From Verrucomicrobiales bacterium (GTDB taxonomy: Bacteria > Verrucomicrobiota > Verrucomicrobiia > Verrucomicrobiales > SLCJ01), in assembly GCA_024636835.1 (NCBI GenBank), contig JAGXGH010000113.1, forward strand, positions 1 to 64,000: a stretch of DNA of 64,000 bases, read 5' to 3'. Shown here piece after piece: positions 1 to 64,000 of this stretch (positions are counted from its first letter, which is position 1; every line of letters starts with the position of its first letter). The notes beneath the pieces are model-generated. The model was not told the DNA's origin, did no database searches, and saw only the letters and a program-made list of their open reading frames with translations. Position numbers and translations under genes: made by a program.

Positions 1-163
1 ATCGAGAAAAATGACCCACCATCAACCTCAGAAATCATCCTAATCCACCGCCAGCTCCGCTCAATAAAGACTCGATTTTACAAATTCACTCTGTTTTGGA
101 CAGCAGTGAAACGAAATATGTAGAAATCCACTGTAATGATCAAGACTTTTGTGACCTTGCGGG

Positions 164-232
164 GACTGACCCCATCGATGACCCCATCGACTGACTGACC
201 CCATCGACTGACCCTATCGACTGACCCTATCG
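164..232. repeat. Short tandem repeat of GACTGACCC(C/T)ATC
   Basis: Five tandem copies of a 12-13 base unit, GACTGACCCCATC and its C-to-T variant, with one shortened copy (177-188) and a 4-base stutter before the third. The word GGACTGACCCC recurs at about 10271, beside a truncated gene. No coding or regulatory role is evident. Confidence 0.8.
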
Positions 233-274
233 AAGGATTTGGTGCGGGGGCTGGTACCATTGACGAGATGTAGC

Positions 275-294
275 CCTGGCCAATAATGGACAGG
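275..294. promoter_or_regulatory. Operator-like palindrome, one mismatch
   Basis: CCTGGCC-N6-GGACAGG, one base from the perfect CCTGTCC-N6-GGACAGG found at 6123, 11646, 22036 and 29093. It lies about 45 bases before the GTG at 339 and 112 before the ATG at 406 of the following PEP-CTERM gene. I infer binding by the GntR-type regulator encoded at 6195. Confidence 0.6.
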
Positions 295-338
295 TTGTTA
301 AAAAGGTTTTGGTGAAAAAGTTTTGTCAAGGAGGCTGG

Positions 339-1154
339 GTGAGGGTAGTTTCCACTATAGATCACGTGTGTGCTCAAAAAATCAAAAATATTACAACGAG
401 ATACTATGAAAAAAAGTTACTAACATTTTTTGTTACTCCACTCCTCGCTATAGGACTGAGTGGCGTTTGCTCCGCAGCTGTCGTCTTCACTGAGGATTTC
501 GAAGGCTACGGCAACACTGATGACAACACAGTTGCTACCTACGACGCGTATCCTCCCACCCCAACGAACTGGCTTGCAGCATCCAACGGCTTCAAATCGA
601 ATGAGGCTGGTCTGAACCTCGACGGAACCAATACGGTCTACAGCTTCCGTTATACGAACTCAGGCCTCACAACCAAAAACGGTGTCATTGGAAATCTGGG
701 TGCGGGCACTTACACCATTAGCTTTGATGTGTTGTTTGATAACGGCAGTGCTAGCCCATTTTCGGTGTATTTTGGGACCTTCGCGACTGCGGATGATGCT
801 GATCGACTTGACGTTGCAAGTGGTGCCACATCCGATTTCAGTGCTCTTCTCGCACGGGTCGATGGCCAATATAATGCAGCCACACCTGCTTGGGAATTCA
901 CTTCAGGCGGAACCGACAATGACTCCCAATCCTTCAGCGGATCAACTGCGACCTCGACAACGGTTTCGTTCACTTACATCTCCGATGGCACCGAGACTAC
1001 AGCTGGCCAAGACTTGGTGCTCCGTCTTGACGGTGCCTCCACGACAGGCAACATCGACAACATTACGATAGACGCGCCCGTTGTCCCCGAGCCCTCCGCC
1101 GCTCTTCTTGGTGGACTTGGCGCCCTGCTGCTGCTTCGCCGCCGCCGCGGTTGA
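339..1154 (+). CDS. PEP-CTERM sorting domain protein, start ambiguous
   Basis: This is an exported protein with an N-terminal hydrophobic signal segment (LLTFFVTPLLAIGLSGVCSA) and the C-terminal tail VPEPSAALLGGLGALLLL followed by Arg residues, the signal processed by exosortase/archaeosortase-type systems. The body is Thr/Ser/Asp-rich, typical of secreted beta-sandwich proteins, and I cannot name a function. The start is unresolved. GTG 339 has a perfect AAGGAGG four bases upstream but adds a long hydrophilic leader. ATG 406 followed by seven A resembles the ATG-AAA-AAA starts of the paralogues, but is out of frame by one base and would give MKKKLLTFF only with eight A. So it is either a GTG start, a homopolymer frameshift or a sequencing error. 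An operator-like palindrome lies upstream and a strong terminator downstream. Confidence 0.75.
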   Translation: MRVVSTIDHVCAQKIKNITTRYYEKKLLTFFVTPLLAIGLSGVCSAAVVFTEDFEGYGNTDDNTVATYDAYPPTPTNWLAASNGFKSNEAGLNLDGTNTVYSFRYTNSGLTTKNGVIGNLGAGTYTISFDVLFDNGSASPFSVYFGTFATADDADRLDVASGATSDFSALLARVDGQYNAATPAWEFTSGGTDNDSQSFSGSTATSTTVSFTYISDGTETTAGQDLVLRLDGASTTGNIDNITIDAPVVPEPSAALLGGLGALLLLRRRRG

Positions 1155-1183
1155 GTCGAAACCTTAATGGTCTAACCATTCTC

Positions 1184-1222
1184 AAATCGCCTCAGCTTAT
1201 CATTAGCTGAGGCGATTTTTTG
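1184..1222 (+). terminator. Rho-independent terminator
   Basis: A perfect 14-bp stem (AAATCGCCTCAGCT, 1184-1197, pairing with 1205-1218) has a 7-base loop and ends in a T run. It ends transcription of the PEP-CTERM gene. Confidence 0.9.
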
Positions 1223-1338
1223 CTTTTTATCCATACTGCCATCAACCTAACTGCTTTCATGACTTCGGGCAGAAAGGTCCGTATCATCCAGTCCCAATCT
1301 CTCATTGCTAACAGTTTGAGAAAAGCTCTCGGTTCATC

Positions 1339-3078
1339 TTGCTACTCCTGCTGCATGGTTTGTTGATGATTCAGCTTGTCAATGCTCTGGAGTTCACTGA
1401 TGTGACGACTTCCGCTGGGATTGACCATGTATTTGACCAAGATCCCGCCAATCTTGACAGCGACCCGGAGCATCCGGTGATGACCGGTGGCGCGGTGGCC
1501 GAGGACTTCAATGGGGACGGTTGGGTCGACTTGTTTGTGCTGCAAGGCGGGCTGAGCCCCAACCTGCTCTACATCAATCAGCAGGATGGTACCTTCGTTG
1601 ATGAGGCGGTCAGCCGTGGTGTAGGACAGATAGGGCGGCACACGGCTGCTTGTGGAGCCGACTATGATTCGGATGGGGATATTGACTTGATGGTGGTCAA
1701 TGCTGCTGCTGGAGGACATCTGTTGCTCACCAACGACGGCACCGGCCATTTCAGCTTGGATACGACGCAATTTCCCGAGCCTCCAATGCGAAATTCGAGT
1801 GCCAGTTGGGCCGATATCAACGGTGATGGATTGTTGGATCTTGCGGTTGGAGCATGGAATGATGTAGGCTCCACTGAACTTTACCAAGAGGGTGACATCA
1901 CCATTTACCGCAATCAGGGGGCGGGTAGCTTTGTCGCCTATCAAAAGATTTCCGGTAGCTGGAACTACGTTCCTCATTTTGCGGATTTGGACGGGGATGG
2001 ATGGGTCGACCTGCTGGCCGTTGCGGACTTCAACCAAACCAAATGGTATTTCAACAACGGCAGCGGGGTTTTCCTACCTGGGGGCTCCAGCGACATTGAA
2101 AATGGCATGGGAGTGGCGACTGGCGACCCCGATAACGATGGGGATCTCGATATCTTCATGACCGCCATTCGAGACGAGAATGTCGATCCTTCGGTTTTGC
2201 AGTTTGCTGGCACGGGAACAAGCGGTAACCGCTTGCTGCTCAATACTGGCAATGGCGAATTTGTCGATACGACAACGGCGGCCGGTGTTCGCGATGGATA
2301 CTGGGGTTGGGGGGCGCTTTTTGGGGACTTCGACAACGATGGGGATGAAGACTTGTACCACGTCAATGGCTGGCCTGCCTTCGTGGAAGGTGAAGCCTAT
2401 GCGGGGACTTCCTCGGTCTTGTTCCAGAACAATGGCTCGGCGGTCTTCTCCGAGGTCGCAGCCTCCTCCGGCGATGCGGCCGATACAGGTCAGGGTAGGT
2501 GTGTGGTGTCGTTTGACTATGACAACGACGGGGATCTCGACCTGTTCATCGTCAACAACAATAAACTCAACCCTTTTCCCGGTGGAGTGTTTACCCTGTC
2601 GCCGGGCCAGCCAGTCCTGCTGCGCAATGACAGCGTGTCCACCGGAAACTGGCTCAAAGTCAGGGTGGATGGCGCTGCACCTTACCACTCCCATGGCATG
2701 GGAGCTCGAATCCATTGCAGTCTTCCTGGGAAAAATCAGATGCGTGAGATCAACGCGTCGAGCAATTTCAACGGACATGGTCCCTACCGGATTGCGCACT
2801 TCGGGGCGGGGGCGGCAACGGAGTTCGACCAAGTTCGGGTCAAGTTTCCGAGTGGACAGGAGGTTTGGCTTGAGAATGTAGCGGTCAATCAGGAAATCGT
2901 GATCCATTCGCCGAGGGCACGGTGTCATCCACGCGGGTCGATCCTGCCCAATCCGTCGTGTTTGAGATTGCTGGCGGGGACTTGCCTGCTGGCGCGGTTG
3001 TGGTTTGGACTTATCTTGGTGTTGATTATGCCAACCCGGCAACGATCCAGTTCGGCCCGACTGGGGTGTATCCGGTAG
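1339..3078 (+). CDS. FG-GAP/VCBS repeat protein with ASPIC/UnbV domain
   Basis: A secreted beta-propeller protein. The TTG at 1339 gives a signal peptide (MLLLLHGLLMIQLVNA); the in-frame ATG at 1366 would truncate it. At least seven calcium-binding FG-GAP loops of the DxDxDGxxD type are visible, for example DFNGDGWVDL, DYDSDGDIDL, DINGDGLLDL and DNDGDLDIF. An ASPIC/UnbV-like domain follows around residues 430-525 (NWLKVRV...FPSGQEVWLENV). The last 50 or so residues are Arg/Cys/Leu-rich and look like out-of-frame translation. The next frame continues smoothly as SPEGTVSSTRVDP into a domain encoded at 2922-5087. I therefore read this as the N-terminal half of one protein of about 1250 residues split by a single-base shift near 2911-2916. 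Function unknown, likely surface-exposed. Confidence 0.8.
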   Translation: MLLLLHGLLMIQLVNALEFTDVTTSAGIDHVFDQDPANLDSDPEHPVMTGGAVAEDFNGDGWVDLFVLQGGLSPNLLYINQQDGTFVDEAVSRGVGQIGRHTAACGADYDSDGDIDLMVVNAAAGGHLLLTNDGTGHFSLDTTQFPEPPMRNSSASWADINGDGLLDLAVGAWNDVGSTELYQEGDITIYRNQGAGSFVAYQKISGSWNYVPHFADLDGDGWVDLLAVADFNQTKWYFNNGSGVFLPGGSSDIENGMGVATGDPDNDGDLDIFMTAIRDENVDPSVLQFAGTGTSGNRLLLNTGNGEFVDTTTAAGVRDGYWGWGALFGDFDNDGDEDLYHVNGWPAFVEGEAYAGTSSVLFQNNGSAVFSEVAASSGDAADTGQGRCVVSFDYDNDGDLDLFIVNNNKLNPFPGGVFTLSPGQPVLLRNDSVSTGNWLKVRVDGAAPYHSHGMGARIHCSLPGKNQMREINASSNFNGHGPYRIAHFGAGAATEFDQVRVKFPSGQEVWLENVAVNQEIVIHSPRARCHPRGSILPNPSCLRLLAGTCLLARLWFGLILVLIMPTRQRSSSARLGCIR

Positions 3079-5087
3079 TCGCGAATGTCTATGTCGATTC
3101 GGGTAAGACCAGCCTCCTGTGGGCAGAAAGCCACGAAGTCGAGGTGAATGACCCCAGTGCTCCGGTGCCGAGCATCGCGCGCACATGGAACGAGGAAATC
3201 CTGCAATCGATTCGCATCGATTTTCCGGATCCGGCCGTGCATGCACGCAATCTGTTTCACGTATCGGTGGCGATGTGGGATGCATGGGCTGCCTATGATT
3301 CCACGGCGGTTGGCTACATCCGCCGCGAGGATCAGAGCGCCGCCAACCTTGCTGCGGCGCGCCGTGAGGCCATCAGTTATGCCGCCTACCGGGTCCTGCG
3401 TTTCCGGTATTCCAAGTCAGTCAATGCCTCCACCTCGCTGGCCTTGTTTGATACGCGTATGGAGGCATTGGGATACCCCGTTGAAACAACGACTGTGGTT
3501 GGCGACACCCCGGCAGCAGTCGGAAATCGAGTGGCCGCCGCTGTGTTGGCTTGGGGCGAAACTGACGGATCACGGGAAGACACCTTTTATGATGATCCCT
3601 CTTACGCGCCTGTAAATGACCCCCTGCGGATCGCAAACTCGGGTACCACGCTGAATGATCCCAACCGTTGGCAGCCACTTCGATTCACCCAGGCATTCAC
3701 GCAGAACGGACTGACCACCAGCAGGGTCCAAGTCTTTGTGGGCTCCCATTGGGGCTGGGTCCGCCCGTTTGCCCTCGTGCCCGAACTAACGACCTATCTG
3801 GATCCTGGCTTGCCCCCGCAACTGGGGGGCGAGGGAGACGCGGATTATAAGCAAGGCAGTCTTGATGTCATTCAATTCAGCAGTTGGCTTGATCCTGATG
3901 ACGGAGTCATGATCGATATTTCCCCAAAATCCAAAGGACTCAACTCACTGGGGGCAAATGATGGAACGGGGCATGGATTATCTCCCAACCCGTTCACCGG
4001 CCAACCTTATGAGGAACAATGGGTGAAGCGTGCCGATTATGGGCGCGTGATTGCCGAATTCTGGGCGGATGGCCCCGAATCCGAGACGCCACCCGGGCAT
4101 TGGAACACACTGTCCAACAAAGTCGCCGATGATGCTCTGACCGAAAAGAAATTCAAGGGGCAGGGGCCAGTGCTGGGTGACCTTGAGTGGGATGTGAAAT
4201 TGTACTTTGCGCTCAACGCCGCATTGCACGACTCGGCAGTCGCAGCGTGGGGCTGCAAGCGCTACTATGACTATATCCGGCCGATCAGCAGCATTCGCCA
4301 CATGAGTGGCAACGGCATTTTGCCCGAGGTGCCCGGACTGGTGGAAAAAATCACTGCTGAATCCTCAGCTAACGGAGAGCGCCATGCAGAACTGGTCGCC
4401 AGCGGCGCATCAATTGGTGACACGGCCATCTATGCATGGGGAGGGGAACCTGCTGATCCGGAGACCGAATACACCGGCAGTGAGTGGATTCTGGGAGAGC
4501 GCTGGTTGCCGTATCAACGGGATACGTTCGTCACCCCAGCCTTTGCAGGCTATGTGTCGGGCCACAGTACATTCAGTCGGGCGGCTGCCGAAGTGTTGAC
4601 CTATTTCACGGGCAGTCCCTACTTTCCCGGCGGATTGGGAAGCTATACCAAGGAAGCGGGAAGCCTGGAGTTTGAATACGGGCCCTCAACGGATGTCATC
4701 CTGCAATGGGCGACATACTATGATGCGGCGGATGAGGCGGGCATTTCACGATTGTATGGAGGAATTCATGTTCCGGCTGACGATGGTCCTGGGCGAATCA
4801 TGGGGGCTCAGGCAGGTATTCGCGCAATGAATCTGGCGGAAAAATACTATGATGGATCCATCCTTACCGAACCGATTCATGCGAATATTACCAAGAATGG
4901 GACCGACTTTGTGCTACAGGCTTGGGTGGTTCGAGGCATGTATGCAAAACTTCAATCGAGTCCCAATATGGTGGATTGGGCGGATTTGACGTCCATGGAG
5001 CGATTGTTTGAATCCAATCCCAGCTGGGACATTGAGAGCCCAGCGGTTTCTCAGTTTTTCAGGGTTGTCCAAAAATCAAAACCCTAA
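2922..5087 (+). CDS. Vanadium haloperoxidase / PAP2-superfamily domain protein, probably the C-terminal half of a split gene
   Basis: After an Ig-like segment (residues 1-85) comes a domain of the vanadium-dependent haloperoxidase/acid phosphatase fold. The active-site motifs are visible: RPISSIRH (about 450), the central GYVSGHSTFSRAAAE (about 550) and RLYGGIHVPADDGPGR (about 615). These families bind vanadate or phosphate with conserved Lys/Arg, the SGH serine-histidine pair and a late Arg/His. The C-terminus (620-721) adds a short beta domain. The GTG at 2922 has no ribosome binding site and overlaps the preceding frame by 157 bases, and there is no signal peptide of its own. It was therefore probably made as a fusion with the FG-GAP part. 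Halide oxidation versus phosphatase activity cannot be told from sequence. Confidence 0.8.
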   Translation: MSSTRVDPAQSVVFEIAGGDLPAGAVVVWTYLGVDYANPATIQFGPTGVYPVVANVYVDSGKTSLLWAESHEVEVNDPSAPVPSIARTWNEEILQSIRIDFPDPAVHARNLFHVSVAMWDAWAAYDSTAVGYIRREDQSAANLAAARREAISYAAYRVLRFRYSKSVNASTSLALFDTRMEALGYPVETTTVVGDTPAAVGNRVAAAVLAWGETDGSREDTFYDDPSYAPVNDPLRIANSGTTLNDPNRWQPLRFTQAFTQNGLTTSRVQVFVGSHWGWVRPFALVPELTTYLDPGLPPQLGGEGDADYKQGSLDVIQFSSWLDPDDGVMIDISPKSKGLNSLGANDGTGHGLSPNPFTGQPYEEQWVKRADYGRVIAEFWADGPESETPPGHWNTLSNKVADDALTEKKFKGQGPVLGDLEWDVKLYFALNAALHDSAVAAWGCKRYYDYIRPISSIRHMSGNGILPEVPGLVEKITAESSANGERHAELVASGASIGDTAIYAWGGEPADPETEYTGSEWILGERWLPYQRDTFVTPAFAGYVSGHSTFSRAAAEVLTYFTGSPYFPGGLGSYTKEAGSLEFEYGPSTDVILQWATYYDAADEAGISRLYGGIHVPADDGPGRIMGAQAGIRAMNLAEKYYDGSILTEPIHANITKNGTDFVLQAWVVRGMYAKLQSSPNMVDWADLTSMERLFESNPSWDIESPAVSQFFRVVQKSKP

Positions 5088-5215
5088 CGACTAATTTTGT
5101 AGAGAAATGCTTTCACATCGACATTGTTCTGTACAAAAATGGTCCAAAAAAGGTCAGGAAGATAAGGCACACAACGGCTATTGACTAGACTTTTCGATCT
5201 CTCCACTCACCCGCT

Positions 5216-5450
5216 ATGCCACGGCAATTGAGGATAGTATATTAGGGTGCGATTCACCACGTGATGGCGCGAGGTAACCGGAGGGAGAAGATTGTCCGTG
5301 ATGAAGAGGATCGGAGACGTTTTGAGGCAACCCTTGAAGAGGTTGTGGGCACGATGGGCTGGATACGCTATGCCCATGTGCTGATGGGTATCCATTAGCA
5401 CCTTATTTTCAAGAAGCCTGAACCCAACCAGGTGAAGGGCTTGGGTGGGC
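5216..5450 (+). pseudogene. Decayed REP-associated (Y1/HUH) transposase
   Basis: Reading from the ATG at 5216 gives MPRQLRIVY-stop-GAIHHVMARGNRREKI, then DEEDRRRFEATLEEVVGTMGW, then AHVLMGIH-stop-HLIFKKPEPN and VKGLGW. This matches the N-terminal half of RAYT/Y1 transposases in order, including the HxH region, where MGNHYH is usual and MGIH-stop-H is found. Two in-frame stops and loss of the C-terminal half mark it as dead. Such transposases mobilise or maintain palindromic intergenic repeats, and a repeat family of that kind is present nearby. Confidence 0.8.
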
Positions 5451-6122
5451 AGCATTAAGCCAAGTTGATCGAGCCGAGCAGCAACTCGTATGGGAGGTTA
5501 ACGGAAGGGATGCTTTTCAAGCGTCCGTGATATTTGTGTGGCGTGTGGAAAGGGTATCGGTATGGGAATGATGTACGACGCTGAAAGAAAGTTACGGACG
5601 AGGTGGAACTCATCCCTCCCTGCGGAGATGGGTGTGACGTGATTTTATGGATGGTTCCTTGGATTGGCTCGTAAAAACATACTTCTCCAAGAACGATAAC
5701 TGACGAGTATGGTCTCTGTCTATGGGGTAGGTCCTCACCACAGGCTGCTTTGAAACCACGATCCCGGTAAATCAAGGGTTCCAGCGTCAAAAAGGGTCGA
5801 AAATAGCCGGTTTTTGCCGCGAATAGCGAAAGTCGGGCTGAACGGGACAGCATCGCCTCACGCATACCCTGGCTTTCACATCGACTATTTCCAAAAATAC
5901 GGTCGGAGGTGGTTGACAATGCCTCGGTAGGTTTAGATTGGTCGATTTTCCCATAGAGACTCTGCACATAAGGTTGCGCACGGATGCTTGCGTTTTTTGA
6001 AGGAAGCGCGCCGATGGCGCTATTAAAATAGCGCCGTTTTGCTAGGACCGCCTCTTAATTAATGCTGGTGGCGGCTCTACAGAGGTCGGAAAGCATGGTC
6101 TATGTGTAGTGTTTTGCAACTA
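5451..6122. other. Gene-free stretch with a hairpin repeat
   Basis: No coding region I can support; the minus-strand reading frame 5455-5967 shows no domain or plausible start context. The right end (6001-6040) carries a copy of the dispersed palindromic repeat, with a perfect GGCGCTATT stem at 6016-6024/6027-6035 followed by GTTTT. Confidence 0.5.
6007..6040. repeat. Dispersed palindromic repeat, copy 1
   Basis: CGCGCCGATGGCGCT then TTAAAA and the complementary arm AATAGCGCC form a perfect 9-bp stem with a 2-base loop. Related sequences lie at 9921-9949 and 13116-13136. The trailing GTTTT could give weak terminator activity. Confidence 0.6.
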
Positions 6123-6142
6123 CCTGTCCGTCTGTGGACAGG
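6123..6142. promoter_or_regulatory. Operator O1 of the regulator gene
   Basis: A perfect palindrome, CCTGTCC-N6-GGACAGG, 52 bases before the ATG of the regulator gene. Identical half-sites with the same 6-base spacer recur at 11646, 22036 and 29093. Confidence 0.75.
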
Positions 6143-6166
6143 GTGTCTTTCACAGAGATCTCGACA

Positions 6167-6186
6167 CCTGTCCTTGATTGGACATG
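6167..6186. promoter_or_regulatory. Operator O2 of the regulator gene
   Basis: CCTGTCC-N6-GGACATG, one mismatch, ending 8 bases before the ATG at 6195 with its centre 44 bp from that of O1. A site this close to the start would block the promoter or ribosome access, which suggests autorepression. Confidence 0.65.
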
Positions 6187-6194
6187 ATAGGGGA

Positions 6195-7256
6195 ATGTCA
6201 CTATCCATTCTCTCCCCATCTGATCAGGTCGCGGTGCACCTTCGCGAGCAATTGCTAGCAAGCCGTTGGGGACAAGTGCTGCCAGGTACACCGACACTGG
6301 CGGTCGAACTCGGCGTTGACCGCAAAACGATCATGGCGGCCCTCAATCAGCTGGAGGAGGAAGGATTGCTGAAGTCGCAGGGCGCTGGGCGTCCGAGACT
6401 GATCACCCTACCGAAGACAAAAATATCCAATGCCCTCAAGATCAGAATTCTTCCTTATGAGCTTGCCGATCAACATCGTCCTTTCGTCCATAGTCTGATC
6501 AATCAACTTGAGGAGAATGGTCATTCCGCCAGACTCTCCAATAAGACCTTGTTGGATCTGCGGATGGATGTGGACAGGATTTCACGTTACATGGAAAAAG
6601 AGCCGGCGGATTTATGGATGCCTCTGGCCGCCTCACGTGACGTGTTGGAGTGGCTTTCCGTGCAGGACGTCGCCACGTTTGCGATCTTTGGCCGCCGTCG
6701 TCAGGTATCGCTGGCTAGCATCGGTCCTGACAAGGGGCCGGCGTTGATTGAGGCCGTTCAGCATCTGATAGGTTTGGGGCATCGGCGCATCGCTTATATG
6801 GTGCGCGAAGAACGCAGAAAACCTAGTCCGGGATACATCGAACGTCTGTATCTCAGCGAGTTGCAAGCTCATGGCATTGCTACCAGCCAATTCAACTTGC
6901 CCGATTGGGAGGACAATACAGAGAGTTTCAATTCTTGCATCGATAGGTTGTTTCAACACACTCCCCCCACTGCGTTGCTACTTGATGAATCGGAATTTTT
7001 CTTTGCCGCCAGTCATCGTCTTGCGCAGTCCGGTATCAGCGCGCCGCGGGACGTGTCATTAATCTGTCAGGATTACTCGGCAGCATTCGAGTGGTGCCAG
7101 CCGCAAGTTTCCCACATCAACTGGTTCGCCGAACCCCTTGTTGAACGAACTGTCAAATGGGTCAATCAGTTTAGCCGTGGCAAGAACCAGCGCGAGGTGA
7201 TGTTCACCGAAGCGAGTTTCATCGAAGGAGGAACCACGGGGCCGGTGCCGCGGTGA
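6195..7256 (+). CDS. GntR-type HTH / LacI-like sensor transcriptional regulator
   Basis: A predicted DNA-binding regulator of 353 residues. The N-terminal winged helix-turn-helix (about 5-75) has the GntR pattern: REQLLASRWGQVLPGTPTLAVELGVDRKTI, then LNQLEEEGLLKSQGAGR. The rest resembles a periplasmic-binding-protein/LacI sensor (for example GHRRIAYMVREERR, PTALLLDESEFFFAA, PRDVSLICQDYS) that would bind a small ligand, probably a sugar, though the ligand cannot be read from sequence. The ATG at 6195 is preferred because it aligns with the paralogous start at 11720 and follows two operators. Both operators in its own promoter suggest autoregulation. The same palindrome lies ahead of two large cassette genes and a PEP-CTERM gene, so it probably controls them. 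Confidence 0.8.
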   Translation: MSLSILSPSDQVAVHLREQLLASRWGQVLPGTPTLAVELGVDRKTIMAALNQLEEEGLLKSQGAGRPRLITLPKTKISNALKIRILPYELADQHRPFVHSLINQLEENGHSARLSNKTLLDLRMDVDRISRYMEKEPADLWMPLAASRDVLEWLSVQDVATFAIFGRRRQVSLASIGPDKGPALIEAVQHLIGLGHRRIAYMVREERRKPSPGYIERLYLSELQAHGIATSQFNLPDWEDNTESFNSCIDRLFQHTPPTALLLDESEFFFAASHRLAQSGISAPRDVSLICQDYSAAFEWCQPQVSHINWFAEPLVERTVKWVNQFSRGKNQREVMFTEASFIEGGTTGPVPR

Positions 7257-7360
7257 GGTGGTTTCAGACCTGAGAAAAAGAGGGCAGGAAGATTCAATGG
7301 TTGCCTGCCAGTATGCTTCGCTGACATCTGATGATGTCAGTGCGCCAACCTGATCCAAAA

Positions 7361-7391
7361 AAAGGAGCGACCCTAGAAGGGGCGCTCCTTT
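7361..7391 (-). terminator. Terminator of the minus-strand PEP-CTERM gene
   Basis: A stem AAAGGAGCG/CGCTCCTTT, extended by CCC/GGG across one mismatch, followed on the minus strand by a run of seven T. It lies between convergent genes and may also act weakly in the plus direction. Confidence 0.8.
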
Positions 7392-7419
7392 ATAATTTAA
7401 ATCCAGGTGAATTGTCCGA

Positions 7420-8310
7420 TCAGCGGCGGCGGCGCAGGAGGCCGAGGACACCGAGAGCACCGAGCAGGGCTACGGATGGCTCAGGGATTGGGCTTACGTC
7501 AGCGAATGACGCACCGAAACGAATTTCATCATAGGTCTGGATGCCTCCGGAGTTACGCTGCGCGAAAGTGATGGTGTCCAGCTGACCTTGGAGGATGAGT
7601 GCGCTACGCGTGGCACCTCCCGTGGTGGGTGCTGTGGAGATGTCGTCCAAGGCGCGAGTCCAAATGGTGAGCGAGTCGTTCAACCCCGAGTCAGCGTTCC
7701 ACTGCATTCTCCCAATAACCAAGGTTTCACCGAATCTATCATTATTTGCAGGACTAGCGATGGGAGTAGAGTCCTGCAGGGACTCTGACGCGCTACTGGT
7801 AACACGGGCCGTGCTGTTCGAGTAACTGAGGGCAGCCAAGACACCGTTTTGGTTGTAGGTGCCAAAGCCATATCCCGCAGCAGACAAGGCTGGCCCGGAA
7901 GATCCTGTAGTGAATTGCGACGTAGCAAAAGCGAAGCCAGAATGCTCGTTTGAACCACCGTGCGATGATTTCTTATACACATAGCTGAACCAAAGAGTAG
8001 CCCCATCGTTGAGCAGACCAGCATCACCTAGTGCAGATGACGTGGTAACCCATACATCCGTGCCGTTGCCATTCCCCACACTCACCTGACCGCCCGCATT
8101 CTCCAAATCGCCATAGTTCAAAGTAGGCGGAGTCACGACGGTGACAGTCTGATCCTGGCTCCAATTTCCTGTGAGTCCTGTAGTACTGGCCGCTTTGCCA
8201 TTGAGAGCACCTGCGGTTTGGCCGAAAGGCTCATAGACCAAGGCGGCAGCATTAGCGGAGGCGCAGCAGGCCATGATTGCGGTAAACACGAGTGTTGATG
8301 TTTTTTTCAT
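7420..8310 (-). CDS. PEP-CTERM sorting domain protein
   Basis: A 296-residue exported protein. ATG 8310 gives the signal peptide MKKTSTLVFTAIMACCASANA; it sits in the ATC-ATG context shared by other exported genes here, with no Shine-Dalgarno sequence. The C-terminus IPEPSVALLGALGVLGLL followed by Arg is the sorting signal. The middle (LNGKAAS, TLWFSYVYKK, NDSLTIWTRALDD, IQTYDEIRFGASFADV) resembles the LamG/concanavalin-like proteins common among planctomycetal and verrucomicrobial PEP-CTERM proteins, so carbohydrate binding or an extracellular matrix role is possible but not shown. It is divergent from the regulator gene at 8443, and no CCTGTCC operator is present between them. Confidence 0.8.
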   Translation of the reverse strand: MKKTSTLVFTAIMACCASANAAALVYEPFGQTAGALNGKAASTTGLTGNWSQDQTVTVVTPPTLNYGDLENAGGQVSVGNGNGTDVWVTTSSALGDAGLLNDGATLWFSYVYKKSSHGGSNEHSGFAFATSQFTTGSSGPALSAAGYGFGTYNQNGVLAALSYSNSTARVTSSASESLQDSTPIASPANNDRFGETLVIGRMQWNADSGLNDSLTIWTRALDDISTAPTTGGATRSALILQGQLDTITFAQRNSGGIQTYDEIRFGASFADVSPIPEPSVALLGALGVLGLLRRRR

Positions 8311-8442
8311 GATGAATTTGGTAGAAGGTGGTCTGGGCGCTCTATTCGAGATCCATGAACCCATAAATAGAACATAACCATCCCCTCCCGCAAACCACTT
8401 CCCTCTCGACAACTATCCTTTTTTCCATGATACCTACCTGCG

Positions 8443-9504
8443 ATGTCAAACTGGCAACGAGAATCCGCCGTTTCCCAACTCTGTGCGCACCTGCGCGGGG
8501 AGCTGGAGCAAGGGCGCTGGGTCGGGCAGATGCCTGGCGTGATCAAACTCGCGGATGAGCTTGGGGTGGCGCGCAACACCATGGAGGCGGCGCTGCACGA
8601 GTTGGAGCGACAGGGCATCCTCGTGCCGCAAGGGCACGGCAAGGGCCGGCTCATCAACCTCAAAGAGGCGCACAAGAGCAGCGGCATCCGGGTCGCACTC
8701 ATGGTTGGCGAGTCGGCCGAACGGGGGCTCGATTACATGATCGAGCTCCGTCGCGAGCTGGAGCAAAGCGGGCACAGCGCCTTCTTTGTTTCCGAGAGAA
8801 TGAACGAACTTGGTATGGATGTGCGACGCATCGCCAAGGTGGTGGAAAAGACCGGGGCGGATGCCTGGGTGTTGCTCGCAGCCGGGCGGGAGGTGCTGGA
8901 GTGGTTCGTGGCGCAGGGGATTCCCGCCTTCGCCTTTTTTGGAAGGGGGGAAGGACTGCCGATCGCCTCGGTCAGCCCGGACAAGCGGACGATCTATGCC
9001 GCGGCCACCTGGGAGCTGATGAACATGGGACACCGGCGCATCGTTCTGATGGCCCGCGCGCGGCGACGCTTGCCCGAGCCTGGCGGAACGGAGCGGGCAT
9101 TTCTCAAGGCCCTTGCCGCAGGTGGGATTACCACGACTTCCTACAACCTTCCGCACTGGGAAGAGAGCGCCGACGGTTTCAACTCGCGACTGAAGGAGCT
9201 GTTCCGCGTCACGCCTCCGACCGCGCTGATCCTGGATGAGGCTCCGTTCTTTTTCGCCGCCCTGCGGTTCTGTGCGCTGCGTGGGCTGCGGGTGCCGGGG
9301 GATGTCTCGCTGATCTGTACGGATGCCGATCCGGGCTTCGACTTTTGTCAGCCGCCGGTTTCGCACATCCGTTGGGATAGCAAGCCCCTGCTGAAGCGGA
9401 TTGTGAGGTGGGCGGGAAATGTGAACCACGGCAGGAAGGATCTGGAGCAGACGATGACTCCGGCGGAGTTCATCCCCGGCGGGACGATAGGCCCAGTCAG
9501 ATAA
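8443..9504 (+). CDS. GntR-type HTH / LacI-like sensor regulator, second intact copy
   Basis: A 353-residue paralogue of the 6195 product with the same layout: a GntR-like winged helix (about 5-70, with LADELGVARNTMEAALHELE) then a LacI-like sensor with the shared landmarks GREVLEWFVAQGIPAFAFFGR, GHRRIVLMARARRR, PPTALILDE and VSHIRWDSKPLL. The coding sequence is richer in G and C than the 6195 gene, so it is not a recent duplicate. Its promoter region lacks the CCTGTCC palindrome, which suggests a different operator. It is divergent from the PEP-CTERM gene at 7420-8310, separated by about 130 bases, and that gene is its most likely target. The ligand is unknown. Confidence 0.8.
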   Translation: MSNWQRESAVSQLCAHLRGELEQGRWVGQMPGVIKLADELGVARNTMEAALHELERQGILVPQGHGKGRLINLKEAHKSSGIRVALMVGESAERGLDYMIELRRELEQSGHSAFFVSERMNELGMDVRRIAKVVEKTGADAWVLLAAGREVLEWFVAQGIPAFAFFGRGEGLPIASVSPDKRTIYAAATWELMNMGHRRIVLMARARRRLPEPGGTERAFLKALAAGGITTTSYNLPHWEESADGFNSRLKELFRVTPPTALILDEAPFFFAALRFCALRGLRVPGDVSLICTDADPGFDFCQPPVSHIRWDSKPLLKRIVRWAGNVNHGRKDLEQTMTPAEFIPGGTIGPVR

Positions 9505-9612
9505 CAATGAGCACAGCTTATTGCCCACAGGATGGAGGAGTCTCCATCACATCGATCTCGGTGTAGTAGGTCCTGAAAGTCTGTATGGCCGTGTATGCGA
9601 CGATAGCCCCAC

Positions 9613-10116
9613 TCACGCGATGTGTTGGAGTGGTTTGCAGGTCAGGACATCCCTGTTTTTGCGATGTTCGGTCGGCGACGGCAACTGGAGCTGGGCAGTA
9701 TAGGGCCGGATAAAGGGCTCGCGTTGATTCAGGCCGTCCAACACTTGATCAGTCTCGGGCTTAGTGCGCGGCGTGACGTCTCATTGTTATGCCAAGATAA
9801 TTCATGGCCTTCGATTGGTGTCTGCCAAGAATGGCAATGTTTTAAGCGGCAGTTCGGTAGCTTTATAGAACCGCGAACACCGCTCACACGGCCGAGACGG
9901 ACCGCGCTCCTTGAGGAAATCGCGCCGATGGCGCTCTTAAAACAGTGCCATTCGTTTCTGCCGCAAATTGATCACATCAGCTGGGACACTGAGTCCCTCG
10001 TCTCGCGCGCCGTGGAGTGGATTACCCAGTTCAGCCGTGGCAATCACAAGCGAGAGGCGATGTTCACCGATGCGACCTTCATCGAAGGCGGCACCATCGA
10101 GCCAGTACGACGCTGA
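9613..10116 (+). pseudogene. Broken third copy of the regulator, with a repeat inserted
   Basis: Homology to the 6195 product begins abruptly at SRDVLEW and continues through GQDIPVFAMFGRRRQLELGS, IGPDKG and QAVQHLISLG, then jumps to ARRDVSLLCQD, missing the central sensor part. An insertion of roughly 100 bases (about 9835-9950) follows. It is related to the dispersed intergenic repeat and happens to stay open. Homology resumes with QIDHISWDTESLVSRAVEW up to FIEGGTIEPVRR. The DNA-binding domain is absent, so it cannot act as a regulator even though the frame is open to 10116. Confidence 0.8.
9885..9949. repeat. Dispersed palindromic repeat, copy 2 (inside the pseudogene)
   Basis: The sequence from CCGCTCACACGG to CGCGCCGATGGCGCT and TTAAAA parallels the copies at 6007 and 13070-13136 in the order of its words. 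It lies inside the open frame of the broken regulator and supplies non-homologous residues. Confidence 0.6.
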
Positions 10117-10302
10117 GACTCAACAGTGACCCGAATGGTACTGCATTAAGAGCTTTACCAGTGGTTATGGATAAGCTCTTAAATCGCTCATATAGGCGAG
10201 ATACGACCGTTCCAGAAACGAAGGGTTGGCTGGCAGATGCGGAAAAGCATGAAGAAATGCTCGAAATCTAGGACTGACCCCAAAAGAGACCCCAAAAGAC
10301 AA

Positions 10303-10704
10303 AAGATCGCCCGCATCGAGAATCCCTTCAGCCTCGGCACCGACCTGCCCCAGCTCCGCATCGGCCAGCCCCTCCGCGCCAAGATCGAGGGCGTCACCCT
10401 GGAGGACGTTTTCGTCATCCCCCGCACCGCCATGCGGGACATCAACCGCATCTTCCTCATCGACAAGGACGGCCCGAAAATCAGCAAAACCGACATCACC
10501 CCTGTCTGGTCGAACAACGAGGTCGTCATCGTGAAAAACGGCCTCAACCCCGGCGACTGGCTCGCCACCTCCCGCCTATCTTACGCGCCCGATGAAGCTC
10601 CCGTCGAAATCATCGAGCCTGCTTCATCTGGGGAAGCTGCTGGTTCCGCGGACCAGCTGATGCCTGAAGGTTCCTTTCCCGAGAAAAACAAAACCCCCGC
10701 GTGA
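10303..10704 (+). pseudogene. C-terminal fragment of an RND efflux membrane-fusion (HlyD-type) protein
   Basis: The segment LRIGQPLRAKIEGVTLEDVF, VIPRTAMRDINRIFLIDKDG and VIVKNGLNPGDWLATS matches in order the C-terminal beta-barrel and membrane-proximal part of periplasmic adaptor subunits of RND pumps. The N-terminal signal, hairpin and lipoyl parts are missing. Immediately upstream lies GACTGACCCC and a duplicated GACCCCAAAAG, so the fragment begins at a rearrangement junction. No partner pump gene is nearby. The reading frame can be extended to an ATG at 10237, but that part has no similarity I recognise. Confidence 0.7.
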
Positions 10705-10713
10705 TGACGCGGG
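10691..10713 (-). terminator. Terminator of the minus-strand PEP-CTERM gene
   Basis: The stem CCCGCGT/ACGCGGG (10696-10702 and 10707-10713) with loop GATG is followed on the minus strand by GGTTTTGTTTTT. It overlaps the stop codon of the opposing adaptor fragment. Confidence 0.75.
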
Positions 10714-10745
10714 CGCTTGGAAGAACAAACGGAATTCCGGAGCGA

Positions 10746-11534
10746 TCAGCGACGACGGCGGAGGAGTGCGAGGAATCCGAAACCGCCGAGAAGCGCGACA
10801 GAAGGTTCGGGGACGGGGGCGATAGTGATAACCTCCGAGAGGCCGTAAACCCGCGCCAACTGGTTCTCATCCCGCCGCACTGAGTTTCCCTGGGATATCC
10901 ATCCCGTGGTTGTCACGTCGGCATCCCCCATGCGGAATTGAGCTGTATTCGTGCCGTTATCGCCCATCGCTTCGTTCTGATCGAAAAAACCGGTGCTCAG
11001 CGACCCTGACCAAACTTGCTTGCCCGACGAACTGCCCCCTGTGGTATTTTGCTCCACCCCGTTCTCATTGAAATCAATGTTCAGGGCTATGGAACCATCC
11101 CACATGTCAGCAAAGCCAGTGGCTATCAGGCTGCCCCCGGTATTGTAAACTGCCTGGCTGACTAGCGCGTTGTCACGGGCATTGACGACATTAGTCAATC
11201 CGTTGGATGTACCGGTGGAAATGATCGCCGACCATGTGAGGGCACCGAAGCCTGAGATTGAGGATCCGTCAGCGACAGTATTGATATGGGCATTCCACTG
11301 TGAAATCGTGCTCGCATCATTGCTATCGTCAAGGCCGTCGATTAGGTCTGCTTGAACCCTGGTGCTTGTCACAAAAACGATTTGGAAGGACTGACCCGCC
11401 GATAGCCCTGCAACATTCAGCGGATCGCTGGCGAGAATGGTCGCGGCGCTAGCCGAGCCGTTGAACATTGCCAGTATGGCGAGGGAGAGGAGGGGATTGA
11501 GGAATTTTTGTTTCATGATAAATTTGTTTTTCAT
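10746..11534 (-). CDS. PEP-CTERM sorting domain protein
   Basis: An exported protein of about 262 residues. Two in-frame starts are plausible, ATG 11534 and ATG 11516, both in an ATC-ATG context; the second gives the cleaner signal peptide MKQKFLNPLLSLAILAMFNGSASA. The tail VPEPSVALLGGFGFLALL plus Arg is the sorting motif. The body shares FQIVFVTSTR, ISQWNAHINTVAD, LTWSAIISTGTSN, FADMWDGSI and GLSEVITIAPVPEPS with the protein at 14406, so the two are paralogues of one family of unknown function. It is divergent from the dead regulator at 11720, and the perfect operator at 11646-11665 lies between them, so this gene may belong to the same regulon. Confidence 0.8.
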   Translation of the reverse strand: MKNKFIMKQKFLNPLLSLAILAMFNGSASAATILASDPLNVAGLSAGQSFQIVFVTSTRVQADLIDGLDDSNDASTISQWNAHINTVADGSSISGFGALTWSAIISTGTSNGLTNVVNARDNALVSQAVYNTGGSLIATGFADMWDGSIALNIDFNENGVEQNTTGGSSSGKQVWSGSLSTGFFDQNEAMGDNGTNTAQFRMGDADVTTTGWISQGNSVRRDENQLARVYGLSEVITIAPVPEPSVALLGGFGFLALLRRRR

Positions 11535-11645
11535 GATAAGTTTAGGATTGGCGTTAGTCGTATTAAAGTGGAAAGAATGCAAATTCATTAATCATACATT
11601 TACCGCACAAATCAATCAGTTGAATATGTGTTTTTTTTTAAATGA

Positions 11646-11665
11646 CCTGTCCACGGATGGACAGG
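11646..11665. promoter_or_regulatory. Operator between PEP-CTERM gene and dead regulator
   Basis: A perfect CCTGTCC-N6-GGACAGG. It sits in the divergent promoter region and could still serve the PEP-CTERM gene on the minus strand. A degraded second copy (CCTGTCC-N6-AAACATG) follows at 11691-11710, reproducing the two-operator layout of the 6195 gene. Confidence 0.7.
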
Positions 11666-11719
11666 TAGTGTTTGTATGAAGCTCTGGGCACCTGTCCTAC
11701 ATCAAACATGATAGAAATT

Positions 11720-11953
11720 ATGGCTCTATCCATCCTTTCCCCATCGCATCAGGACGCTTCGCACCTTTGCGAGGAATTGCTCGCAAGCCGTTGGGCGCAT
11801 GAGTTGCCGGGCACTCCGGCGCTGGCTGCAGAACTAGGCGTCGACCGCAAAATGATCATGGCAGCCTATAATTTACTACAGTAGGAAGGATTGCTGAAGT
11901 CACAGGGAGCCGGACGATCGAGGCTAATCACTCTGCCGAGCCAAAAAATCCAA
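11720..11953 (+). pseudogene. Fourth regulator copy, N-terminal remnant
   Basis: From ATG 11720 it reads MALSILSPSHQ, then LASRWAHELPGTPALAAELG, VDRK and MAAYNLLQ. A TAG at 11882 replaces a conserved Glu codon, and EGLLKSQGAGRSRLITLP continues in the same frame. It parallels the first 75 residues of the 6195 product, including the two upstream palindromes. Homology ends near 11953; the sensor domain is gone. Confidence 0.85.
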
Positions 11954-12054
11954 CGTCCTCAAGAATGGCTTCCATGATTTTTTCTCAGCCGGGACTTTGT
12001 TAGTTATGGAGCGATAAACAGAAAGGTTTCGTATTTCCTTCAAGTATTGTTCCC

Positions 12055-12780
12055 ATGTTGAAAATCAAAAATAGGACAGTGGTGGCAAGCCTGATGTTGG
12101 CTGTGTTCGGTATGGTGCAATTGAATGCTGCTGATGTGGCGGTGAAGAGTGGTGAAAAAATCGCCTTTATGGGTGATTCCATCACTCAAGGAGGTGCGAA
12201 GCCCGGCGGCTATGTGCGCTTGGTGATCAGTGGGCTGGAGGCTAATGGTATTACGACCGAGGCGATTCCGGCTGGTAAAAGCGGTCACAAGTCCAATCAG
12301 ATGCTGGCGCGCCTTGAGAAGGACGCGTTGAGCAAAAATCCCGACTGGATGACCCTCAGCTGCGGTGTGAATGATGTTTGGCACGGCAAGAGAGGTGTGT
12401 CGCTCGAAGACTATAAGAAAAACATCACGGATATCGTTGACCAGTGTCAGTCAGCAGGGGTGAAGGTCATGATTCTCACATCCACAATGATCGGAGAGGA
12501 TGCAGCGAATCCAAACAACCAGAAGTTGGCTCCCTACAACGCCTTTCTCATTGAACTCGCCAAAGAAAAGAAGTGCCTTCTCGCTGATCTGAATGCAGCC
12601 ATGCAGGCGGAACTCAAGGCGGCGGGTCCTGACCGCAAGGACAAGATGCTGACGAGGGACGGTGTCCACATGAATCCCGCTGGGAATCAAATGATGGCAG
12701 TCGGTGTGCTCAAAGGCTTTGGCTTGGATGATGCACAAATCAAAAAAGCCCAAGAGAGCTGGGCGGCTGCGGCGGAGTAA
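12055..12780 (+). CDS. SGNH/GDSL-family hydrolase, exported
   Basis: A 241-residue serine esterase or acetylhydrolase. The signal peptide is MLKIKNRTVVASLMLAVFGMV up to LNA. SGNH blocks are clear: MGDSITQ with nucleophile Ser42, the block II glycine region around AGKSGHKSNQ, CGVNDVW with Asn106, and DGVHMNPAG with Asp202 and His205. The order and length fit the lysophospholipase L1-like/rhamnogalacturonan acetylesterase branch, which removes acyl or acetyl groups from lipids or polysaccharides; the substrate cannot be fixed. It stands alone downstream of the dead regulator. Together with the sialate O-acetylesterase at 15393 it hints at deacetylation of glycans. Confidence 0.88.
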   Translation: MLKIKNRTVVASLMLAVFGMVQLNAADVAVKSGEKIAFMGDSITQGGAKPGGYVRLVISGLEANGITTEAIPAGKSGHKSNQMLARLEKDALSKNPDWMTLSCGVNDVWHGKRGVSLEDYKKNITDIVDQCQSAGVKVMILTSTMIGEDAANPNNQKLAPYNAFLIELAKEKKCLLADLNAAMQAELKAAGPDRKDKMLTRDGVHMNPAGNQMMAVGVLKGFGLDDAQIKKAQESWAAAAE

Positions 12781-13353
12781 TACCTATTTGGGAGGGGCAT
12801 GGAGTTGTGTGGTTATACGGTAGTTTAGGAGAACCTCGCGCACCGCTCAAACGGGCGAGGGCGACCACACTCCGTTGCGAAAAGCCTCCGGTCGGCGCTT
12901 TTCTCGCTGCACTATTCACCGCCGGAGGGGGTGCGCCTCGCGCCCCACATTCACTTCACACCGCCCATCCACGCCCTAAACCGGAAAAACCAAGCCACCA
13001 AAAGAGCGGCCGACATCATCCGCGTCGGTCTCGTCCTATGACCTAAGCAAGTCAACTCCTTCGCTCATATCGCTCGATGTGGGCGAGGGCGCCCACACTC
13101 CTATCTTGAATAATTCGCGTCGATGACGCTTTTTTAAAATCCGTGGTTATCCGTGTCATCGGTGGTTAAAAAATGTTTCTCGATTCTCCGGCTGTCTTAT
13201 ACCGGAACCCGGTAAGGTTTATACGCGAAGTAGACTGGGAACGCTGATTCTGTCAATGAATGCCCGCGTCGAACGATCTTAACGGTTATTTTAATTGGGT
13301 ATTAGTCACTTAGGCTCCCTCGGTTGTGCTTCGAAAGTAGAAGGAACCCACGT
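12781..13353. other. Intergenic region with dispersed repeats
   Basis: No gene I can support; the open frame at 12807-13046 is repeat sequence. Two diverged copies of the dispersed repeat share the core GGGCGAGGGCG(A/C)CCACACTCC (12855-12874 and 13081-13101). A further block (13137-13168) contains ATCCGTGGTTA words like the one after the four-helix-bundle gene at about 55944. Confidence 0.55.
12818..13136. repeat. Dispersed repeat, copies 3 and 4
   Basis: Copy 3 (about 12818-12890) has CACCGCTCAAACGGGCGAGG then CGACCACACTCC. Copy 4 (about 13060-13136) has GATGTGGGCGAGGGCG then CCCACACTCC and CGCGTCGATGACGCT. Copy 2 at 9885-9949 contains the same words in the same order but more degraded. Confidence 0.6.
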
Positions 13354-14196
13354 TCAGGGCAATTCCGGTAGGCTGAGCACCACCGGGTGGTGGTCTGAGG
13401 CGGCATGATCTTGCACTCCGGGGTTGAGTTCGATGTTGAACTGCGCGTTGTTGATCGATACCGAGGTGAAAATGTGATCGATGCGCAAACCTGGTGAAAG
13501 TGTGGGTTTCCATTGGCTGGAAGTCAGGGCTTGTTGAGTCCCGTGGTCGGTGAGAATGCCGGAGGTGAGCAGTTGCTGCACGGCGGTGTTCTTTGTAGTG
13601 GCATTCATATCGCCCATGAGGATGAACGGCTCCTGTTGGTGGCGGCGTGCTTTGATGGTTTTGAGGATCAGTTCGCCGGATTTAACCCGCGCCTGCTGGC
13701 TGCGGTGATCCCAGTGGGTGTTGTAAATGTAGATGGCTTTCCCTAGGTCAGACCGTCTGATCAAGCGCGCCCAACTGCAGATTCGTGTGTGGCTGTTTCC
13801 CCATGTCTTGCTGTTCGGCACATCCGGGGTGTCGGATAGCCAGAAGGTGCCGTGCTCTATCGGATCGAGTTGCCAGATTTTCCCATCGTAGAAAATGGGC
13901 GAGTATTCCCCGGCTTGTTTGCCGTCCTCCCTGCCGACCCCGACAGGGCTGTGGTCGCGCAATGCTTTGTCGATGTCGAGCAGTTGATTGTGTCTGACCT
14001 CCTGCAGGCCGATAATGCTTGCATGCTTGTTGCGCAGATACTCGGTAAGCTTGGCTTTTCTTTGATTCCAGTCCCGAGCGCCCTGATCTTCGCTGGTGTC
14101 CTGACGAATGTTGTAGGAGACGATGTTCAGCGGTGTGGAATCCGCCCATAAGTGGGAGATGGTCAGAAGTAGCAGAATAATAGGACGAATGATCAT
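13354..14196 (-). CDS. Endonuclease/exonuclease/phosphatase family protein, exported
   Basis: A 280-residue metal-dependent phosphohydrolase with signal peptide MIIRPIILLLLTISHLWA; ATG 14196 is chosen over the upstream 14223 because it begins the signal peptide directly. EEP-fold motifs are in order: VSYNIRQD (metal-site Asn), GLQEV (metal-ligand Glu), YNTHWDHRS (catalytic His), MGDMNATTK (Asp/Asn) and SDHHPVVLS (final Asp-His). The family includes DNases, sphingomyelinases and sugar- or lipid-phosphate phosphatases, so the substrate is open. An exported copy of this size most often acts on extracellular phosphoesters, which is inference. Monocistronic. Confidence 0.88.
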   Translation of the reverse strand: MIIRPIILLLLTISHLWADSTPLNIVSYNIRQDTSEDQGARDWNQRKAKLTEYLRNKHASIIGLQEVRHNQLLDIDKALRDHSPVGVGREDGKQAGEYSPIFYDGKIWQLDPIEHGTFWLSDTPDVPNSKTWGNSHTRICSWARLIRRSDLGKAIYIYNTHWDHRSQQARVKSGELILKTIKARRHQQEPFILMGDMNATTKNTAVQQLLTSGILTDHGTQQALTSSQWKPTLSPGLRIDHIFTSVSINNAQFNIELNPGVQDHAASDHHPVVLSLPELP

Positions 14197-14234
14197 GTCT
14201 AAGACAATGTGTGAAAACTCCACGATCTATCACC

Positions 14235-14339
14235 TTAATACGCTTCTTGAACGGCGATGCGCTTGTTCAGGGAGTCATTTTCCTCATTGGCTTTGATCAT
14301 GGCATTCCAGGCTGTCCGTGTGTACCTGAAAAATGCATT
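14235..14339 (-). pseudogene. Short C-terminal gene fragment
   Basis: The minus strand reads NAFFRYTRTAWNAMIKANEE then NDSLNKRIAVQEAY and a stop, preceded by an in-frame TAA. The composition is protein-like and ends cleanly, so this looks like the last 34 codons of a lost gene. I do not recognise the family. Confidence 0.35.
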
Positions 14340-14405
14340 TTAGGCTTGTCTTAATCATCTTAGGTATGGTTGAATCTCGCACCCAGTTCTAATTTTACAA
14401 TCATC

Positions 14406-15203
14406 ATGAGAAAAAATAAACCTCCTCACTTTAAGCGCGTATTTTATACTGCAGCCGCGATAATCATTACTGCATCGTCGTCTCATGCTGCTCTCACTGC
14501 TCAGTTAGGTATTCTCGACCTTACCGCGAATGGTGGCATCAATCCAGCTACAGGTCTTGCCTGGCAGAATGGTGATACCTATCGGCTCGCTTTCGTGACA
14601 AGCGGGACAATCCTAGGAACATCGACAGATATTTCAACCTATAATGCTTTTGTTAACGCGGCTGCAGACAACAGCACGACTTACAGCAATCTGGGTGATG
14701 TCAATTGGTCCGCCATCGTTTCGACCTCAGGTGTTAACGCAATCACCAATACAGGGACCGCTACCGCTATCGGCGGTGTTTCAGTTTGGAACATGAATGA
14801 CCAAATTCATGCCAATGATTACGCCGACCTCTGGGACGGTTCAGCGCAAGCCCGTGTGCAGTATGATGAGAATAGCGTGAAGCGCGCTACAAACAACCCG
14901 GATGCCGCCGGTTTCTGGAGCAGCCATGGGGCGGTGTTCACTGGAACTAATGGCGATGGTACGGCGAATGCTGATCCAATGGGAGGTGATGCAAGTGGCA
15001 ATATTAGATACGGCCTACATAGCGCCGAGGCCAATTTCTGGACCAGCCGTAACTCCGGGGATTTTGATGCGGGTGGTGCTAATGAAGGATTTAAATTGCC
15101 TCTATATGCTATTTCCGACGTCCTCACCGTTGTCCCCGAGCCATCCAGCACCGCGCTACTCGGCCTCGGTGGAATAGGTTTGATTCTGCGCCGCCGCAGG
15201 TAG
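14406..15203 (+). CDS. PEP-CTERM sorting domain protein
   Basis: A 265-residue exported protein. ATG 14406, in an ATC-ATC-ATG context, gives a basic leader (MRKNKPPHFKR) and a hydrophobic stretch (VFYTAAAIIITASSSHA). The C-terminal sorting signal is VPEPSSTALLGLGGIGLIL with Arg residues. It shares YRLAFVTSGT, YNAFVNAAADNS, VNWSAIVSTSG, YADLWDGSAQ and AISDVLTVVPEPS with the product of 10746-11534, defining a two-member family in this window. Function unknown. No CCTGTCC operator is seen upstream; a strong terminator follows. Confidence 0.85.
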   Translation: MRKNKPPHFKRVFYTAAAIIITASSSHAALTAQLGILDLTANGGINPATGLAWQNGDTYRLAFVTSGTILGTSTDISTYNAFVNAAADNSTTYSNLGDVNWSAIVSTSGVNAITNTGTATAIGGVSVWNMNDQIHANDYADLWDGSAQARVQYDENSVKRATNNPDAAGFWSSHGAVFTGTNGDGTANADPMGGDASGNIRYGLHSAEANFWTSRNSGDFDAGGANEGFKLPLYAISDVLTVVPEPSSTALLGLGGIGLILRRRR

Positions 15204-15241
15204 GTCGATATTCGCTGTATCGACTATTCAATTTCACCCCG

Positions 15242-15268
15242 CTTCCCGTCTCGGGAAGTGGTTTTTTT
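15242..15268 (+). terminator. Rho-independent terminator
   Basis: CTTCCCG-TCT-CGGGAAG (15242-15258) followed by TGG and seven T. It ends the PEP-CTERM gene. Confidence 0.9.
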
Positions 15269-15392
15269 ATGCAACTTTCGCGTGAAATAAGAGTTTCATG
15301 CCTACATCAAGTTTTTTGGTGAATTGCCTATGATAAGGAGGTAGAAATAGTCGTCTTAGTCATGCATGGCATCTCGGTGCTTTAAATTCATC

Positions 15393-16847
15393 ATGAATAG
15401 AATCATTCACCTTCTGCTCGCCGCTTCGATGGTCGGATCTTCGCTGGCGCAGACCGCCGAAGAATCCCCGCAGCCAACGCTGTTGGCTCAATGCGCGGCA
15501 CCATTCGTTGACCACGCGGTTTTACAGCAGAAAATCGAGCTACCCGTTTGGGGGGCATCCTTGCCCGGAGCCCAGATCACAGTGGAGTTCGATGGCCAGT
15601 CCACAAGCGCCGTGGCTGACAAGGACGGTCAGTGGCGTGTCGTGCTCGACCCCATGGACGCGGTGAAATTGAAGTCGGTCAACGACAGTCCGGAGGGGAA
15701 GACGATGACCATCACCAGCGAAAAAGACGGGCAAACGGCGGTTAAAGAGATCGTGGATCTTGTTGTTGGTGATGTGTGGCTCTGTGCAGGCCAGTCGAAT
15801 ATTGCAGGTACAATGAGACGGGCCGGACACCCCAAAAACTATCCACCGAACAGCATTAACAATGCGAAGTATCCGGCGCTTCGTTTTATCACTTTTCCTG
15901 AAAACAAGTGGCAGGTCTGCACTCCGGAAACTGCAGTTTCGATTTCACGGGTTTCTTTTTTCTTTGCCCGCCGAGTGCAGCGTGATGCTCTCGTGCCTAT
16001 CGGACTCATGGTGACTGCAGTCGGCGGTTCAAATATCGAAAGCTGGTTAAACCAGCCTCCATATCCCACAGGTGGCAACTACACCAAACTGCTGAGCCCG
16101 TGGGTCGGTTACGGGCTGCGCGGTGCCATATGGTATCAGGGCGAGAGCAATGAGAAGGACTACCGTCACTATGAGCTGAAACTTCAATCTCTCATCCAAG
16201 GCTGGCGAAAGGTTTGGAATCAGGGGGATTTTCCATTTTATTATGTCCAACTTCCGGGGATCGGAACCTCCTCATTGGATAATCCCGCAGGAGGGGATGG
16301 CCGGGCGGAAATCCGTCAGGCTTATGTGGAGACTCTCGCGCTGAAGAACACCGGACTGGCAGTGACCATCGATGTGGGTGCGAAGGGCGAGCACCCGCCG
16401 AATAAGTACGATACCGGAGTGCGGCTGGCGCGTCTCGCTCTGCACAAGGATTATGGGTTCGAGAAACTTCCCATCTGCCCACTCTACAAACAGCACGTCA
16501 TTGAGGGACGGACAATCCGCATTTCCTTTGATTATGCCGAAGGTGGACTGATGATTGCTCGGAAAGAGGGGTTTGCCCCGCCTGTGCCCACACCCGATAC
16601 CCCGCTGCAGTGGTTGTCCATTCAGGACAAGGATGGTTCCTGGCACTGGGCGGATGGACGGATCGAGGGCTCGGAACTTGTGGTCTCCAGTAAGGATGTC
16701 GAAGAACCGATGGCTGTTCGCTACGCCTACACCCAACACCCCAACGGAAATTTGCTCTACAACAAGGCTGGGCAACCGGTAAGTCCCTTCAGCACGATCG
16801 GGTATGGCCCCGAACTCGCACCCGAGTCCGAGGACTCTAAAAAATAA
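15393..16847 (+). CDS. Sialate O-acetylesterase family protein
   Basis: A 484-residue exported SGNH-type carbohydrate acetylesterase. ATG 15393 (ATC-ATG context) gives the signal peptide MNRIIHLLLAASMVGSSLAQ. An N-terminal beta domain (about 30-120, LPVWGASLPGAQITVEF) precedes the catalytic signature GDVWLCAGQSNIAG with nucleophile Ser135. It is followed by the WYQGESNEKD block (about 247-257) and the catalytic His in GEHPPNKYD (about 333). Family members remove acetyl esters from sialic acids or plant and algal polysaccharides; here the neighbourhood does not identify the polymer. It lies alone ahead of the first cassette unit. Confidence 0.9.
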   Translation: MNRIIHLLLAASMVGSSLAQTAEESPQPTLLAQCAAPFVDHAVLQQKIELPVWGASLPGAQITVEFDGQSTSAVADKDGQWRVVLDPMDAVKLKSVNDSPEGKTMTITSEKDGQTAVKEIVDLVVGDVWLCAGQSNIAGTMRRAGHPKNYPPNSINNAKYPALRFITFPENKWQVCTPETAVSISRVSFFFARRVQRDALVPIGLMVTAVGGSNIESWLNQPPYPTGGNYTKLLSPWVGYGLRGAIWYQGESNEKDYRHYELKLQSLIQGWRKVWNQGDFPFYYVQLPGIGTSSLDNPAGGDGRAEIRQAYVETLALKNTGLAVTIDVGAKGEHPPNKYDTGVRLARLALHKDYGFEKLPICPLYKQHVIEGRTIRISFDYAEGGLMIARKEGFAPPVPTPDTPLQWLSIQDKDGSWHWADGRIEGSELVVSSKDVEEPMAVRYAYTQHPNGNLLYNKAGQPVSPFSTIGYGPELAPESEDSKK

Positions 16848-16965
16848 TCCCTGCAGCCTTTGCCAATGAGTAGGAAATTGACGGTGGGCTCCGTCGAGCT
16901 GTCATCACTGCTGAATCTCTGTTTTTAGGGGCAGCGTATGAGAGAATTCGCACCATTGATAAAAT

Positions 16966-17000
16966 TACATTGTAATTACATCTGTAGGTGTGTATCCTCC
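16966..17000 (+). promoter_or_regulatory. TACAT-box promoter element of unit 1
   Basis: Two TACAT boxes (16966 and 16977) start exactly 11 bases apart within TTACATTGTAATTACAT, followed by GTGTGTATCC. The same arrangement precedes the homologous genes at 22138 and 29194, each about 50 bases before the start codon. Unlike those two, this copy lacks the CCTGTCC palindrome. Confidence 0.6.
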
Positions 17001-17030
17001 ATATAGTTAACCCTTGAAATTATTCAAAAT

Positions 17031-20000
17031 ATGACGATCTACGATAAAAAATCGGGATTCGCACTCATAGCCACGCTCTCCATCATGCTGTTGATCGTGC
17101 TGCTGTTGGTGGCAATGCTGTCTCTCGCGACCTCTACTACACGCTCTCAAGAGAATGGTAGGGATCTTGCCGAAGCGCAGGCCAATGCCAAACTTGCGCT
17201 CAAATTGGCGATTGGCGAGCTTCAGAAACAGATGGGGCCGGATCAGCGGATATCGGCCAACGGTGACATTCTCGGAGATCCGACAAGCACCACTACCTCC
17301 GTTATTCACCCCAATTGGACCGGGGTATGGGACTCGTGGATTGCCGGTGATCTGGCAAGCGCCTCAGTCAATCCAGATTACCCGAGCGGAGAAAGTCATA
17401 ACCAGACCATTGGAGCCCAGCCCGATGACGCGATGCATCCGGACTACGCAAACAAAGACAAGCATTTCCGGAGGTGGTTGCTTTCCCTCGATCCAACGGA
17501 CGCAGAAGCCATTACATCGGCCAATAGTCTGGCGCTGAACGGTGAGATTGTCCCTAGTAAAAGTGCTACCGCGATTCGACTCGTCGGTGGCGGATCCCTT
17601 GGCAATGATGCCGGTAGAGAGAGCGATTATGTCAGCGCGCGCCTTCTTGATGTCAGCCCCCCTTCAGAAGCAACGAAAGTTACCGGTCGCTATGGCTGGT
17701 GGGTTGGTGATGAGAGCCAAAAGTCGCGCATCATGGCCGATTCCTACAATGATGGAACCGGTCTGTCTGACGCGGACAGGATTTTCCGCGCGCAAGCTCC
17801 TGGCTCCATGGGTAGCAGGCAAATCCCAGGTATGGAGGGAATCGTTGATGAACAACAACTCGACGATCTGCCTTCGTTCAAAACCCTCGATCTCGTGGAG
17901 GTTGTTCCGCAACCAGGCGATAACGAGCCAGCCATTTCCCAACGGAATTTTCACGATGCCACCATTCGCAGTTACGGTGTTCTTGCAGACGTTCGCGAGG
18001 GCGGGTTGAAACGCGATCTTTCCACAATCCTTGAGCGTGATATCCAGCTTGCAGACAGTGGAGACGAGTTCATGCTGTATCGCTTTAGTGACGCTGACGA
18101 GCGTGTGCCCATCCAGGATTTAGCCGCTTATTATCAACTTTACCGGGATGAAGCTTTCAGCGCCGCAGGCAGGGGAGGAATCAAATACTCGTCCGGCTCA
18201 TTAAGTGGCCGAATTCAAGCGGATGTGCCGGACTACGGCACAACGGACGACAAGTATCTGCGACAGTACACGGCGCTTTACCGCAATCCCGTTCCTGTGA
18301 AGATTCAGTTCGTCCTGGGTATCGGCGCAAGCCTGATCACCGCTGAAGAGAGAGCCTATGCTAACGCTTATCTTGCCTCCAAGGGGCTCCAGTTGAGAGA
18401 GGAGGATAAATACAAATTATCCCTAGGCGTCAAACCCGTCGTTTCACTGTGGAACCCCAACAACGTTCCACTGGTGATGGATAGTCGTTCCAATCAAGAA
18501 CTGCGAGTGGGCTTTCCTCCGTTTGTCATTCAATGGAAAAAATTTAGAGCGGGCGGAGCTGATTTCTTCAGTAACCATGTGAACTTGAACTACGCCATCA
18601 CCAATGAATCCACCAACGACGGAAGAGCGCGTTATTTGGATCCATTCATCATAAAAATTCAGTACGCACGGACTAACCCCATTGTATTTGAGCCGGGGGA
18701 AATCAAAACCTTCACCGTCGACATTGATCCGATTAACTGGTTGGAAAACGATGGGAAGGCTTCTTTCGGGGACAATTCGCTTTATGATGCCAAGGAGTTC
18801 TTGCCAGATGGTTTTTACGTTACCGCAAAGGTTGCGCCACCGAAAGACGTGGATGTTGTGAAGCTTGAAGGTGGAAGTTATCAGGGCTTCAGGATGGTTT
18901 TCGCAGATGGGGATAAAATAACCTATAATGTCACTCCGGAATCCAAAGACAGTTGGGCGAGAGCGGTAGCCAGAGGCAATGAAATTGTCGGCGGTGGATT
19001 TCAATTTTACCTGAGAGACAGAAATGCGGCATTGAATACCTACAGAAATTACCAATTCATCAGCCGTTTTGGGCAAGACGGAGACAGATATAACCAACAG
19101 ACAACCACGGAATTCAATGCTGAGCTGATACTGGCCGGATTCCCCGATGGGGAACCCATTGACTTCGATTCGGAAACAGATGCGATGCCCGGCGCGTCCG
19201 GTAGTGGCAATATCAAGAGCTTCACTGACAATGGTGCGGCCAAGGGATTGATAGCGTTCACGATGATGCCCGGTAGTGAGCTGAACAATCAATACACTGC
19301 CGGATTTGGTGGCGGTCGTAAAATCATGACCCGCCCGTTTACCCATGGAAGCATTCTCAGCGCTCCGCAAATTGCCGACAACAGTCCGGCAGCTTTGTAC
19401 GAATACGGGTGGGAATGGCAGGTGGAAAAAATCAATGATACTGAGGAAGTTCTTCAGGATGATGGCCAAAGCCGTGGATTTTACGGCGGTGGTTATAATT
19501 TCGGATCGGGCTCCACACACGTGGTTCAGCAATATTTGCCCGTACTGCCTCCAATCTCGATCGCTTCTCTCAGTAGTGCCCATCTTGGAGGCTACAGTTT
19601 GGCAAATAATCCTGTGGCCGGCAGCATTAGCAGAAGAGCTCCGGAAATGGATGATTTTCGACAGATTACGGCCACCGGCCAGGGAGGGCTGGCACCTCAT
19701 ACGCTCCAGGCAATTGGGAACTCTTACGCGCATCCAAACATACCTGCGAATCAGGCATACACCTCGTACACTCGGCGCCTTAACATGAACCTCCCTGCGG
19801 AAGATCAGGAAATCTCGTATGCAGACCACTCCTATCTGGCCAACAAAGCCCTATGGGACGATTACTTCTTCTCCTCGATCTCACCTCAATATGCCGATGT
19901 TCAACTTCAGCAATCGAGTGGTAACAAAACGGCATTCGATGTAGCCCGGGAATTTCTCTTTGATGAAGAATCCTTACCCAACCGACGTATCTCACCTTAT

Positions 20001-20927
20001 CTGGATAATCTTATCAGTGAGGAATTCGATTTGTTGGAGGGGCAGTATGGCGATTATACCGATGGTTTTGCCGATAAGATTGCCTCCCATCTGATGATAA
20101 AAGGGCCGTTCAATGTGAATTCAACCTCTGTCGGGGCATGGAAAGTCCTGCTGACAAGTATGCGCGACAAGGCGGTTGCCTATCTCAATGAAACGAGTGG
20201 GAATCCCGCATCTGCTGCAACTGGAGGGCAGATCCCTGTTGCCCCGGGAATGCTTCCGAATGACGAACCGGTGACGAGCGGCCAAATCACTGCAAGCGCG
20301 AACAACCCTGCCGAACAGTGGACGGCATGGCGCAGTTTATCTGACGCGGAAATTGACCAACTCGCCACTGCCATCGTTTATCAGGTCAAGCAGCGTGGAC
20401 CATTTCTTTCCTTGTCGGAGTTTATCAACCGTCGCCTGGATGCCGTTAACATTGATATGGCTCTTAAGGGCGCACTGCAGGCTGCCATTGATTTTGAGGG
20501 GGATGGCAGCATCCCCGAGGTCACCATCAACTCCGCATTCCGCTCTCCTGAAAGAAGTTTGGATGTCGAAGCTGATAAATTTGCTCCGGGCGAATTTGAA
20601 TTTTCCCAAGCACTGGATGGCCCCGTTGCCTATGGAAGCACCCCGTATCTTGATCAAGCGGATATTCTCCGCCAATTGGGATCAGTTCTTACACCACGCG
20701 GAGACACCTTCGTGATCCGGGCATACGGAGATAAACTGGACGCCCGCGGTAATGTCATCGCGCGTGCTTGGTGCGAAGCGGTCGTTCAACGCACTCCCGA
20801 TTATGTAAACCTAGAGGATGATGAGAATCACTTCGCGCAGGCACGACTGAGCTCTGAAGCCAACAAAGCTTTTGGACGGGAGTTTAAAATCGTCAGCTTT
20901 CGCTGGTTGAAAAAAGATGAAATTTAA
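17031..20927 (+). CDS. Verru_Chthon cassette protein A-like protein, unit 1
   Basis: A 1298-residue protein with a prepilin-like N-terminus: KSGFALIATLSIMLL then IVLLLVAMLSLATSTTR, that is a short basic leader, G|F and a hydrophobic helix, without the usual Glu at +5, as in the minor pseudopilin GspK. An alpha-helical region follows (AEAQANAKLALKLAIGELQ). Landmarks shared with the other two copies are YGWWVGDESQ (about 220), LQAIGNSYAHPNIP (890), GPFNVNSTSV (1025), RGPFLSLSEFINRRL (1120), GDTFVIRAYGD (1222), ARAWCEAVVQR (1243) and the C-terminus SFRWLKKDEI. I associate these with Verru_Chthon cassette protein A. Function is unknown; the pilin-like start suggests assembly at the inner membrane. 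It is followed after 47 bases by a small secreted partner. Confidence 0.8.
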   Translation: MTIYDKKSGFALIATLSIMLLIVLLLVAMLSLATSTTRSQENGRDLAEAQANAKLALKLAIGELQKQMGPDQRISANGDILGDPTSTTTSVIHPNWTGVWDSWIAGDLASASVNPDYPSGESHNQTIGAQPDDAMHPDYANKDKHFRRWLLSLDPTDAEAITSANSLALNGEIVPSKSATAIRLVGGGSLGNDAGRESDYVSARLLDVSPPSEATKVTGRYGWWVGDESQKSRIMADSYNDGTGLSDADRIFRAQAPGSMGSRQIPGMEGIVDEQQLDDLPSFKTLDLVEVVPQPGDNEPAISQRNFHDATIRSYGVLADVREGGLKRDLSTILERDIQLADSGDEFMLYRFSDADERVPIQDLAAYYQLYRDEAFSAAGRGGIKYSSGSLSGRIQADVPDYGTTDDKYLRQYTALYRNPVPVKIQFVLGIGASLITAEERAYANAYLASKGLQLREEDKYKLSLGVKPVVSLWNPNNVPLVMDSRSNQELRVGFPPFVIQWKKFRAGGADFFSNHVNLNYAITNESTNDGRARYLDPFIIKIQYARTNPIVFEPGEIKTFTVDIDPINWLENDGKASFGDNSLYDAKEFLPDGFYVTAKVAPPKDVDVVKLEGGSYQGFRMVFADGDKITYNVTPESKDSWARAVARGNEIVGGGFQFYLRDRNAALNTYRNYQFISRFGQDGDRYNQQTTTEFNAELILAGFPDGEPIDFDSETDAMPGASGSGNIKSFTDNGAAKGLIAFTMMPGSELNNQYTAGFGGGRKIMTRPFTHGSILSAPQIADNSPAALYEYGWEWQVEKINDTEEVLQDDGQSRGFYGGGYNFGSGSTHVVQQYLPVLPPISIASLSSAHLGGYSLANNPVAGSISRRAPEMDDFRQITATGQGGLAPHTLQAIGNSYAHPNIPANQAYTSYTRRLNMNLPAEDQEISYADHSYLANKALWDDYFFSSISPQYADVQLQQSSGNKTAFDVAREFLFDEESLPNRRISPYLDNLISEEFDLLEGQYGDYTDGFADKIASHLMIKGPFNVNSTSVGAWKVLLTSMRDKAVAYLNETSGNPASAATGGQIPVAPGMLPNDEPVTSGQITASANNPAEQWTAWRSLSDAEIDQLATAIVYQVKQRGPFLSLSEFINRRLDAVNIDMALKGALQAAIDFEGDGSIPEVTINSAFRSPERSLDVEADKFAPGEFEFSQALDGPVAYGSTPYLDQADILRQLGSVLTPRGDTFVIRAYGDKLDARGNVIARAWCEAVVQRTPDYVNLEDDENHFAQARLSSEANKAFGREFKIVSFRWLKKDEI

Positions 20928-20974
20928 TAGACTCTCGAACCATGTTGCCAGCGAACCAAAGACCCTCATCATCA

Positions 20975-21679
20975 ATGATCAGAACAACAACCTATAAAAT
21001 GCTACTCAAACTGTTCTGCGGTCTTTTTGTGTGCACCGCTGCTCTCGCACAAGACGAGACGGTCAATCTTTACTTCATCTCTTTTCCCAAAGTGGATGAC
21101 CCTGAGCCGCTGGAACTGCTCATTGGCGAGGAAGAGACGATGGAAGTCGATTTGCCTACCAACCACGTATCAAAGGCATACAGTGTTCCTGCCTTGTCAA
21201 AATGGGTTCTCGGTAAATCATCTATGTCTGATGCGAATGGATTCACATTCAAAACCTTTGGGCAGGTTACCTCGATTAATTCCAAGAGTCAGTTGGTGCT
21301 GGTGCTTAGGTCTGGAAAAGGGGGTGCCGAGGGCTTGGAATTGAAAATATTGGATTACAGCGAAGACGGTTTCGGTGGTGGCGAGTATCTGTTCATGAAT
21401 GCCGCGAAAGTCGATATCGCCGGAGTCGTTGGCGAAGAAAAGTTTGCGATCAAGCCGGGTAACAATTTCTTGCTGGCTCCCAAAGCAACAAAAACAAGAG
21501 GTAATCGGGGGTACTCATACGCGAGGTTTTACTTTCGGAATAAAGACGAGGCCCAAGGCTTTTTCTCTGCCACTTGGAGATTGAACGATCGGTCGCGAAG
21601 TTTGGTGTTTTTCTACCATGACCCGAACACCAAACAACTTCGCCTGCACATCACACGGAGCTTTTTGAGTGCCGAATAA
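20975..21679 (+). CDS. Secreted partner protein, unit 1 (uncharacterised family)
   Basis: A 234-residue protein with signal peptide MIRTTTYKMLLKLFCGLFVC then TAALAQ; the in-frame alternatives are ATG 20942 and ATG 20999. The segment DPEPLELLIGEEETMEVDLPT is matched by RPEPIELVVGEGKTIEVQTP in the 26063 product. The C-terminal part (GGEYLFMNAAK, EEKFAIKPGNN, FFSATWRLNDRSRSLVFFYH) aligns with the products at 26063, 32838 and 33636. One member follows every large cassette gene, so the two products probably work together. I do not recognise a named family. Small all-beta periplasmic or outer-surface protein by composition. Confidence 0.75.
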   Translation: MIRTTTYKMLLKLFCGLFVCTAALAQDETVNLYFISFPKVDDPEPLELLIGEEETMEVDLPTNHVSKAYSVPALSKWVLGKSSMSDANGFTFKTFGQVTSINSKSQLVLVLRSGKGGAEGLELKILDYSEDGFGGGEYLFMNAAKVDIAGVVGEEKFAIKPGNNFLLAPKATKTRGNRGYSYARFYFRNKDEAQGFFSATWRLNDRSRSLVFFYHDPNTKQLRLHITRSFLSAE

Positions 21680-21688
21680 TGATTTGAG

Positions 21689-22020
21689 GTGATATCTGAT
21701 GCACCTCTTGATGTAAACGGCTATTTCAAGGCTGAATTCATGTGTCAGCCAGAGGATAGTGGCGAGTTTCTGCCCATAATGAAAAAGTCATGGTGGTGCG
21801 ATACCGGTAGCAGCAACTTGGGCATCATTATGGATTCTGGCGCAAGGTTACCGAAAATTCACATGCTAAGAGATCGTCGCGCCCCTGAATCTATCGATTA
21901 AGAGTGATTCCCCAATCTTGGTATGGATATGACGCGTTTGAGCTGGCATTTGCTTGATCGTGAGCTACTTGTGCGCGGAGAACAGTTCTATTTTTTCGGC
22001 GGTGGCATGAGGTCAACATG
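21689..22020 (+). pseudogene. Relic of an unknown gene, copy 1
   Basis: The frame reads VNGYFKAEFMCQPEDSGEFL, PIMKKSWWCDTGSSNLGII, and the DNA then continues with a TTGATCGTGAGCTACTTGTG stretch. The same order occurs at 34385-34620 (GYFNAKFLCQPDGEGWFL, TLMNKSWWFDTASNHL; TTGATCGCGAGCTACTCGTG). Frames shift and stops occur, so these are remains of a duplicated gene. The open part 21689-21901 alone could encode 70 residues. Family not recognised. Confidence 0.5.
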
Positions 22021-22035
22021 CCTAGACTAAATAAA

Positions 22036-22055
22036 CCTGTCCGAGGAGGGACAGG
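22036..22055. promoter_or_regulatory. Operator upstream of unit 2
   Basis: A perfect CCTGTCC-N6-GGACAGG. It ends 14 bases before the first TACAT box, exactly as at 29093-29112. Its centre is about 62 bases upstream of the transcription start I would infer from TATATT at 22098, a position typical of activator sites. Confidence 0.75.
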
Positions 22056-22069
22056 TTGCTTTTCATAAT

Positions 22070-22103
22070 TACATTGTAGATACATTGCTTGTACGCGTAT
22101 ATT
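22070..22103 (+). promoter_or_regulatory. TACAT-box promoter element of unit 2
   Basis: TACAT boxes at 22070 and 22081, 11 bases apart, within TACATTGTAGATACATTG. They are followed by TATATT (22098-22103) as a likely -10 element. Confidence 0.6.
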
Positions 22104-22137
22104 AAGAGCTCAGCTTATCGCTAAAGTTCTTGAAGAT

Positions 22138-25100
22138 ATGACTCATACGACACAGAAATCAGGATTTGCGCTCATTGCCACGCTCTCCATCATGTTGTTG
22201 ATCGTGCTTCTGTTAGTGGCGATGCTTACTCTCTCGACCACCACAACACGCTCCCAAGCAGATGGTAAGGCGCAGGCTGAAGCGCAGGCAAATGCCAGAC
22301 TGGCGCTCAAATTGGCGATTGGTGATCTTCAGAAGCAGATGGGGCCGGATCAACGCATTTCGGCCAATGGGGCGATTGTTTCTGAAACCGACGTCCGGCA
22401 TCCTCATTGGACAGGGGTTTGGGATTCCTGGGTGACAGATCCTAGCTCTGCACCAGTCAATTCTAATTATCCCGGAGCTGCGAGTGCCCACCAAACCATT
22501 GGCTCACAGCCAGACAACGCGATGCGCCCGGAATATGATCAAAAGGATAAATATTTCCGTGCTTGGCTGCTTTCACTGAATGAAGACGATCTGAATTTGG
22601 ATCAGGCCATGAGCGTAAAACTTCCCATGGACCTTGCTCTCGATGGGAAGATCATCCCATCCATGGCCGATACCGCCATTCGACTTCTCGGTGAGGGTTC
22701 CTTGGGCAGTAATGCCAATAGTGAGAACTACGTCAGCGCGCGCCTAATCTCCGTAGCAGACCCAGTGGATTCAACAAAAACCGTCGGACGCTACGGCTGG
22801 TGGGTTGGTGATGAGAGCCAGAAGGCGAACATCATGGACGACCCCTACCAAAACAGTCGCGCGAACAGTCTGGCCGAACGCCTCAATCGCCAGCAGGCAC
22901 CCGCATCCATGGGGAACTCCGAGATCAGTGGCCTCGAAAACGTTGCCGACCAATCGTCATTTGAATTCATTCCCACACGCGGCTCCTTGCCATTAATCAA
23001 TGGAGTGACCGATCAGGTGACGGAGCAGTTTCATGATATCACGACCAAGTCTCGCGGGATACTCGTCGACGTCCGTGAGGGCGGCTTGAAGCGCGACCTC
23101 TCGACCATTCTGGAGCGAGCGATCGACCCGGAAGATGTTTACAATTTGACCAATGTCGCGGATTTCAAACGAGCCTCTTCCTTAAAAAGCGGCGGTGACG
23201 ATTTCATGCTCTATCGCTTCGACGACATGGTGAACAGCATCAGTTCAACCGGCGAGGCCAATGTTCCGATTCAAGATCTTGCAGCATACTACCAACTCTA
23301 TGACCGCTATCGTTCCGGGTCGATGGGAGGCATCCAATATACATCTAGGGAATCGTCCCCTCCAAACAATATGCTGAACAACGGCATCATGGTCAGCAAT
23401 ACGGATTACGGGGATACCCAGACCGACTTGGACGATTACCTCCGCCAATACACGGCGCTCTATCGCAATCCTGCCTTAGTAAAAATTGAGATCATCCTCA
23501 GTTATGTCACCGAGCCTATCTTCCCAGTTCCCACCGATCCAAACGCAGATAAATATAGACTTAGAATCGGAGTCACCCCTGCGATGACTTTCTGGAACCC
23601 TAACAATGTTCCTGTGGTAATGAACTTCGGCGATCCTGATGTGGCATCGCTCATGGCGCGCGAAACTCCCATTCCGCTGAAGATTACATTCAAAAAATCC
23701 GACAGCTATTCCGGACCGCCAACCTATACCCAGGATATCCAGTTCAACAAGGTAACGAACACCCAACAGGGCGAGCTCTACACGCTATTTGTGTCTGGTA
23801 ATTACTCTACGGTTTTTGAGCCGGGAGAAAGCAAGGTTTTCGCGCTCCGCTTCGCATCAGGCACCGATAGTAACTCAGCGAGTAATTACGTCGATTTCAT
23901 GCTGCGCGGTCGGGGAAACAACAGATACTCCGAAGTCTTCGTTGACGAACTCGAAATGGTGCCGGGCTGGAACCCTGAAAAATTCATCCGCCCAAAAAGC
24001 GATACCGGCGGGGCTGGCAGAGGAGATCACACCGTGTTTACGTTCAATGAAGATGACTTCATTTCCGCATCTATCGATCAGGGGAATTACAATACCTTCA
24101 GTGCCGATTTCACACAGAAGTCCAGACATGGCAGAAACTCTCCCGGGGTCAAATGGCACTTTAGATCCTTCGGCATTAGGGGGCGCTCAAATGCCGACGC
24201 TGCCTACAGGAGTAATTTCGTATTTCAGGGCTTCCCGCTCAATGGAGTGAAACAGATTTCAGATACCACAGTCCGAACGATAGAACTACCTGCGAAGAGT
24301 GCTGGTGAGCTGATTGATGCCATGGGATCGAAATTCAATCCGCGAGACGATCTGCCGCAGCCCTTTTTCTATTATGGTATCAAAGCCGCGACTGAAACCC
24401 ATGAGTCGCAAAACTTTGGGGGCGCGGATGATGGCGCGGGCCGCCGCTTCCCCGCTCGTCCGTTCACTCACTCCACGCCAATGGTTCCCGCGTTTCTCGA
24501 CAATACCGATCCAGCCTCGCTTTACAACTACGGCTGGAACTGGTTCTTCCTACCTCTCGACAACCTTCTGGATGCCCCAGTCGAAATCTCGGGTAGCAAT
24601 AGTGGTTATTACGGAGGCGGATATACCGCAGAAAACGGCGTCACAAACATCGTCCAGCAACAATTGCCCGTGACGCCACCCCTTTCAATCGCCACACTGA
24701 GCCATGCTCATCTCGGAGGCTTCAGTCTGGCCACGGAAGCGCCTGCAGCCGGATACACAGGGCTGAAAAACCCTGTGGGCACAGAGGCATTTCGTCGACT
24801 CACGGCCATTGGATTTAATGGCTTGGCCCCTCATACTCTGCAGGCAATCGGAAACTCCTACGCCCATCCCAACATTCCAGCGGATAAAGCGTATTTCACG
24901 TGGCTACGCCAGTTCGCGGGAAGCGCTACGACGGAACAGCCATTCGCTGACCACTCCTATCTCGCCAACAAAGCCCTGTGGGACGAGTTTTTCTTCTCAT
25001 CCATCTCCCCCAAAGTTACCGATGCGAAGGTGTTTTCAGGTGGCAAGACGGTAAAAGCAGTGGCGGAAGATTTCTTCTTTAATGAACAAGCTTTGCCGAA

Positions 25101-26028
25101 CCCGCGGATCGTGCCCTTTCTCACTGGCTTCGACAACAATCAGTTGGATGAGCTCTTTACCTCCTACGACCAGCATAAGGACGGATTCGCCGACAAGATC
25201 GCTGCCCATCTGATGGTAGAGGGACCATTTAATATCAATTCCACCTCCGTAGCTGCATGGAAGGCACTCTTTTCCAGTCTCAAAGAGCACGATGTTACCT
25301 ACCTGGATGCCAAGTCGGCATTAGTGGTCGGCACGAACCTCGATTTTCAAAAAGTCGACGGAGTGCCTATCCCTGGCGGTCCTCTTCCGAATGGCAAGTC
25401 CTACCAGGGCAGCTCTACCGATCCCAGTGACAGCGAACAATGGACGGGTTTCCGTGAACTTACCGATGGTGAAATTGAAGAACTGGCAACTGCCATGGTT
25501 AAGCAGGTGAAGCTTCGTGGTCCATTCCTGTCACTTTCTGACTTTATCAACCGTCGACTTGACGGAAGTTCCTCAGCAAAAGAACTCGCACTGAAAGGTG
25601 CGTTACAGGCAGCGATTGATGATCCCGACTGTTCCATCAACGCAGGGTTTCGGAGCGATTTGCGCAAATTCACAAATCGTGAGGAGTCATTCGTCAATGC
25701 CCAGTTCCCCGAGGCGATGGAAGGGCCGATAGCTTATGGCAGTGCCGCCTACGTTGATCAGGCGGATATCTTGCGCAGCTTCCCTGCCCAGCTTACACCG
25801 AGGGGCGACACTTTCGTGATCCGAGCCTATGGAGATTCCCTCGATGACGCAGGGAATGTCGTGGGGCGTGCTTGGTGCGAAGCGGTGGTTCAGCGACTTC
25901 CTGAATACCTTGATCCGACGGATGACTCCGAAGTCTCGCAGGCGGATCTCAATTCGTTATCAAACCAAAATTTCGGTCGCAGGCTTGCCATTGTGAAGTT
26001 CAGGTGGCTCAATCCATCGGAAATCTAA
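22138..26028 (+). CDS. Verru_Chthon cassette protein A-like protein, unit 2
   Basis: A 1296-residue paralogue of the 17031 product and clearly its closest relative along the whole length: WTGVWDSWV, YGWWVGDESQKA (about 218), DVREGGLKRDLSTILERAI, LRQYTALYRNPALVKIE, LQAIGNSYAHPNIP (898), GPFNINSTSV (1027), RGPFLSLSDFINRRL (1127), GDTFVIRAYGD and C-terminal FRWLNPSEI. The prepilin-like start TQKSGFALIATLSIMLLIVL predicts inner-membrane insertion and cleavage after Gly. ATG 22138 lies about 50 bases after the TACAT boxes, matching the other units. Upstream sit an operator palindrome and the TACAT element; a secreted partner gene follows after 34 bases. Function unknown. Confidence 0.8.
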   Translation: MTHTTQKSGFALIATLSIMLLIVLLLVAMLTLSTTTTRSQADGKAQAEAQANARLALKLAIGDLQKQMGPDQRISANGAIVSETDVRHPHWTGVWDSWVTDPSSAPVNSNYPGAASAHQTIGSQPDNAMRPEYDQKDKYFRAWLLSLNEDDLNLDQAMSVKLPMDLALDGKIIPSMADTAIRLLGEGSLGSNANSENYVSARLISVADPVDSTKTVGRYGWWVGDESQKANIMDDPYQNSRANSLAERLNRQQAPASMGNSEISGLENVADQSSFEFIPTRGSLPLINGVTDQVTEQFHDITTKSRGILVDVREGGLKRDLSTILERAIDPEDVYNLTNVADFKRASSLKSGGDDFMLYRFDDMVNSISSTGEANVPIQDLAAYYQLYDRYRSGSMGGIQYTSRESSPPNNMLNNGIMVSNTDYGDTQTDLDDYLRQYTALYRNPALVKIEIILSYVTEPIFPVPTDPNADKYRLRIGVTPAMTFWNPNNVPVVMNFGDPDVASLMARETPIPLKITFKKSDSYSGPPTYTQDIQFNKVTNTQQGELYTLFVSGNYSTVFEPGESKVFALRFASGTDSNSASNYVDFMLRGRGNNRYSEVFVDELEMVPGWNPEKFIRPKSDTGGAGRGDHTVFTFNEDDFISASIDQGNYNTFSADFTQKSRHGRNSPGVKWHFRSFGIRGRSNADAAYRSNFVFQGFPLNGVKQISDTTVRTIELPAKSAGELIDAMGSKFNPRDDLPQPFFYYGIKAATETHESQNFGGADDGAGRRFPARPFTHSTPMVPAFLDNTDPASLYNYGWNWFFLPLDNLLDAPVEISGSNSGYYGGGYTAENGVTNIVQQQLPVTPPLSIATLSHAHLGGFSLATEAPAAGYTGLKNPVGTEAFRRLTAIGFNGLAPHTLQAIGNSYAHPNIPADKAYFTWLRQFAGSATTEQPFADHSYLANKALWDEFFFSSISPKVTDAKVFSGGKTVKAVAEDFFFNEQALPNPRIVPFLTGFDNNQLDELFTSYDQHKDGFADKIAAHLMVEGPFNINSTSVAAWKALFSSLKEHDVTYLDAKSALVVGTNLDFQKVDGVPIPGGPLPNGKSYQGSSTDPSDSEQWTGFRELTDGEIEELATAMVKQVKLRGPFLSLSDFINRRLDGSSSAKELALKGALQAAIDDPDCSINAGFRSDLRKFTNREESFVNAQFPEAMEGPIAYGSAAYVDQADILRSFPAQLTPRGDTFVIRAYGDSLDDAGNVVGRAWCEAVVQRLPEYLDPTDDSEVSQADLNSLSNQNFGRRLAIVKFRWLNPSEI

Positions 26029-26062
26029 GATCGTTCAAGTCTTCCCCATCCTCCTATCACTC

Positions 26063-26770
26063 ATGCAAACCATTCGGGTATCTCTCATCGCATTCGCTAT
26101 CGCATCCCTTGTGACAGAGGATGTATCCGCTCAGGATAAAAAAATATCGCTTCAATTTCTGGCAATCCCGAAAAAAACGCGACCCGAACCCATCGAATTG
26201 GTTGTTGGCGAGGGCAAAACCATTGAAGTGCAAACTCCGGGAAACGAGCTTTCTCCAGACTACGAAGTGCCTTCGCTCTCTACAATTGTGGTGGGCAAAA
26301 CGATTCTAAACGAGGAAGGAGAACCGGAATTTCTAGTCTACGGTAAGGCCAACTCGATTGGGACCTCAAAGCAGATCATCCTGCTGCTTCGCAAAGGGAG
26401 GGAAAACAGCGACGGCTTCATCGTTCTGCCTATTAATGGAGAGCTGACAAATTTCACCGGGGGAAGCTATCTTTTCTTCAATGCCTCCAACCTGAATGTG
26501 GGTGGAGTCATCGGAGACAAGAAATTCGCCCTTAAGCCTGGCCAGCGAAGCCTACTTAAGCCTGCCCCCGATCATGACAACGGTATCTGCCAAGTTACGC
26601 TCTCGTATCAACGCGATGAGGATTGGAAAACGTTCAAAGACACCCGCTGGCCCACGAACAAAAGATACAGGTCTCTGATATTTTTTCATCGCAGTGTTAA
26701 CAGCGGCCGCCTTACGGTATCCCCTGTTGTTGAGATGCTGCCCTATCAGGAAGCGAACACGGAGGGGTGA
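26063..26770 (+). CDS. Secreted partner protein, unit 2 (uncharacterised family)
   Basis: A 235-residue protein with signal peptide MQTIRVSLIAFAIASLVTED then VSAQ. It is the homologue of the 20975 product: RPEPIELVVGEGKTIEVQTP, GGSYLFFNASNLNVGGVIGD then KKFALKPGQ, DTRWPTNKRYRSLIFFH. It sits directly behind the second large cassette gene and its stop overlaps the first upstream in-frame ATG of the next frame, so the three genes are probably one transcript. No named family or catalytic motif recognised. Confidence 0.75.
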   Translation: MQTIRVSLIAFAIASLVTEDVSAQDKKISLQFLAIPKKTRPEPIELVVGEGKTIEVQTPGNELSPDYEVPSLSTIVVGKTILNEEGEPEFLVYGKANSIGTSKQIILLLRKGRENSDGFIVLPINGELTNFTGGSYLFFNASNLNVGGVIGDKKFALKPGQRSLLKPAPDHDNGICQVTLSYQRDEDWKTFKDTRWPTNKRYRSLIFFHRSVNSGRLTVSPVVEMLPYQEANTEG

Positions 26771-26853
26771 TGCCTTGTGAAGCCTCGACTAATTTATCCT
26801 TTTCAATACATCTAGAATACCCAAAAATCGACCAACCTGCCCCCTGTCAACTC

Positions 26854-28890
26854 ATGAGACGATACGAAACATTTTCCCAACTACGCATGGTGCTGGTCCT
26901 TGCGGCAACGCTCGCGCTCTTCTGTAACCAAGCATATGCGGGTAGAATCTTCTACGAGAGCTTTGAGAGTCCTGAGAACGCGACCGGGGCGACTGACCCT
27001 GTTGGTTGGACCGAAGGAGGAGGACATCCAAGCTACCGCCGTGCGGCTAATGAAAGTGGTCAGAATTGGTCGACCCCCTACGGCGAGCAGGGCATGTCGA
27101 CGTACACTAGTGGCATAGGACTTAAAAGTCTCGGATATTTGGCTGAAACGGCCGGCGAATACGTCTTGAAATTCAATGTGACAAGTGCCAACCCCAAGGC
27201 CGAATACCGCGCCGAACTGTCTACACAAGAAGAGATCTTTGGCAATCTCCAACCACCGGTCACCGTCGCATTTACCGCTGGGGATAGCGATGGTAGCAAG
27301 GACATGTCGTTTACGGGTGAACTCCGCTGGAGATATGAATACGACCCAGCGGTGAACTTTCTTCCCACATTATTGCAGATACGACTGATGCATGATCCGG
27401 ATTACTCTACTTGGCGTAGCGCTCCGATCTGGGACAACGTTTCCGTCGACTTCATCCCCGATGTCGACACAGAGGGGCCGACCTTGGTGGACATTGCGGA
27501 TGATAGGAACGGTGGCACGGTGGTGGGCACGGGTTCACTCGTGACTTACACGGTGACCTTCAACGAACCCATGGAGGCCTCAACCGTGACTGCCACCGAC
27601 TTTGAAAATGCAGGTTCTTCGACGGCAACCATCACATCGGTCACCACGACCGCCGATGATGCCGTTTTCCTGGTAGGAGTTACTCCAACGGGCGGAGGCA
27701 CCCTGCGCCTGGGAATTGTGAATGGCACCGATCTCAAAGATACGGTGGGTAATTCCATGGATGATTTTTCGGCGATTCAGGACAACGTGACATTCACCGT
27801 GGAAGCAGGCACTCCGATCCTTCAGCCCATCGACATCGTCGATGACAGGGGAGGGAGTTCCGCAGCGGAGAACACTCTGGTGACCTATACACTGACCTTC
27901 AACAAGGACATGGACGATTCCACCGTGCAAGTGGCCGACTTCGGCAATGCTGGCACGGCTCCAATTACCATCGGAACGATCACTGAAACCTCTCCCGGGG
28001 TCTTCACCGTGGAGGTCACCCCAACCAATTCCGGTACCCTTCAGTTCAGGATCAATCCCGGGATCGACATCAGAGCCGCGGACGGCGGACAATTGAACAC
28101 CAGTTCAGAGATCGCCGACGACACGACGATTATCGTGGACTCCGATCCGCCTACTCTAACCGACATCATCGACGACGCGGGAGGCAGCCCGGTAGCTGTC
28201 GGCGCTTTGTTGACCTACGATGTATTCTTCAGCGAGGACATGGACGCTTCCACCGTGGACGCTTCCGACTTCGGCAACGCCGTTACCACCGGCAACGCAA
28301 CATACACCATCGACTCGGTCGAAGAGGCTTCACCCGGAGTCTTCCGTCTTGAATTGACGACGACCGGACCCGGTAGCATTCAACTGCAAATCAACTCCGG
28401 CGCTGCTCTTGCCGACGTTTTGGGCAACACCTTGGTCACGACATCAGCTATTCTTGACGACGCGACGATCACCGTGGGAACCGATCCTTATGAGAGCTGG
28501 TCTGGAGGAGAACTCTTTGATGACGATCTCAACCAGGATGGCATGGCCAACGGTATGGCTTGGTTGCTGGGAGCCACAGGTCCTAACGTGAACACAGCCG
28601 GAATTCAGCCGACCATAAGTGCGGACGATGCAGACTACGTGATCTATTACTACCGTCGTAGTGATGAAGCCTTTGCTGCGGGAGCAGTGGCCAAAGTCCA
28701 ATACTCTCAGAACCTGGGCGGCTGGGATGACGCCTCCATAGGCAACGTTTCTCAGCAGGGCGCATTAGTCATCGTCAACGTTCACGACGACTTGATCGAC
28801 ACCGGAATCGATCAAGTAGAGGTGAAAATTCATCGCGATCTAATCACTGGCGATCATTTCTTCCTGAAACTCGACGTCACCCTGCCTTGA
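26854..28890 (+). CDS. Exported protein with three Ig-like (SbsA-type) repeats
   Basis: A 678-residue protein. ATG 26854 gives the leader MRRYETFSQLRMVLVLAATL then ALFCNQAYA; the open frame extends to 26767, but that start would bury the signal peptide. An N-terminal beta-jellyroll-like domain (about 30-210) is followed by three tandem repeats of roughly 110 residues. Each has the pattern DIxDDxGG, LVTYTVTFxxxMDxSTVxxxDFxNAG and ending DDxTxTV, as in the Ig-like domains of bacterial surface proteins. The C-terminal 130 residues (DLNQDGMANGMAWLLGA, FFLKLDVTLP) are a tail I know from verrucomicrobial exported proteins. It has no PEP-CTERM signal. Being downstream of unit 2, it is probably co-expressed with it; surface adhesion or a scaffold role is inference. 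Confidence 0.78.
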   Translation: MRRYETFSQLRMVLVLAATLALFCNQAYAGRIFYESFESPENATGATDPVGWTEGGGHPSYRRAANESGQNWSTPYGEQGMSTYTSGIGLKSLGYLAETAGEYVLKFNVTSANPKAEYRAELSTQEEIFGNLQPPVTVAFTAGDSDGSKDMSFTGELRWRYEYDPAVNFLPTLLQIRLMHDPDYSTWRSAPIWDNVSVDFIPDVDTEGPTLVDIADDRNGGTVVGTGSLVTYTVTFNEPMEASTVTATDFENAGSSTATITSVTTTADDAVFLVGVTPTGGGTLRLGIVNGTDLKDTVGNSMDDFSAIQDNVTFTVEAGTPILQPIDIVDDRGGSSAAENTLVTYTLTFNKDMDDSTVQVADFGNAGTAPITIGTITETSPGVFTVEVTPTNSGTLQFRINPGIDIRAADGGQLNTSSEIADDTTIIVDSDPPTLTDIIDDAGGSPVAVGALLTYDVFFSEDMDASTVDASDFGNAVTTGNATYTIDSVEEASPGVFRLELTTTGPGSIQLQINSGAALADVLGNTLVTTSAILDDATITVGTDPYESWSGGELFDDDLNQDGMANGMAWLLGATGPNVNTAGIQPTISADDADYVIYYYRRSDEAFAAGAVAKVQYSQNLGGWDDASIGNVSQQGALVIVNVHDDLIDTGIDQVEVKIHRDLITGDHFFLKLDVTLP

Positions 28891-29092
28891 TACGGTTTAG
28901 CCTCTGGATCAACCTTGCAGAGTGGCTTTAGAGTCTCAAAAACCTTATATTTGGGGTGAAATGCTGGCATCCTACGGGGCACACACTGGTTGACCTGTAG
29001 TGGGCGTTCGGCTGATCTTGAAGTGATTTTGCCTGCGGCAATCTCGCCTGCGTTTCTCGGTCATTCTGTCAGAAATAGTTCAGGTTTCTCTT
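28891..29092. other. Intergenic region before unit 3
   Basis: I see no gene in this stretch. It ends at the operator and promoter element of unit 3. Confidence 0.6.
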
Positions 29093-29112
29093 CCTGTCCC
29101 ATTTTGGACAGG
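29093..29112. promoter_or_regulatory. Operator upstream of unit 3
   Basis: A perfect CCTGTCC-N6-GGACAGG ending 14 bases before the first TACAT box and 81 bases before the start codon, the same geometry as unit 2. Confidence 0.75.
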
Positions 29113-29126
29113 ATGCGCATAAAAAA

Positions 29127-29158
29127 TACATAGTATTTACATTGCGTGAGCGTATATA
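29127..29158 (+). promoter_or_regulatory. TACAT-box promoter element of unit 3
   Basis: TACAT boxes at 29127 and 29138, 11 bases apart (TACATAGTATTTACATTG), then TATATA at 29153-29158 as a likely -10. Confidence 0.6.
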
Positions 29159-29193
29159 GAGTTGTCAGCACACAGCTGTATTCGAATAAATAT

Positions 29194-32100
29194 ATGATGT
29201 ACACTACTCGAAAATCAGGATTTGCCCTTATTGCCACGCTCTCCATCATGTTGTTGATCGTGCTGCTCTTGGTGGCGATGCTGTCTCTTTCGACCAGCAC
29301 CACGCGCTCTCAAGAGAATGGTAGGGATCTTGCCGAAGCGCAGGCCAATGCCAAACTTGCGCTTAAACTGGCGATTGGCGAGCTTCAGAAACAGATGGGG
29401 CCGGATCAGCGGATAAGCGCGCGCGGCCTGACACTGGGCAGACACCAGTCAGTTGATGTAACCTTGAATACAAACAGCGCAAGAGCTTGGTGGGTAGGTG
29501 CCGCTTCCAGCGATGTGAATGAAACGATCGGTTCTGACAACCAGCCGGTCGTATGGTTGGTTTCCGGATTGAACCCAGCCGCCTCCTCGAAAGAACAGAT
29601 TGCGGCTACTTCTCCTTTTGAAACAAGAGAAGTCATCATGTTTGGGGTAAATAGTATCGATTTGACTCTTACCGGAGGCGAACCAATTTCCGCAGGAATT
29701 GTTCCCGTTTTTGATAGGGAAGGCAAAAATACCGGCTCTTATGCGTACTTTGTCGATGACAACGGAATGAAAGCACAGTTGGCCGCCAGCCATACTGAAG
29801 TGGTGAATGAAGATGAAACGAACGAGCGTCCGGGTGGGACAGTGATTCCCGGTTCATACGATCTGAGTATTCTTGATGGGATGAGTGTGTTGACCGGCAC
29901 AGCCGTCAGTGATTACTCGAAGCTGATTTCCTTTAACAACTTGGCGCTATTGGGTGGAGGAGCCCAAATTTCAAAAAACAAGCGGATGAGTTACACAACC
30001 CAGTCGCTTGGAGTGCTCGCAGATGTTAAAAAAGGCGGTCTTAAAAAGGATCTTACCATTGCCTTTGAGAATCACGAAATCGACCCTGACGCAGCCTATC
30101 ATCCGGAGGGCGGCAACTATCCCAATTGGCCGGTTTATACGGTTTTTGAAAACACTCTCGGAAAGGATTATAATGCGAGCGTAAGACGAAGTGATAACCC
30201 GGCACAAGATGATGACTGGGGCGATTATCTGGTCGTCGATGAGTCGAAGCGGTCTGAATTCGGCGCCAACGGTTATATTCATTGGGCGATGTTCCGTGAC
30301 TACTACAATATGAAGCGCTTTATCCGCCGCGCCTCTAACGCTAATAAAGCTGCGAATGGAGCAATGGACTATCTGGACCCTATCGTTCTTCATAACACCC
30401 TCTTTAGCTTCATGGGCGGAACTAAGTCCTTCGGAAACGGACGTCTTCCGCCACATGAGATGGGGCCGTATGTAGGAGGCTCTAGCTTCAAAATGGGTTC
30501 AGGTAGGAAAGAAGGCATACCCTACGGCAACTACCGGACATGGCCGAACATAGGAAATAGGGGGGACAAGGAGTTTCTTGAATATTATAAACATAGCCCG
30601 ATTCTTCCGATTATGTCGAAGCTCCAAATGAATGTCTGGCTGGAACAGGGCCAAATTCCACCCGAGGGAGATCCGTCGTATGATGCGTCCATTGTTGACG
30701 CTGTTGAAACAAATTACCAATTCTATCTTTCTTACTACAATCCATTTAATATAGGATTGAGGTATTGGGACCCTAACCAAGCAAGGTCCTTTAGTGCTGG
30801 CAACATGCCGCTTGCCGTTTTTTACATACCCGAGGCCGAAATTGATTTTAAACCCATTTCTAATTACACGTATACATATAAGGGCTGGGACTCAATACAG
30901 ACAGAGAGTCCATCGCTTCAAAACCGGGGATACGGAACGAGAACTGCGCCCGTGTATGTTGGCCCCGGACGCGCCCTAACATTAGGTATTACAAAAGATG
31001 TTGAAGCTGCGCGGGTTGTGATCGAAAAAGCCTTCGACTACAATTTTATAGATAACATTGATAGTAATATTCATAAAAACTACCCTACGAGAAATCCGGT
31101 TCCATCGACACTTGATATGGAAGTGCACTTCAGCGCAGTAACCAATATGATGTTTGGTGTGGCGCAGCAAGGTTCAGGAGGGGGCTACTCAGCTTCTCAA
31201 GTGCATTGGAATGCATTTGCCAGAGAACCAGTCAGAATGGGATCTTATAAGAATTCACCGGGAATTAATATAAACGTTCCTCCTGCAGGTCTCGGTTTTA
31301 ACACAATGGCCAGCCTGGCCTACAAACTCAGGTCAACCACGGAAGGTGATAGTAATTCAGTCCGTCCGTTACTCGATGCAAATATTCGCGCATTCTTTCT
31401 CAGCCCAGCCTGGGACTCGCCATTGGGTCTGGATACGTCTGCCGCTTATATCATCGATAACACTCTTGATGTAGGTGATCAGGTTCCCCAAATGTTGGCG
31501 ACGACTGATGGTGAAGGTACTGAGATCGGCTTCACTTACTGGGGGAGTGCTGACTATCCGCCGGACGGTTTTGATAGGGTGATTCTGTTCGATATACCCA
31601 GGAAAGATCTTGTCTCACTGGGTCAACTCCAACATGCCAACGCGGGGCGCTTTAGCTATGAGCCCAGCTACATTGTTGGTAATTCATATGCGAATCCCAG
31701 AATACCTCAGAGTGAATGGAAGGCATCAATTAGTGATACTTACGCCAGTGCGTCGAGGGGATTCGATCCTGACAATAATGCCATTCCCGGGACGTTTGAC
31801 ATTTACGATGCTTCCTACCTGGTTAACGAAGGTCTCTGGGACAGCTTCATTTTTACCACAATCCCCCAAAAAGCCGACAACTACAATGATCCAGATGATC
31901 CTGATCCAACCGAGGAACACTTCGCGGCTCTACTTTCACGAGATGCGTTCCTACCAAACCCAAGGTTAATTCCGTATGAGCCTGCCGGTTCCCGTTTTGA
32001 CAAGGAAACGCTCCAGACTGTTGGCGACGACAACAACATTAGCGCGTTTTATTACAATGCGGGTCATCTGCTCGTGGACGGGGCATTCAACGTCAATTCA

Positions 32101-32820
32101 ACGTCTGTCGATGCCTGGGAAGCCTTTTTATCTGGTACTTACGGCATACCCTTCCTGGAAATGGATGAAACCGGAGCAATTACTGGCTTGGAGCCGGTAG
32201 AGGAGAGAGTCAGATTTCCGCGGGTTCATTCGGTATTCGGTGAGCCTTTCGAGACAGGTAGCCCGACCCCGGAGGGATACTGGACAGGTTTTCGGGCTTT
32301 GACGTCAGACGAAATCCGCGAATTGGCGGTTGAAATCGTCGACCAGATCAAGGAACGAGGTCCGTTCTTGACGCTTGGAGAATTCATCAATCGCAAGCTG
32401 GAGACCGGAGAGCACGGCGAGAAGGGCGCGTTGCAGGCAGCTCTGGATAAAACGGTGAATAAGAATCCATCGTCTTTATACAGTGCGTCTGCCAATCATT
32501 CCGCGTTGCCCAATGGTGAGAACCAGTCAGCGGGATTTCCGGGCCAACTCTTGCAAGGCGATCTACTGCAAGCGCTTTCCCCGATGATGACTGTGCGATC
32601 CGACACCTTCACGATCCGCGCCTATGGTGATTCAATAAAGTCGTCCGATGGCAAATTGCTCGCCAGAGCCTGGTGCGAGGCGGTCGTCCAGCGTTTACCA
32701 GACCCTGTAAGTCATGACCCTGGAAAAAAATACTTGGAAGAACTTGCGAAACCCAGCAGTCCGTTTGGTCGAAATTTTCGCGTAATTTCTTTCCGATGGT
32801 TGAGTGAAGACGAGATCTAG
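29194..32820 (+). CDS. Verru_Chthon cassette protein A-like protein, unit 3
   Basis: A 1208-residue protein with the same prepilin-like start (RKSGFALIATLSIMLLIVLL) and the same first 90 residues as unit 1, nearly identical at DNA level. The body is strongly diverged: WWVGAASSD replaces YGWWVGDESQ and the middle 600 residues show little likeness. The C-terminal landmarks return: IVGNSYANPRIP (about 826), GAFNVNSTSVDAWEAFL (961), RGPFLTLGEFINRKL (1055), FTIRAYGDS (1137), ARAWCEAVVQRLP and SFRWLSEDEI. ATG 29194 (or 29197) is chosen over the TTG or GTG options upstream because it keeps the 50-base spacing from the TACAT boxes seen in units 1 and 2. Function unknown. Confidence 0.8.
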   Translation: MMYTTRKSGFALIATLSIMLLIVLLLVAMLSLSTSTTRSQENGRDLAEAQANAKLALKLAIGELQKQMGPDQRISARGLTLGRHQSVDVTLNTNSARAWWVGAASSDVNETIGSDNQPVVWLVSGLNPAASSKEQIAATSPFETREVIMFGVNSIDLTLTGGEPISAGIVPVFDREGKNTGSYAYFVDDNGMKAQLAASHTEVVNEDETNERPGGTVIPGSYDLSILDGMSVLTGTAVSDYSKLISFNNLALLGGGAQISKNKRMSYTTQSLGVLADVKKGGLKKDLTIAFENHEIDPDAAYHPEGGNYPNWPVYTVFENTLGKDYNASVRRSDNPAQDDDWGDYLVVDESKRSEFGANGYIHWAMFRDYYNMKRFIRRASNANKAANGAMDYLDPIVLHNTLFSFMGGTKSFGNGRLPPHEMGPYVGGSSFKMGSGRKEGIPYGNYRTWPNIGNRGDKEFLEYYKHSPILPIMSKLQMNVWLEQGQIPPEGDPSYDASIVDAVETNYQFYLSYYNPFNIGLRYWDPNQARSFSAGNMPLAVFYIPEAEIDFKPISNYTYTYKGWDSIQTESPSLQNRGYGTRTAPVYVGPGRALTLGITKDVEAARVVIEKAFDYNFIDNIDSNIHKNYPTRNPVPSTLDMEVHFSAVTNMMFGVAQQGSGGGYSASQVHWNAFAREPVRMGSYKNSPGININVPPAGLGFNTMASLAYKLRSTTEGDSNSVRPLLDANIRAFFLSPAWDSPLGLDTSAAYIIDNTLDVGDQVPQMLATTDGEGTEIGFTYWGSADYPPDGFDRVILFDIPRKDLVSLGQLQHANAGRFSYEPSYIVGNSYANPRIPQSEWKASISDTYASASRGFDPDNNAIPGTFDIYDASYLVNEGLWDSFIFTTIPQKADNYNDPDDPDPTEEHFAALLSRDAFLPNPRLIPYEPAGSRFDKETLQTVGDDNNISAFYYNAGHLLVDGAFNVNSTSVDAWEAFLSGTYGIPFLEMDETGAITGLEPVEERVRFPRVHSVFGEPFETGSPTPEGYWTGFRALTSDEIRELAVEIVDQIKERGPFLTLGEFINRKLETGEHGEKGALQAALDKTVNKNPSSLYSASANHSALPNGENQSAGFPGQLLQGDLLQALSPMMTVRSDTFTIRAYGDSIKSSDGKLLARAWCEAVVQRLPDPVSHDPGKKYLEELAKPSSPFGRNFRVISFRWLSEDEI

Positions 32821-32837
32821 CTAGCAAACAAGAACGA

Positions 32838-33527
32838 ATGAGAACACTGCTATTTTTACTACCGATTTGTGTGCAATTATTGGGTGGAACCCTTATTGGG
32901 CAAACCATTGGAGTCAGAACTCTGGCTTTAGATGAGAGTGCTACAGAGATCGAAAGATACGTAAAGACGGCTGATGGTTACAAATTACTGGTTTTCTTAA
33001 TCCGCCATCCCGGAGAGTTAGTCGATACCAACGTTGACGAAAGGAACTTACCGATTTATAAAAAAATGATTCAACCGAGTGAGGAGCCGAGTTTTCAAGT
33101 CGTCCAACAGCTCAAGTTGCCCTACGGTGCTAAAAGCGTTCTTATTCTCGGTTGGAGTGTTTCCGGAGAGGAGCGCTATATGGTAGTGGACGATAAATTT
33201 CTAGATGCTAGTTATAACGATTGGCTGATGATTAATACGGTGTCAAAAACAGTTGGCTTGCGAATCGGTAAAGACGAAAAGCCTTTTATTATTAAACCGA
33301 ATAGTATTCAGATCTGTAAAGTTACTACACCTGGAGGTAAAGGTGCTGCAGTCCTTGGGCGCACCAAATTGGATGATGAAATGGAAACGTTTTACTCAAC
33401 CTACTGGCCAATCAGAGAGGGTGAAAGATCGATTGTGATTTTTGTGGAGCAAGGAGAGCGTGTCAAGGTTAGGAAAATCAGCGATGCCTTACTCAAAAAA
33501 AGTGAAAATGATGAAGGAGTCAGATAG
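32838..33527 (+). CDS. Secreted partner protein, unit 3a (uncharacterised family)
   Basis: A 229-residue protein with signal peptide MRTLLFLLPICVQLLGGTLI followed by GQ, starting 17 bases after the large cassette gene. The C-terminal half (NDWLMINTVSK, DEKPFIIKPNS, FYSTYWPIREGERSIVIFVEQ) aligns with the partner proteins of units 1 and 2. The N-terminal half is closest to the next gene (TIGVRTLALDE). Likely periplasmic or surface-located; no enzyme motif seen. Confidence 0.75.
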   Translation: MRTLLFLLPICVQLLGGTLIGQTIGVRTLALDESATEIERYVKTADGYKLLVFLIRHPGELVDTNVDERNLPIYKKMIQPSEEPSFQVVQQLKLPYGAKSVLILGWSVSGEERYMVVDDKFLDASYNDWLMINTVSKTVGLRIGKDEKPFIIKPNSIQICKVTTPGGKGAAVLGRTKLDDEMETFYSTYWPIREGERSIVIFVEQGERVKVRKISDALLKKSENDEGVR

Positions 33528-33635
33528 GCCATCACAGTCTCAGGTCGATTTATCAGCAAATGAAAATTAGATGTGTTGCCTTTCGGTCGTTGTTATTGGT
33601 TGTAAATAAAATCCCAGCAGGCTAAGATCAAAATT

Positions 33636-34301
33636 ATGAAGAGTCTATTACTATTAATACCCGTTTGTGCGCTTTTTCTAGGCAAGTCTTTAATGGGGCA
33701 AACCATAGGAGTAAGATTACTGGCGTTAGACGAAAATGCAAATATAGATGAACGGTATCTAAAGGCTCAAGACGGTTACGAATTGTTAACCTTTTCAAGT
33801 AGACAAGCGAGTCAGTTAATCGATACTTATGTAGATGAGGGTAAGATGCTTCTGTATGAAAAAACGCCGTCAGAGAAAGAAACCCCTTCTTACCGTGTTG
33901 CCGATAAGATCACCTTGCCAGCAGGTGCTAAAAACATCTTAATTCTTGCTTTGGGAGGCGGTGACGAAAATGCCTATCTGGCAATCGATGATAATTTTCT
34001 AGATGCTAATTATAACACTTGGATGGTGATTAATACGGCGTCTAAGCCTGTTAGTATTCAGGTTGGTAAGGTGGAAAAGCCTTTGATAATAGAAGTGAAT
34101 TGCAGTAAAATCTATAAAGTAGATGCCGCTGCAGGCGCGGGGACTGCGGTCTTGGCGCAGGCTAAATGGAAAGGAGAGATGAAGACGTTTTATTCCACTT
34201 ACTGGGCGATAAGAGAGGGCGAAAGGCCGATCGTGATTTTTGTGGAAAAAGAAAATCGAATCGTGGTGAAAAAAATCAGCGACAAGCTACCCGATAAATA
34301 A
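33636..34301 (+). CDS. Secreted partner protein, unit 3b (uncharacterised family)
   Basis: A 221-residue tandem duplicate of the preceding gene product. It shares TIGVRLLALDENA, LIDTYVDEG, LPAGAKNILIL, DNFLDANYNTWMVINTASKP and FYSTYWAIREGERPIVIFVE, with signal peptide MKSLLLLIPVCALFLGKSLM. Unit 3 therefore has two partners where units 1 and 2 have one. It lies 108 bases downstream of its duplicate and the gap shows no terminator. The local sequence is more AT-rich than the operon that follows. Confidence 0.75.
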   Translation: MKSLLLLIPVCALFLGKSLMGQTIGVRLLALDENANIDERYLKAQDGYELLTFSSRQASQLIDTYVDEGKMLLYEKTPSEKETPSYRVADKITLPAGAKNILILALGGGDENAYLAIDDNFLDANYNTWMVINTASKPVSIQVGKVEKPLIIEVNCSKIYKVDAAAGAGTAVLAQAKWKGEMKTFYSTYWAIREGERPIVIFVEKENRIVVKKISDKLPDK

Positions 34302-34384
34302 AAACCGATACCGCAAAGTAAGGAGCGGTAGCCGACAGCGACGCCTACGTTAAAACTAGAACCAAATAGCTGAGAATTCGGCTC

Positions 34385-34620
34385 TGTGCCCACTCTGCAA
34401 GCGGTTATTTCAACGCTAAATTTCTCTGCCAGCCTGACGGCGAAGGTTGGTTTCTGACCCTGATGAACAAATCCTGGTGGTTCGATACCGCAAGCAATCA
34501 TCTTTGCTACATCGTCAACTCATACCAAATCTTGGTATTGAACTGACGCGCTCGGGCGGGAAGTGGGTTGATCGCGAGCTACTCGTGCACGGTCAAAAGT
34601 CATGTTTTTATCCGGAACTA
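34385..34620 (+). pseudogene. Relic of an unknown gene, copy 2
   Basis: The frame SGYFNAKFLCQPDGEGWFL, TLMNKSWWFDTASNHL, CYIVNSYQILVLN ends at a TGA. It parallels the relic at 21689-22020 in both residues and order, and DNA similarity continues past the stop. Each copy follows a partner gene, so the relic was part of the duplicated unit. Family not recognised. Confidence 0.5.
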
Positions 34621-34871
34621 TCTATGATAGCGCTTTAGATGGGTTCGTGGGGTCGTCGATATCGTCACTTTTCTCTGCTTGGAGGTTTTTTGAACTCAGA
34701 ACCTCAAAAACAGTTGAAATGCCTGATGGCATTTCCGCGTATTGAGACCTCCATGCGGCACCTCCCACCTCCCAAATTTGATTCAGAGAATTACTGACAG
34801 AAGCGGTTTATCCTGCCGTAGTTTTGCAGCAAGCCAAGTGTGCATGTGACTTGGTCGGCCCCCTATACATT
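34621..34871. other. Leader region of the large operon
   Basis: No gene supported. Inverted repeats are present: GAAATGCC-TGAT-GGCATTTC at 34716-34735 and GAGGTT/AACCTC at 34682-34705. Neither has a T run, so terminator function is doubtful. The promoter of the operon that follows must lie here or upstream, but I cannot pick out a convincing -35/-10 pair. Confidence 0.45.
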
Positions 34872-36620
34872 GTGAAAAAGAATAGTTTTCAAGTAACGAT
34901 CAGCGCTGCCGTGGCATTGTTTGCCTCGATGGTATTAAGTATTTCCGTATGCTCCGCGCAGGACCAGGCGGGAAAGGAGATCCTTTTTCTGAGTGAGGAA
35001 TTTGCCAAGCTGGACACCTTTGAGGGAGTCAATCTTGAGGATGCGGATAAGCTATATGGTAAAGCGGATTACAAGGGGGCCTATGCAGCCTACAAGGCGT
35101 ATTCGTTCGAATTCCCAAAGAGTAAGGCACTGCCTTATGTGCTGCTGCGCATGGGGCGTTGTTTGCAGATGCTCGAAAAGCGCAATGCGGCGATCAAGGC
35201 CTACCAGGATGTGGTCGATTATTTCCCGGACGTCGTCCGTTACGCTGCCGCGTCCCTCTATTACATAGGCGAGTGCCACGGATTGAACGGTGATGAGGCT
35301 AAAAAAACCGCGACCTGGGCAAAGTTGGTCAAGGATGACGACTACGTCGCTCAGCCGAACTCGGGAACCGCGCTGACTTACCTCGGCAATGCCATGGAAA
35401 AGCTCGGCAAATATGAGGAAGCCACCGAATACCACTGGCGAACAGCGGTCGCATTCCTTAAATCGAACGATAAAGCGGCTGCGGCAGCCCGCAAGGCAGT
35501 GATCGCACATTACGCTTCCCGCTCGCCGAACCACGATAAGCTGAAAGAGTTCTATGTCGCGGCCAGCGGCTTCGATGGGCGCGGTCATAAAATCGACAAC
35601 CCCGAAGAAGATGCACGCTACTGGACCACTGTCCTGGATACGGCTTTGAGGACTGAGGACTCCGCAATGCGCGAGAATGCCTGCGCCTACTGGAGTTCGA
35701 AAATGGGCAACCGCTTGGCTGAAAATGACGGGCTCAGGAAGCTTTTGTTCGATGTGCAATACGCGCATGAGAAAGACCTCGAAAGCTGGGCGGCAAGGAT
35801 GACCAAGCAGTTCGAAAGCAAACCCGTGGACGTGGACCGCGTCCTGCAATGGTGCGGATACTACGGTAAGCAGTCCGAGTTGCGCTCGAAATTTTACGAA
35901 CAACAGATCAAGCCACTTCTTGGTGGTCTTGATGACAAAGGCAAAATTAATCTGATGGGCAGACTCCGCCATCCGCTCGGTATGCACGACGAGGCGCAGA
36001 GACTGATCACCTCAATCCGCACCGATGGAATGTCGGACGAAGAGATCAAAGCCTTCGCCGGATTGGTCGCCAATTACGAACCCGAGGAAACGGTCTTCCG
36101 TTATTTTGCGCGGATCAAGGACAAGCTCTTCGCCACCAAGGCGCGCTTCGACTATTACAATAGCCGGACTCATCGGAATCCACCCAACATGGAGAAAGCT
36201 CTCGCGGAAATGCCAGAACTCCTGAAATCACCCAAATACGCTGAAGGCTTGGCCTATAGAAAAGCTGAATTGCTTCAGGGCCTTGGCCAGTATGAAGAGG
36301 CGATCAAAGCCTACCGCGCCGCCAATAAACAACCGGACTCCACCTTCGGTGTCGCCAACTGCCTGGCCGCGCTCAAGCGCTATGATGAAGCGGTGAAAAC
36401 TGTCAAAGAACTCTATTCTATAGGCGGAAGCGTCGCATCCAGAGCTGCCATGGAGGCTGCCAACTTTTACCGTGCCTCCGGGAACAAGGGCAAGGAAGTC
36501 GACCAACTTCGCTTTATCCTGATCAACTTTAAGAAGAGCAGCCAATCCAGCGAGGCTCACAACCGCCTTGAAGGCTATGGCGTCGCGCTGACAGGCGGTG
36601 AAGCTGTGGCGGAAGATTAA
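34872..36620 (+). CDS. Exported TPR-repeat protein, first gene of the Exb operon
   Basis: A 582-residue protein. GTG 34872 gives a normal signal peptide (basic KKN, hydrophobic ISAAVALFASMVLSISV, cleavage near CSAQ), better than the TTG at 34824. TPR-like helical pairs are visible: ADKLYGKADYKGAYAAYKAY, LPYVLLRMGRCLQMLEKRNA, SLYYIGECHGLNGDEAKK, ALTYLGNAMEKLGKYEEATE, later QGLGQYEEAIKAYRAANKQP and LAALKRYDEAVKTVKELY. Such proteins act as periplasmic scaffolds. It heads a run of same-strand genes ending in ExbB, ExbD and TonB-like proteins, which places it in that envelope system. No catalytic motif seen. Confidence 0.8.
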   Translation: MKKNSFQVTISAAVALFASMVLSISVCSAQDQAGKEILFLSEEFAKLDTFEGVNLEDADKLYGKADYKGAYAAYKAYSFEFPKSKALPYVLLRMGRCLQMLEKRNAAIKAYQDVVDYFPDVVRYAAASLYYIGECHGLNGDEAKKTATWAKLVKDDDYVAQPNSGTALTYLGNAMEKLGKYEEATEYHWRTAVAFLKSNDKAAAAARKAVIAHYASRSPNHDKLKEFYVAASGFDGRGHKIDNPEEDARYWTTVLDTALRTEDSAMRENACAYWSSKMGNRLAENDGLRKLLFDVQYAHEKDLESWAARMTKQFESKPVDVDRVLQWCGYYGKQSELRSKFYEQQIKPLLGGLDDKGKINLMGRLRHPLGMHDEAQRLITSIRTDGMSDEEIKAFAGLVANYEPEETVFRYFARIKDKLFATKARFDYYNSRTHRNPPNMEKALAEMPELLKSPKYAEGLAYRKAELLQGLGQYEEAIKAYRAANKQPDSTFGVANCLAALKRYDEAVKTVKELYSIGGSVASRAAMEAANFYRASGNKGKEVDQLRFILINFKKSSQSSEAHNRLEGYGVALTGGEAVAED

Positions 36621-36668
36621 TTTGGAATGACCGTGAAATAGGATTTATACGGAAAAGATTTTTATAAA

Positions 36669-39014
36669 ATGACAACTTCAATCAAACCTAATTGGAACCG
36701 GATGGCTCTGCTGCTTGTATGTTTAGCGACGGTTCCCGCCATTTCTAGCGCTCAGGACGAGGGACTGGAGGCCGCGCCACGAGAGAGAATGTCCGCAGAC
36801 ATCGACCGTCAAGCGAAGCACCTTTACGACAAGGCCATTGAGCTCATGGAATACAAGCAACACGAGCGAGGGCTCGCGATGCTCAATACCGTGGTGCGTG
36901 ACAACCAAGGGACGATGCTCGCGCACATGGCGCACATGGCGATGGGTAAACATTTCCTCGATCAACGCAACACCCAGGAAGCACTCGGACATTTCATCCT
37001 GTTGACCCGTTTGCTGACTCCGGTTCCCGGGGAAAAGCAGCCTGTGGCAGAACAGGAACTCTATCATGAAGCGCTTTTTCAAGCGGGGTTCAGCCATTAT
37101 CAGTCCGGTCAGTATGCCGCTGGATTTCCGCTTTTCCGCCGCCTCACTGAAGTCGCCGGAAAAACCAAATGGGCGAACATGGCTTATTACTACATCGGCA
37201 TGAGCCACTACAGTTTAAAAAACTGGAACAAGGCGATCGATTCACTCTCTCTAGTCGGAACTGAAGTCGAAGGCAGTGCCGATGGTGATACTGACGAACT
37301 TGGCCGCATCGAGATCGGCGAGCGTTTCTATTCGAAAATCGAAGACGCCGACATCCCTGTAATGCGAAAGCTCGGCGTCCCTGTTACCGCCAAGGTTACA
37401 GTGAGCAGTGGTGATACTGAAACCATCACTGGCGTGCCGGTTCCTGGAAAAGATAATGAGATGCTCGCCTCCGCTCCCACCGCTCTGGGCGATCCCAAGC
37501 CCAACGACGGCGTGCTTCAGATGATCGGCGGCGACACCCTCACCGTCACCTACACCGATGAAAGCACTTACGATGGGCAAAAAGGCGTCGAGCGCGTCGG
37601 CAAGGTGCGAGCTGTCAGCACTGGAACCGTCGGATTCTACCTCGGCGATTTCTCCACCCCTGCCTACGTCGCTTACCCCGGACAGCCCCAGGTCGTCATG
37701 CTCCGCGATGCGGATCTCGATAAATCCCCGAAGGCCGAATCACTGACGCTCGTTGTCACTTCCCGTTACAAGGTGGAAGCTACTGAAGCCGCCGAGTCTG
37801 ATGACATGCTCGATATCTTCGCACTCGAAGCCGAAGAGGAAGAGGTCTGGAAAGACCGCGACAGCGTGACGGTGACGCTTACCGAAACCGGTGAAGGCGA
37901 CCAAATCCGCACCGGAGCATTCCTCGGCAAGATCCAACTCGCACCCGTCGAGGACGGCGTCGCCCCCCAAAGCAATGACGATATCCTCCAATGCGACGAA
38001 CTCGACGAACTCGTGGTGACCTACACTGATGAAGTCCATCTTTACGGCGACGAACCTCGCCAAACCGATTCAAAAATCAAAGTTTCAGGCTCGGTGAATT
38101 CCGGCGTCACCGCCGACCAATACGTGGTTTTCGAAGAACTCCTCAAAGCTCGCAAGGGCTCGGTCGAAGCGGAGGCGCTTGTTGGTCTCGGTGACATCTA
38201 CAAGGACATGGGCCTCGACCAACGCGCTGCGATGCGCGCCGGTGAAGCTCTTGATAAGGTCAACCCCATCATCATCAACCGCGCGAAACTTCCCGGCGAT
38301 CTGGTGGAAAGCGCATTCAAGCTCAAATGGGAAAGCGAACTCCTCAAAAACGATTTCGATGCCGCCACCGCGACCTGCCTCGCATTCAACCGACTCTATC
38401 CCGAATCAGTTCTCGCCGACCAGGCGCTGATGACCCTCGGGCGCAGTCTGACCGACAGCGGTGAATACACCCAGGCAGTCGATGTTTATGGACGCGTGCT
38501 TCAACTCGAAAATCCGATCTCAGGTGCTGAGGCACAGTTCAGGATTGGTGAGGCCTTGGAGAAACAGGCCAAGGAAGAAACCGAGGCTGCCGACGAGCAC
38601 AACAGCAAGTGGGGCAAGGCAGGGCTGAGCAAGGAAACCGCCTTGCAAAACCGCATGAGCCCGGCCATTCAAGCTTACCGCAGAACCTACGAAAGCTATC
38701 CGGAAAGCTCTTTCGCCGCCGAAGCCTTGGGTCGCGTTGTTCGCCATTATGTCGATACGGAAGATTTCGCCCAGGCTGCCGACCTTCTCGAAAGCGTCTT
38801 CAGCGACTACCCCGATGCGGCGTTTCTCGATGAAATGCTCATGCTCTGGGCCAACGTCGGCTTCCGTATGGGAGACACCGAAACCGCTAAAGCAAAGCTT
38901 CAGCAACTGATTTTCGATTACCCATCGAGCGGGTTGGTTTCCGAGGCACGCAAGAAACTGGCGGCGCTCAAGGAAGAGTCGGGAGAAAGCGCAGAGACGG
39001 GAGAGACGGAGTAA
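36669..39014 (+). CDS. Exported TPR protein with embedded beta-sandwich modules
   Basis: A 781-residue protein with signal peptide (RMALLLVCLATVPAISSAQ). TPR-like repeats occupy about 45-180 (MEYKQHERGLAMLNTVV, ALFQAGFSHYQSGQYAAGFP, AYYYIGMSHYSLKNWNKAID). A beta region (about 190-480) contains VMLRDADLDKSPKAESLTLV and TLTETGEGDQIRTGAFLGKI, the D-x-D...ETG...TGxFxG module also present in the two giant proteins downstream. TPRs resume at 490-770 (LMTLGRSLTDSGEYTQAVDV, ADLLESVFSDYPDA), resembling YbgF/BamD-type periplasmic TPRs. Its stop is immediately followed by the ATG of the first giant gene, indicating translational coupling. It probably belongs to the same complex. Confidence 0.8.
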   Translation: MTTSIKPNWNRMALLLVCLATVPAISSAQDEGLEAAPRERMSADIDRQAKHLYDKAIELMEYKQHERGLAMLNTVVRDNQGTMLAHMAHMAMGKHFLDQRNTQEALGHFILLTRLLTPVPGEKQPVAEQELYHEALFQAGFSHYQSGQYAAGFPLFRRLTEVAGKTKWANMAYYYIGMSHYSLKNWNKAIDSLSLVGTEVEGSADGDTDELGRIEIGERFYSKIEDADIPVMRKLGVPVTAKVTVSSGDTETITGVPVPGKDNEMLASAPTALGDPKPNDGVLQMIGGDTLTVTYTDESTYDGQKGVERVGKVRAVSTGTVGFYLGDFSTPAYVAYPGQPQVVMLRDADLDKSPKAESLTLVVTSRYKVEATEAAESDDMLDIFALEAEEEEVWKDRDSVTVTLTETGEGDQIRTGAFLGKIQLAPVEDGVAPQSNDDILQCDELDELVVTYTDEVHLYGDEPRQTDSKIKVSGSVNSGVTADQYVVFEELLKARKGSVEAEALVGLGDIYKDMGLDQRAAMRAGEALDKVNPIIINRAKLPGDLVESAFKLKWESELLKNDFDAATATCLAFNRLYPESVLADQALMTLGRSLTDSGEYTQAVDVYGRVLQLENPISGAEAQFRIGEALEKQAKEETEAADEHNSKWGKAGLSKETALQNRMSPAIQAYRRTYESYPESSFAAEALGRVVRHYVDTEDFAQAADLLESVFSDYPDAAFLDEMLMLWANVGFRMGDTETAKAKLQQLIFDYPSSGLVSEARKKLAALKEESGESAETGETE

Positions 39015-42000
39015 ATGAGAAGCCGAATCAACATGGACAGACCCAAATTGGACCAGAGCATGATGCACGGACATTCCCATCTTCCACAGAGCAGGGCGTT
39101 TTCGCATGCTCTTCGCACTGCCACTATTTCGACAGTTACTCTTTTCGTCACTGGTATCGGCTGTATGGCCGCGTCTTTTGACGAACAGCGCAAAGCTGTG
39201 TCCGCGTCCATCGAATCGCAGTCCGAGGAGGCGATTCTTTCCTTGCTGGAATCAGGCATCGAGGAGGGGAAGCCGACCCAGGCGATTGCCGAAGCCCGCA
39301 AGTGGTTGCGACAGAATTTGCCGAAAAACACGATGCTCCTTTTCCAGGCAGGGCGTGCCGCGGAACTGAGTGGCGACGCGAATGGGGCCGCCGCGCTCTA
39401 CCAGCAGTATTTAAAGGAGGCTGACCCGAAGGCGGAGACCACGGGGCAAGCGGTGATCGCGGTCCATGCTCTTCTCAGAGATCAGCTCAAAGATGTTTCA
39501 GCGGCATATTCTGCCAATAAGACTTTAGGGGGTAGACTTGTCGGTAACCCCATCGCCAGGCAGTTCGACCAATGGTTCCTCAACGAAGCGATGAGGCGCA
39601 ACGACCCGGTCGCCGTCGCCAACCGCCTCGAAGCATTGATCAAAGCCGGAATCCCGGATGATCTGCGGATAACTTTCTACGACAACTATTACCGTTGGCT
39701 GCTCGCACAGGTCGATGGATACGTTGAGCACCCAAACGCGATTCCGGTCACCGACGAGCTTGTGGAAGCCTATAAGAGTTTGGCGAAGGCAATGACCTTC
39801 AACGAGGAGCTGGCGTTGAGCCTTGACTGGGCGGTATCGGTGCGCGCTTACAATTTGGCAAGAATCGCCGAACAGGATGCTACACCACCGATTGCAGAGG
39901 CGAAGGCGCTTCTCGCGAAATATCCGCGCTATGCCCAGTGGGTGCAGACCAGCTGGGCTGGCGGCGGCAACAGCCAATACTACCGCGGTGACACTGGAAA
40001 ATATTGGCCTCACGAAACCGATGCGAAAATGGCTCCGATTGTCGCGGCTGTTCCGAATCTCACACCCCTTGAATTTGCCGATCTCCTCCAATCGTGGCGC
40101 AATGGTTATTACAGCGACAAGTTCGTGCGCCCACTCGCAGTGAAAGCCGTAGCCGATTACGTAAATGCGAACCCGAAATCAATGGAAAGCCGCAATGGCG
40201 TGATTCTCACCGATAAGGAATGGAATCAAATGACTCCCGCTGAGGCAAACGCATTGGCCTCGAATCTCGCTGGGAATTCGAATCCCGAAGCGTCACTCAT
40301 TCGCGCAGTCGCTGCCGGTGGAGAAGAGAAGGATCTCAATAAGATGATCGCCGCACTGATCGGGCCGGAAGCTTGGCGTCTCGGTGCCGCGGAATTGGAT
40401 AGCCGCTACGCGGACCAGCTTTGGCACTATGCCGGTAGACCTGGTGGTAAGGCAAACCGTGATCAGAAGATCAAGGAAAGTAAGAAAGTCGCCGAACAGA
40501 TAAAATCCGCGGGTTTGGATCTTAAAGCAGCACCAGCGCAGCGCCTCGGACTGTTCAAGAAATTGTGGGCGGACTACCGATCCAACCAGCCGAAAATTCC
40601 GGGTGTCGTTGGCCAGCTGAAAGCGATCATTCAGATTACTCCGGAAGCGATCCCCGAACTGCTCAAGGATCAAAGTGTCGAGGCTCAGATGCTTGCACGC
40701 GATGCGATCGCGGCGGGCATTACAGGTTCGGATCCGGTTTGGGCGGAACTCGAAGCGGCCAACAAGGTCAACGTGTCGACCTACGCTCCAGGAATTCTAT
40801 ATCTCGCAAGTCGTCATGCGGGATCGGGCGGTATACCTGAGCTGAAAAAACGCTACCCGCAGAAATGCGTGCCGCACCCACTAGAAGAAGCCCTGCGCCA
40901 GTCTGTTGCGGACGGTCTCAAGCAGAATAAACTCGAAGCCTGGCAGGTGCTTGCGTGGATCAATATGCAGTATCCCGAGGACAACGAGGAGCAGGTCAAG
41001 CTGATGCAGGCGGTGACCAAGTCGCCACTCTGGAAGACGATGCCGTTTGAAGTTCACTACGCCGCCCGTGAATGGTTCGGGAAAGCAGTGATGACACCCG
41101 GCCAAATCGCATGGCTTGATGCCGCGAACCCTGCGCTGGTTTGCAAGGACTTACTCGCGCTCGTCGAGGAGGTTGACCCCGAAAAAGCTGAAAAGAAGGA
41201 GCCGAAAAAAGATACTGAGGAATTGGACGAAGCTGCTAAAGCGGCGATCGCGGCCGAGGATGTGAAGGCTGCGGTGGCGGCCTTGCAATCGACGGTGGAA
41301 GGCATTGAAAAATCGCCTGTGCGAATCGAAATCCCCGACAAGGCGCTGGAAAACCTCGCGGAGCTTGATCCGACGGTTTTCGCCGATGCGGTAGCGCAAG
41401 AATTGATGCTGAAACTCATCGATCAGCTCAAAGCTGTCCAACCAACGACCAATTTTGGCAACCGCTTGCTCTCCGCCGTTGCAAAACAACGCGACCCGGT
41501 CGTGCTTCATCGCGTAGCACCATTTCTCTGGGAGCATGTGAACCGAACCGTCCACAGCTTTGATGAGGTCAAGGAATTGACGGTTTCTCTTATTGATGAT
41601 CATCCCTCCGCGGCAAGCGCTTTCGCGAGCGCGGGTTTGGACGCCATCGCTCGGCATCGTGGGCACACCTATTACAAGCGCGAGGTCGATGTTCCGCTCT
41701 TCAAAGCAACCCGAGGCAATGCCGCTATGAAGATGGGTCTAATCGTGATTCCTGTCGCCAAGAATGATCCCTCTTATCCGATCTACGAAGCCCAAGGTGC
41801 TTGGATCACTGGCAACGAAGATAGCGCGTGGGAACTTCTCGATGAGAATTGGGATGCCTTCCTTCCCGTTCATCGCGAGCTTTCTGTTCCCTTTAGTCTC
41901 TGGACACTTCAACGCACCATCTACGGTCGCGATGAAGCCCGTCAGGAAACCCTTATCAAGGCCTTACTTGCTTGGGCTGAAGAAGACGGTAGCCCTCTCG

Positions 42001-45000
42001 CTCCGACTGAAAAAGCGCAGATTGAAATTGCTTACGGAGACATCGCCATGCAGCGCGGTCAACTCGGCCAAGCTCACGAAATCTACACCCGCATTCAGAA
42101 GAAGGAAGCCTACCAAGAACTTCCCATCCGTCATCAGGCTGTCCTACGCCGCGTTACCACTGAGCGTGTCGCCCGGGATTTTGACGGCGCTTTGAAATCT
42201 ATCGCCGAACTCGAAACCGAACGCGTCCCGGAAATTTGGGAGCAAATCCGTTACGCGCGAGCTCTCGTCTATTTTGACATGGAGGAATACGAGGATGCCA
42301 AAGACGACATCGACTCGATTCTCGCCCGCAACCCCGAACAAGCAGACGCCAAGATCCTTCTCGGAAAAGTTCAGCTCAAGCGCCAGAAACTGATGGAGGC
42401 CACCGAGGTCGAACTCGGAACCGCTGCCAGCCAAAAATCACTGGTTCCCGGTGAGCGCTTGAAAGTCACTCTCGTCGACCCCACCCTCGCGGTTTCAGGA
42501 GCCGGAACAGAAATCGAAGTCGTCGTCTGGTCCACTTCAGGCGATAAGGAAACGTTCTTCCTCCGTCAGTTCGGCGATAGCAAAACCAAGTTCCGAGGCG
42601 AAGTCGAAACCGCACTCGGCGCGCCTACTCCGGGTGATGATATCCTTCAGGTCATCGGAGATGATGAGGTCTATTATGCTTACTCGGAAAGCTTTCGCGA
42701 GAAGATGAACAACATCGAGGAAAGGCGTGGCGGCCCGATCATCGTCGCCTCGGATGCGATTCTGATGGCTTCCGCTCGCAAGCTTCTCACCGAGGCCGAG
42801 CAGCGCACCGCCGATATGGAAGCGGTCATGAATAGCATCAAGGGCCAGGGCACCAAAGGCGCTGCGAAAGCGGCGATGGCAGCACGTTCAATGAGTGCTG
42901 AAGCCCGCGCTGAAGAAGACGGTTTTTCAGAAGCCGAATTCGAGCGCTTCGTCACCAATGTCGCTAAGCCCGGCAATCCGATCCACGTCCGTGTGATCGA
43001 TCCGGATCGCAGCCGCACGGCGGAGATTGACGAACTCAACGTCAGTGTATCCACCTCAAGTGGCGATACGGTTTCTCGCGTGACTTTGAAAGAGACGGGA
43101 ACCCACACCGGTTGGTTTGAAGGAAGTGTCCCGACGACTGGTGCGCAGGCTCTGGCCTTCTCGCGAAATTCCGAGCCAGGCCGTAACCCGAACATGGTGA
43201 TTAGTCCACAAGCGGCCTCATATCCCGCTTGGCGCGCTCTCGCCAACGAGGGCACGAGTCCCGAGTTTACCGTGGATCTGAATGACAACGTTGCCATCGG
43301 AGAGCTCACGGTCATCGCCAAAGAAGCCGGAGCCGCACTGAAGAAGTTCTATCTCCAGACCGGAATGAATGAGACGGAGATGAGAACAATCGCTAGCTAT
43401 CCAGACGAGGTGGTAGCTGCGGAAGATCCATGGAAACCTTCGGTGGTCGTGATGAACGATACGGATCAATTCCACAACCAAGGCGACAAGCGCTCGGTAA
43501 ATGAGTTCGGGGAATTCGCTCAGCAGTTGGAAAACGGTTGGATGACCCAGCAGTATCCGCAGAATTTCGTGTCCAATGTCTCAGGCCTCTCTGATGCGCT
43601 GCCCGGTGCAGTGATGGAATCAGTTCAATGGAAACGTCAGAATCGCCATGAATTCTCCTCCGTCGTCTATCGCTTCAAAGCGCATTTCTACGAAGATGAG
43701 AATGTGACAAGACGCTTCCGTTTGAACCTCGGTAGTTTCGAAATCCCTGACAAGACCCATCCATCAGTCAGCCATCCGGCTAGATTTATGCTTTCCGTGG
43801 ACGGACGTCGGATCACTGGCGAAGATGGCAAGCTGGATGCCACAGTGAATCTTCGCGCTGGAATGCACACATTTGAAATTTGGGCAGTTGGTTGGGTCAA
43901 CACCATGGGCTTCGGTAAGCGCGAGGTGAAGCTGCAAGCCAATCTCGATGGCACCGAAGACAATCTCTCGGATGTTCCGGACAGCTTCTTCGATCCAAGC
44001 ACTTTTCCGGAAGATGCGCTTAGCCATCGCAACCTGCCAGCAAAGATTATAGCGAACGAGGATAGCACTGAATTCAGCGTGAAATTCGCTCCAGATTCGC
44101 GCGCCCGCCTTCTCAAGTTGGTCTTCCTCGATCAAGAAGGCGCGGTGCCAGCCATTAATGAACTGATATTGAAAGGCTCGGAAGGTGAGGGGATTCTGCC
44201 GGTCGCCGAAGACTTCGCTTCGTTGAATAAGAACGAGACCTTGGAAATTCTTACCGGCGACAAGATCGCGGTGCGTTATATAGACGATCGTTTTGTGACC
44301 AAAACCAAGGAGCGTCACGAGCGCTCTCTGGAAGTCGCCTTTACCGATGCCCGTGTAGAGTTCGCGGATATGGAGCCTCGCTTCGACAACTGGAAAGGAA
44401 AGGACATGCCTTACTACGAGAGACTACTACGTTTCCCGTATGACAAGCCATTGAGTCTCGCCATCCACGACGCGGATATGGATGTCAGCATCGAACCCGA
44501 TAAAGTGAAAGTTACTCTTCTCTCTGAAGCTGGCAGTGCGCGCGAATTCGAAGCTCTCGAAACCGGCGACTCCACGGGTATCTTCAAAGTTGTCGTTGTT
44601 CCTGTAAAAGGTGATGCGGCGGCGGATCGAATCAAGGTCGCCGAGGGCGGCGTAATTACCGCCATCTATCTCGATAGGGAAAACAATCGTCCCGGAGTTC
44701 CCACCGAACGGACAGCAACGATTGGCCACGCGGCTTTCACAAAACCAGAATTCACACTCTCGCATGCCACAGTTTTACCTCTCGAGACGGAAGCGACTCG
44801 TTCTTTGATCCACGGTTTTGAGCGTCGCAATCACTTGAATCCGGACCAAGAGCGCATCGCGAATGAAAGGATCCGCCCTCGCTGGCATATAGAGAATATT
44901 TTGCTACCTAGTACGGAAACTCCCGAAGGTGGTTTCAACGTGGTGCATGGCCAGACGGTTTATCTCGAACTGATCGCTCCCCACCTCTCGCTCGGCACAA

Positions 45001-46835
45001 CTTCCCGAGTTACCGTTTATGCGCAAACCGATTCCGGACGCAGTCGCGCTGGGGCAGGAGAGGGAGGGTTTGATATTTCGGTTCCGGGCACGATCGCTAT
45101 CAACGCGACTACTGGACAAAGCTTCGCTCAAGGCTCCCCATGGCGCGATGTGCCACAGCTTGAAATCTACCAAGGTGGTGAAGTTACAAACTCAAGCACA
45201 GCGGAGTATGATCGCTTCAAGTTGTCGGTTCCACTCGTCGCTGAGATGCCACCTCTAGAAGGCGCGCTCACCTACGACGAACGTAAGGAATTGGCTGAAG
45301 ATGCTAAGACCTCACGCAGTGCGGCAGCAGCACTTGACCAATTACAAAGAATTGGAGGGCTAGTCGTTAAGCCCGGGGAACTCATTCACTTCGGTTTTGA
45401 ATACACCGGTTCTGACGGGAAAAAGCAGTGGCTCACCGCTTCGGCAAAGGTCGTCACCCATCCCGCTTTCGACATCATGTCAGAGGATTATCGCGAGCCG
45501 ATGACCACTGCGTATGTTGGCGAGACGCTCAACCTACGGGTAGTCGACCTGGGTGCTGATATGACCGATGACAGCGATAGTGTCAGCGTGCTGGTGCAAG
45601 GCAAATCCGGAGAAAAGCACCTCGTTGAGCTACGCGAGAGCGGGCCTCATACCGGTATTTTCAAGGCGACCCCAGTTCTTTCATACGCTCAAACCAAGAA
45701 ACAAACTCCCACGCCCGAGGGCGAAGAGGAAAAGCCATACGATGTCCGTAGCCAAGGGTTTCCCGTTGTCTATGGCGACACGGTTGCCGCCCGATACACC
45801 GATGCCAACGGTGTGAAATCCGATGTGAAGATGGTGACGATTAGCAAGGGGGCGGATGGAAGCATTCAGCCATTTTCCAAGACATACGAGGACGCCGAGA
45901 TCGCGACGCGCACGCAGTTCTCTCTTGCCGAAGCGTATCTGGAAATGGCGAAACGCCACCGTAAACTCAATCAACCGGAAGCGGCCGCGATTGAATACGC
46001 GAGCGCCAAGCAACTGCTTTCGAAGGCGATGGACGAGTTCACCGATCCTGAAACCCGTGCCCATGCAGAATACCTTCTTGGCACACTCACCATGGAGGAA
46101 GCCGACGCGACCGAGGAACCTGAAATGCAGGAAACCCGCTACCGTGCCGCTCTTTCGCGCTTCCTCAGTGTGACCGGGAGCTACCCGCAGACGCTCCACG
46201 CATCGAAATCGCAATACCAGATCGCTACTCTGTATGAACGCTTGAACGAGCCGGACATCGCCGCCCAGGAATACGTGAAACTCGCCTATAAGTATCCCGA
46301 CTCGGAGTATCTCGCGGTCTCAATGGCGAGGCTCGGTAGTCACTTCCTGAAAACGGCAGCTGCCTACGAGGCGAAGGCCAAACCGCTGCTCGAACAGCTG
46401 GAAAACAAGGACGCACAGTTCGAAGGCCAGGCCTTGCAGAAAATGGCGGTGCACGAATACATCAAGACCGCACAGATTTTCGGCCGCTTGCAGGAGCGTT
46501 TCCCAAGTGATTCGCTCGCCGGACAGGCAGGACTCCGCGCCGGTCAGGCATTCATGCGAGCCGGCAAGGAACAGGAAGCGGTCGATTCATTCCAGCGTGT
46601 GATCAGCGATGAGAGTTACGATGGGCCCAAGGTCCGCGCTCAAGCGATGTATTGGATGGGGATGAGTTATCAGGCCTTGCGTCAGCAGATGGCTGCATAC
46701 TCGACTTTCAAGCGCCTGACCTACGATTTCCCGGAAAGCAAATGGGCCGCATATGCCCGCGCACAACTCTCGCAGGAATCGCTCCTGAAATTGGAAACCG
46801 ATTTGGAACTGAAGAGACTGGAGGGTGAGCAATAA
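39015..46835 (+). CDS. Giant exported alpha-solenoid / beta-module / TPR protein A
   Basis: A 2606-residue protein. The start at 39015 abuts the previous stop; a long basic leader precedes the hydrophobic signal segment (TATISTVTLFVTGIG). Residues about 60-1120 are helical repeats. From about 1140 come beta-sandwich modules with the recurring pattern VxDxDxxxxxxDxxxVxVxSxxGD...ETGxxTGxFxG (1324-1380, 1812-1860, 2172-2225). A PA14-like segment (FMLSVDGRRI...LRAGMHTFEIWA) lies near 1590-1630. The last 300 residues (from FSLAEAYLEMAKRH) are TPRs of YbgF/BamD style. No enzyme motif is seen. With ExbB/ExbD in the operon it may be a load-bearing or substrate-binding periplasmic scaffold moved by the proton motive force; this is inference. 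Confidence 0.8.
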   Translation: MRSRINMDRPKLDQSMMHGHSHLPQSRAFSHALRTATISTVTLFVTGIGCMAASFDEQRKAVSASIESQSEEAILSLLESGIEEGKPTQAIAEARKWLRQNLPKNTMLLFQAGRAAELSGDANGAAALYQQYLKEADPKAETTGQAVIAVHALLRDQLKDVSAAYSANKTLGGRLVGNPIARQFDQWFLNEAMRRNDPVAVANRLEALIKAGIPDDLRITFYDNYYRWLLAQVDGYVEHPNAIPVTDELVEAYKSLAKAMTFNEELALSLDWAVSVRAYNLARIAEQDATPPIAEAKALLAKYPRYAQWVQTSWAGGGNSQYYRGDTGKYWPHETDAKMAPIVAAVPNLTPLEFADLLQSWRNGYYSDKFVRPLAVKAVADYVNANPKSMESRNGVILTDKEWNQMTPAEANALASNLAGNSNPEASLIRAVAAGGEEKDLNKMIAALIGPEAWRLGAAELDSRYADQLWHYAGRPGGKANRDQKIKESKKVAEQIKSAGLDLKAAPAQRLGLFKKLWADYRSNQPKIPGVVGQLKAIIQITPEAIPELLKDQSVEAQMLARDAIAAGITGSDPVWAELEAANKVNVSTYAPGILYLASRHAGSGGIPELKKRYPQKCVPHPLEEALRQSVADGLKQNKLEAWQVLAWINMQYPEDNEEQVKLMQAVTKSPLWKTMPFEVHYAAREWFGKAVMTPGQIAWLDAANPALVCKDLLALVEEVDPEKAEKKEPKKDTEELDEAAKAAIAAEDVKAAVAALQSTVEGIEKSPVRIEIPDKALENLAELDPTVFADAVAQELMLKLIDQLKAVQPTTNFGNRLLSAVAKQRDPVVLHRVAPFLWEHVNRTVHSFDEVKELTVSLIDDHPSAASAFASAGLDAIARHRGHTYYKREVDVPLFKATRGNAAMKMGLIVIPVAKNDPSYPIYEAQGAWITGNEDSAWELLDENWDAFLPVHRELSVPFSLWTLQRTIYGRDEARQETLIKALLAWAEEDGSPLAPTEKAQIEIAYGDIAMQRGQLGQAHEIYTRIQKKEAYQELPIRHQAVLRRVTTERVARDFDGALKSIAELETERVPEIWEQIRYARALVYFDMEEYEDAKDDIDSILARNPEQADAKILLGKVQLKRQKLMEATEVELGTAASQKSLVPGERLKVTLVDPTLAVSGAGTEIEVVVWSTSGDKETFFLRQFGDSKTKFRGEVETALGAPTPGDDILQVIGDDEVYYAYSESFREKMNNIEERRGGPIIVASDAILMASARKLLTEAEQRTADMEAVMNSIKGQGTKGAAKAAMAARSMSAEARAEEDGFSEAEFERFVTNVAKPGNPIHVRVIDPDRSRTAEIDELNVSVSTSSGDTVSRVTLKETGTHTGWFEGSVPTTGAQALAFSRNSEPGRNPNMVISPQAASYPAWRALANEGTSPEFTVDLNDNVAIGELTVIAKEAGAALKKFYLQTGMNETEMRTIASYPDEVVAAEDPWKPSVVVMNDTDQFHNQGDKRSVNEFGEFAQQLENGWMTQQYPQNFVSNVSGLSDALPGAVMESVQWKRQNRHEFSSVVYRFKAHFYEDENVTRRFRLNLGSFEIPDKTHPSVSHPARFMLSVDGRRITGEDGKLDATVNLRAGMHTFEIWAVGWVNTMGFGKREVKLQANLDGTEDNLSDVPDSFFDPSTFPEDALSHRNLPAKIIANEDSTEFSVKFAPDSRARLLKLVFLDQEGAVPAINELILKGSEGEGILPVAEDFASLNKNETLEILTGDKIAVRYIDDRFVTKTKERHERSLEVAFTDARVEFADMEPRFDNWKGKDMPYYERLLRFPYDKPLSLAIHDADMDVSIEPDKVKVTLLSEAGSAREFEALETGDSTGIFKVVVVPVKGDAAADRIKVAEGGVITAIYLDRENNRPGVPTERTATIGHAAFTKPEFTLSHATVLPLETEATRSLIHGFERRNHLNPDQERIANERIRPRWHIENILLPSTETPEGGFNVVHGQTVYLELIAPHLSLGTTSRVTVYAQTDSGRSRAGAGEGGFDISVPGTIAINATTGQSFAQGSPWRDVPQLEIYQGGEVTNSSTAEYDRFKLSVPLVAEMPPLEGALTYDERKELAEDAKTSRSAAAALDQLQRIGGLVVKPGELIHFGFEYTGSDGKKQWLTASAKVVTHPAFDIMSEDYREPMTTAYVGETLNLRVVDLGADMTDDSDSVSVLVQGKSGEKHLVELRESGPHTGIFKATPVLSYAQTKKQTPTPEGEEEKPYDVRSQGFPVVYGDTVAARYTDANGVKSDVKMVTISKGADGSIQPFSKTYEDAEIATRTQFSLAEAYLEMAKRHRKLNQPEAAAIEYASAKQLLSKAMDEFTDPETRAHAEYLLGTLTMEEADATEEPEMQETRYRAALSRFLSVTGSYPQTLHASKSQYQIATLYERLNEPDIAAQEYVKLAYKYPDSEYLAVSMARLGSHFLKTAAAYEAKAKPLLEQLENKDAQFEGQALQKMAVHEYIKTAQIFGRLQERFPSDSLAGQAGLRAGQAFMRAGKEQEAVDSFQRVISDESYDGPKVRAQAMYWMGMSYQALRQQMAAYSTFKRLTYDFPESKWAAYARAQLSQESLLKLETDLELKRLEGEQ

Positions 46836-46848
46836 ATCCAAACCACGA

Positions 46849-46995
46849 ATGGACACGAATTCACACGAATTAATTTTGAAGGACGATGTCTTCGCCGTGG
46901 TCGGTGCTGCCATTGAAGTTATTACCGGACTCAAGGTCGGTCTCATCCTCAACTTTAGGCTCACCAAGCTCGAATGGAAGCGGTGCGTCCTCTAA
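46849..46995 (+). pseudogene. Internally deleted GxxExxY-family relic
   Basis: A 48-codon frame reads MDTNSHELILKDDVFAVVGA, AIEV, then ITGLKVGLILNFRLTKLEWK and RCVL. The first half is the N-terminus and the second half the extreme C-terminus of GxxExxY proteins (about 125 residues, PD-(D/E)XK-like fold), joined exactly in frame with the catalytic middle missing. It begins in three ACGAAT words spaced 10 bases (46845-46870), a motif often seen before this family. It lies in the 176-base gap between the two giant genes without a stop in the intervening frame, and is probably harmless filler or a spacer. Confidence 0.8.
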
Positions 46996-47011
46996 TCCCA
47001 GATTTTAAATA

Positions 47012-50000
47012 ATGCCATCCCGACAACACAACCCCCAAAGACAAATCTTCACCCATGCCGCACGGATCGGATTCGTGTCCATTGGTGTGCATTCGTTGTT
47101 CCTCTTGTCATCACTGAGTGCATCGCCTCTCGACGACCGGATTGCGGCATTCAAGGACGCTCCGACCCAGACCGAGAATGCGGTGTCGGACATCCTTGAT
47201 GGCGGCTTGAAGGAAAATCGTTCGGCACTCGCTTTCGCGGCGGTAAAACCATGGCTTTCCGCTAATCCTTCGGAGTCGCAGACGCTCCTCTACCGCGCCG
47301 CACAAAGTGCGGAATACGCCGGTGATTGGACCGCTGCCGCAAGCTTCTACCGTAAATTGCTGAAGGCCGACCGGCTTGATGGCGGGATAGCTGTCGAAGC
47401 GGTCCCTGCCTGTTACCGGCTTCTCATCAGCCATCTCGGCGATCCCGACGCGGCGTATCTTTTCATGCGTGATGAAGGTGCGCGTTTGCGTGAATTCGGA
47501 GATGCTAAAAAGTTTGATTCATGGTTCCTCAAAAAGGCCATGGAACGCAAAGATCTCCTCGGCTTGACCAAATGGCTCACTGCCATTCACAATACGAATG
47601 AACCCCTCGATCCATTTTCGGATAGCCTCGATGTGCTTCTCGGTGAACTGGAGACCTTCGATCACGGTGGTGAAGAACTTTTCACCGAACTCAGTAAGCT
47701 CGCGGCTGCCAGGCAAACATCGCCTGCCGTAAAGGCGAGAATCAATGGGGTCATGGAGATCGTGCCTTTCGCCGAGACCATGGCGAAATATGTTGGAGAA
47801 AAAAGGGAAATTCCTGAGTTACTATTGAACGCGCCAATCAAAGCGGCGGAAGCACTTGTCGCCGCTGCGCCATATGAAGGATCGATCGCCGTGGCTAAAG
47901 GCTGGATGCATTACAATGCAGGAGATTCGGGTGTGTTCGCGCAGTTCATCGCGCCTCGCCGCGCCGAAAAAGCGGCGCCTCTTTTGCAGGCACTGAAGAA
48001 ACTGCCCGCCGACCAGGCTCGGACATTGCTTGGACTTGAAGTCGCTGCCGCCAAGGGCCGCAAGATGGCGCAATACCTGCCAACACAGCAAGAACTGCGC
48101 GCTCTGGTCACTCAAAAGCCGGAGATCTTCAACTCTCTCGCAGCACCGGACGTGCCACTCTTCGACTCGACATTGACCATCGAAGAGGCGAAAGCCATGG
48201 CTCCGAACCTTGCGAGGAATCCGAGTCGCGACGCCGCGCTGGTGCGGGCTTTTGCCAAAGACGAACGCCGCTTTGGAGCCGTCATCGATGATATGATGAA
48301 AACGGAGATGTGGCGTTTCAATAACATCAAAGAGGTCACGGATCCAATCTGGAAGTCCGGCATGTTCGAGCGGGGTGAGGAAAAGTTCGAAACCGCTAAC
48401 AAGAAATATGCGAACTTTGATACTCGCTACCAGCAGATCAAGAAACAGATCGATAAGAAAGCGTCGAGCAAGGACCGCTTGGCCGCTTTCAAAGCCTTGC
48501 AAGCGGATCTTCTGAGTAACTCCCCGAGTATCCCCGGCGCGCTTGCTCTTTGGGACGAACTCTTCACCAAATCTACCGATGAAGATACCGTCACGATGGC
48601 GAAGTCGATGACTTCAGATCTCAGTGGCGATAGAGAGCTTTTGCTGCGTCGCGCTCTAGGCCATATCACTTTCGGTAAGGCGGGAAGACTGGAGTGGACG
48701 GCGGAGGTCCAGAATCAGAATCATTACCGCCACCACCAGCAGGACACCAGAACCAAAGGAGCCGCACTGATCACGCACTTCGAGAACATGCTCAGAGCCC
48801 AAATGAAATCGAGCAGTATTACCGAACCGATTTTCGGTTTGTGGTTGCATAGCGTGGATCCGAACACTCCAGAGGCGAAGGCCTTCATGACGGAACTCCT
48901 CAGCTCACCCGCGTATGTGAAGCTCCCTCTCGATTATCGCCAATCGGCAGCAGACAGTTATCACTTCGGCAACATGGCGTTGACTTCCGAAATGGGAATG
49001 ACCAACCCGGTAAAGGTGAGCCGTGAACTACTGGATCTCCCGGAGAACCCACAACCGGCAGCTGTTGAAGCAGCTTTCAAATCCGTGGTCGACCGCGCAA
49101 GTAAAGCTCCCGCACCAGTGGCCATCCTCGGCCTGCGACCAGTTGCCGCCCTGCCGGAATGGTCGGATCAGACGCGCAATTCCGTTCTCTCACTTTTCAA
49201 AGACCTTGCGCCGCTCGGAGATTATCCTTCAAGCCAGGGATATGAACAACTCATCCAGCGACTCACCAAGGAAGCCGTTGAAAAGGACCAGTTGGGAATG
49301 CTCGAGTCCTACGCTGCCGGTTTATGGGAAGCGGCCTCATCACCCGATGATAACCGCCAATATGCAGGTGCCGCTGCCCTGGCAGCATTTGCTGAGCAAG
49401 CCCAGGCATCCGGAGCCTCATCGATTGCGATGACTATCGCACGCGGTGGCATCCGGAGCCAAGCCGGACGTAGCATGGCTGCAAGCGACCAGGCCAGCCC
49501 CACCGAAACCATTGCCAGTCTCGGCAGAACTGTTGGCAATGCGGCGGCAGATGTCGGAGCGGTAGAAATCCCCGTGGATCCGACCGACCCTGCTTTCCCG
49601 ATCTACAAATCGAATTCGGAATTCATCCTCGGCAACCTTGATTCCGCCTGGAACCTCTACGTCGATAACGCCGACCAGCTTAACTCCGTTCTTCGCAACC
49701 TCTCTGTCGAGTACGGCTTCTGGTTACTCCAAAAGAATACCGATACCGGCCGAACCGACGAGGCAGAAGATCTTGTCAAGGAACTCACCATCTGGTCGCG
49801 CCAGGCCCAGGGCACATTCAGCCTCGAGCAGGAGGCTCGTCTCAAGATCGCATACGCAGACCTCGCCTTCCTCAAAGGGGCGCTTCCAACCTCTCGCGCA
49901 TGGTATCGCAAGGTCGCTGAAGCCGCCGAATACGATGGCACTGAAATGCTTCTAATTGCTGCCCTCGGTTCCGTCAAGGTGGACAGGGTTTCCAAGGACT

Positions 50001-53000
50001 TCGGTGCCGCGATGACCGAACTGGACAAGTTGATGCGCCTGAAGAATCCCGATTTCCGCAAACGCGTCCGCTATGCTCGCGCGGAAGTGTTTATGGATCA
50101 GGAGAATTACGCCGAGGCGCTTGATGAAATCGAAGCCGTTCTGCGAGAGGATCCCAAGCATCCCGACGCTCTGATCCTCCGAGGAAAAATTCACTACGAA
50201 ATGCGCAAGCTGGTCGAGGCCAGTGAGATCGAACTCGGACCCTCCCAAGACGACACGGTTCTCGTCCCTGGTGAGTCCGTGAAGATCAATCTGCGCGACC
50301 CAACGCTCAGCGTCTCAGGCGTGGGCGCCGACATCGAAGTCGAAATCTGGGCGAAGTCCGGAGACAAGGAACGTGTGCTCCTTTACCAACTTGGCGACAG
50401 CAAGGAGAAATTCCGCGCCGAGATTCCGACCGCGCTCGGCCCGGCAACTCCTGGTGACAAGGTTCTCCAAATTCTTGGTGAAGACGAAATCCGCTTCGGC
50501 TACTCGAAGCGCTTCCGCGAGAAAATGGACGACCTTCCTGCGGATCCGGAAATCGCGATCAGTGTGGCATCGGATGCCTACCTCTCATTCTCCGCCGGTG
50601 CCTTCCCTCCTCGCGAGGGCGAGCGCAAGCTCGACATCGAGGAGCTCGGTTTGTCCACTGCTCAAGCAGCTCTCGGTATGCGTGCCGTGCGCCCCGGCAA
50701 TCCGGTTTATATTCGCGTCAATGACGCCGACCGCAGCGTGACCGCAGGTATCGATGAGATCACCGTCAGCCTTCAGAGCTCCAGCGGCGATGAAATCCGC
50801 CAACTCGTTCTCAAGGAAACCAGCCCATTCAGCGGCGAGTTTGAAGCGGTGGTTCCGACCACCGGCGCGCAAGCGTTAGCCTTTGCTTCAGAAAGCGCGC
50901 CGGGCCGCGATCCCAACATGGCGATCAGTTCCAAGGACTACCCAGGCTGGCAGGGTCAGGTCGGCGAGAAAGACGAAGCGCGAATCTTCGGCATCGACCT
51001 CAACGATAATGCTGCCATCGACAAGATGACCATCGATACCGGTGAGTCCGGACTCACACATTTCGTCCTCCAGACATCGATGAACGGCAAGGAATGGATG
51101 ACGCGTTCACGCTACCCCGAGCACCTCGCGCCGTGGGATGGGCGACCACGAGTCACTTCGTTCCCGACCTACACGAGCCACAGTGGTGCGATTGCAATCT
51201 CAACACCAGAAGGTCGCGAACTCCCCGAGGACTGGCTGGAGAAAATGGAACTCACCTCCGCCCGTCAATCCACCGATTTCCTCGCAGCGACGGTGAAGAG
51301 TTTGTCTGTCGAAGAACTCCCGGTTGTGAGTACTGGCCACCCCGGCTACTCCGGGCTAATCCGTTACCGCGCTCTTTTCTACCAGCCTGCGGCCGCCGTT
51401 AGAACGCTCAAGCTAACGGGATATCCATCCGAAAATGCGAGCACCATCTACCTGCTCGATGGCAAACCCGCCGACGAGGAATCCGAAGATCCAATGACCA
51501 TCGTACGCGAGCTGGCACCGGGTCTTCACGAAATCGAAATCTGGCGCAACGAAGGCCGTAGCGAACTTCTCAAGCACAAGCCGGTTCTGCTTTGCGACGA
51601 AGTTGGTAAAGACGATCTAGTGCCTTGCCCTGACGAGATGTTCGACCCGGCCACTTTCCCGGAAGGTGTTCGCAACCTGATCCCTCAACCCTCAGTCATC
51701 ACCAAGCTTGAAGGTAACGGCTTGGAAGTTGCCTTCGGTGACAAAACCCAGGCACGTCTCGTTCGGATGGTGATCCTCGGCTTCGAAGGTGTCGCGCCAA
51801 CGATTCGAAAAATCACTCTCAGTGACCGCGAGGGCACTGCGCTGCTTCCTGTCAAACAGGACTATAAGGAACTGCGCGAAAATACCGAGCTTGAGGTCCT
51901 TCCCGGTGATGAGATCACCGCCCGCTACGAGGACCCGGTTTCAGCGACCCCTAAGCGAACCAAACACGAGAAGCGCCTGACTGTAGCCTTCAACGATGCG
52001 CTCATCACCGCTTCTTTCCTCAATTACGAGGAGAACAAAGAAGGCGAGCGGGTTCTCGTCACCGAGCCAATCCGCCGCTTCCGTCTCGACGACGCGGTTG
52101 GAATCGTCATCGATGACGCCGACCTCGACAGCAGTCCGAAGCGCGACACGATCGAGATCAACGTCACCTCCAGCGGTGGAGCGACGGCCACCCTGATAGC
52201 CATCGAGACCGAGGAACACAGCGGACGATTCATGGGCCGGGTATTCCCTGTCGAAGGTGAACCTTCACGCGCATCCGAGATCAAGATCACCCCGGGCGGA
52301 ACCCTCACCGCGGTCTATCGCGACGTTGAAAATCTCGATCCGGGTATCCCTACCGATCGAACCGTCACCATTGGCCATGCAATGTATTCGATTCCTGCAC
52401 TCGCTGCCTACAGCGTCGGCAGCGAAGAAAAATCCGATCCTGTAGAAAAAGCGAAAGACAAGAAACCGGTCACCAAAGGGCGCGCGTCCGCCCCGGAAAT
52501 CGTTCGGCCACGCCGCAGTTTGAGTTATCATCACATGGGCGAGGACGATTATTCCGGCGGGATTATTGATGCCGTGATCGGTGCTCCTTTGCGCTTTGAC
52601 GTGATCGCTTCGCACCTGGCGCTGGCAAAGAGCAGTGAAATCCGCGCTTACATCCAAACAGACGCCGCAAGGAAAGCCGCCAATTTGGACGGTGATTCCA
52701 CCTTCGATGTGCGCGTCCCCGGCACTCTGAAGCTTACCGGAACCCTTGGGGGTGCGAAGGTTGAGACTCCAGCAGGTTACACGCTTGGGAGTTCCGCAAC
52801 ACCGCCAACCAATGAGCCCCCGCTCGAGGAAGGCAGATTTTCTTTCTCCGTGCCACTCATCCTTGGTGATCCGCCGGAACGCAGTTTCGCAACTTCTGCT
52901 GCTGCGGAACTTCCGTCCTCAGCGCTTCCGGATGGCTTGGCCGTGAAAGCGGGCGACATCATCCACATCGGGTTCCCCTGGCAGGATGAAGAAGACAAGG

Positions 53001-54424
53001 TTCACTGGAAGACCGCCAGCTTCATTGTAGGAAGTCACGCATTCCTGGACGTGATGGAAAACGGCTACTCCGAAGCCCTCGATGCCGCCTTTGTCGGTGA
53101 GAAAGTCTATCTCAGGCTGATTGCTCCGGGTCTTGACCGAGGGCCGGAACGTGATTCGACAGAACTTACCCTGAAAGGAACCAGCGGAGTTGAGACCAAA
53201 TACCAGATCAGAGAGACCGAGTCCCATTCCGGTGTATTCAAAGGGGTTTTCACCATCGCTTATGCGGATGACAATCTTCCCGCGGAACTCCCCCCTGTGG
53301 AACTTAACGGATTCCCCGTCCGCTATGGCGACGACATCACGGTGAGTTACGAAAATCAGTCTTATGAAGTCGCGGTGAACAAGGGCGCCGATGGCATTAT
53401 CGAGCCATTTACCAAGCGCTTTAGTGGCGATGAAATGGCAGTCCGAACCGGCTTCACCTTGGCGGAATGTTATTTCGAGCTCGCCAAGAAGCACCGCGAA
53501 ATGGATCAGGAAAGCCTGGCTCGCAGAGAAATCGGTCATGCCCGTAAACTGCTTGCGGAGGCTTTGGCAAACCACCAAGACCCTGAACTCATGGCCCACG
53601 CTGAATACCTGCTAGGTAACCTCGCGCAGGAATATGCGGATCTTGCGAAAAACGACGCTGCCAAGCTGCCGATGTATCAGGACGCGCTGGCTCGTTTCTC
53701 GAAAATCCCCAGCGATTATCCAGAAACCGAATTCGCTTCAAAAGCCCAGTTCAAGACAGCCCTTGTCTACGAGAAGATGGGCGAGATCGAGAACTCGGTC
53801 GAAGAGTATGTGAAGCTCGCTTACAAGTATCCAAACGACGAACTGATCCCAACAGTGATGGCGCGCCTGGGTGGTTACTTCCAAGCCAAGGGCATGGTGT
53901 TTAAAAAGCAGGCGGATCCGTTTCGCGAAAAAGAGGATCTGGAATCCCAGTCGGAAATGCTCAAGTTTGATGAACTGAGTTATCCGGAATTTCTTAATGC
54001 CGCGATGGTATTCTACAAACTCTACGAGCGCTTTCCAGACGATCCTATCGCCGGTCTGGCAGGCCTCCGCGCTGCACAGAACTACATGCGGGCGCATCAG
54101 TATGAGGAGGCAATCGAGCTCTTTGATGATGTCGTGGCGAACGAGGAGTATGACGATCGCGAGATTCGCTCTCAGGCGCTTTATTGGAGTGGTATCAGCA
54201 ATGAGCGAGTCGCCGGAATCGCGGCCGAAGATAACTGGAGACAACGAGGTGAAGGGACAAGAAACGCCTATCAGATTTACCGCCGCGTCACCTTCGATTT
54301 CCCCGACAGCAAATGGGCAAAATATGCCCGCGGACGCCTCGCTGACCCGACCTTCGCGGACCTCGCGGAAAAAGAAGCATTAGAACGCGAACGTATGATC
54401 GAAGCCCTGAAAGAAAGCCGCTAA
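47012..54424 (+). CDS. Giant exported alpha-solenoid / beta-module / TPR protein B
   Basis: A 2470-residue paralogue of protein A with the same layout. The signal segment is FVSIGVHSLFLLSSLSA and a helical solenoid runs to about 1070. Beta modules follow at 1089-1166 (VKINLRDPTLSVSGVGADIE), 1232-1291 (VTVSLQSSSGDEI, VLKETSPFSGEFEAVVPTTG), 1695-1751 (IDDADLDSSPKRDTIEINV, IETEEHSGRFMG) and 2031-2088 (RETESHSGVFKGVF). A PA14-like part (YLLDGKPAD...LAPGLHEIEIW) lies near 1475-1515, and TPRs run from about 2143 (FTLAECYFELAKKHREMDQE). Shared strings with A, such as VPTTGAQALAF and EYVKLAYKYP, show an old tandem duplication. The two probably form paired subunits of one envelope assembly. Substrate or partner unknown. 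Confidence 0.8.
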   Translation: MPSRQHNPQRQIFTHAARIGFVSIGVHSLFLLSSLSASPLDDRIAAFKDAPTQTENAVSDILDGGLKENRSALAFAAVKPWLSANPSESQTLLYRAAQSAEYAGDWTAAASFYRKLLKADRLDGGIAVEAVPACYRLLISHLGDPDAAYLFMRDEGARLREFGDAKKFDSWFLKKAMERKDLLGLTKWLTAIHNTNEPLDPFSDSLDVLLGELETFDHGGEELFTELSKLAAARQTSPAVKARINGVMEIVPFAETMAKYVGEKREIPELLLNAPIKAAEALVAAAPYEGSIAVAKGWMHYNAGDSGVFAQFIAPRRAEKAAPLLQALKKLPADQARTLLGLEVAAAKGRKMAQYLPTQQELRALVTQKPEIFNSLAAPDVPLFDSTLTIEEAKAMAPNLARNPSRDAALVRAFAKDERRFGAVIDDMMKTEMWRFNNIKEVTDPIWKSGMFERGEEKFETANKKYANFDTRYQQIKKQIDKKASSKDRLAAFKALQADLLSNSPSIPGALALWDELFTKSTDEDTVTMAKSMTSDLSGDRELLLRRALGHITFGKAGRLEWTAEVQNQNHYRHHQQDTRTKGAALITHFENMLRAQMKSSSITEPIFGLWLHSVDPNTPEAKAFMTELLSSPAYVKLPLDYRQSAADSYHFGNMALTSEMGMTNPVKVSRELLDLPENPQPAAVEAAFKSVVDRASKAPAPVAILGLRPVAALPEWSDQTRNSVLSLFKDLAPLGDYPSSQGYEQLIQRLTKEAVEKDQLGMLESYAAGLWEAASSPDDNRQYAGAAALAAFAEQAQASGASSIAMTIARGGIRSQAGRSMAASDQASPTETIASLGRTVGNAAADVGAVEIPVDPTDPAFPIYKSNSEFILGNLDSAWNLYVDNADQLNSVLRNLSVEYGFWLLQKNTDTGRTDEAEDLVKELTIWSRQAQGTFSLEQEARLKIAYADLAFLKGALPTSRAWYRKVAEAAEYDGTEMLLIAALGSVKVDRVSKDFGAAMTELDKLMRLKNPDFRKRVRYARAEVFMDQENYAEALDEIEAVLREDPKHPDALILRGKIHYEMRKLVEASEIELGPSQDDTVLVPGESVKINLRDPTLSVSGVGADIEVEIWAKSGDKERVLLYQLGDSKEKFRAEIPTALGPATPGDKVLQILGEDEIRFGYSKRFREKMDDLPADPEIAISVASDAYLSFSAGAFPPREGERKLDIEELGLSTAQAALGMRAVRPGNPVYIRVNDADRSVTAGIDEITVSLQSSSGDEIRQLVLKETSPFSGEFEAVVPTTGAQALAFASESAPGRDPNMAISSKDYPGWQGQVGEKDEARIFGIDLNDNAAIDKMTIDTGESGLTHFVLQTSMNGKEWMTRSRYPEHLAPWDGRPRVTSFPTYTSHSGAIAISTPEGRELPEDWLEKMELTSARQSTDFLAATVKSLSVEELPVVSTGHPGYSGLIRYRALFYQPAAAVRTLKLTGYPSENASTIYLLDGKPADEESEDPMTIVRELAPGLHEIEIWRNEGRSELLKHKPVLLCDEVGKDDLVPCPDEMFDPATFPEGVRNLIPQPSVITKLEGNGLEVAFGDKTQARLVRMVILGFEGVAPTIRKITLSDREGTALLPVKQDYKELRENTELEVLPGDEITARYEDPVSATPKRTKHEKRLTVAFNDALITASFLNYEENKEGERVLVTEPIRRFRLDDAVGIVIDDADLDSSPKRDTIEINVTSSGGATATLIAIETEEHSGRFMGRVFPVEGEPSRASEIKITPGGTLTAVYRDVENLDPGIPTDRTVTIGHAMYSIPALAAYSVGSEEKSDPVEKAKDKKPVTKGRASAPEIVRPRRSLSYHHMGEDDYSGGIIDAVIGAPLRFDVIASHLALAKSSEIRAYIQTDAARKAANLDGDSTFDVRVPGTLKLTGTLGGAKVETPAGYTLGSSATPPTNEPPLEEGRFSFSVPLILGDPPERSFATSAAAELPSSALPDGLAVKAGDIIHIGFPWQDEEDKVHWKTASFIVGSHAFLDVMENGYSEALDAAFVGEKVYLRLIAPGLDRGPERDSTELTLKGTSGVETKYQIRETESHSGVFKGVFTIAYADDNLPAELPPVELNGFPVRYGDDITVSYENQSYEVAVNKGADGIIEPFTKRFSGDEMAVRTGFTLAECYFELAKKHREMDQESLARREIGHARKLLAEALANHQDPELMAHAEYLLGNLAQEYADLAKNDAAKLPMYQDALARFSKIPSDYPETEFASKAQFKTALVYEKMGEIENSVEEYVKLAYKYPNDELIPTVMARLGGYFQAKGMVFKKQADPFREKEDLESQSEMLKFDELSYPEFLNAAMVFYKLYERFPDDPIAGLAGLRAAQNYMRAHQYEEAIELFDDVVANEEYDDREIRSQALYWSGISNERVAGIAAEDNWRQRGEGTRNAYQIYRRVTFDFPDSKWAKYARGRLADPTFADLAEKEALERERMIEALKESR

Positions 54425-54428
54425 ACTT

Positions 54429-54791
54429 GTGAACGAACTCGAAACACAACTCCTGCGAGAAATGGTCGGCGTCAACAAGGCGACGCTGATCATCCGAACT
54501 CGCGATAATATCGACGCAGGCCGATGGTGGCGAAAGACACCGCTCTGGCTGTGCGTAGTCGGTGACCATCTTGTCATGCTCGCTGTAGCGCGTCGTCGAT
54601 ATGCCGAAAAGATTGCCATCGCCGAATGCCCCGACAGCCACTACAACCCAGCTACAGGCGAACTGGTTATCGAACCCGGTGAAAATCTTCGCTTCAGCCG
54701 TTTCAAAATATCTCCTCGCGAGGCGATACAGATTTTGAAAATTCTCAATCCGCAATCCGTCAGCAAAAACTCTCCTAAACTAATACCGTAA
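54429..54791 (+). CDS. Small uncharacterised protein ahead of exbB
   Basis: A 120-residue protein starting with GTG four bases after the stop of giant protein B and ending 6 bases before exbB, so firmly within the operon. It has no signal peptide or obvious membrane helix; the only apolar run is PLWLCVVGDHLVMLAVARRR. The pattern (RDNIDAGRWWRKTPLWLCVV, YNPATGELVIEPGENLRFSR, ISPREAIQIL) suggests a small cytoplasmic PH-like beta fold capped by a helix, but I do not recognise a family. Its position suggests a cytoplasmic accessory of the motor. Confidence 0.65.
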   Translation: MNELETQLLREMVGVNKATLIIRTRDNIDAGRWWRKTPLWLCVVGDHLVMLAVARRRYAEKIAIAECPDSHYNPATGELVIEPGENLRFSRFKISPREAIQILKILNPQSVSKNSPKLIP

Positions 54792-54797
54792 CCTACT

Positions 54798-55439
54798 ATG
54801 TTAAAACATATACTAGATGGAGGACCACTCATGGTCGCTCTGATTCTTTGCAGCATGATCAGCCTGGCCGTCGTTTTCGACCGTTGGCAGGCGTTCAAAA
54901 ACAATCGTAAGATCGACACGCGCTCGCTCCGCTCAAAAGTGCTGGCTCATTTGCGGGACAACGATATCTCTGCTGCGATCTCTGAATGCGAGGAAGCCAA
55001 GGGGCCGATTGCTTCGGTCATCCTCGCCGGTCTCCGGTCATACCAGCATCTGCGCGGTAAAGAGGAGAGCTCTGAAACCATGCGCATGGTCGTTGGGCAG
55101 GTGATGGAAGATTACAGCGCGCAGGCGATGAGCGTGGTGAACCGCCGACTGGATATCCTCACGACCATCGGCGTGGCCGCACCTCTGCTCGGTATGACGG
55201 GAACGGTAACCGGTATGATTACATCGTTCGCAGGACTAGAAAGTGCGGGTGGCATCGGTGGTGGTGGAGCTGTCGCTGGCGGTATTTCGGAAGCCATGGT
55301 GACTACTGCTGCCGGCCTGATCATCGCGCTATTCGCGGTGATTCCACAGAGCGTATTCAACCGCTGGAGCGACGAGATCGAACTCGAGATCGAGGAAGCC
55401 AACAGCGAGATCGTCGAATTCATCCTGACTCACCACTGA
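54798..55439 (+). CDS. exbB: MotA/TolQ/ExbB-family proton channel protein
   Basis: A 213-residue inner-membrane protein. Three membrane helices are visible: about 8-28 (PLMVALILCSMISLAVVF), 115-140 (around LTTIGVAAPLLGMTGTVTGM) and 155-185 (MVTTAAGLIIALFAVIPQSV). The large cytoplasmic loop lies between helices 1 and 2, as in ExbB/TolQ. The signature LLGMTGTVTGMITSF is intact. Together with ExbD it forms the proton-driven stator that energises TonB- or TolA-type proteins. The downstream exbD genes are separated from it by an inserted four-helix-bundle gene. Start ATG 54798 follows the upstream stop by 6 bases and has no clear Shine-Dalgarno sequence. Confidence 0.92.
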   Translation: MLKHILDGGPLMVALILCSMISLAVVFDRWQAFKNNRKIDTRSLRSKVLAHLRDNDISAAISECEEAKGPIASVILAGLRSYQHLRGKEESSETMRMVVGQVMEDYSAQAMSVVNRRLDILTTIGVAAPLLGMTGTVTGMITSFAGLESAGGIGGGGAVAGGISEAMVTTAAGLIIALFAVIPQSVFNRWSDEIELEIEEANSEIVEFILTHH

Positions 55440-55442
55440 GGT

Positions 55443-55534
<92 letters not shown>

Positions 55535-55918
55535 ATGGCAGTTCAGAGCGTCAAGGATTTAGAGGTTTATCGGAAGTCATACCGGCTTGCGATGGAGTTC
55601 TATGAACTCAGCAAGGATTTTCCTGTTGAGGAACGATTTGCACTTACCAGCCAAGCTCGAAGGTCTTCGCGCTCTGTTCCGATGAATCTTCGCGAGGCAT
55701 GGGCCAAACGCCGATATCCTGCACATTTTGTAAGTAAGCTGACTGACTGCGACGGAGAAAACTCCGAGACCGACACCTCTTTGGATTTCGCCCGTGATTG
55801 CGGATACATCTCCAATGAACAGCATCATGAACTGACCTCTCTGAACCGCGAAATAGGAAAAATGTTAGGAGCGATGCTCAAAAGTCCGGAGAAATTCCTT
55901 CTGACTCCTGTTTCCTGA
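55535..55918 (+). CDS. Four-helix-bundle protein (S23/23S-rRNA-intervening-sequence family)
   Basis: A 127-residue helical protein. The family pattern is clear: VKDLEVYRKSYRLAMEFYEL, FALTSQARRSSRSVPMNLRE (usual SVPxNIxEG), FVSKLTDCDGENSETDTSLD (usual AxGSxxExxTxL) and GYISNEQHHEL. The family includes proteins encoded in 23S rRNA intervening sequences and is related to Avd of diversity-generating retroelements; the role of stand-alone copies is not established. The gene is flanked by exact 21-bp inverted repeats and its stop codon lies inside the right one. It interrupts the exbB-exbD operon, so it looks like a compact inserted element and not part of the motor. Confidence 0.88.
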   Translation: MAVQSVKDLEVYRKSYRLAMEFYELSKDFPVEERFALTSQARRSSRSVPMNLREAWAKRRYPAHFVSKLTDCDGENSETDTSLDFARDCGYISNEQHHELTSLNREIGKMLGAMLKSPEKFLLTPVS

Positions 55919-55925
55919 CTCCTGA
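55905..55925 (-). repeat. Right 21-bp inverted repeat of the four-helix-bundle element
   Basis: CTCCTGTTTCCTGACTCCTG plus A, the exact reverse complement of 55443-55463. It contains the stop codon (55916-55918) of the four-helix-bundle gene. A GTGAAATCCGTGGTTAAAAA word follows, as seen near other small elements in this genome (about 13140). Confidence 0.9.
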
Positions 55926-55978
55926 CATCTGTGCCCATCCGTGAAATCCGTGGTTAAAAACCACCCTAAACCCCACCT

Positions 55979-56392
55979 ATGAGAAAAAAATACAGCAAGG
56001 AAAAAAAGCACCGTGACGGTGAGATCCCTACCGGATCTTTCTCCGACATCGCGTTCTTGCTGATTATCTACTTCCTCGTGGCGACGACGCTGATGAAGGT
56101 GAAGACAATCACTGCTGACTTGCCCTCAGGAGAAAAATCCGCTCAGACGGAAACGGAGAAAACCCCGATCGTCAATCTTCAGGGTTCCGAGGTGATTTTC
56201 AACGATAAGAAGATGACCATGGATGAGCTCAAAGATCGCCTTGCCGCTCTGGAGCTAGGAACCAAAGAGCCTGGAGATCGGATCATCATGTTGGAGTCGA
56301 CGACAGGAACCCCTTACGAAAACTACTTTCAGGCCTTGGCCGCGATCAGCGCGAATGACGGGGTGGTTGCCATTGTGGAGGAGGACGAATAA
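55979..56392 (+). CDS. exbD: ExbD/TolR-family biopolymer transport protein 1
   Basis: A 137-residue single-pass membrane protein. The basic cytoplasmic head RKKYSKEKKHRDGEIP precedes FSDIAFLLIIYFLVATTLMK, which contains the conserved intramembrane Asp of ExbD/TolR that carries protons. A periplasmic domain follows, with the LPSGEKS, NDKKMTMDELKDRL and YFQALAAISANDG elements. It pairs with ExbB (54798), from which it is now separated by about 540 bases of inserted element. Confidence 0.9.
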   Translation: MRKKYSKEKKHRDGEIPTGSFSDIAFLLIIYFLVATTLMKVKTITADLPSGEKSAQTETEKTPIVNLQGSEVIFNDKKMTMDELKDRLAALELGTKEPGDRIIMLESTTGTPYENYFQALAAISANDGVVAIVEEDE

Positions 56393-56394
56393 GC

Positions 56395-56814
56395 ATGAAA
56401 CGTTCACGTAAAAAGAAGAGGAAGGCTATCCCCGTGCCGATCGCGAGCATGGGCGATATCGCGTTCCTTCTTATCATCTTCTTCCTCGTCTGTAGTGAGG
56501 TCTCAAAGGATAGGTCCGACCTTGATGTCACCTTGCCACTTTCCGAATACGTCGAGAAAACCAAAGCCCAAGTCGTCGCTCGGGTCGCGGTGGACAAGGA
56601 GGGCGACATCTATTTTGATGGCACTTTGGTGGATAATGCCAAGGACGTCGAATGGGGTGTGCGTGCTCTCCTGACCAGCACAGTTACCGACGATCAACGA
56701 CACGTGCAGTTCAAGTGTGATAGCGACTCGCCGAAGGAGGTTTTTGAGCCAGTTCTCAAGGCCATCGCCGCAGGTGGTGGAATCATCGAAGCGGTAGGCG
56801 AAAAAGCCGAGTGA
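56395..56814 (+). CDS. exbD: ExbD/TolR-family biopolymer transport protein 2
   Basis: A 139-residue second ExbD: a very basic head (KRSRKKKRKAIPVP), then MGDIAFLLIIFFLVCSEVSK with the conserved Asp, and a periplasmic part ending VLKAIAAGGGIIEAVGE. It starts 2 bases after the stop of the first copy with GAGGAGG about 10 bases upstream, so the two are co-translated. Paired, non-identical ExbD genes next to one ExbB suggest a heteromeric ExbD dimer. Confidence 0.9.
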   Translation: MKRSRKKKRKAIPVPIASMGDIAFLLIIFFLVCSEVSKDRSDLDVTLPLSEYVEKTKAQVVARVAVDKEGDIYFDGTLVDNAKDVEWGVRALLTSTVTDDQRHVQFKCDSDSPKEVFEPVLKAIAAGGGIIEAVGEKAE

Positions 56815-56833
56815 ATTTAAACGAATCAGAAAC

Positions 56834-57292
56834 ATGACAGATACCAAGACAAACGAAACAAGTCCTGACCAGTTGATGAAGGCCTTCGAAGGCCGAAGCC
56901 TGAAGTCGATCATTCTCTTCACCGTCGTCATCCATGCTGTTCTTTTGATTGGAACCAGTGTTCCGTATCTTTGGAGCGCTGTTACCGGTAAGGATATCAC
57001 TGAACAAAGCGAGGAAGAGCGGTTCCAAGCTGCCACCAAGGAAGCGACCACTGCTATTCGTGAGATCGCCGAACGCTACGATCTCAAACCTCAGGATCTA
57101 AGCAGCCGTTTCACTGATGGCGCGCCGAAAGCTCCGGCAGCAGCTTCCGCAGACACTTCTCCTGAGCCAACTCCCGAAGGTACCGCTACGGAGGAACCCA
57201 AAGAGCCTGAGTCGATCATCGAGAAGGAAATTCAGAAGGTGGAAGATGGCCCGGAGCTTCCGCCTGTCGAAGACGACGACCTTTTCAAATAA
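56834..57292 (+). CDS. TonB/TolA-like single-pass membrane protein
   Basis: A 152-residue protein with a cytoplasmic head of about 27 residues, one membrane helix (IILFTVVIHAVLLIGTSVPY) and a periplasmic Glu/Pro/Ala-rich tail (KAPAAASADTSPEPTPEGTA, EEPKEPES). This is the layout of the N-terminal half of TonB or TolA. No folded TonB C-terminal domain is present. With ExbB and two ExbD proteins immediately upstream it is the best candidate for the energised arm, but whom it contacts is unknown. The membrane helix contains a His, as in TonB and TolA. Confidence 0.7.
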   Translation: MTDTKTNETSPDQLMKAFEGRSLKSIILFTVVIHAVLLIGTSVPYLWSAVTGKDITEQSEEERFQAATKEATTAIREIAERYDLKPQDLSSRFTDGAPKAPAAASADTSPEPTPEGTATEEPKEPESIIEKEIQKVEDGPELPPVEDDDLFK

Positions 57293-57327
57293 GCGAGTAG
57301 TTAGACATTTCGTAAAAAATCCGACGC

Positions 57328-58956
57328 ATGACTGGCAAAAATCAAAGCTCAATCCCCGCCTTAGAGGTGGACGAGATTCCAACGAATCCGTCCCCGTTCA
57401 AGGCGCGCGTGATTAGTGTGGCTTTGATCATGCTCAGTAGCTTGGCGCTTGGCGCCTGGCATTGGGGACCCGACGCTTTCGACGCTTTTCTCGAAAAGAA
57501 TGCGAAGATTGCTATCCTGTTTTCTGATTTCGGATCGGGGAATCACCTCACTTCGCTTCTCAAGGTTTGTTTTCAGGCATTTGGAGTTGCCGGAGCGCTT
57601 TGCTTGCTTGGCGGGGTTTTGAGTCTAGTCCGTATTCGGATGACCTACCGCTTGATCGGTATCAGCTTGATCGCGGTCTATCTGGTGCTTGCCACCTATG
57701 TATTCCTCACTTGGCACGGAGTGTTTGCGATCTTGGACAACGAGATCGAAGTCGACGGTACTCCGCTGGACAAGGCGACGACTCTTGTTTTCTGGTGGAA
57801 GGTCGCGTGGCCGGCTCTTGCAGTTGCCGCGTATGCCGCATGGGTGCATGTGATGTTGCGGAGCCGTTCGGTCTACGCCGCCTTTTCCGGTCAGTCCGGC
57901 GCACCGATGAAAGGTGATCGTGTTCTGGAAGATATCCGCACCCACGGTCGTGATCCGCGTCACCGCCGAAGCATCTACGCGAGTGTGTTTCTTCACCTCC
58001 TGATCATTGTCATCATTCCTTACATCCTTAGCCTCGGCGGCTGTGTGGAAGCCTATAAAGTTCCGCAAGGCAGCGGAAATCCTGTCGTTGCCATGGTGAA
58101 AATGGTTAAGCCGAAGAAGAAAAAGAAGAAGACACTCACGCTGCGACCGAACTCTGCAATCATTTTCGAACAACCCGATCTGGACAACACTGAGGTGGAT
58201 CAGGTGATGGAGAAAGAGACCCAGGTAACCTACGAAGCAAACCCCTCCAACGTGGCTGGCAAGATGGGTAAAGGCGGCGGCACCAAGGGCGGTTGGCCCG
58301 AGGGCATGGAAGATTACAAGATCCGTTTCATCCGTCTTGATCACGGAGGAGCGGGTTGGGATGACGGCATGAACCAGACCAATGCCGACATCAATTTCCT
58401 GCGCGCCTTCGCCCAAGCGACCGGCTTTAAGAACATTGCAAGTAGCGGTGAAAGTCACTCGATTGCCTTACTCGCGAAATATCCCGACGATGGGTTCCCT
58501 CCATTTGTTTACATCACCGGTAACTCGAACATGGGGAATGTCAGTTCGTCAGATGCGAAGATCCTCCGCGAATACTGCCTCAAAGGCGGCATGTTGATTG
58601 GCGATGCGGGTAGCGTGAGGTTCCACCAATCTTTCCTCCGTCTTATGCGCCAAGTTTTCCCGGACAAGCCTCTGCTGGACGTCGCCGATGACGATATGCT
58701 CTACCAGTTGCCTTACGGTTTTCCTGACGGTGCTCCCGCGTTCTGGGCCCACGGCGGTAGGCGCGCACTCGGTGTGAAGCACGAAGGCCGCTGGTGCGTC
58801 TTCTATCACCCAGGTGACATGAACGATGCCTGGAAATCGCAAGGTTACACTGACGTCACCCCTGAGATGCGCGACGCCGCAATGAACCTTGGGATCAACT
58901 TGGTTTACTACTCCTTCAATCAATGGAACGACGCCGTCCAAAAACAGCGCAAATGA
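57328..58956 (+). CDS. Multi-spanning membrane protein with C-terminal DUF4159 domain
   Basis: A 542-residue protein. Five membrane helices are evident: about 30-48 (VISVALIMLSSLALGAWHW), 70-95 (around AFGVAGALCLLGGVLSLV), 108-128 (LIGISLIAVYLVLATYVFL), 153-172 and 215-236 (SVFLHLLIIVIIPYILSLGG). After the last comes VPQGSGNPVVAMVKMVKPKK and more Lys, much like the periplasmic start of a TonB. The DUF4159 domain covers about 325-535 (IRFIRLDHGGAGWDDGMNQT, FVYITGNSNMGNVS, LREYCLKGGMLIGDAGSVRF, GHPGD-like YHPGDMNDAW). DUF4159 has a Rossmann-like ThuA-type look and unknown function. It is a typical neighbour of ExbB/ExbD in Verrucomicrobiota. Confidence 0.82.
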   Translation: MTGKNQSSIPALEVDEIPTNPSPFKARVISVALIMLSSLALGAWHWGPDAFDAFLEKNAKIAILFSDFGSGNHLTSLLKVCFQAFGVAGALCLLGGVLSLVRIRMTYRLIGISLIAVYLVLATYVFLTWHGVFAILDNEIEVDGTPLDKATTLVFWWKVAWPALAVAAYAAWVHVMLRSRSVYAAFSGQSGAPMKGDRVLEDIRTHGRDPRHRRSIYASVFLHLLIIVIIPYILSLGGCVEAYKVPQGSGNPVVAMVKMVKPKKKKKKTLTLRPNSAIIFEQPDLDNTEVDQVMEKETQVTYEANPSNVAGKMGKGGGTKGGWPEGMEDYKIRFIRLDHGGAGWDDGMNQTNADINFLRAFAQATGFKNIASSGESHSIALLAKYPDDGFPPFVYITGNSNMGNVSSSDAKILREYCLKGGMLIGDAGSVRFHQSFLRLMRQVFPDKPLLDVADDDMLYQLPYGFPDGAPAFWAHGGRRALGVKHEGRWCVFYHPGDMNDAWKSQGYTDVTPEMRDAAMNLGINLVYYSFNQWNDAVQKQRK

Positions 58957-58975
58957 GGGCGGAAGCCGGAATGAA

Positions 58976-60157
58976 ATGAACTGGAATTACTTCAATACCC
59001 TAGGCTATGTGAGCGTGATCCTTTGGATCTCAATGCCGCTGCTTTGGTTTGTCCACAGCCGGATGAAAACGCGCCGTTGGCTCGTCCATATCGCGCTTCT
59101 GTTTGGAATCGTGGCATTCGTGCTGGCGAACATTAATTCGAAGTCTCATGTCGAACGTATCCAACAGGATCAGACGGAACAATTGGCACAAATCCAGGCT
59201 CAAAAAGAAGCAAAGCGCCAAGCTGCATTGGATAGCCGCGGGGAGGAGGTCGCCGACATTCAGTTTGCGGAGGATGATTCGAATGACTTTTTGGATCGCG
59301 CGGGCATGGATGAATCCGACCTGAAGTACATGGACAAGCAGCTCGACGATGGAGCGGTTCCCGAGTGGAAACAGGATAAGAAAGACCGCTCCGCAGGGGC
59401 GGGCGACGATGCCGGACTCGAGGATTTGATCGGTGCCGAAGAACAAACCGAAGGTGTGGTCTCTGAAGAGTTGGAAAATGTTTCGGAAGCAGAACCCATC
59501 GTGATGAGCGCGAAAGATAAGGATATGGCAAATCGTCTGGATTCGCTGAACCTCAAGGCGATCCAAGCCATGATCCTATTGGGCTTGATCTTCGTTGTGA
59601 TGGACTACTTCCGACGGACAAACGTCTATCGTGAAGCCTATCTGCCTTTGCCCTTGCCAGGATCCTGGACGAATTCGATGACCTTCCCTTCCGCCATCGA
59701 AGAACGGCCCGAGCCGGCGCGTCGGAGTATGGTTGATGAACTCGCGTGGATGACAAAACGCGGTGAGACATTTCTCTATCTGACCGATGACAATATCAAA
59801 GCCGGTGAACTGCCGGAGTCATTGCCCAAGTTCGGCAAGAAGCGATGGACTACGGAGGTGATCCGCGTATCCGACGACGAGAGTGAGTTGGACAACAAGT
59901 TTGTCTTTGAGTCTCTTTGGTTCGGGCGGGCATCCTTTGTCGTCAACTCGGCTAACTCATCGAAAGCGATTCTGGATGACTTCCAGAATCGTTTGGGGAA
60001 ACGAAAAACAGCTCGAGCACGAGTGCGGCGAACTGTCCATATAGTCTGGGATCTAAGCGACCCCATCCCGGAATCCACGAAGCAGGCCGTTGCAGATCTT
60101 GCAGGAGCTACGGGTTTTTCTCTGTTTTTGAATGATAACCAAAACCGATCAGCATGA
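58976..60157 (+). CDS. Membrane protein of the Exb operon, function unknown
   Basis: A 393-residue protein. ATG 58976 is chosen because the ATG at 58971 reads only MK-stop and upstream in-frame starts would overlap the previous gene. Two N-terminal helices (about 8-28 LGYVSVILWISMPLLWFV; 36-55 VHIALLFGIVAFVLANI) are followed by a charged, coiled-coil-like segment (RIQQDQTEQLAQIQAQKEAK) and an acidic stretch. A third helix (about 194-210, IQAMILLGLIFVVMDYF) precedes a C-terminal alpha/beta domain of about 180 residues (GETFLYLTDDNI, VVNSANSSKAILDDF, VHIVWDLSDPIPES). No family recognised. Its stop overlaps the next ATG by 4 bases. Confidence 0.7.
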   Translation: MNWNYFNTLGYVSVILWISMPLLWFVHSRMKTRRWLVHIALLFGIVAFVLANINSKSHVERIQQDQTEQLAQIQAQKEAKRQAALDSRGEEVADIQFAEDDSNDFLDRAGMDESDLKYMDKQLDDGAVPEWKQDKKDRSAGAGDDAGLEDLIGAEEQTEGVVSEELENVSEAEPIVMSAKDKDMANRLDSLNLKAIQAMILLGLIFVVMDYFRRTNVYREAYLPLPLPGSWTNSMTFPSAIEERPEPARRSMVDELAWMTKRGETFLYLTDDNIKAGELPESLPKFGKKRWTTEVIRVSDDESELDNKFVFESLWFGRASFVVNSANSSKAILDDFQNRLGKRKTARARVRRTVHIVWDLSDPIPESTKQAVADLAGATGFSLFLNDNQNRSA

Positions 60158-61818
60158 ACCATTTCCGTCAAATTTTTCACTCGATGTTCGTTGGAGCGCA
60201 GATGGCTTTCACCGCAACGCTCTGTTCAAGTGCAGCCGCCGCAGCTGAGCACTCGGCCGATGTTGTGATTTATGGTGATGCCTCAGGTGGGGTCACCGCA
60301 GCGGTGCAGGCTGCACGGATGGGGAAGGAAGTGATTCTCGTCTCGCAATACGGGCACCTGGGCGGATTGACCAGCAGTGGACTGGGCTGGACCGATATCG
60401 GGAACCCGGCGATTCTTGGAGGGATCTCACGCGAATTTTATCATGCGGCTTACAAGCACTATGAGAACGACAGTGCGTGGAAACAGGAGAAGCGTGGTAA
60501 TTTTGACAACAAGGGGCAGGGGACCAAAGCCTTGAACTCGGAAACCGAACTCGCCTCTGTTTTTGAGCCAAAAGTCGCCGAAGCGATTTTCGATGGCATG
60601 GTCGAGGAGGCTGGGGTTCAAATCATCAAGGGCCGCCTGGATTTGGAAAACGGAGCGGAGATGAGCGATGGACGTATCACGGCGATCAAGCTCGAGGGGG
60701 GGACGGTTGTTCGTGGGAAAATGTTCATCGACGCGTCCTACGAAGGCGACTTGATGGCGCAGGCGGGTGTTTCTTTCACGGTGGGGCGCGAACCCAACGC
60801 CATGTATGACGAGGTGGGTAACGGAATTACCGGAGCTTCGAAAAAGAACCAACTGCGTAAAGGGATCGATCCCTATCAGATACCGGGCGACCCAAAGAGT
60901 GGTCTTCTTCCCGGCGTGAATCCCGATATGGGAGGCGAGAAAGGGGATGGTGATGAAAAACTCCAGGCCTACTGCTATCGCATGGTGTTGACGGATGTGG
61001 AAGAGAACCGAATCGCCATTGCCAAGCCTGAAGGCTACGACGAAAAGGATTACGAATTGCTTTTCCGTGCGATCGAGGCGGGACAAAAAGGTGGCTTTTT
61101 CAAGCTCGATATGATGCCTAATCGGAAAACGGATTCCAATAATACGGGTGGAATTTCAACGGACTTTATCGGTGAGAACTACGGTGACGGCTGGGATTGG
61201 TCGACACTGGACCATGCCGAACGCGAAGCGCTCGCCGAAAAACACAAGGACTGGCAGCTGGGATTAATCTGGACGGTTCAAAACCACCAGCGGGTTCCAG
61301 AAAACATCCGCAAGGCTTACTCCGGTTGGGGGCTCGCTAAAGACGAGTTCGTGGACAACGGTCACTGGCCTTACAATCTTTACGTCCGCGAGGCACGACG
61401 GATGATTTCTGATCTGGTAATGACGGAGGCCCATTGTAAAAACCAGATTGCGGTCGACGACCCGGTGGGACAAGGGGCTTACACCCTCGATTCACACAAC
61501 ACCCAGCGCTTCGTCCACGAAGGCATGGTTCAAAATGAGGGAGATATTCAGACATACCTCAGTGGCAAGCCCTACGGTATCTCCTATCGATCGATTATCC
61601 CCAAAAAGGGAGAGTGCGAAAACCTCCTGGTGCCGTGGGCGCTGTCTGCCTCACACATTGCTTTCGGCTCGATCCGTATGGAGCCTGTGTTCATGATCCT
61701 GGGCCAAAGCGCGGCCACCGCCGCCTGTATGGCAATTGATGACGGCACATCCGTTCAAGCCGTTCCTTACCAAAAACTGCGCGCCAAACTCGTTGCCGAT
61801 GGCCTGAAGCTGGACTGA
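60154..61818 (+). CDS. Exported FAD-dependent oxidoreductase (FAD_oxidored family)
   Basis: A 554-residue protein with a signal peptide (MFVGAQMAFTATLCSSAAAA). The FAD-binding Rossmann start SADVVIYGDASGGVTAAVQA then ARMGKEVILVSQYGHLGGLT is at about 34-75; the second position of the usual GxGxxG is replaced (GDASGG). The dinucleotide-binding C-terminal return (MEPVFMILGQSAATAACMAI) is at about 505-530. Family members with this N-terminus are exported flavoproteins widespread in Planctomycetota and Verrucomicrobiota, often beside polysaccharide-degradation genes; the substrate is not known. It overlaps the preceding gene by 4 bases (ATGA), so it is translationally coupled to the Exb operon. 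Confidence 0.82.
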   Translation: MNHFRQIFHSMFVGAQMAFTATLCSSAAAAAEHSADVVIYGDASGGVTAAVQAARMGKEVILVSQYGHLGGLTSSGLGWTDIGNPAILGGISREFYHAAYKHYENDSAWKQEKRGNFDNKGQGTKALNSETELASVFEPKVAEAIFDGMVEEAGVQIIKGRLDLENGAEMSDGRITAIKLEGGTVVRGKMFIDASYEGDLMAQAGVSFTVGREPNAMYDEVGNGITGASKKNQLRKGIDPYQIPGDPKSGLLPGVNPDMGGEKGDGDEKLQAYCYRMVLTDVEENRIAIAKPEGYDEKDYELLFRAIEAGQKGGFFKLDMMPNRKTDSNNTGGISTDFIGENYGDGWDWSTLDHAEREALAEKHKDWQLGLIWTVQNHQRVPENIRKAYSGWGLAKDEFVDNGHWPYNLYVREARRMISDLVMTEAHCKNQIAVDDPVGQGAYTLDSHNTQRFVHEGMVQNEGDIQTYLSGKPYGISYRSIIPKKGECENLLVPWALSASHIAFGSIRMEPVFMILGQSAATAACMAIDDGTSVQAVPYQKLRAKLVADGLKLD

Positions 61819-61902
61819 CACTCCGCACGCTAACGCGTCACCTTAAACGCCAAGAGGGAATCATCCCGTTTCCCTCCATTCCTCCGAAACTCCCTACGTC
61901 CC

Positions 61903-64000
61903 ATGAAATCCCGTTTTCTCTTATCCTCCATCCTTCCCTTGCTTGCCACTGCTTCCATGGTTCGCGCCGAGGAGCGAACCATGACAGCCGAGGAAATGGA
62001 AGCGTTGCAAAAGAACGGTGATTTCGTTCAGGAGGTAGAGGCGCGACCTGCCAATCTACCCGACCTGACCAAGGGGGAAGAGCCACCGGAAACTGAAAAC
62101 AAACCGTGGACACTCGGTCCGACCGGAATCATCGGTATGTGGATCGGCGATTTCAAAGGCGATCAGTTTCAAGTTTTGGGTACGCTTAAAGGCTCGCCCT
62201 CGGATGGAAAGATCCAGTGGGGTGATGTGATCACCGGCGTGAACGGAAAGAAATTTGTCACCGGCGGCCACATGGGTATCGAAGTCGGTAATGCAATCAT
62301 CGAGGCCGAGAAGGAGGAAAATGGTGGCCTCATCACTTTTCAAGTTTGGCGCGATAAAAACTACGCAGCCCGTCGTGGCAAACAGGATGTCTCCAGCGTG
62401 GATGTTGACGAAATTTTCGATAAAGCCCGCGATGATAATTCGCTCTATGAATGGAAGCCGGAGGAAGATCGCGAGAAAGAGGTTAGGAAAATGGGGTTCG
62501 ACGAATATCCGGCTGATGTAGTGACCCTCGATGTCGAGCTCAAGCTCAGGGTTTTTCCTGCCTATAGTGATACCTCACCGTATGACTGCCCGAAAACGAA
62601 ACAGATTCTCGAGGATGCCTGGAAAGTCTTGGAGCAGAAATTTGTCGCAGATCCTAAAAATCCACGTAGCGGACGCGGCGGTATCATTGAAGCGATTGCT
62701 CTAGTTGCATCCGGCAAGCCGGAGCACCGGGAGATCGTCCGCGAATGGGTTCGTCGTCCGAAAAGTCCCTGGGGTCCGCCCACCACGCCTGCTGGCACCA
62801 TGTTTGAGCCTGGGTATAAAGGATACAAAGGTTTTCAGAGTTGGCACCATGGCTTTAACGGTCTCAATTGCGCACTCTATTATGATGCGACTGGAGATGA
62901 TTACGTCTTACCTGCTTTGCGCAAATACGCCATCGATACCGCGATGGGGCAGAGCGCGCTCGGGTCATGGGGACACACCTTCGCCTACCCGTCGTTTAAC
63001 GGAGGCGAGCTGCATAAAATGAACCCGGGATATGGTGCGCTGAACGCCGCTGGGAACCGCTGCTTCTTCCTCATCACCTTAGCGCAGAAACTCGGCATCA
63101 AAGATCCTGAGATCGATCTCGCCGTAAAACGCGCTCAACAATTTTTCGGCTCTTATGTCGATCAAGGCTGCATCCCTTATGGCGATCATCCCGCCGCCGG
63201 CTCTGATGACAGCAACGGCAAGAACACTGGCGTCGCTTTCTCCTTGAAACTGCTTGGCGACAATTATGGCGCGAAATATTTCGCCATGATGTCCAGCCAC
63301 TGCGCATTTACCAGACGTGGTGGACATGCTGCTGACTATCATGGGAACTGGTCATCATGGGCGGCCACGATTTGTGGTCCGCAAGTGCGCATCTACAACG
63401 AGCGCAACCTTCGCTGGCGCCGCACCCTCTGCCGCATGTTCGATGGTAGCTTCGTCTATCACTCGCCAACCGGGAAATACAGCACGCTGCGCGACCCCAC
63501 CGCCTCAGAGGTCCTTCACCAGTCGGTCATTTTTAAACAGACACTCATTACAGGTAAAGACGCAGACGAAGAACTGTATCCGACCGAGCGCGAAATGAAG
63601 CAACTCATTTCAAGCGCTCAAGGGCAGTTCAATGATCCATGGCTCAAGGAGCTTGCCGGCACGCCTTGGGCTGAGCGGACCACAGATGAGATTTTCGAAC
63701 TTCTCGACATCTTTTTTCCAAAAGCGCGTAGCGCGGTTGCGCGTAAACTTGCGGAACGTTTTCAAGCTGGGGAAGAAGACATCCTGCCACGCTTGATCAC
63801 ACTGCTCGAAAGCGAGGAACCTCGCTACCGTGACGGCGCACTGCAAGCTCTAGGAGCCTGTGGCGAGGACGTCGTGCTGAGTAATCTTTCAAAGCTCACT
63901 CCACTCATCCAGGATCCGAAGGACTTTGTGCGTATCAATGCGATCAAGGTGATTTCGAAATACACCAACAACGAGAAGACGCAGTTGGCGATGCTGAAGG
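61903..64000 (+). CDS. Exported PDZ-containing DUF6288-type protein, partial at window edge
   Basis: The frame is open from ATG 61903 to the right edge (699 codons). Signal peptide: MKSRFLLSSILPLLATASMV then RA. A PDZ-like domain follows (about 65-165: PTGIIGMWIGDFKGDQFQVL, QWGDVITGVNGKKFVTGG). Next comes an alpha/alpha-toroid-like region (GGIIEAIALVASGKPEHREI, NPGYGALNAAGNRCFFLITL, IPYGDHPAAGSDDSNGKNTG), as in terpenoid-cyclase/prenyltransferase-type folds. Near the edge HEAT-like repeats begin (EPRYRDGALQALGACGED). This order matches DUF6288 proteins of Verrucomicrobiota and Planctomycetota, whose function is unknown. It follows the oxidoreductase by 84 bases and may be co-transcribed. The C-terminus is outside the window. 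Confidence 0.78.
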   Translation, partial: MKSRFLLSSILPLLATASMVRAEERTMTAEEMEALQKNGDFVQEVEARPANLPDLTKGEEPPETENKPWTLGPTGIIGMWIGDFKGDQFQVLGTLKGSPSDGKIQWGDVITGVNGKKFVTGGHMGIEVGNAIIEAEKEENGGLITFQVWRDKNYAARRGKQDVSSVDVDEIFDKARDDNSLYEWKPEEDREKEVRKMGFDEYPADVVTLDVELKLRVFPAYSDTSPYDCPKTKQILEDAWKVLEQKFVADPKNPRSGRGGIIEAIALVASGKPEHREIVREWVRRPKSPWGPPTTPAGTMFEPGYKGYKGFQSWHHGFNGLNCALYYDATGDDYVLPALRKYAIDTAMGQSALGSWGHTFAYPSFNGGELHKMNPGYGALNAAGNRCFFLITLAQKLGIKDPEIDLAVKRAQQFFGSYVDQGCIPYGDHPAAGSDDSNGKNTGVAFSLKLLGDNYGAKYFAMMSSHCAFTRRGGHAADYHGNWSSWAATICGPQVRIYNERNLRWRRTLCRMFDGSFVYHSPTGKYSTLRDPTASEVLHQSVIFKQTLITGKDADEELYPTEREMKQLISSAQGQFNDPWLKELAGTPWAERTTDEIFELLDIFFPKARSAVARKLAERFQAGEEDILPRLITLLESEEPRYRDGALQALGACGEDVVLSNLSKLTPLIQDPKDFVRINAIKVISKYTNNEKTQLAMLK

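Follow-up and report, generated by a model that had tools for sequence, protein, structure and literature searches.

Gene content of the window

The window, i.e., the whole stretch of 64,000 nucleotides that was analysed, is contig 28 of the 5.5-Mb genome of a Verrucomicrobiales bacterium. Positions 17031-34301 hold three copies of a unit made of the gene of a giant protein and that of an exported partner. The seven open reading frames (three giants and four partners) are confirmed at the positions given in a preliminary description of this DNA; all are on the + strand.

Giant 1 (17031-20927, 1298 aa) begins with the leader MTIYDKKSG^FALIATL, followed by a long N-terminal helix and a large variable head; its conserved C-terminal region contains GPFNVNSTS, RGPFLSLSEFINRR, RGDTFVIRAYG and FGREFKIVSFRWL. 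Partner 1 (20942-21679, 245 aa) has a Sec signal and, by homology, two Ig-like domains. Giant 2 (22138-26028, 1296 aa) is 49% identical to giant 1, and partner 2 (26063-26770, 235 aa) is 33% identical to partner 1. Giant 3 (29194-32820, about 1209 aa, in the ORF 29146-32820) likely starts at the Met at 29194; the cleavage site would then be preceded by a short leader, MMYTTRKSG. Giant 3 is the only giant of the window with two partner genes on its 3' side, i.e., partner 3a (32838-33527, 229 aa) and, as a tandem second partner, partner 3b (33636-34301, 221 aa, 52% identical to 3a). The gap between giant and partner is 14 to 34 bp in all three units.

A 9-bp perfect hairpin with a T-rich tail (22034-22057, + strand) lies between units 1 and 2. 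It is a possible terminator, for which it gives weak evidence since a hairpin/T-tail scan of the region finds such sites no commoner than in shuffles. The 3' end of partner 2 is overlapped by a 707-aa ORF (26767-28890) for a secreted protein in which Ig-like (Big_5-like) domains are repeated. This ORF is possibly co-transcribed with the unit in the window and is no regular third gene of the units at other loci.

Just 5' of unit 1 (14370-16847) are encoded a PEP-CTERM protein and a SASA-family carbohydrate esterase (sialic acid-specific acetylesterase). Two adjacent and similar-looking giant proteins of another kind, TPR-like (39015-46835, 2606 aa; 47012-54424, 2470 aa), are flanked by TPR/YbgF-like proteins and a TolQ/ExbB homologue (34824-39014 and 54798-55439). 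From its sequence, the stretch 34824-55439 resembles a periplasmic TPR system energised by TolQ.

Pairing of giants and partners in the source genome

A search of the source genome with TIGR02600, the Verru_Chthon cassette A model, detects the giant N-terminus in 12 full-size giants and, besides these, in one truncated fragment and in a relative of 954 aa. Profile searches and the reading of the contigs place a partner directly downstream of each of these 12 giants, thus the pairing is more than chance. The converse search, with the four partners of the window, leads to partner genes on giant-bearing contigs and to almost nothing elsewhere in the genome. On contig 67 two units are divergent.

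The preliminary description had proposed that each cassette A-like giant is followed by the gene of a secreted protein of about 230 residues, in a two-gene arrangement without the B, C and D genes. This is borne out for 12/12 giants: partners of 221-245 aa are found in the window, and no B/C/D prepilin gene adjoins any giant of the source genome. B/C/D genes paired with these copies, which the same description had named as an argument against its proposal, were looked for in this genome and none was found.

At locus L037 (10671-11339, - strand) a 222-aa N-terminal remnant of a giant lies directly upstream of an intact unit, which is evidence of duplication and decay. Behind the unit of locus L036 (contig 78, near 8925-9041) is the remnant of a second partner, matching the tandem second partner 33636-34301. 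Tandem partners are also seen at loci L086, L117, L096, L108 and L114.

Properties of the giants

Over their length, the three giants of the window have pairwise identities of 33-49%; through the prepilin helix, 24 residues are the same in all three. Their N-terminus is nearly invariant (S-G^FALIATLSIMLLIVLLLVAML) and the C-terminal region is conserved; the approximately 700 residues between these ends are highly variable. Among the 91 giants assessed (see below), a script located the cleavage site in 72. In these 72 the residue at -1 is always Gly or Ala, the residue at +1 is Phe in 60, and Glu is never found at +5. In most of the other giants the same signature can be seen by eye, under another pattern; a few more are cut off by the end of a contig. 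The signature (G/A at -1, mostly F at +1) is kept among giants down to about 20-30% identity. The giants thus have the N-terminus of a GspK-type prepilin: (i) a short basic leader; (ii) a G^F site; (iii) a hydrophobic helix; (iv) no Glu5. The absence of Glu5 is a mark of GspK-type tip subunits.

The AF2 model of mature giant 3 (67 rows; pLDDT 83, pTM 0.89) predicts a single helix of 58 residues (residues 2-59) followed by a large globular head. A fold search with the whole giant against PDB gives no significant match, E. coli GspK (3ci0_K) reaching only E=0.32. Matches to beta-barrel toxin folds are at chance level (probability below 0.15) and were dismissed. The profile of the giant family has no match in PDB, and giants have nothing above cut-off in Pfam and NCBIfam.

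The preliminary description had taken the giants for Verru_Chthon cassette A proteins. This identification is not retained: the three giants of the window score 22.7, 26.7 and 24.8 bits with TIGR02600 against a cut-off of 332.3, i.e., about 300 bits short, the match spans only the N-terminal 59 of 1296 positions, and the gene context differs. In profile-profile comparison with Verru_Chthon A the giant N-terminus aligns over 77 columns (E=1.5e-12). In the soluble part one short motif aligns (G-R-Y-A-W-W-x-x-D-E-x-x-K vs G-R-I-A-F-W-T-D-D-E-S-x-K; E=6e-4), and a collinear C-terminal stretch (TTKSNxFxVHYR vs RSDTFxIRAYG; E=0.04) is suggestive of a further likeness.

The comparison with GspK gives a similar picture. 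With NF037980/T2SSK the giants of the window score 16.8-23.8 bits, on the N-terminus only (cut-off 130 bits). The giant N-terminus aligns with the GspK profile over 69 columns (E=9e-7); once the N-terminal 70 residues are removed the value is E=0.03. In the soluble part neither profile nor fold thus reveals a GspK domain or any homology to GspK. Since the likeness to GspK and Verru_Chthon A is N-terminal, with nearly nothing beyond, the giants are best classified, on these alignments, as pilin-like proteins of the GspK/Verru_Chthon A kind that belong to neither family.

Properties of the partners

The preliminary description aligned the four partners of the window through one motif. The literal motif, FYSTYWPIREGERSIVIFV, is present only in the partner 32838-33527; its counterparts are FYSTYWAIREGERPIVIFV in the partner 33636-34301, and FFSATWRLNDRSRSLVFFY and FKDTRWPTNKRYRSLIFFH in the other two. 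The window partners form two sub-types with a mutual identity of only 18-19%. That the four are related does hold by profile: the other matches of their common profile in the genome all adjoin giants, save one borderline (E=0.08), thus they are one family.

A hydrophobic signal core is found in 75 of 77 partners, and a lipobox-like sequence in 3 of the 77. Partners have nothing above cut-off in Pfam and NCBIfam, and a profile search of PDB gives no match. The AF2 model of partner 3a (pLDDT 91.8) predicts two tandem Ig-like beta-sandwich domains. The above motif is a hairpin of the second domain of this model and contains a nearly invariant Arg (residue 197). The closest solved fold is the extracellular Ig-like tandem of PepT2 (TM 0.5-0.6); as judged from the model, this is a likeness of fold only.

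Distribution of the unit

A scan of a genome collection gives 79 loci from numerous Verrucomicrobiota; two of these loci belong to B12222, a Kiritimatiellota genome. With the source genome this makes 91 assessable giants, at which partners were detected with an iterated profile. A partner lies directly downstream of 75 of them. Most gaps are between -24 and +100 bp, the start of the partner often overlapping the stop of the giant; larger overlaps are due to spurious upstream starts.

The 16 giants without a downstream partner are not scattered. On a tree built from the C-termini of the giants they require 6 changes, where shuffled trees lead one to expect 15, and a single group of 24 rows contains 14 of the 16. 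The genome holds partners elsewhere at all 12 such loci that were checked. Two of the 16 are inverted pairs (L095, 4901-5662; L101, 1560-2321, - strand), the partner being right upstream of the giant and divergently transcribed. The genomes of loci L059-L100 contain a class of longer ORFs (about 330-456 aa) matching part of the partner profile only; it is present in most genomes with partnerless giants and, from this partial match, could be the partner of these giants.

The giant profile matches in 64 of 142 relatives. About a dozen of these match by the N-terminus only and probably have true cassette A genes. A recognisable partner is found in 37 of the 142 relatives, and all 37 are also giant genomes (hypergeometric P about 5e-17, kinship uncorrected); the co-occurrence called for in the preliminary description is thus observed. 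Partners without a large neighbour, which would have spoken against it, were not found: in the three relatives where every partner candidate was scored (G001, G129, G137), 5/5 are beside a giant. Genes proper to TIGR02600 are present in 92 of the 142 relatives, in families other than those of the source genome and of Akkermansia-like genomes. They are commonly followed by B/C prepilins (GFSLVE, GFTLVE), and no partner occurs in their 1.5-kb flanks.

Verrucomicrobiota is the phylum of the gut microbe Akkermansia. In Akkermansia-like genomes (genus g3), an ORF of 261-309 aa for an exported protein lies behind three giants. These ORFs are missed by a standard HMM search; in profile-profile comparison they match the partner with E=2.7e-6 over 181 columns, the controls (column shuffles, other profiles) giving E>=0.3. 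Going by this match, they are very diverged members of the partner family.

The neighbourhoods of the units contain no conserved third gene, the flanking genes being heterogeneous. gyrA and GAPDH are recurring neighbours, but they are housekeeping genes and were rejected as members of the unit; the units that they flank are probably orthologous loci. The unit takes about 4.5 kb per copy. Many Verrucomicrobiota have several to many copies of it, and ten or more in one genome are frequent.

Secretion machinery

The prepilin peptidase and type II/IV secretion genes that the preliminary description suggested looking for do exist elsewhere in the source genome. Contig C142 contains a complete type II secretion system (T2SS), i.e., gspE, F, G, H, I, J, K, L, M and D with an adjacent prepilin peptidase. 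The genes were named from their order and N-terminal sequence, and a family search backs the peptidase, secretin, GspE, GspH-like and GspK-like genes. In all, the source genome has 4 secretins and several T2SS/T4P ATPases. A prepilin peptidase is found in all giant genomes but one (G002, an 82%-complete assembly), and secretins are found in 15/15 giant-bearing relatives tested. In Akkermansia-like genomes giants are present with no match to the GspK of the source genome; the classic set is thus dispensable in places.

It must be added that contig 44 (C44; locus L039, 3541-10004) contains a separate D-B-C-A-like prepilin cluster followed by the gene of a 518-aa secreted protein. Its A-like protein (954 aa) is below all cut-offs, and the gene order and sequences indicate a diverged Verru_Chthon-like cassette. 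A partner-like domain in the 518-aa protein (E=0.045) was not accepted.

Co-divergence of giants and partners

Distances between giants (middle part) and distances between partners are strongly correlated, both for the 12 paralogues of the source genome (Mantel r 0.88) and for 74 pairs (Mantel r 0.78), each at the permutation limit. The partial correlation between variable middle and partner, with the C-terminal region held constant, is 0.53; the converse (conserved C-terminal region and partner, given the middle) is 0.21. The pair is still kept where partners have 17% mean identity. This co-divergence shows joint inheritance. It is consistent with a physical match of head and partner and is no proof of contact, being also expected from mere joint duplication of the pair.

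Proposed function and alternatives

It is proposed, with a confidence not far short of even, that the giant acts as a tip pseudopilin of excessive size, with the partner bound to its head as a cognate exported ligand or cargo. The giant would be inserted in the inner membrane and its leader removed by the prepilin peptidase of the genome. It would cap a pseudopilus or a type IV filament built by T2SS/T4P machinery encoded elsewhere, since it has no Glu5 and its head (about 1100 residues) is too bulky for the filament body. Its kinship with GspK would extend beyond the N-terminus. The partner would be exported by Sec, fold in the periplasm and bind its own giant at the variable head; it would be displayed on the tip, or pushed out with it. 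The displayed complex would most likely serve for adhesion or substrate capture, and a genome with many paralogous units would have a set of exchangeable tips at its disposal. The full proposal, i.e., a pseudopilus display or secretion system of Verrucomicrobiota with exchangeable giant tips, their own Ig-like partners and pair-specific extracellular targets, is put forward tentatively and is rather doubtful as a whole. Several observations count against the giant as tip pseudopilin: its likeness to GspK is limited to the N-terminus, the whole giant has no significant fold match, it is 3-4 times larger than known GspK, co-divergence has the other possible cause given above, and some giants have no adjacent partner.

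In the strongest rival, the giant stays in the periplasm, anchored in the membrane, and never enters a filament; the pilin-like helix is just an anchor and the partner is a periplasmic chaperone or lid stabilising the head. Significant pilin likeness restricted to the N-terminus, a head far exceeding known pseudopilins in size, and a small partner with a Sec signal and rarely a lipobox-like sequence (3/77) all agree with it, and strong pair-wise co-divergence suits a dedicated chaperone. However, the prepilin cleavage signature kept at about 20-30% identity is needless for a plain anchor, nearly all giant genomes encode a prepilin peptidase, and the giants have a motif in common with Verru_Chthon A, whose gene adjoins those of true prepilins; a mere anchor is considered somewhat unlikely. 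The giant may also replace K in a pseudopilus whose H, I and J come from the T2SS (C142) or from the C44 cluster, the partner being a substrate or an adhesin. The source genome does have complete gspGHIJK and the D-B-C-A-like cluster, the giants are without Glu5, as is GspK, and relatives without the new unit often have TIGR02600 genes with adjoining B/C. Such a replacement is nevertheless judged unlikely, Akkermansia-like genomes having giants and no match to the GspK of the source genome.

Finally, both genes may merely duplicate and travel jointly, without physical interaction: linked genes co-diverge even without contact, and the heterogeneous neighbourhoods suggest a self-contained spreading unit. 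This is very unlikely in view of the maintenance of the pair across deep divergence (partners at 17% mean identity), the near-absence of partners without a giant, and a partner that tracks the variable head more than the C-terminal region (0.53 vs. 0.21).

Whatever their function, two protein families without Pfam/NCBIfam model are defined, one with a confidently predicted fold. Their unit spans much of Verrucomicrobiota, Akkermansia-like genomes included. The giants are set apart from the similar Verru_Chthon cassettes and tied to the T2SS/T4P filament class. Many giant-bearing bacteria are polysaccharide degraders. A directly testable pairing hypothesis follows, i.e., each partner binds its own giant; such pairing could account for the recognition of different surfaces by these bacteria, or for secretion onto them.

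Comparison with known systems

The two-gene unit appears to be undescribed in the searchable literature, and a search of the open-access literature found no paper mentioning the name Verru_Chthon. Like GspK (T2SSK), the giants have a class III-like signal without Glu5 and an N-terminal helix. They differ from it by their size (1200 aa vs. about 300 aa, i.e., 3-4 times larger) and by having no detectable GspK domain; moreover, the source genome has a separate true GspK. Verru_Chthon A is similar in its giant size (1.3-1.8 kaa), occurrence in Verrucomicrobiota in multiple copies, GspK-like N-terminus and one common motif. There, however, the prepilins B and C are downstream, whereas the giants described here have the partner downstream, and the two have largely complementary taxonomic distributions.

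In one Opitutales genome (Verruconatronum; 2026 paper) 67 homologues of a PulG-like pseudopilin have been reported, together with an alginate-induced pseudopilin (PMC13274419). In that case a pilin-like protein of another type appears to have expanded in parallel. A bulky module on a pilin stem, as in the giants, is known for ComZ of Thermus (PMC6561018) and for modular pilins such as PilB of S. sanguinis (PMC8179133), both argued to be located at the tip. The parts of these two papers considered here describe no family of exported partners dedicated to the pilin and encoded beside it, and the heads of these pilins are unrelated to those of the giants as far as detectable.

A minor pilin and its cognate secreted protein are likewise combined in one operon in TcpB-TcpF of Vibrio cholerae, where the secreted protein docks on the pilin (PMC9565799), and in CofB-CofJ, a related pair from enterotoxigenic E. 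coli. There the pilin is of ordinary size and each pilus operon has one pair; here the pilin-like member is giant and the pairs are many and paralogous. The likeness is one of arrangement: as in TcpB-TcpF, the partner gene is adjacent, and its product is exported and co-inherited. A filament tip subunit with its cognate exported protein is an already known kind of pair.
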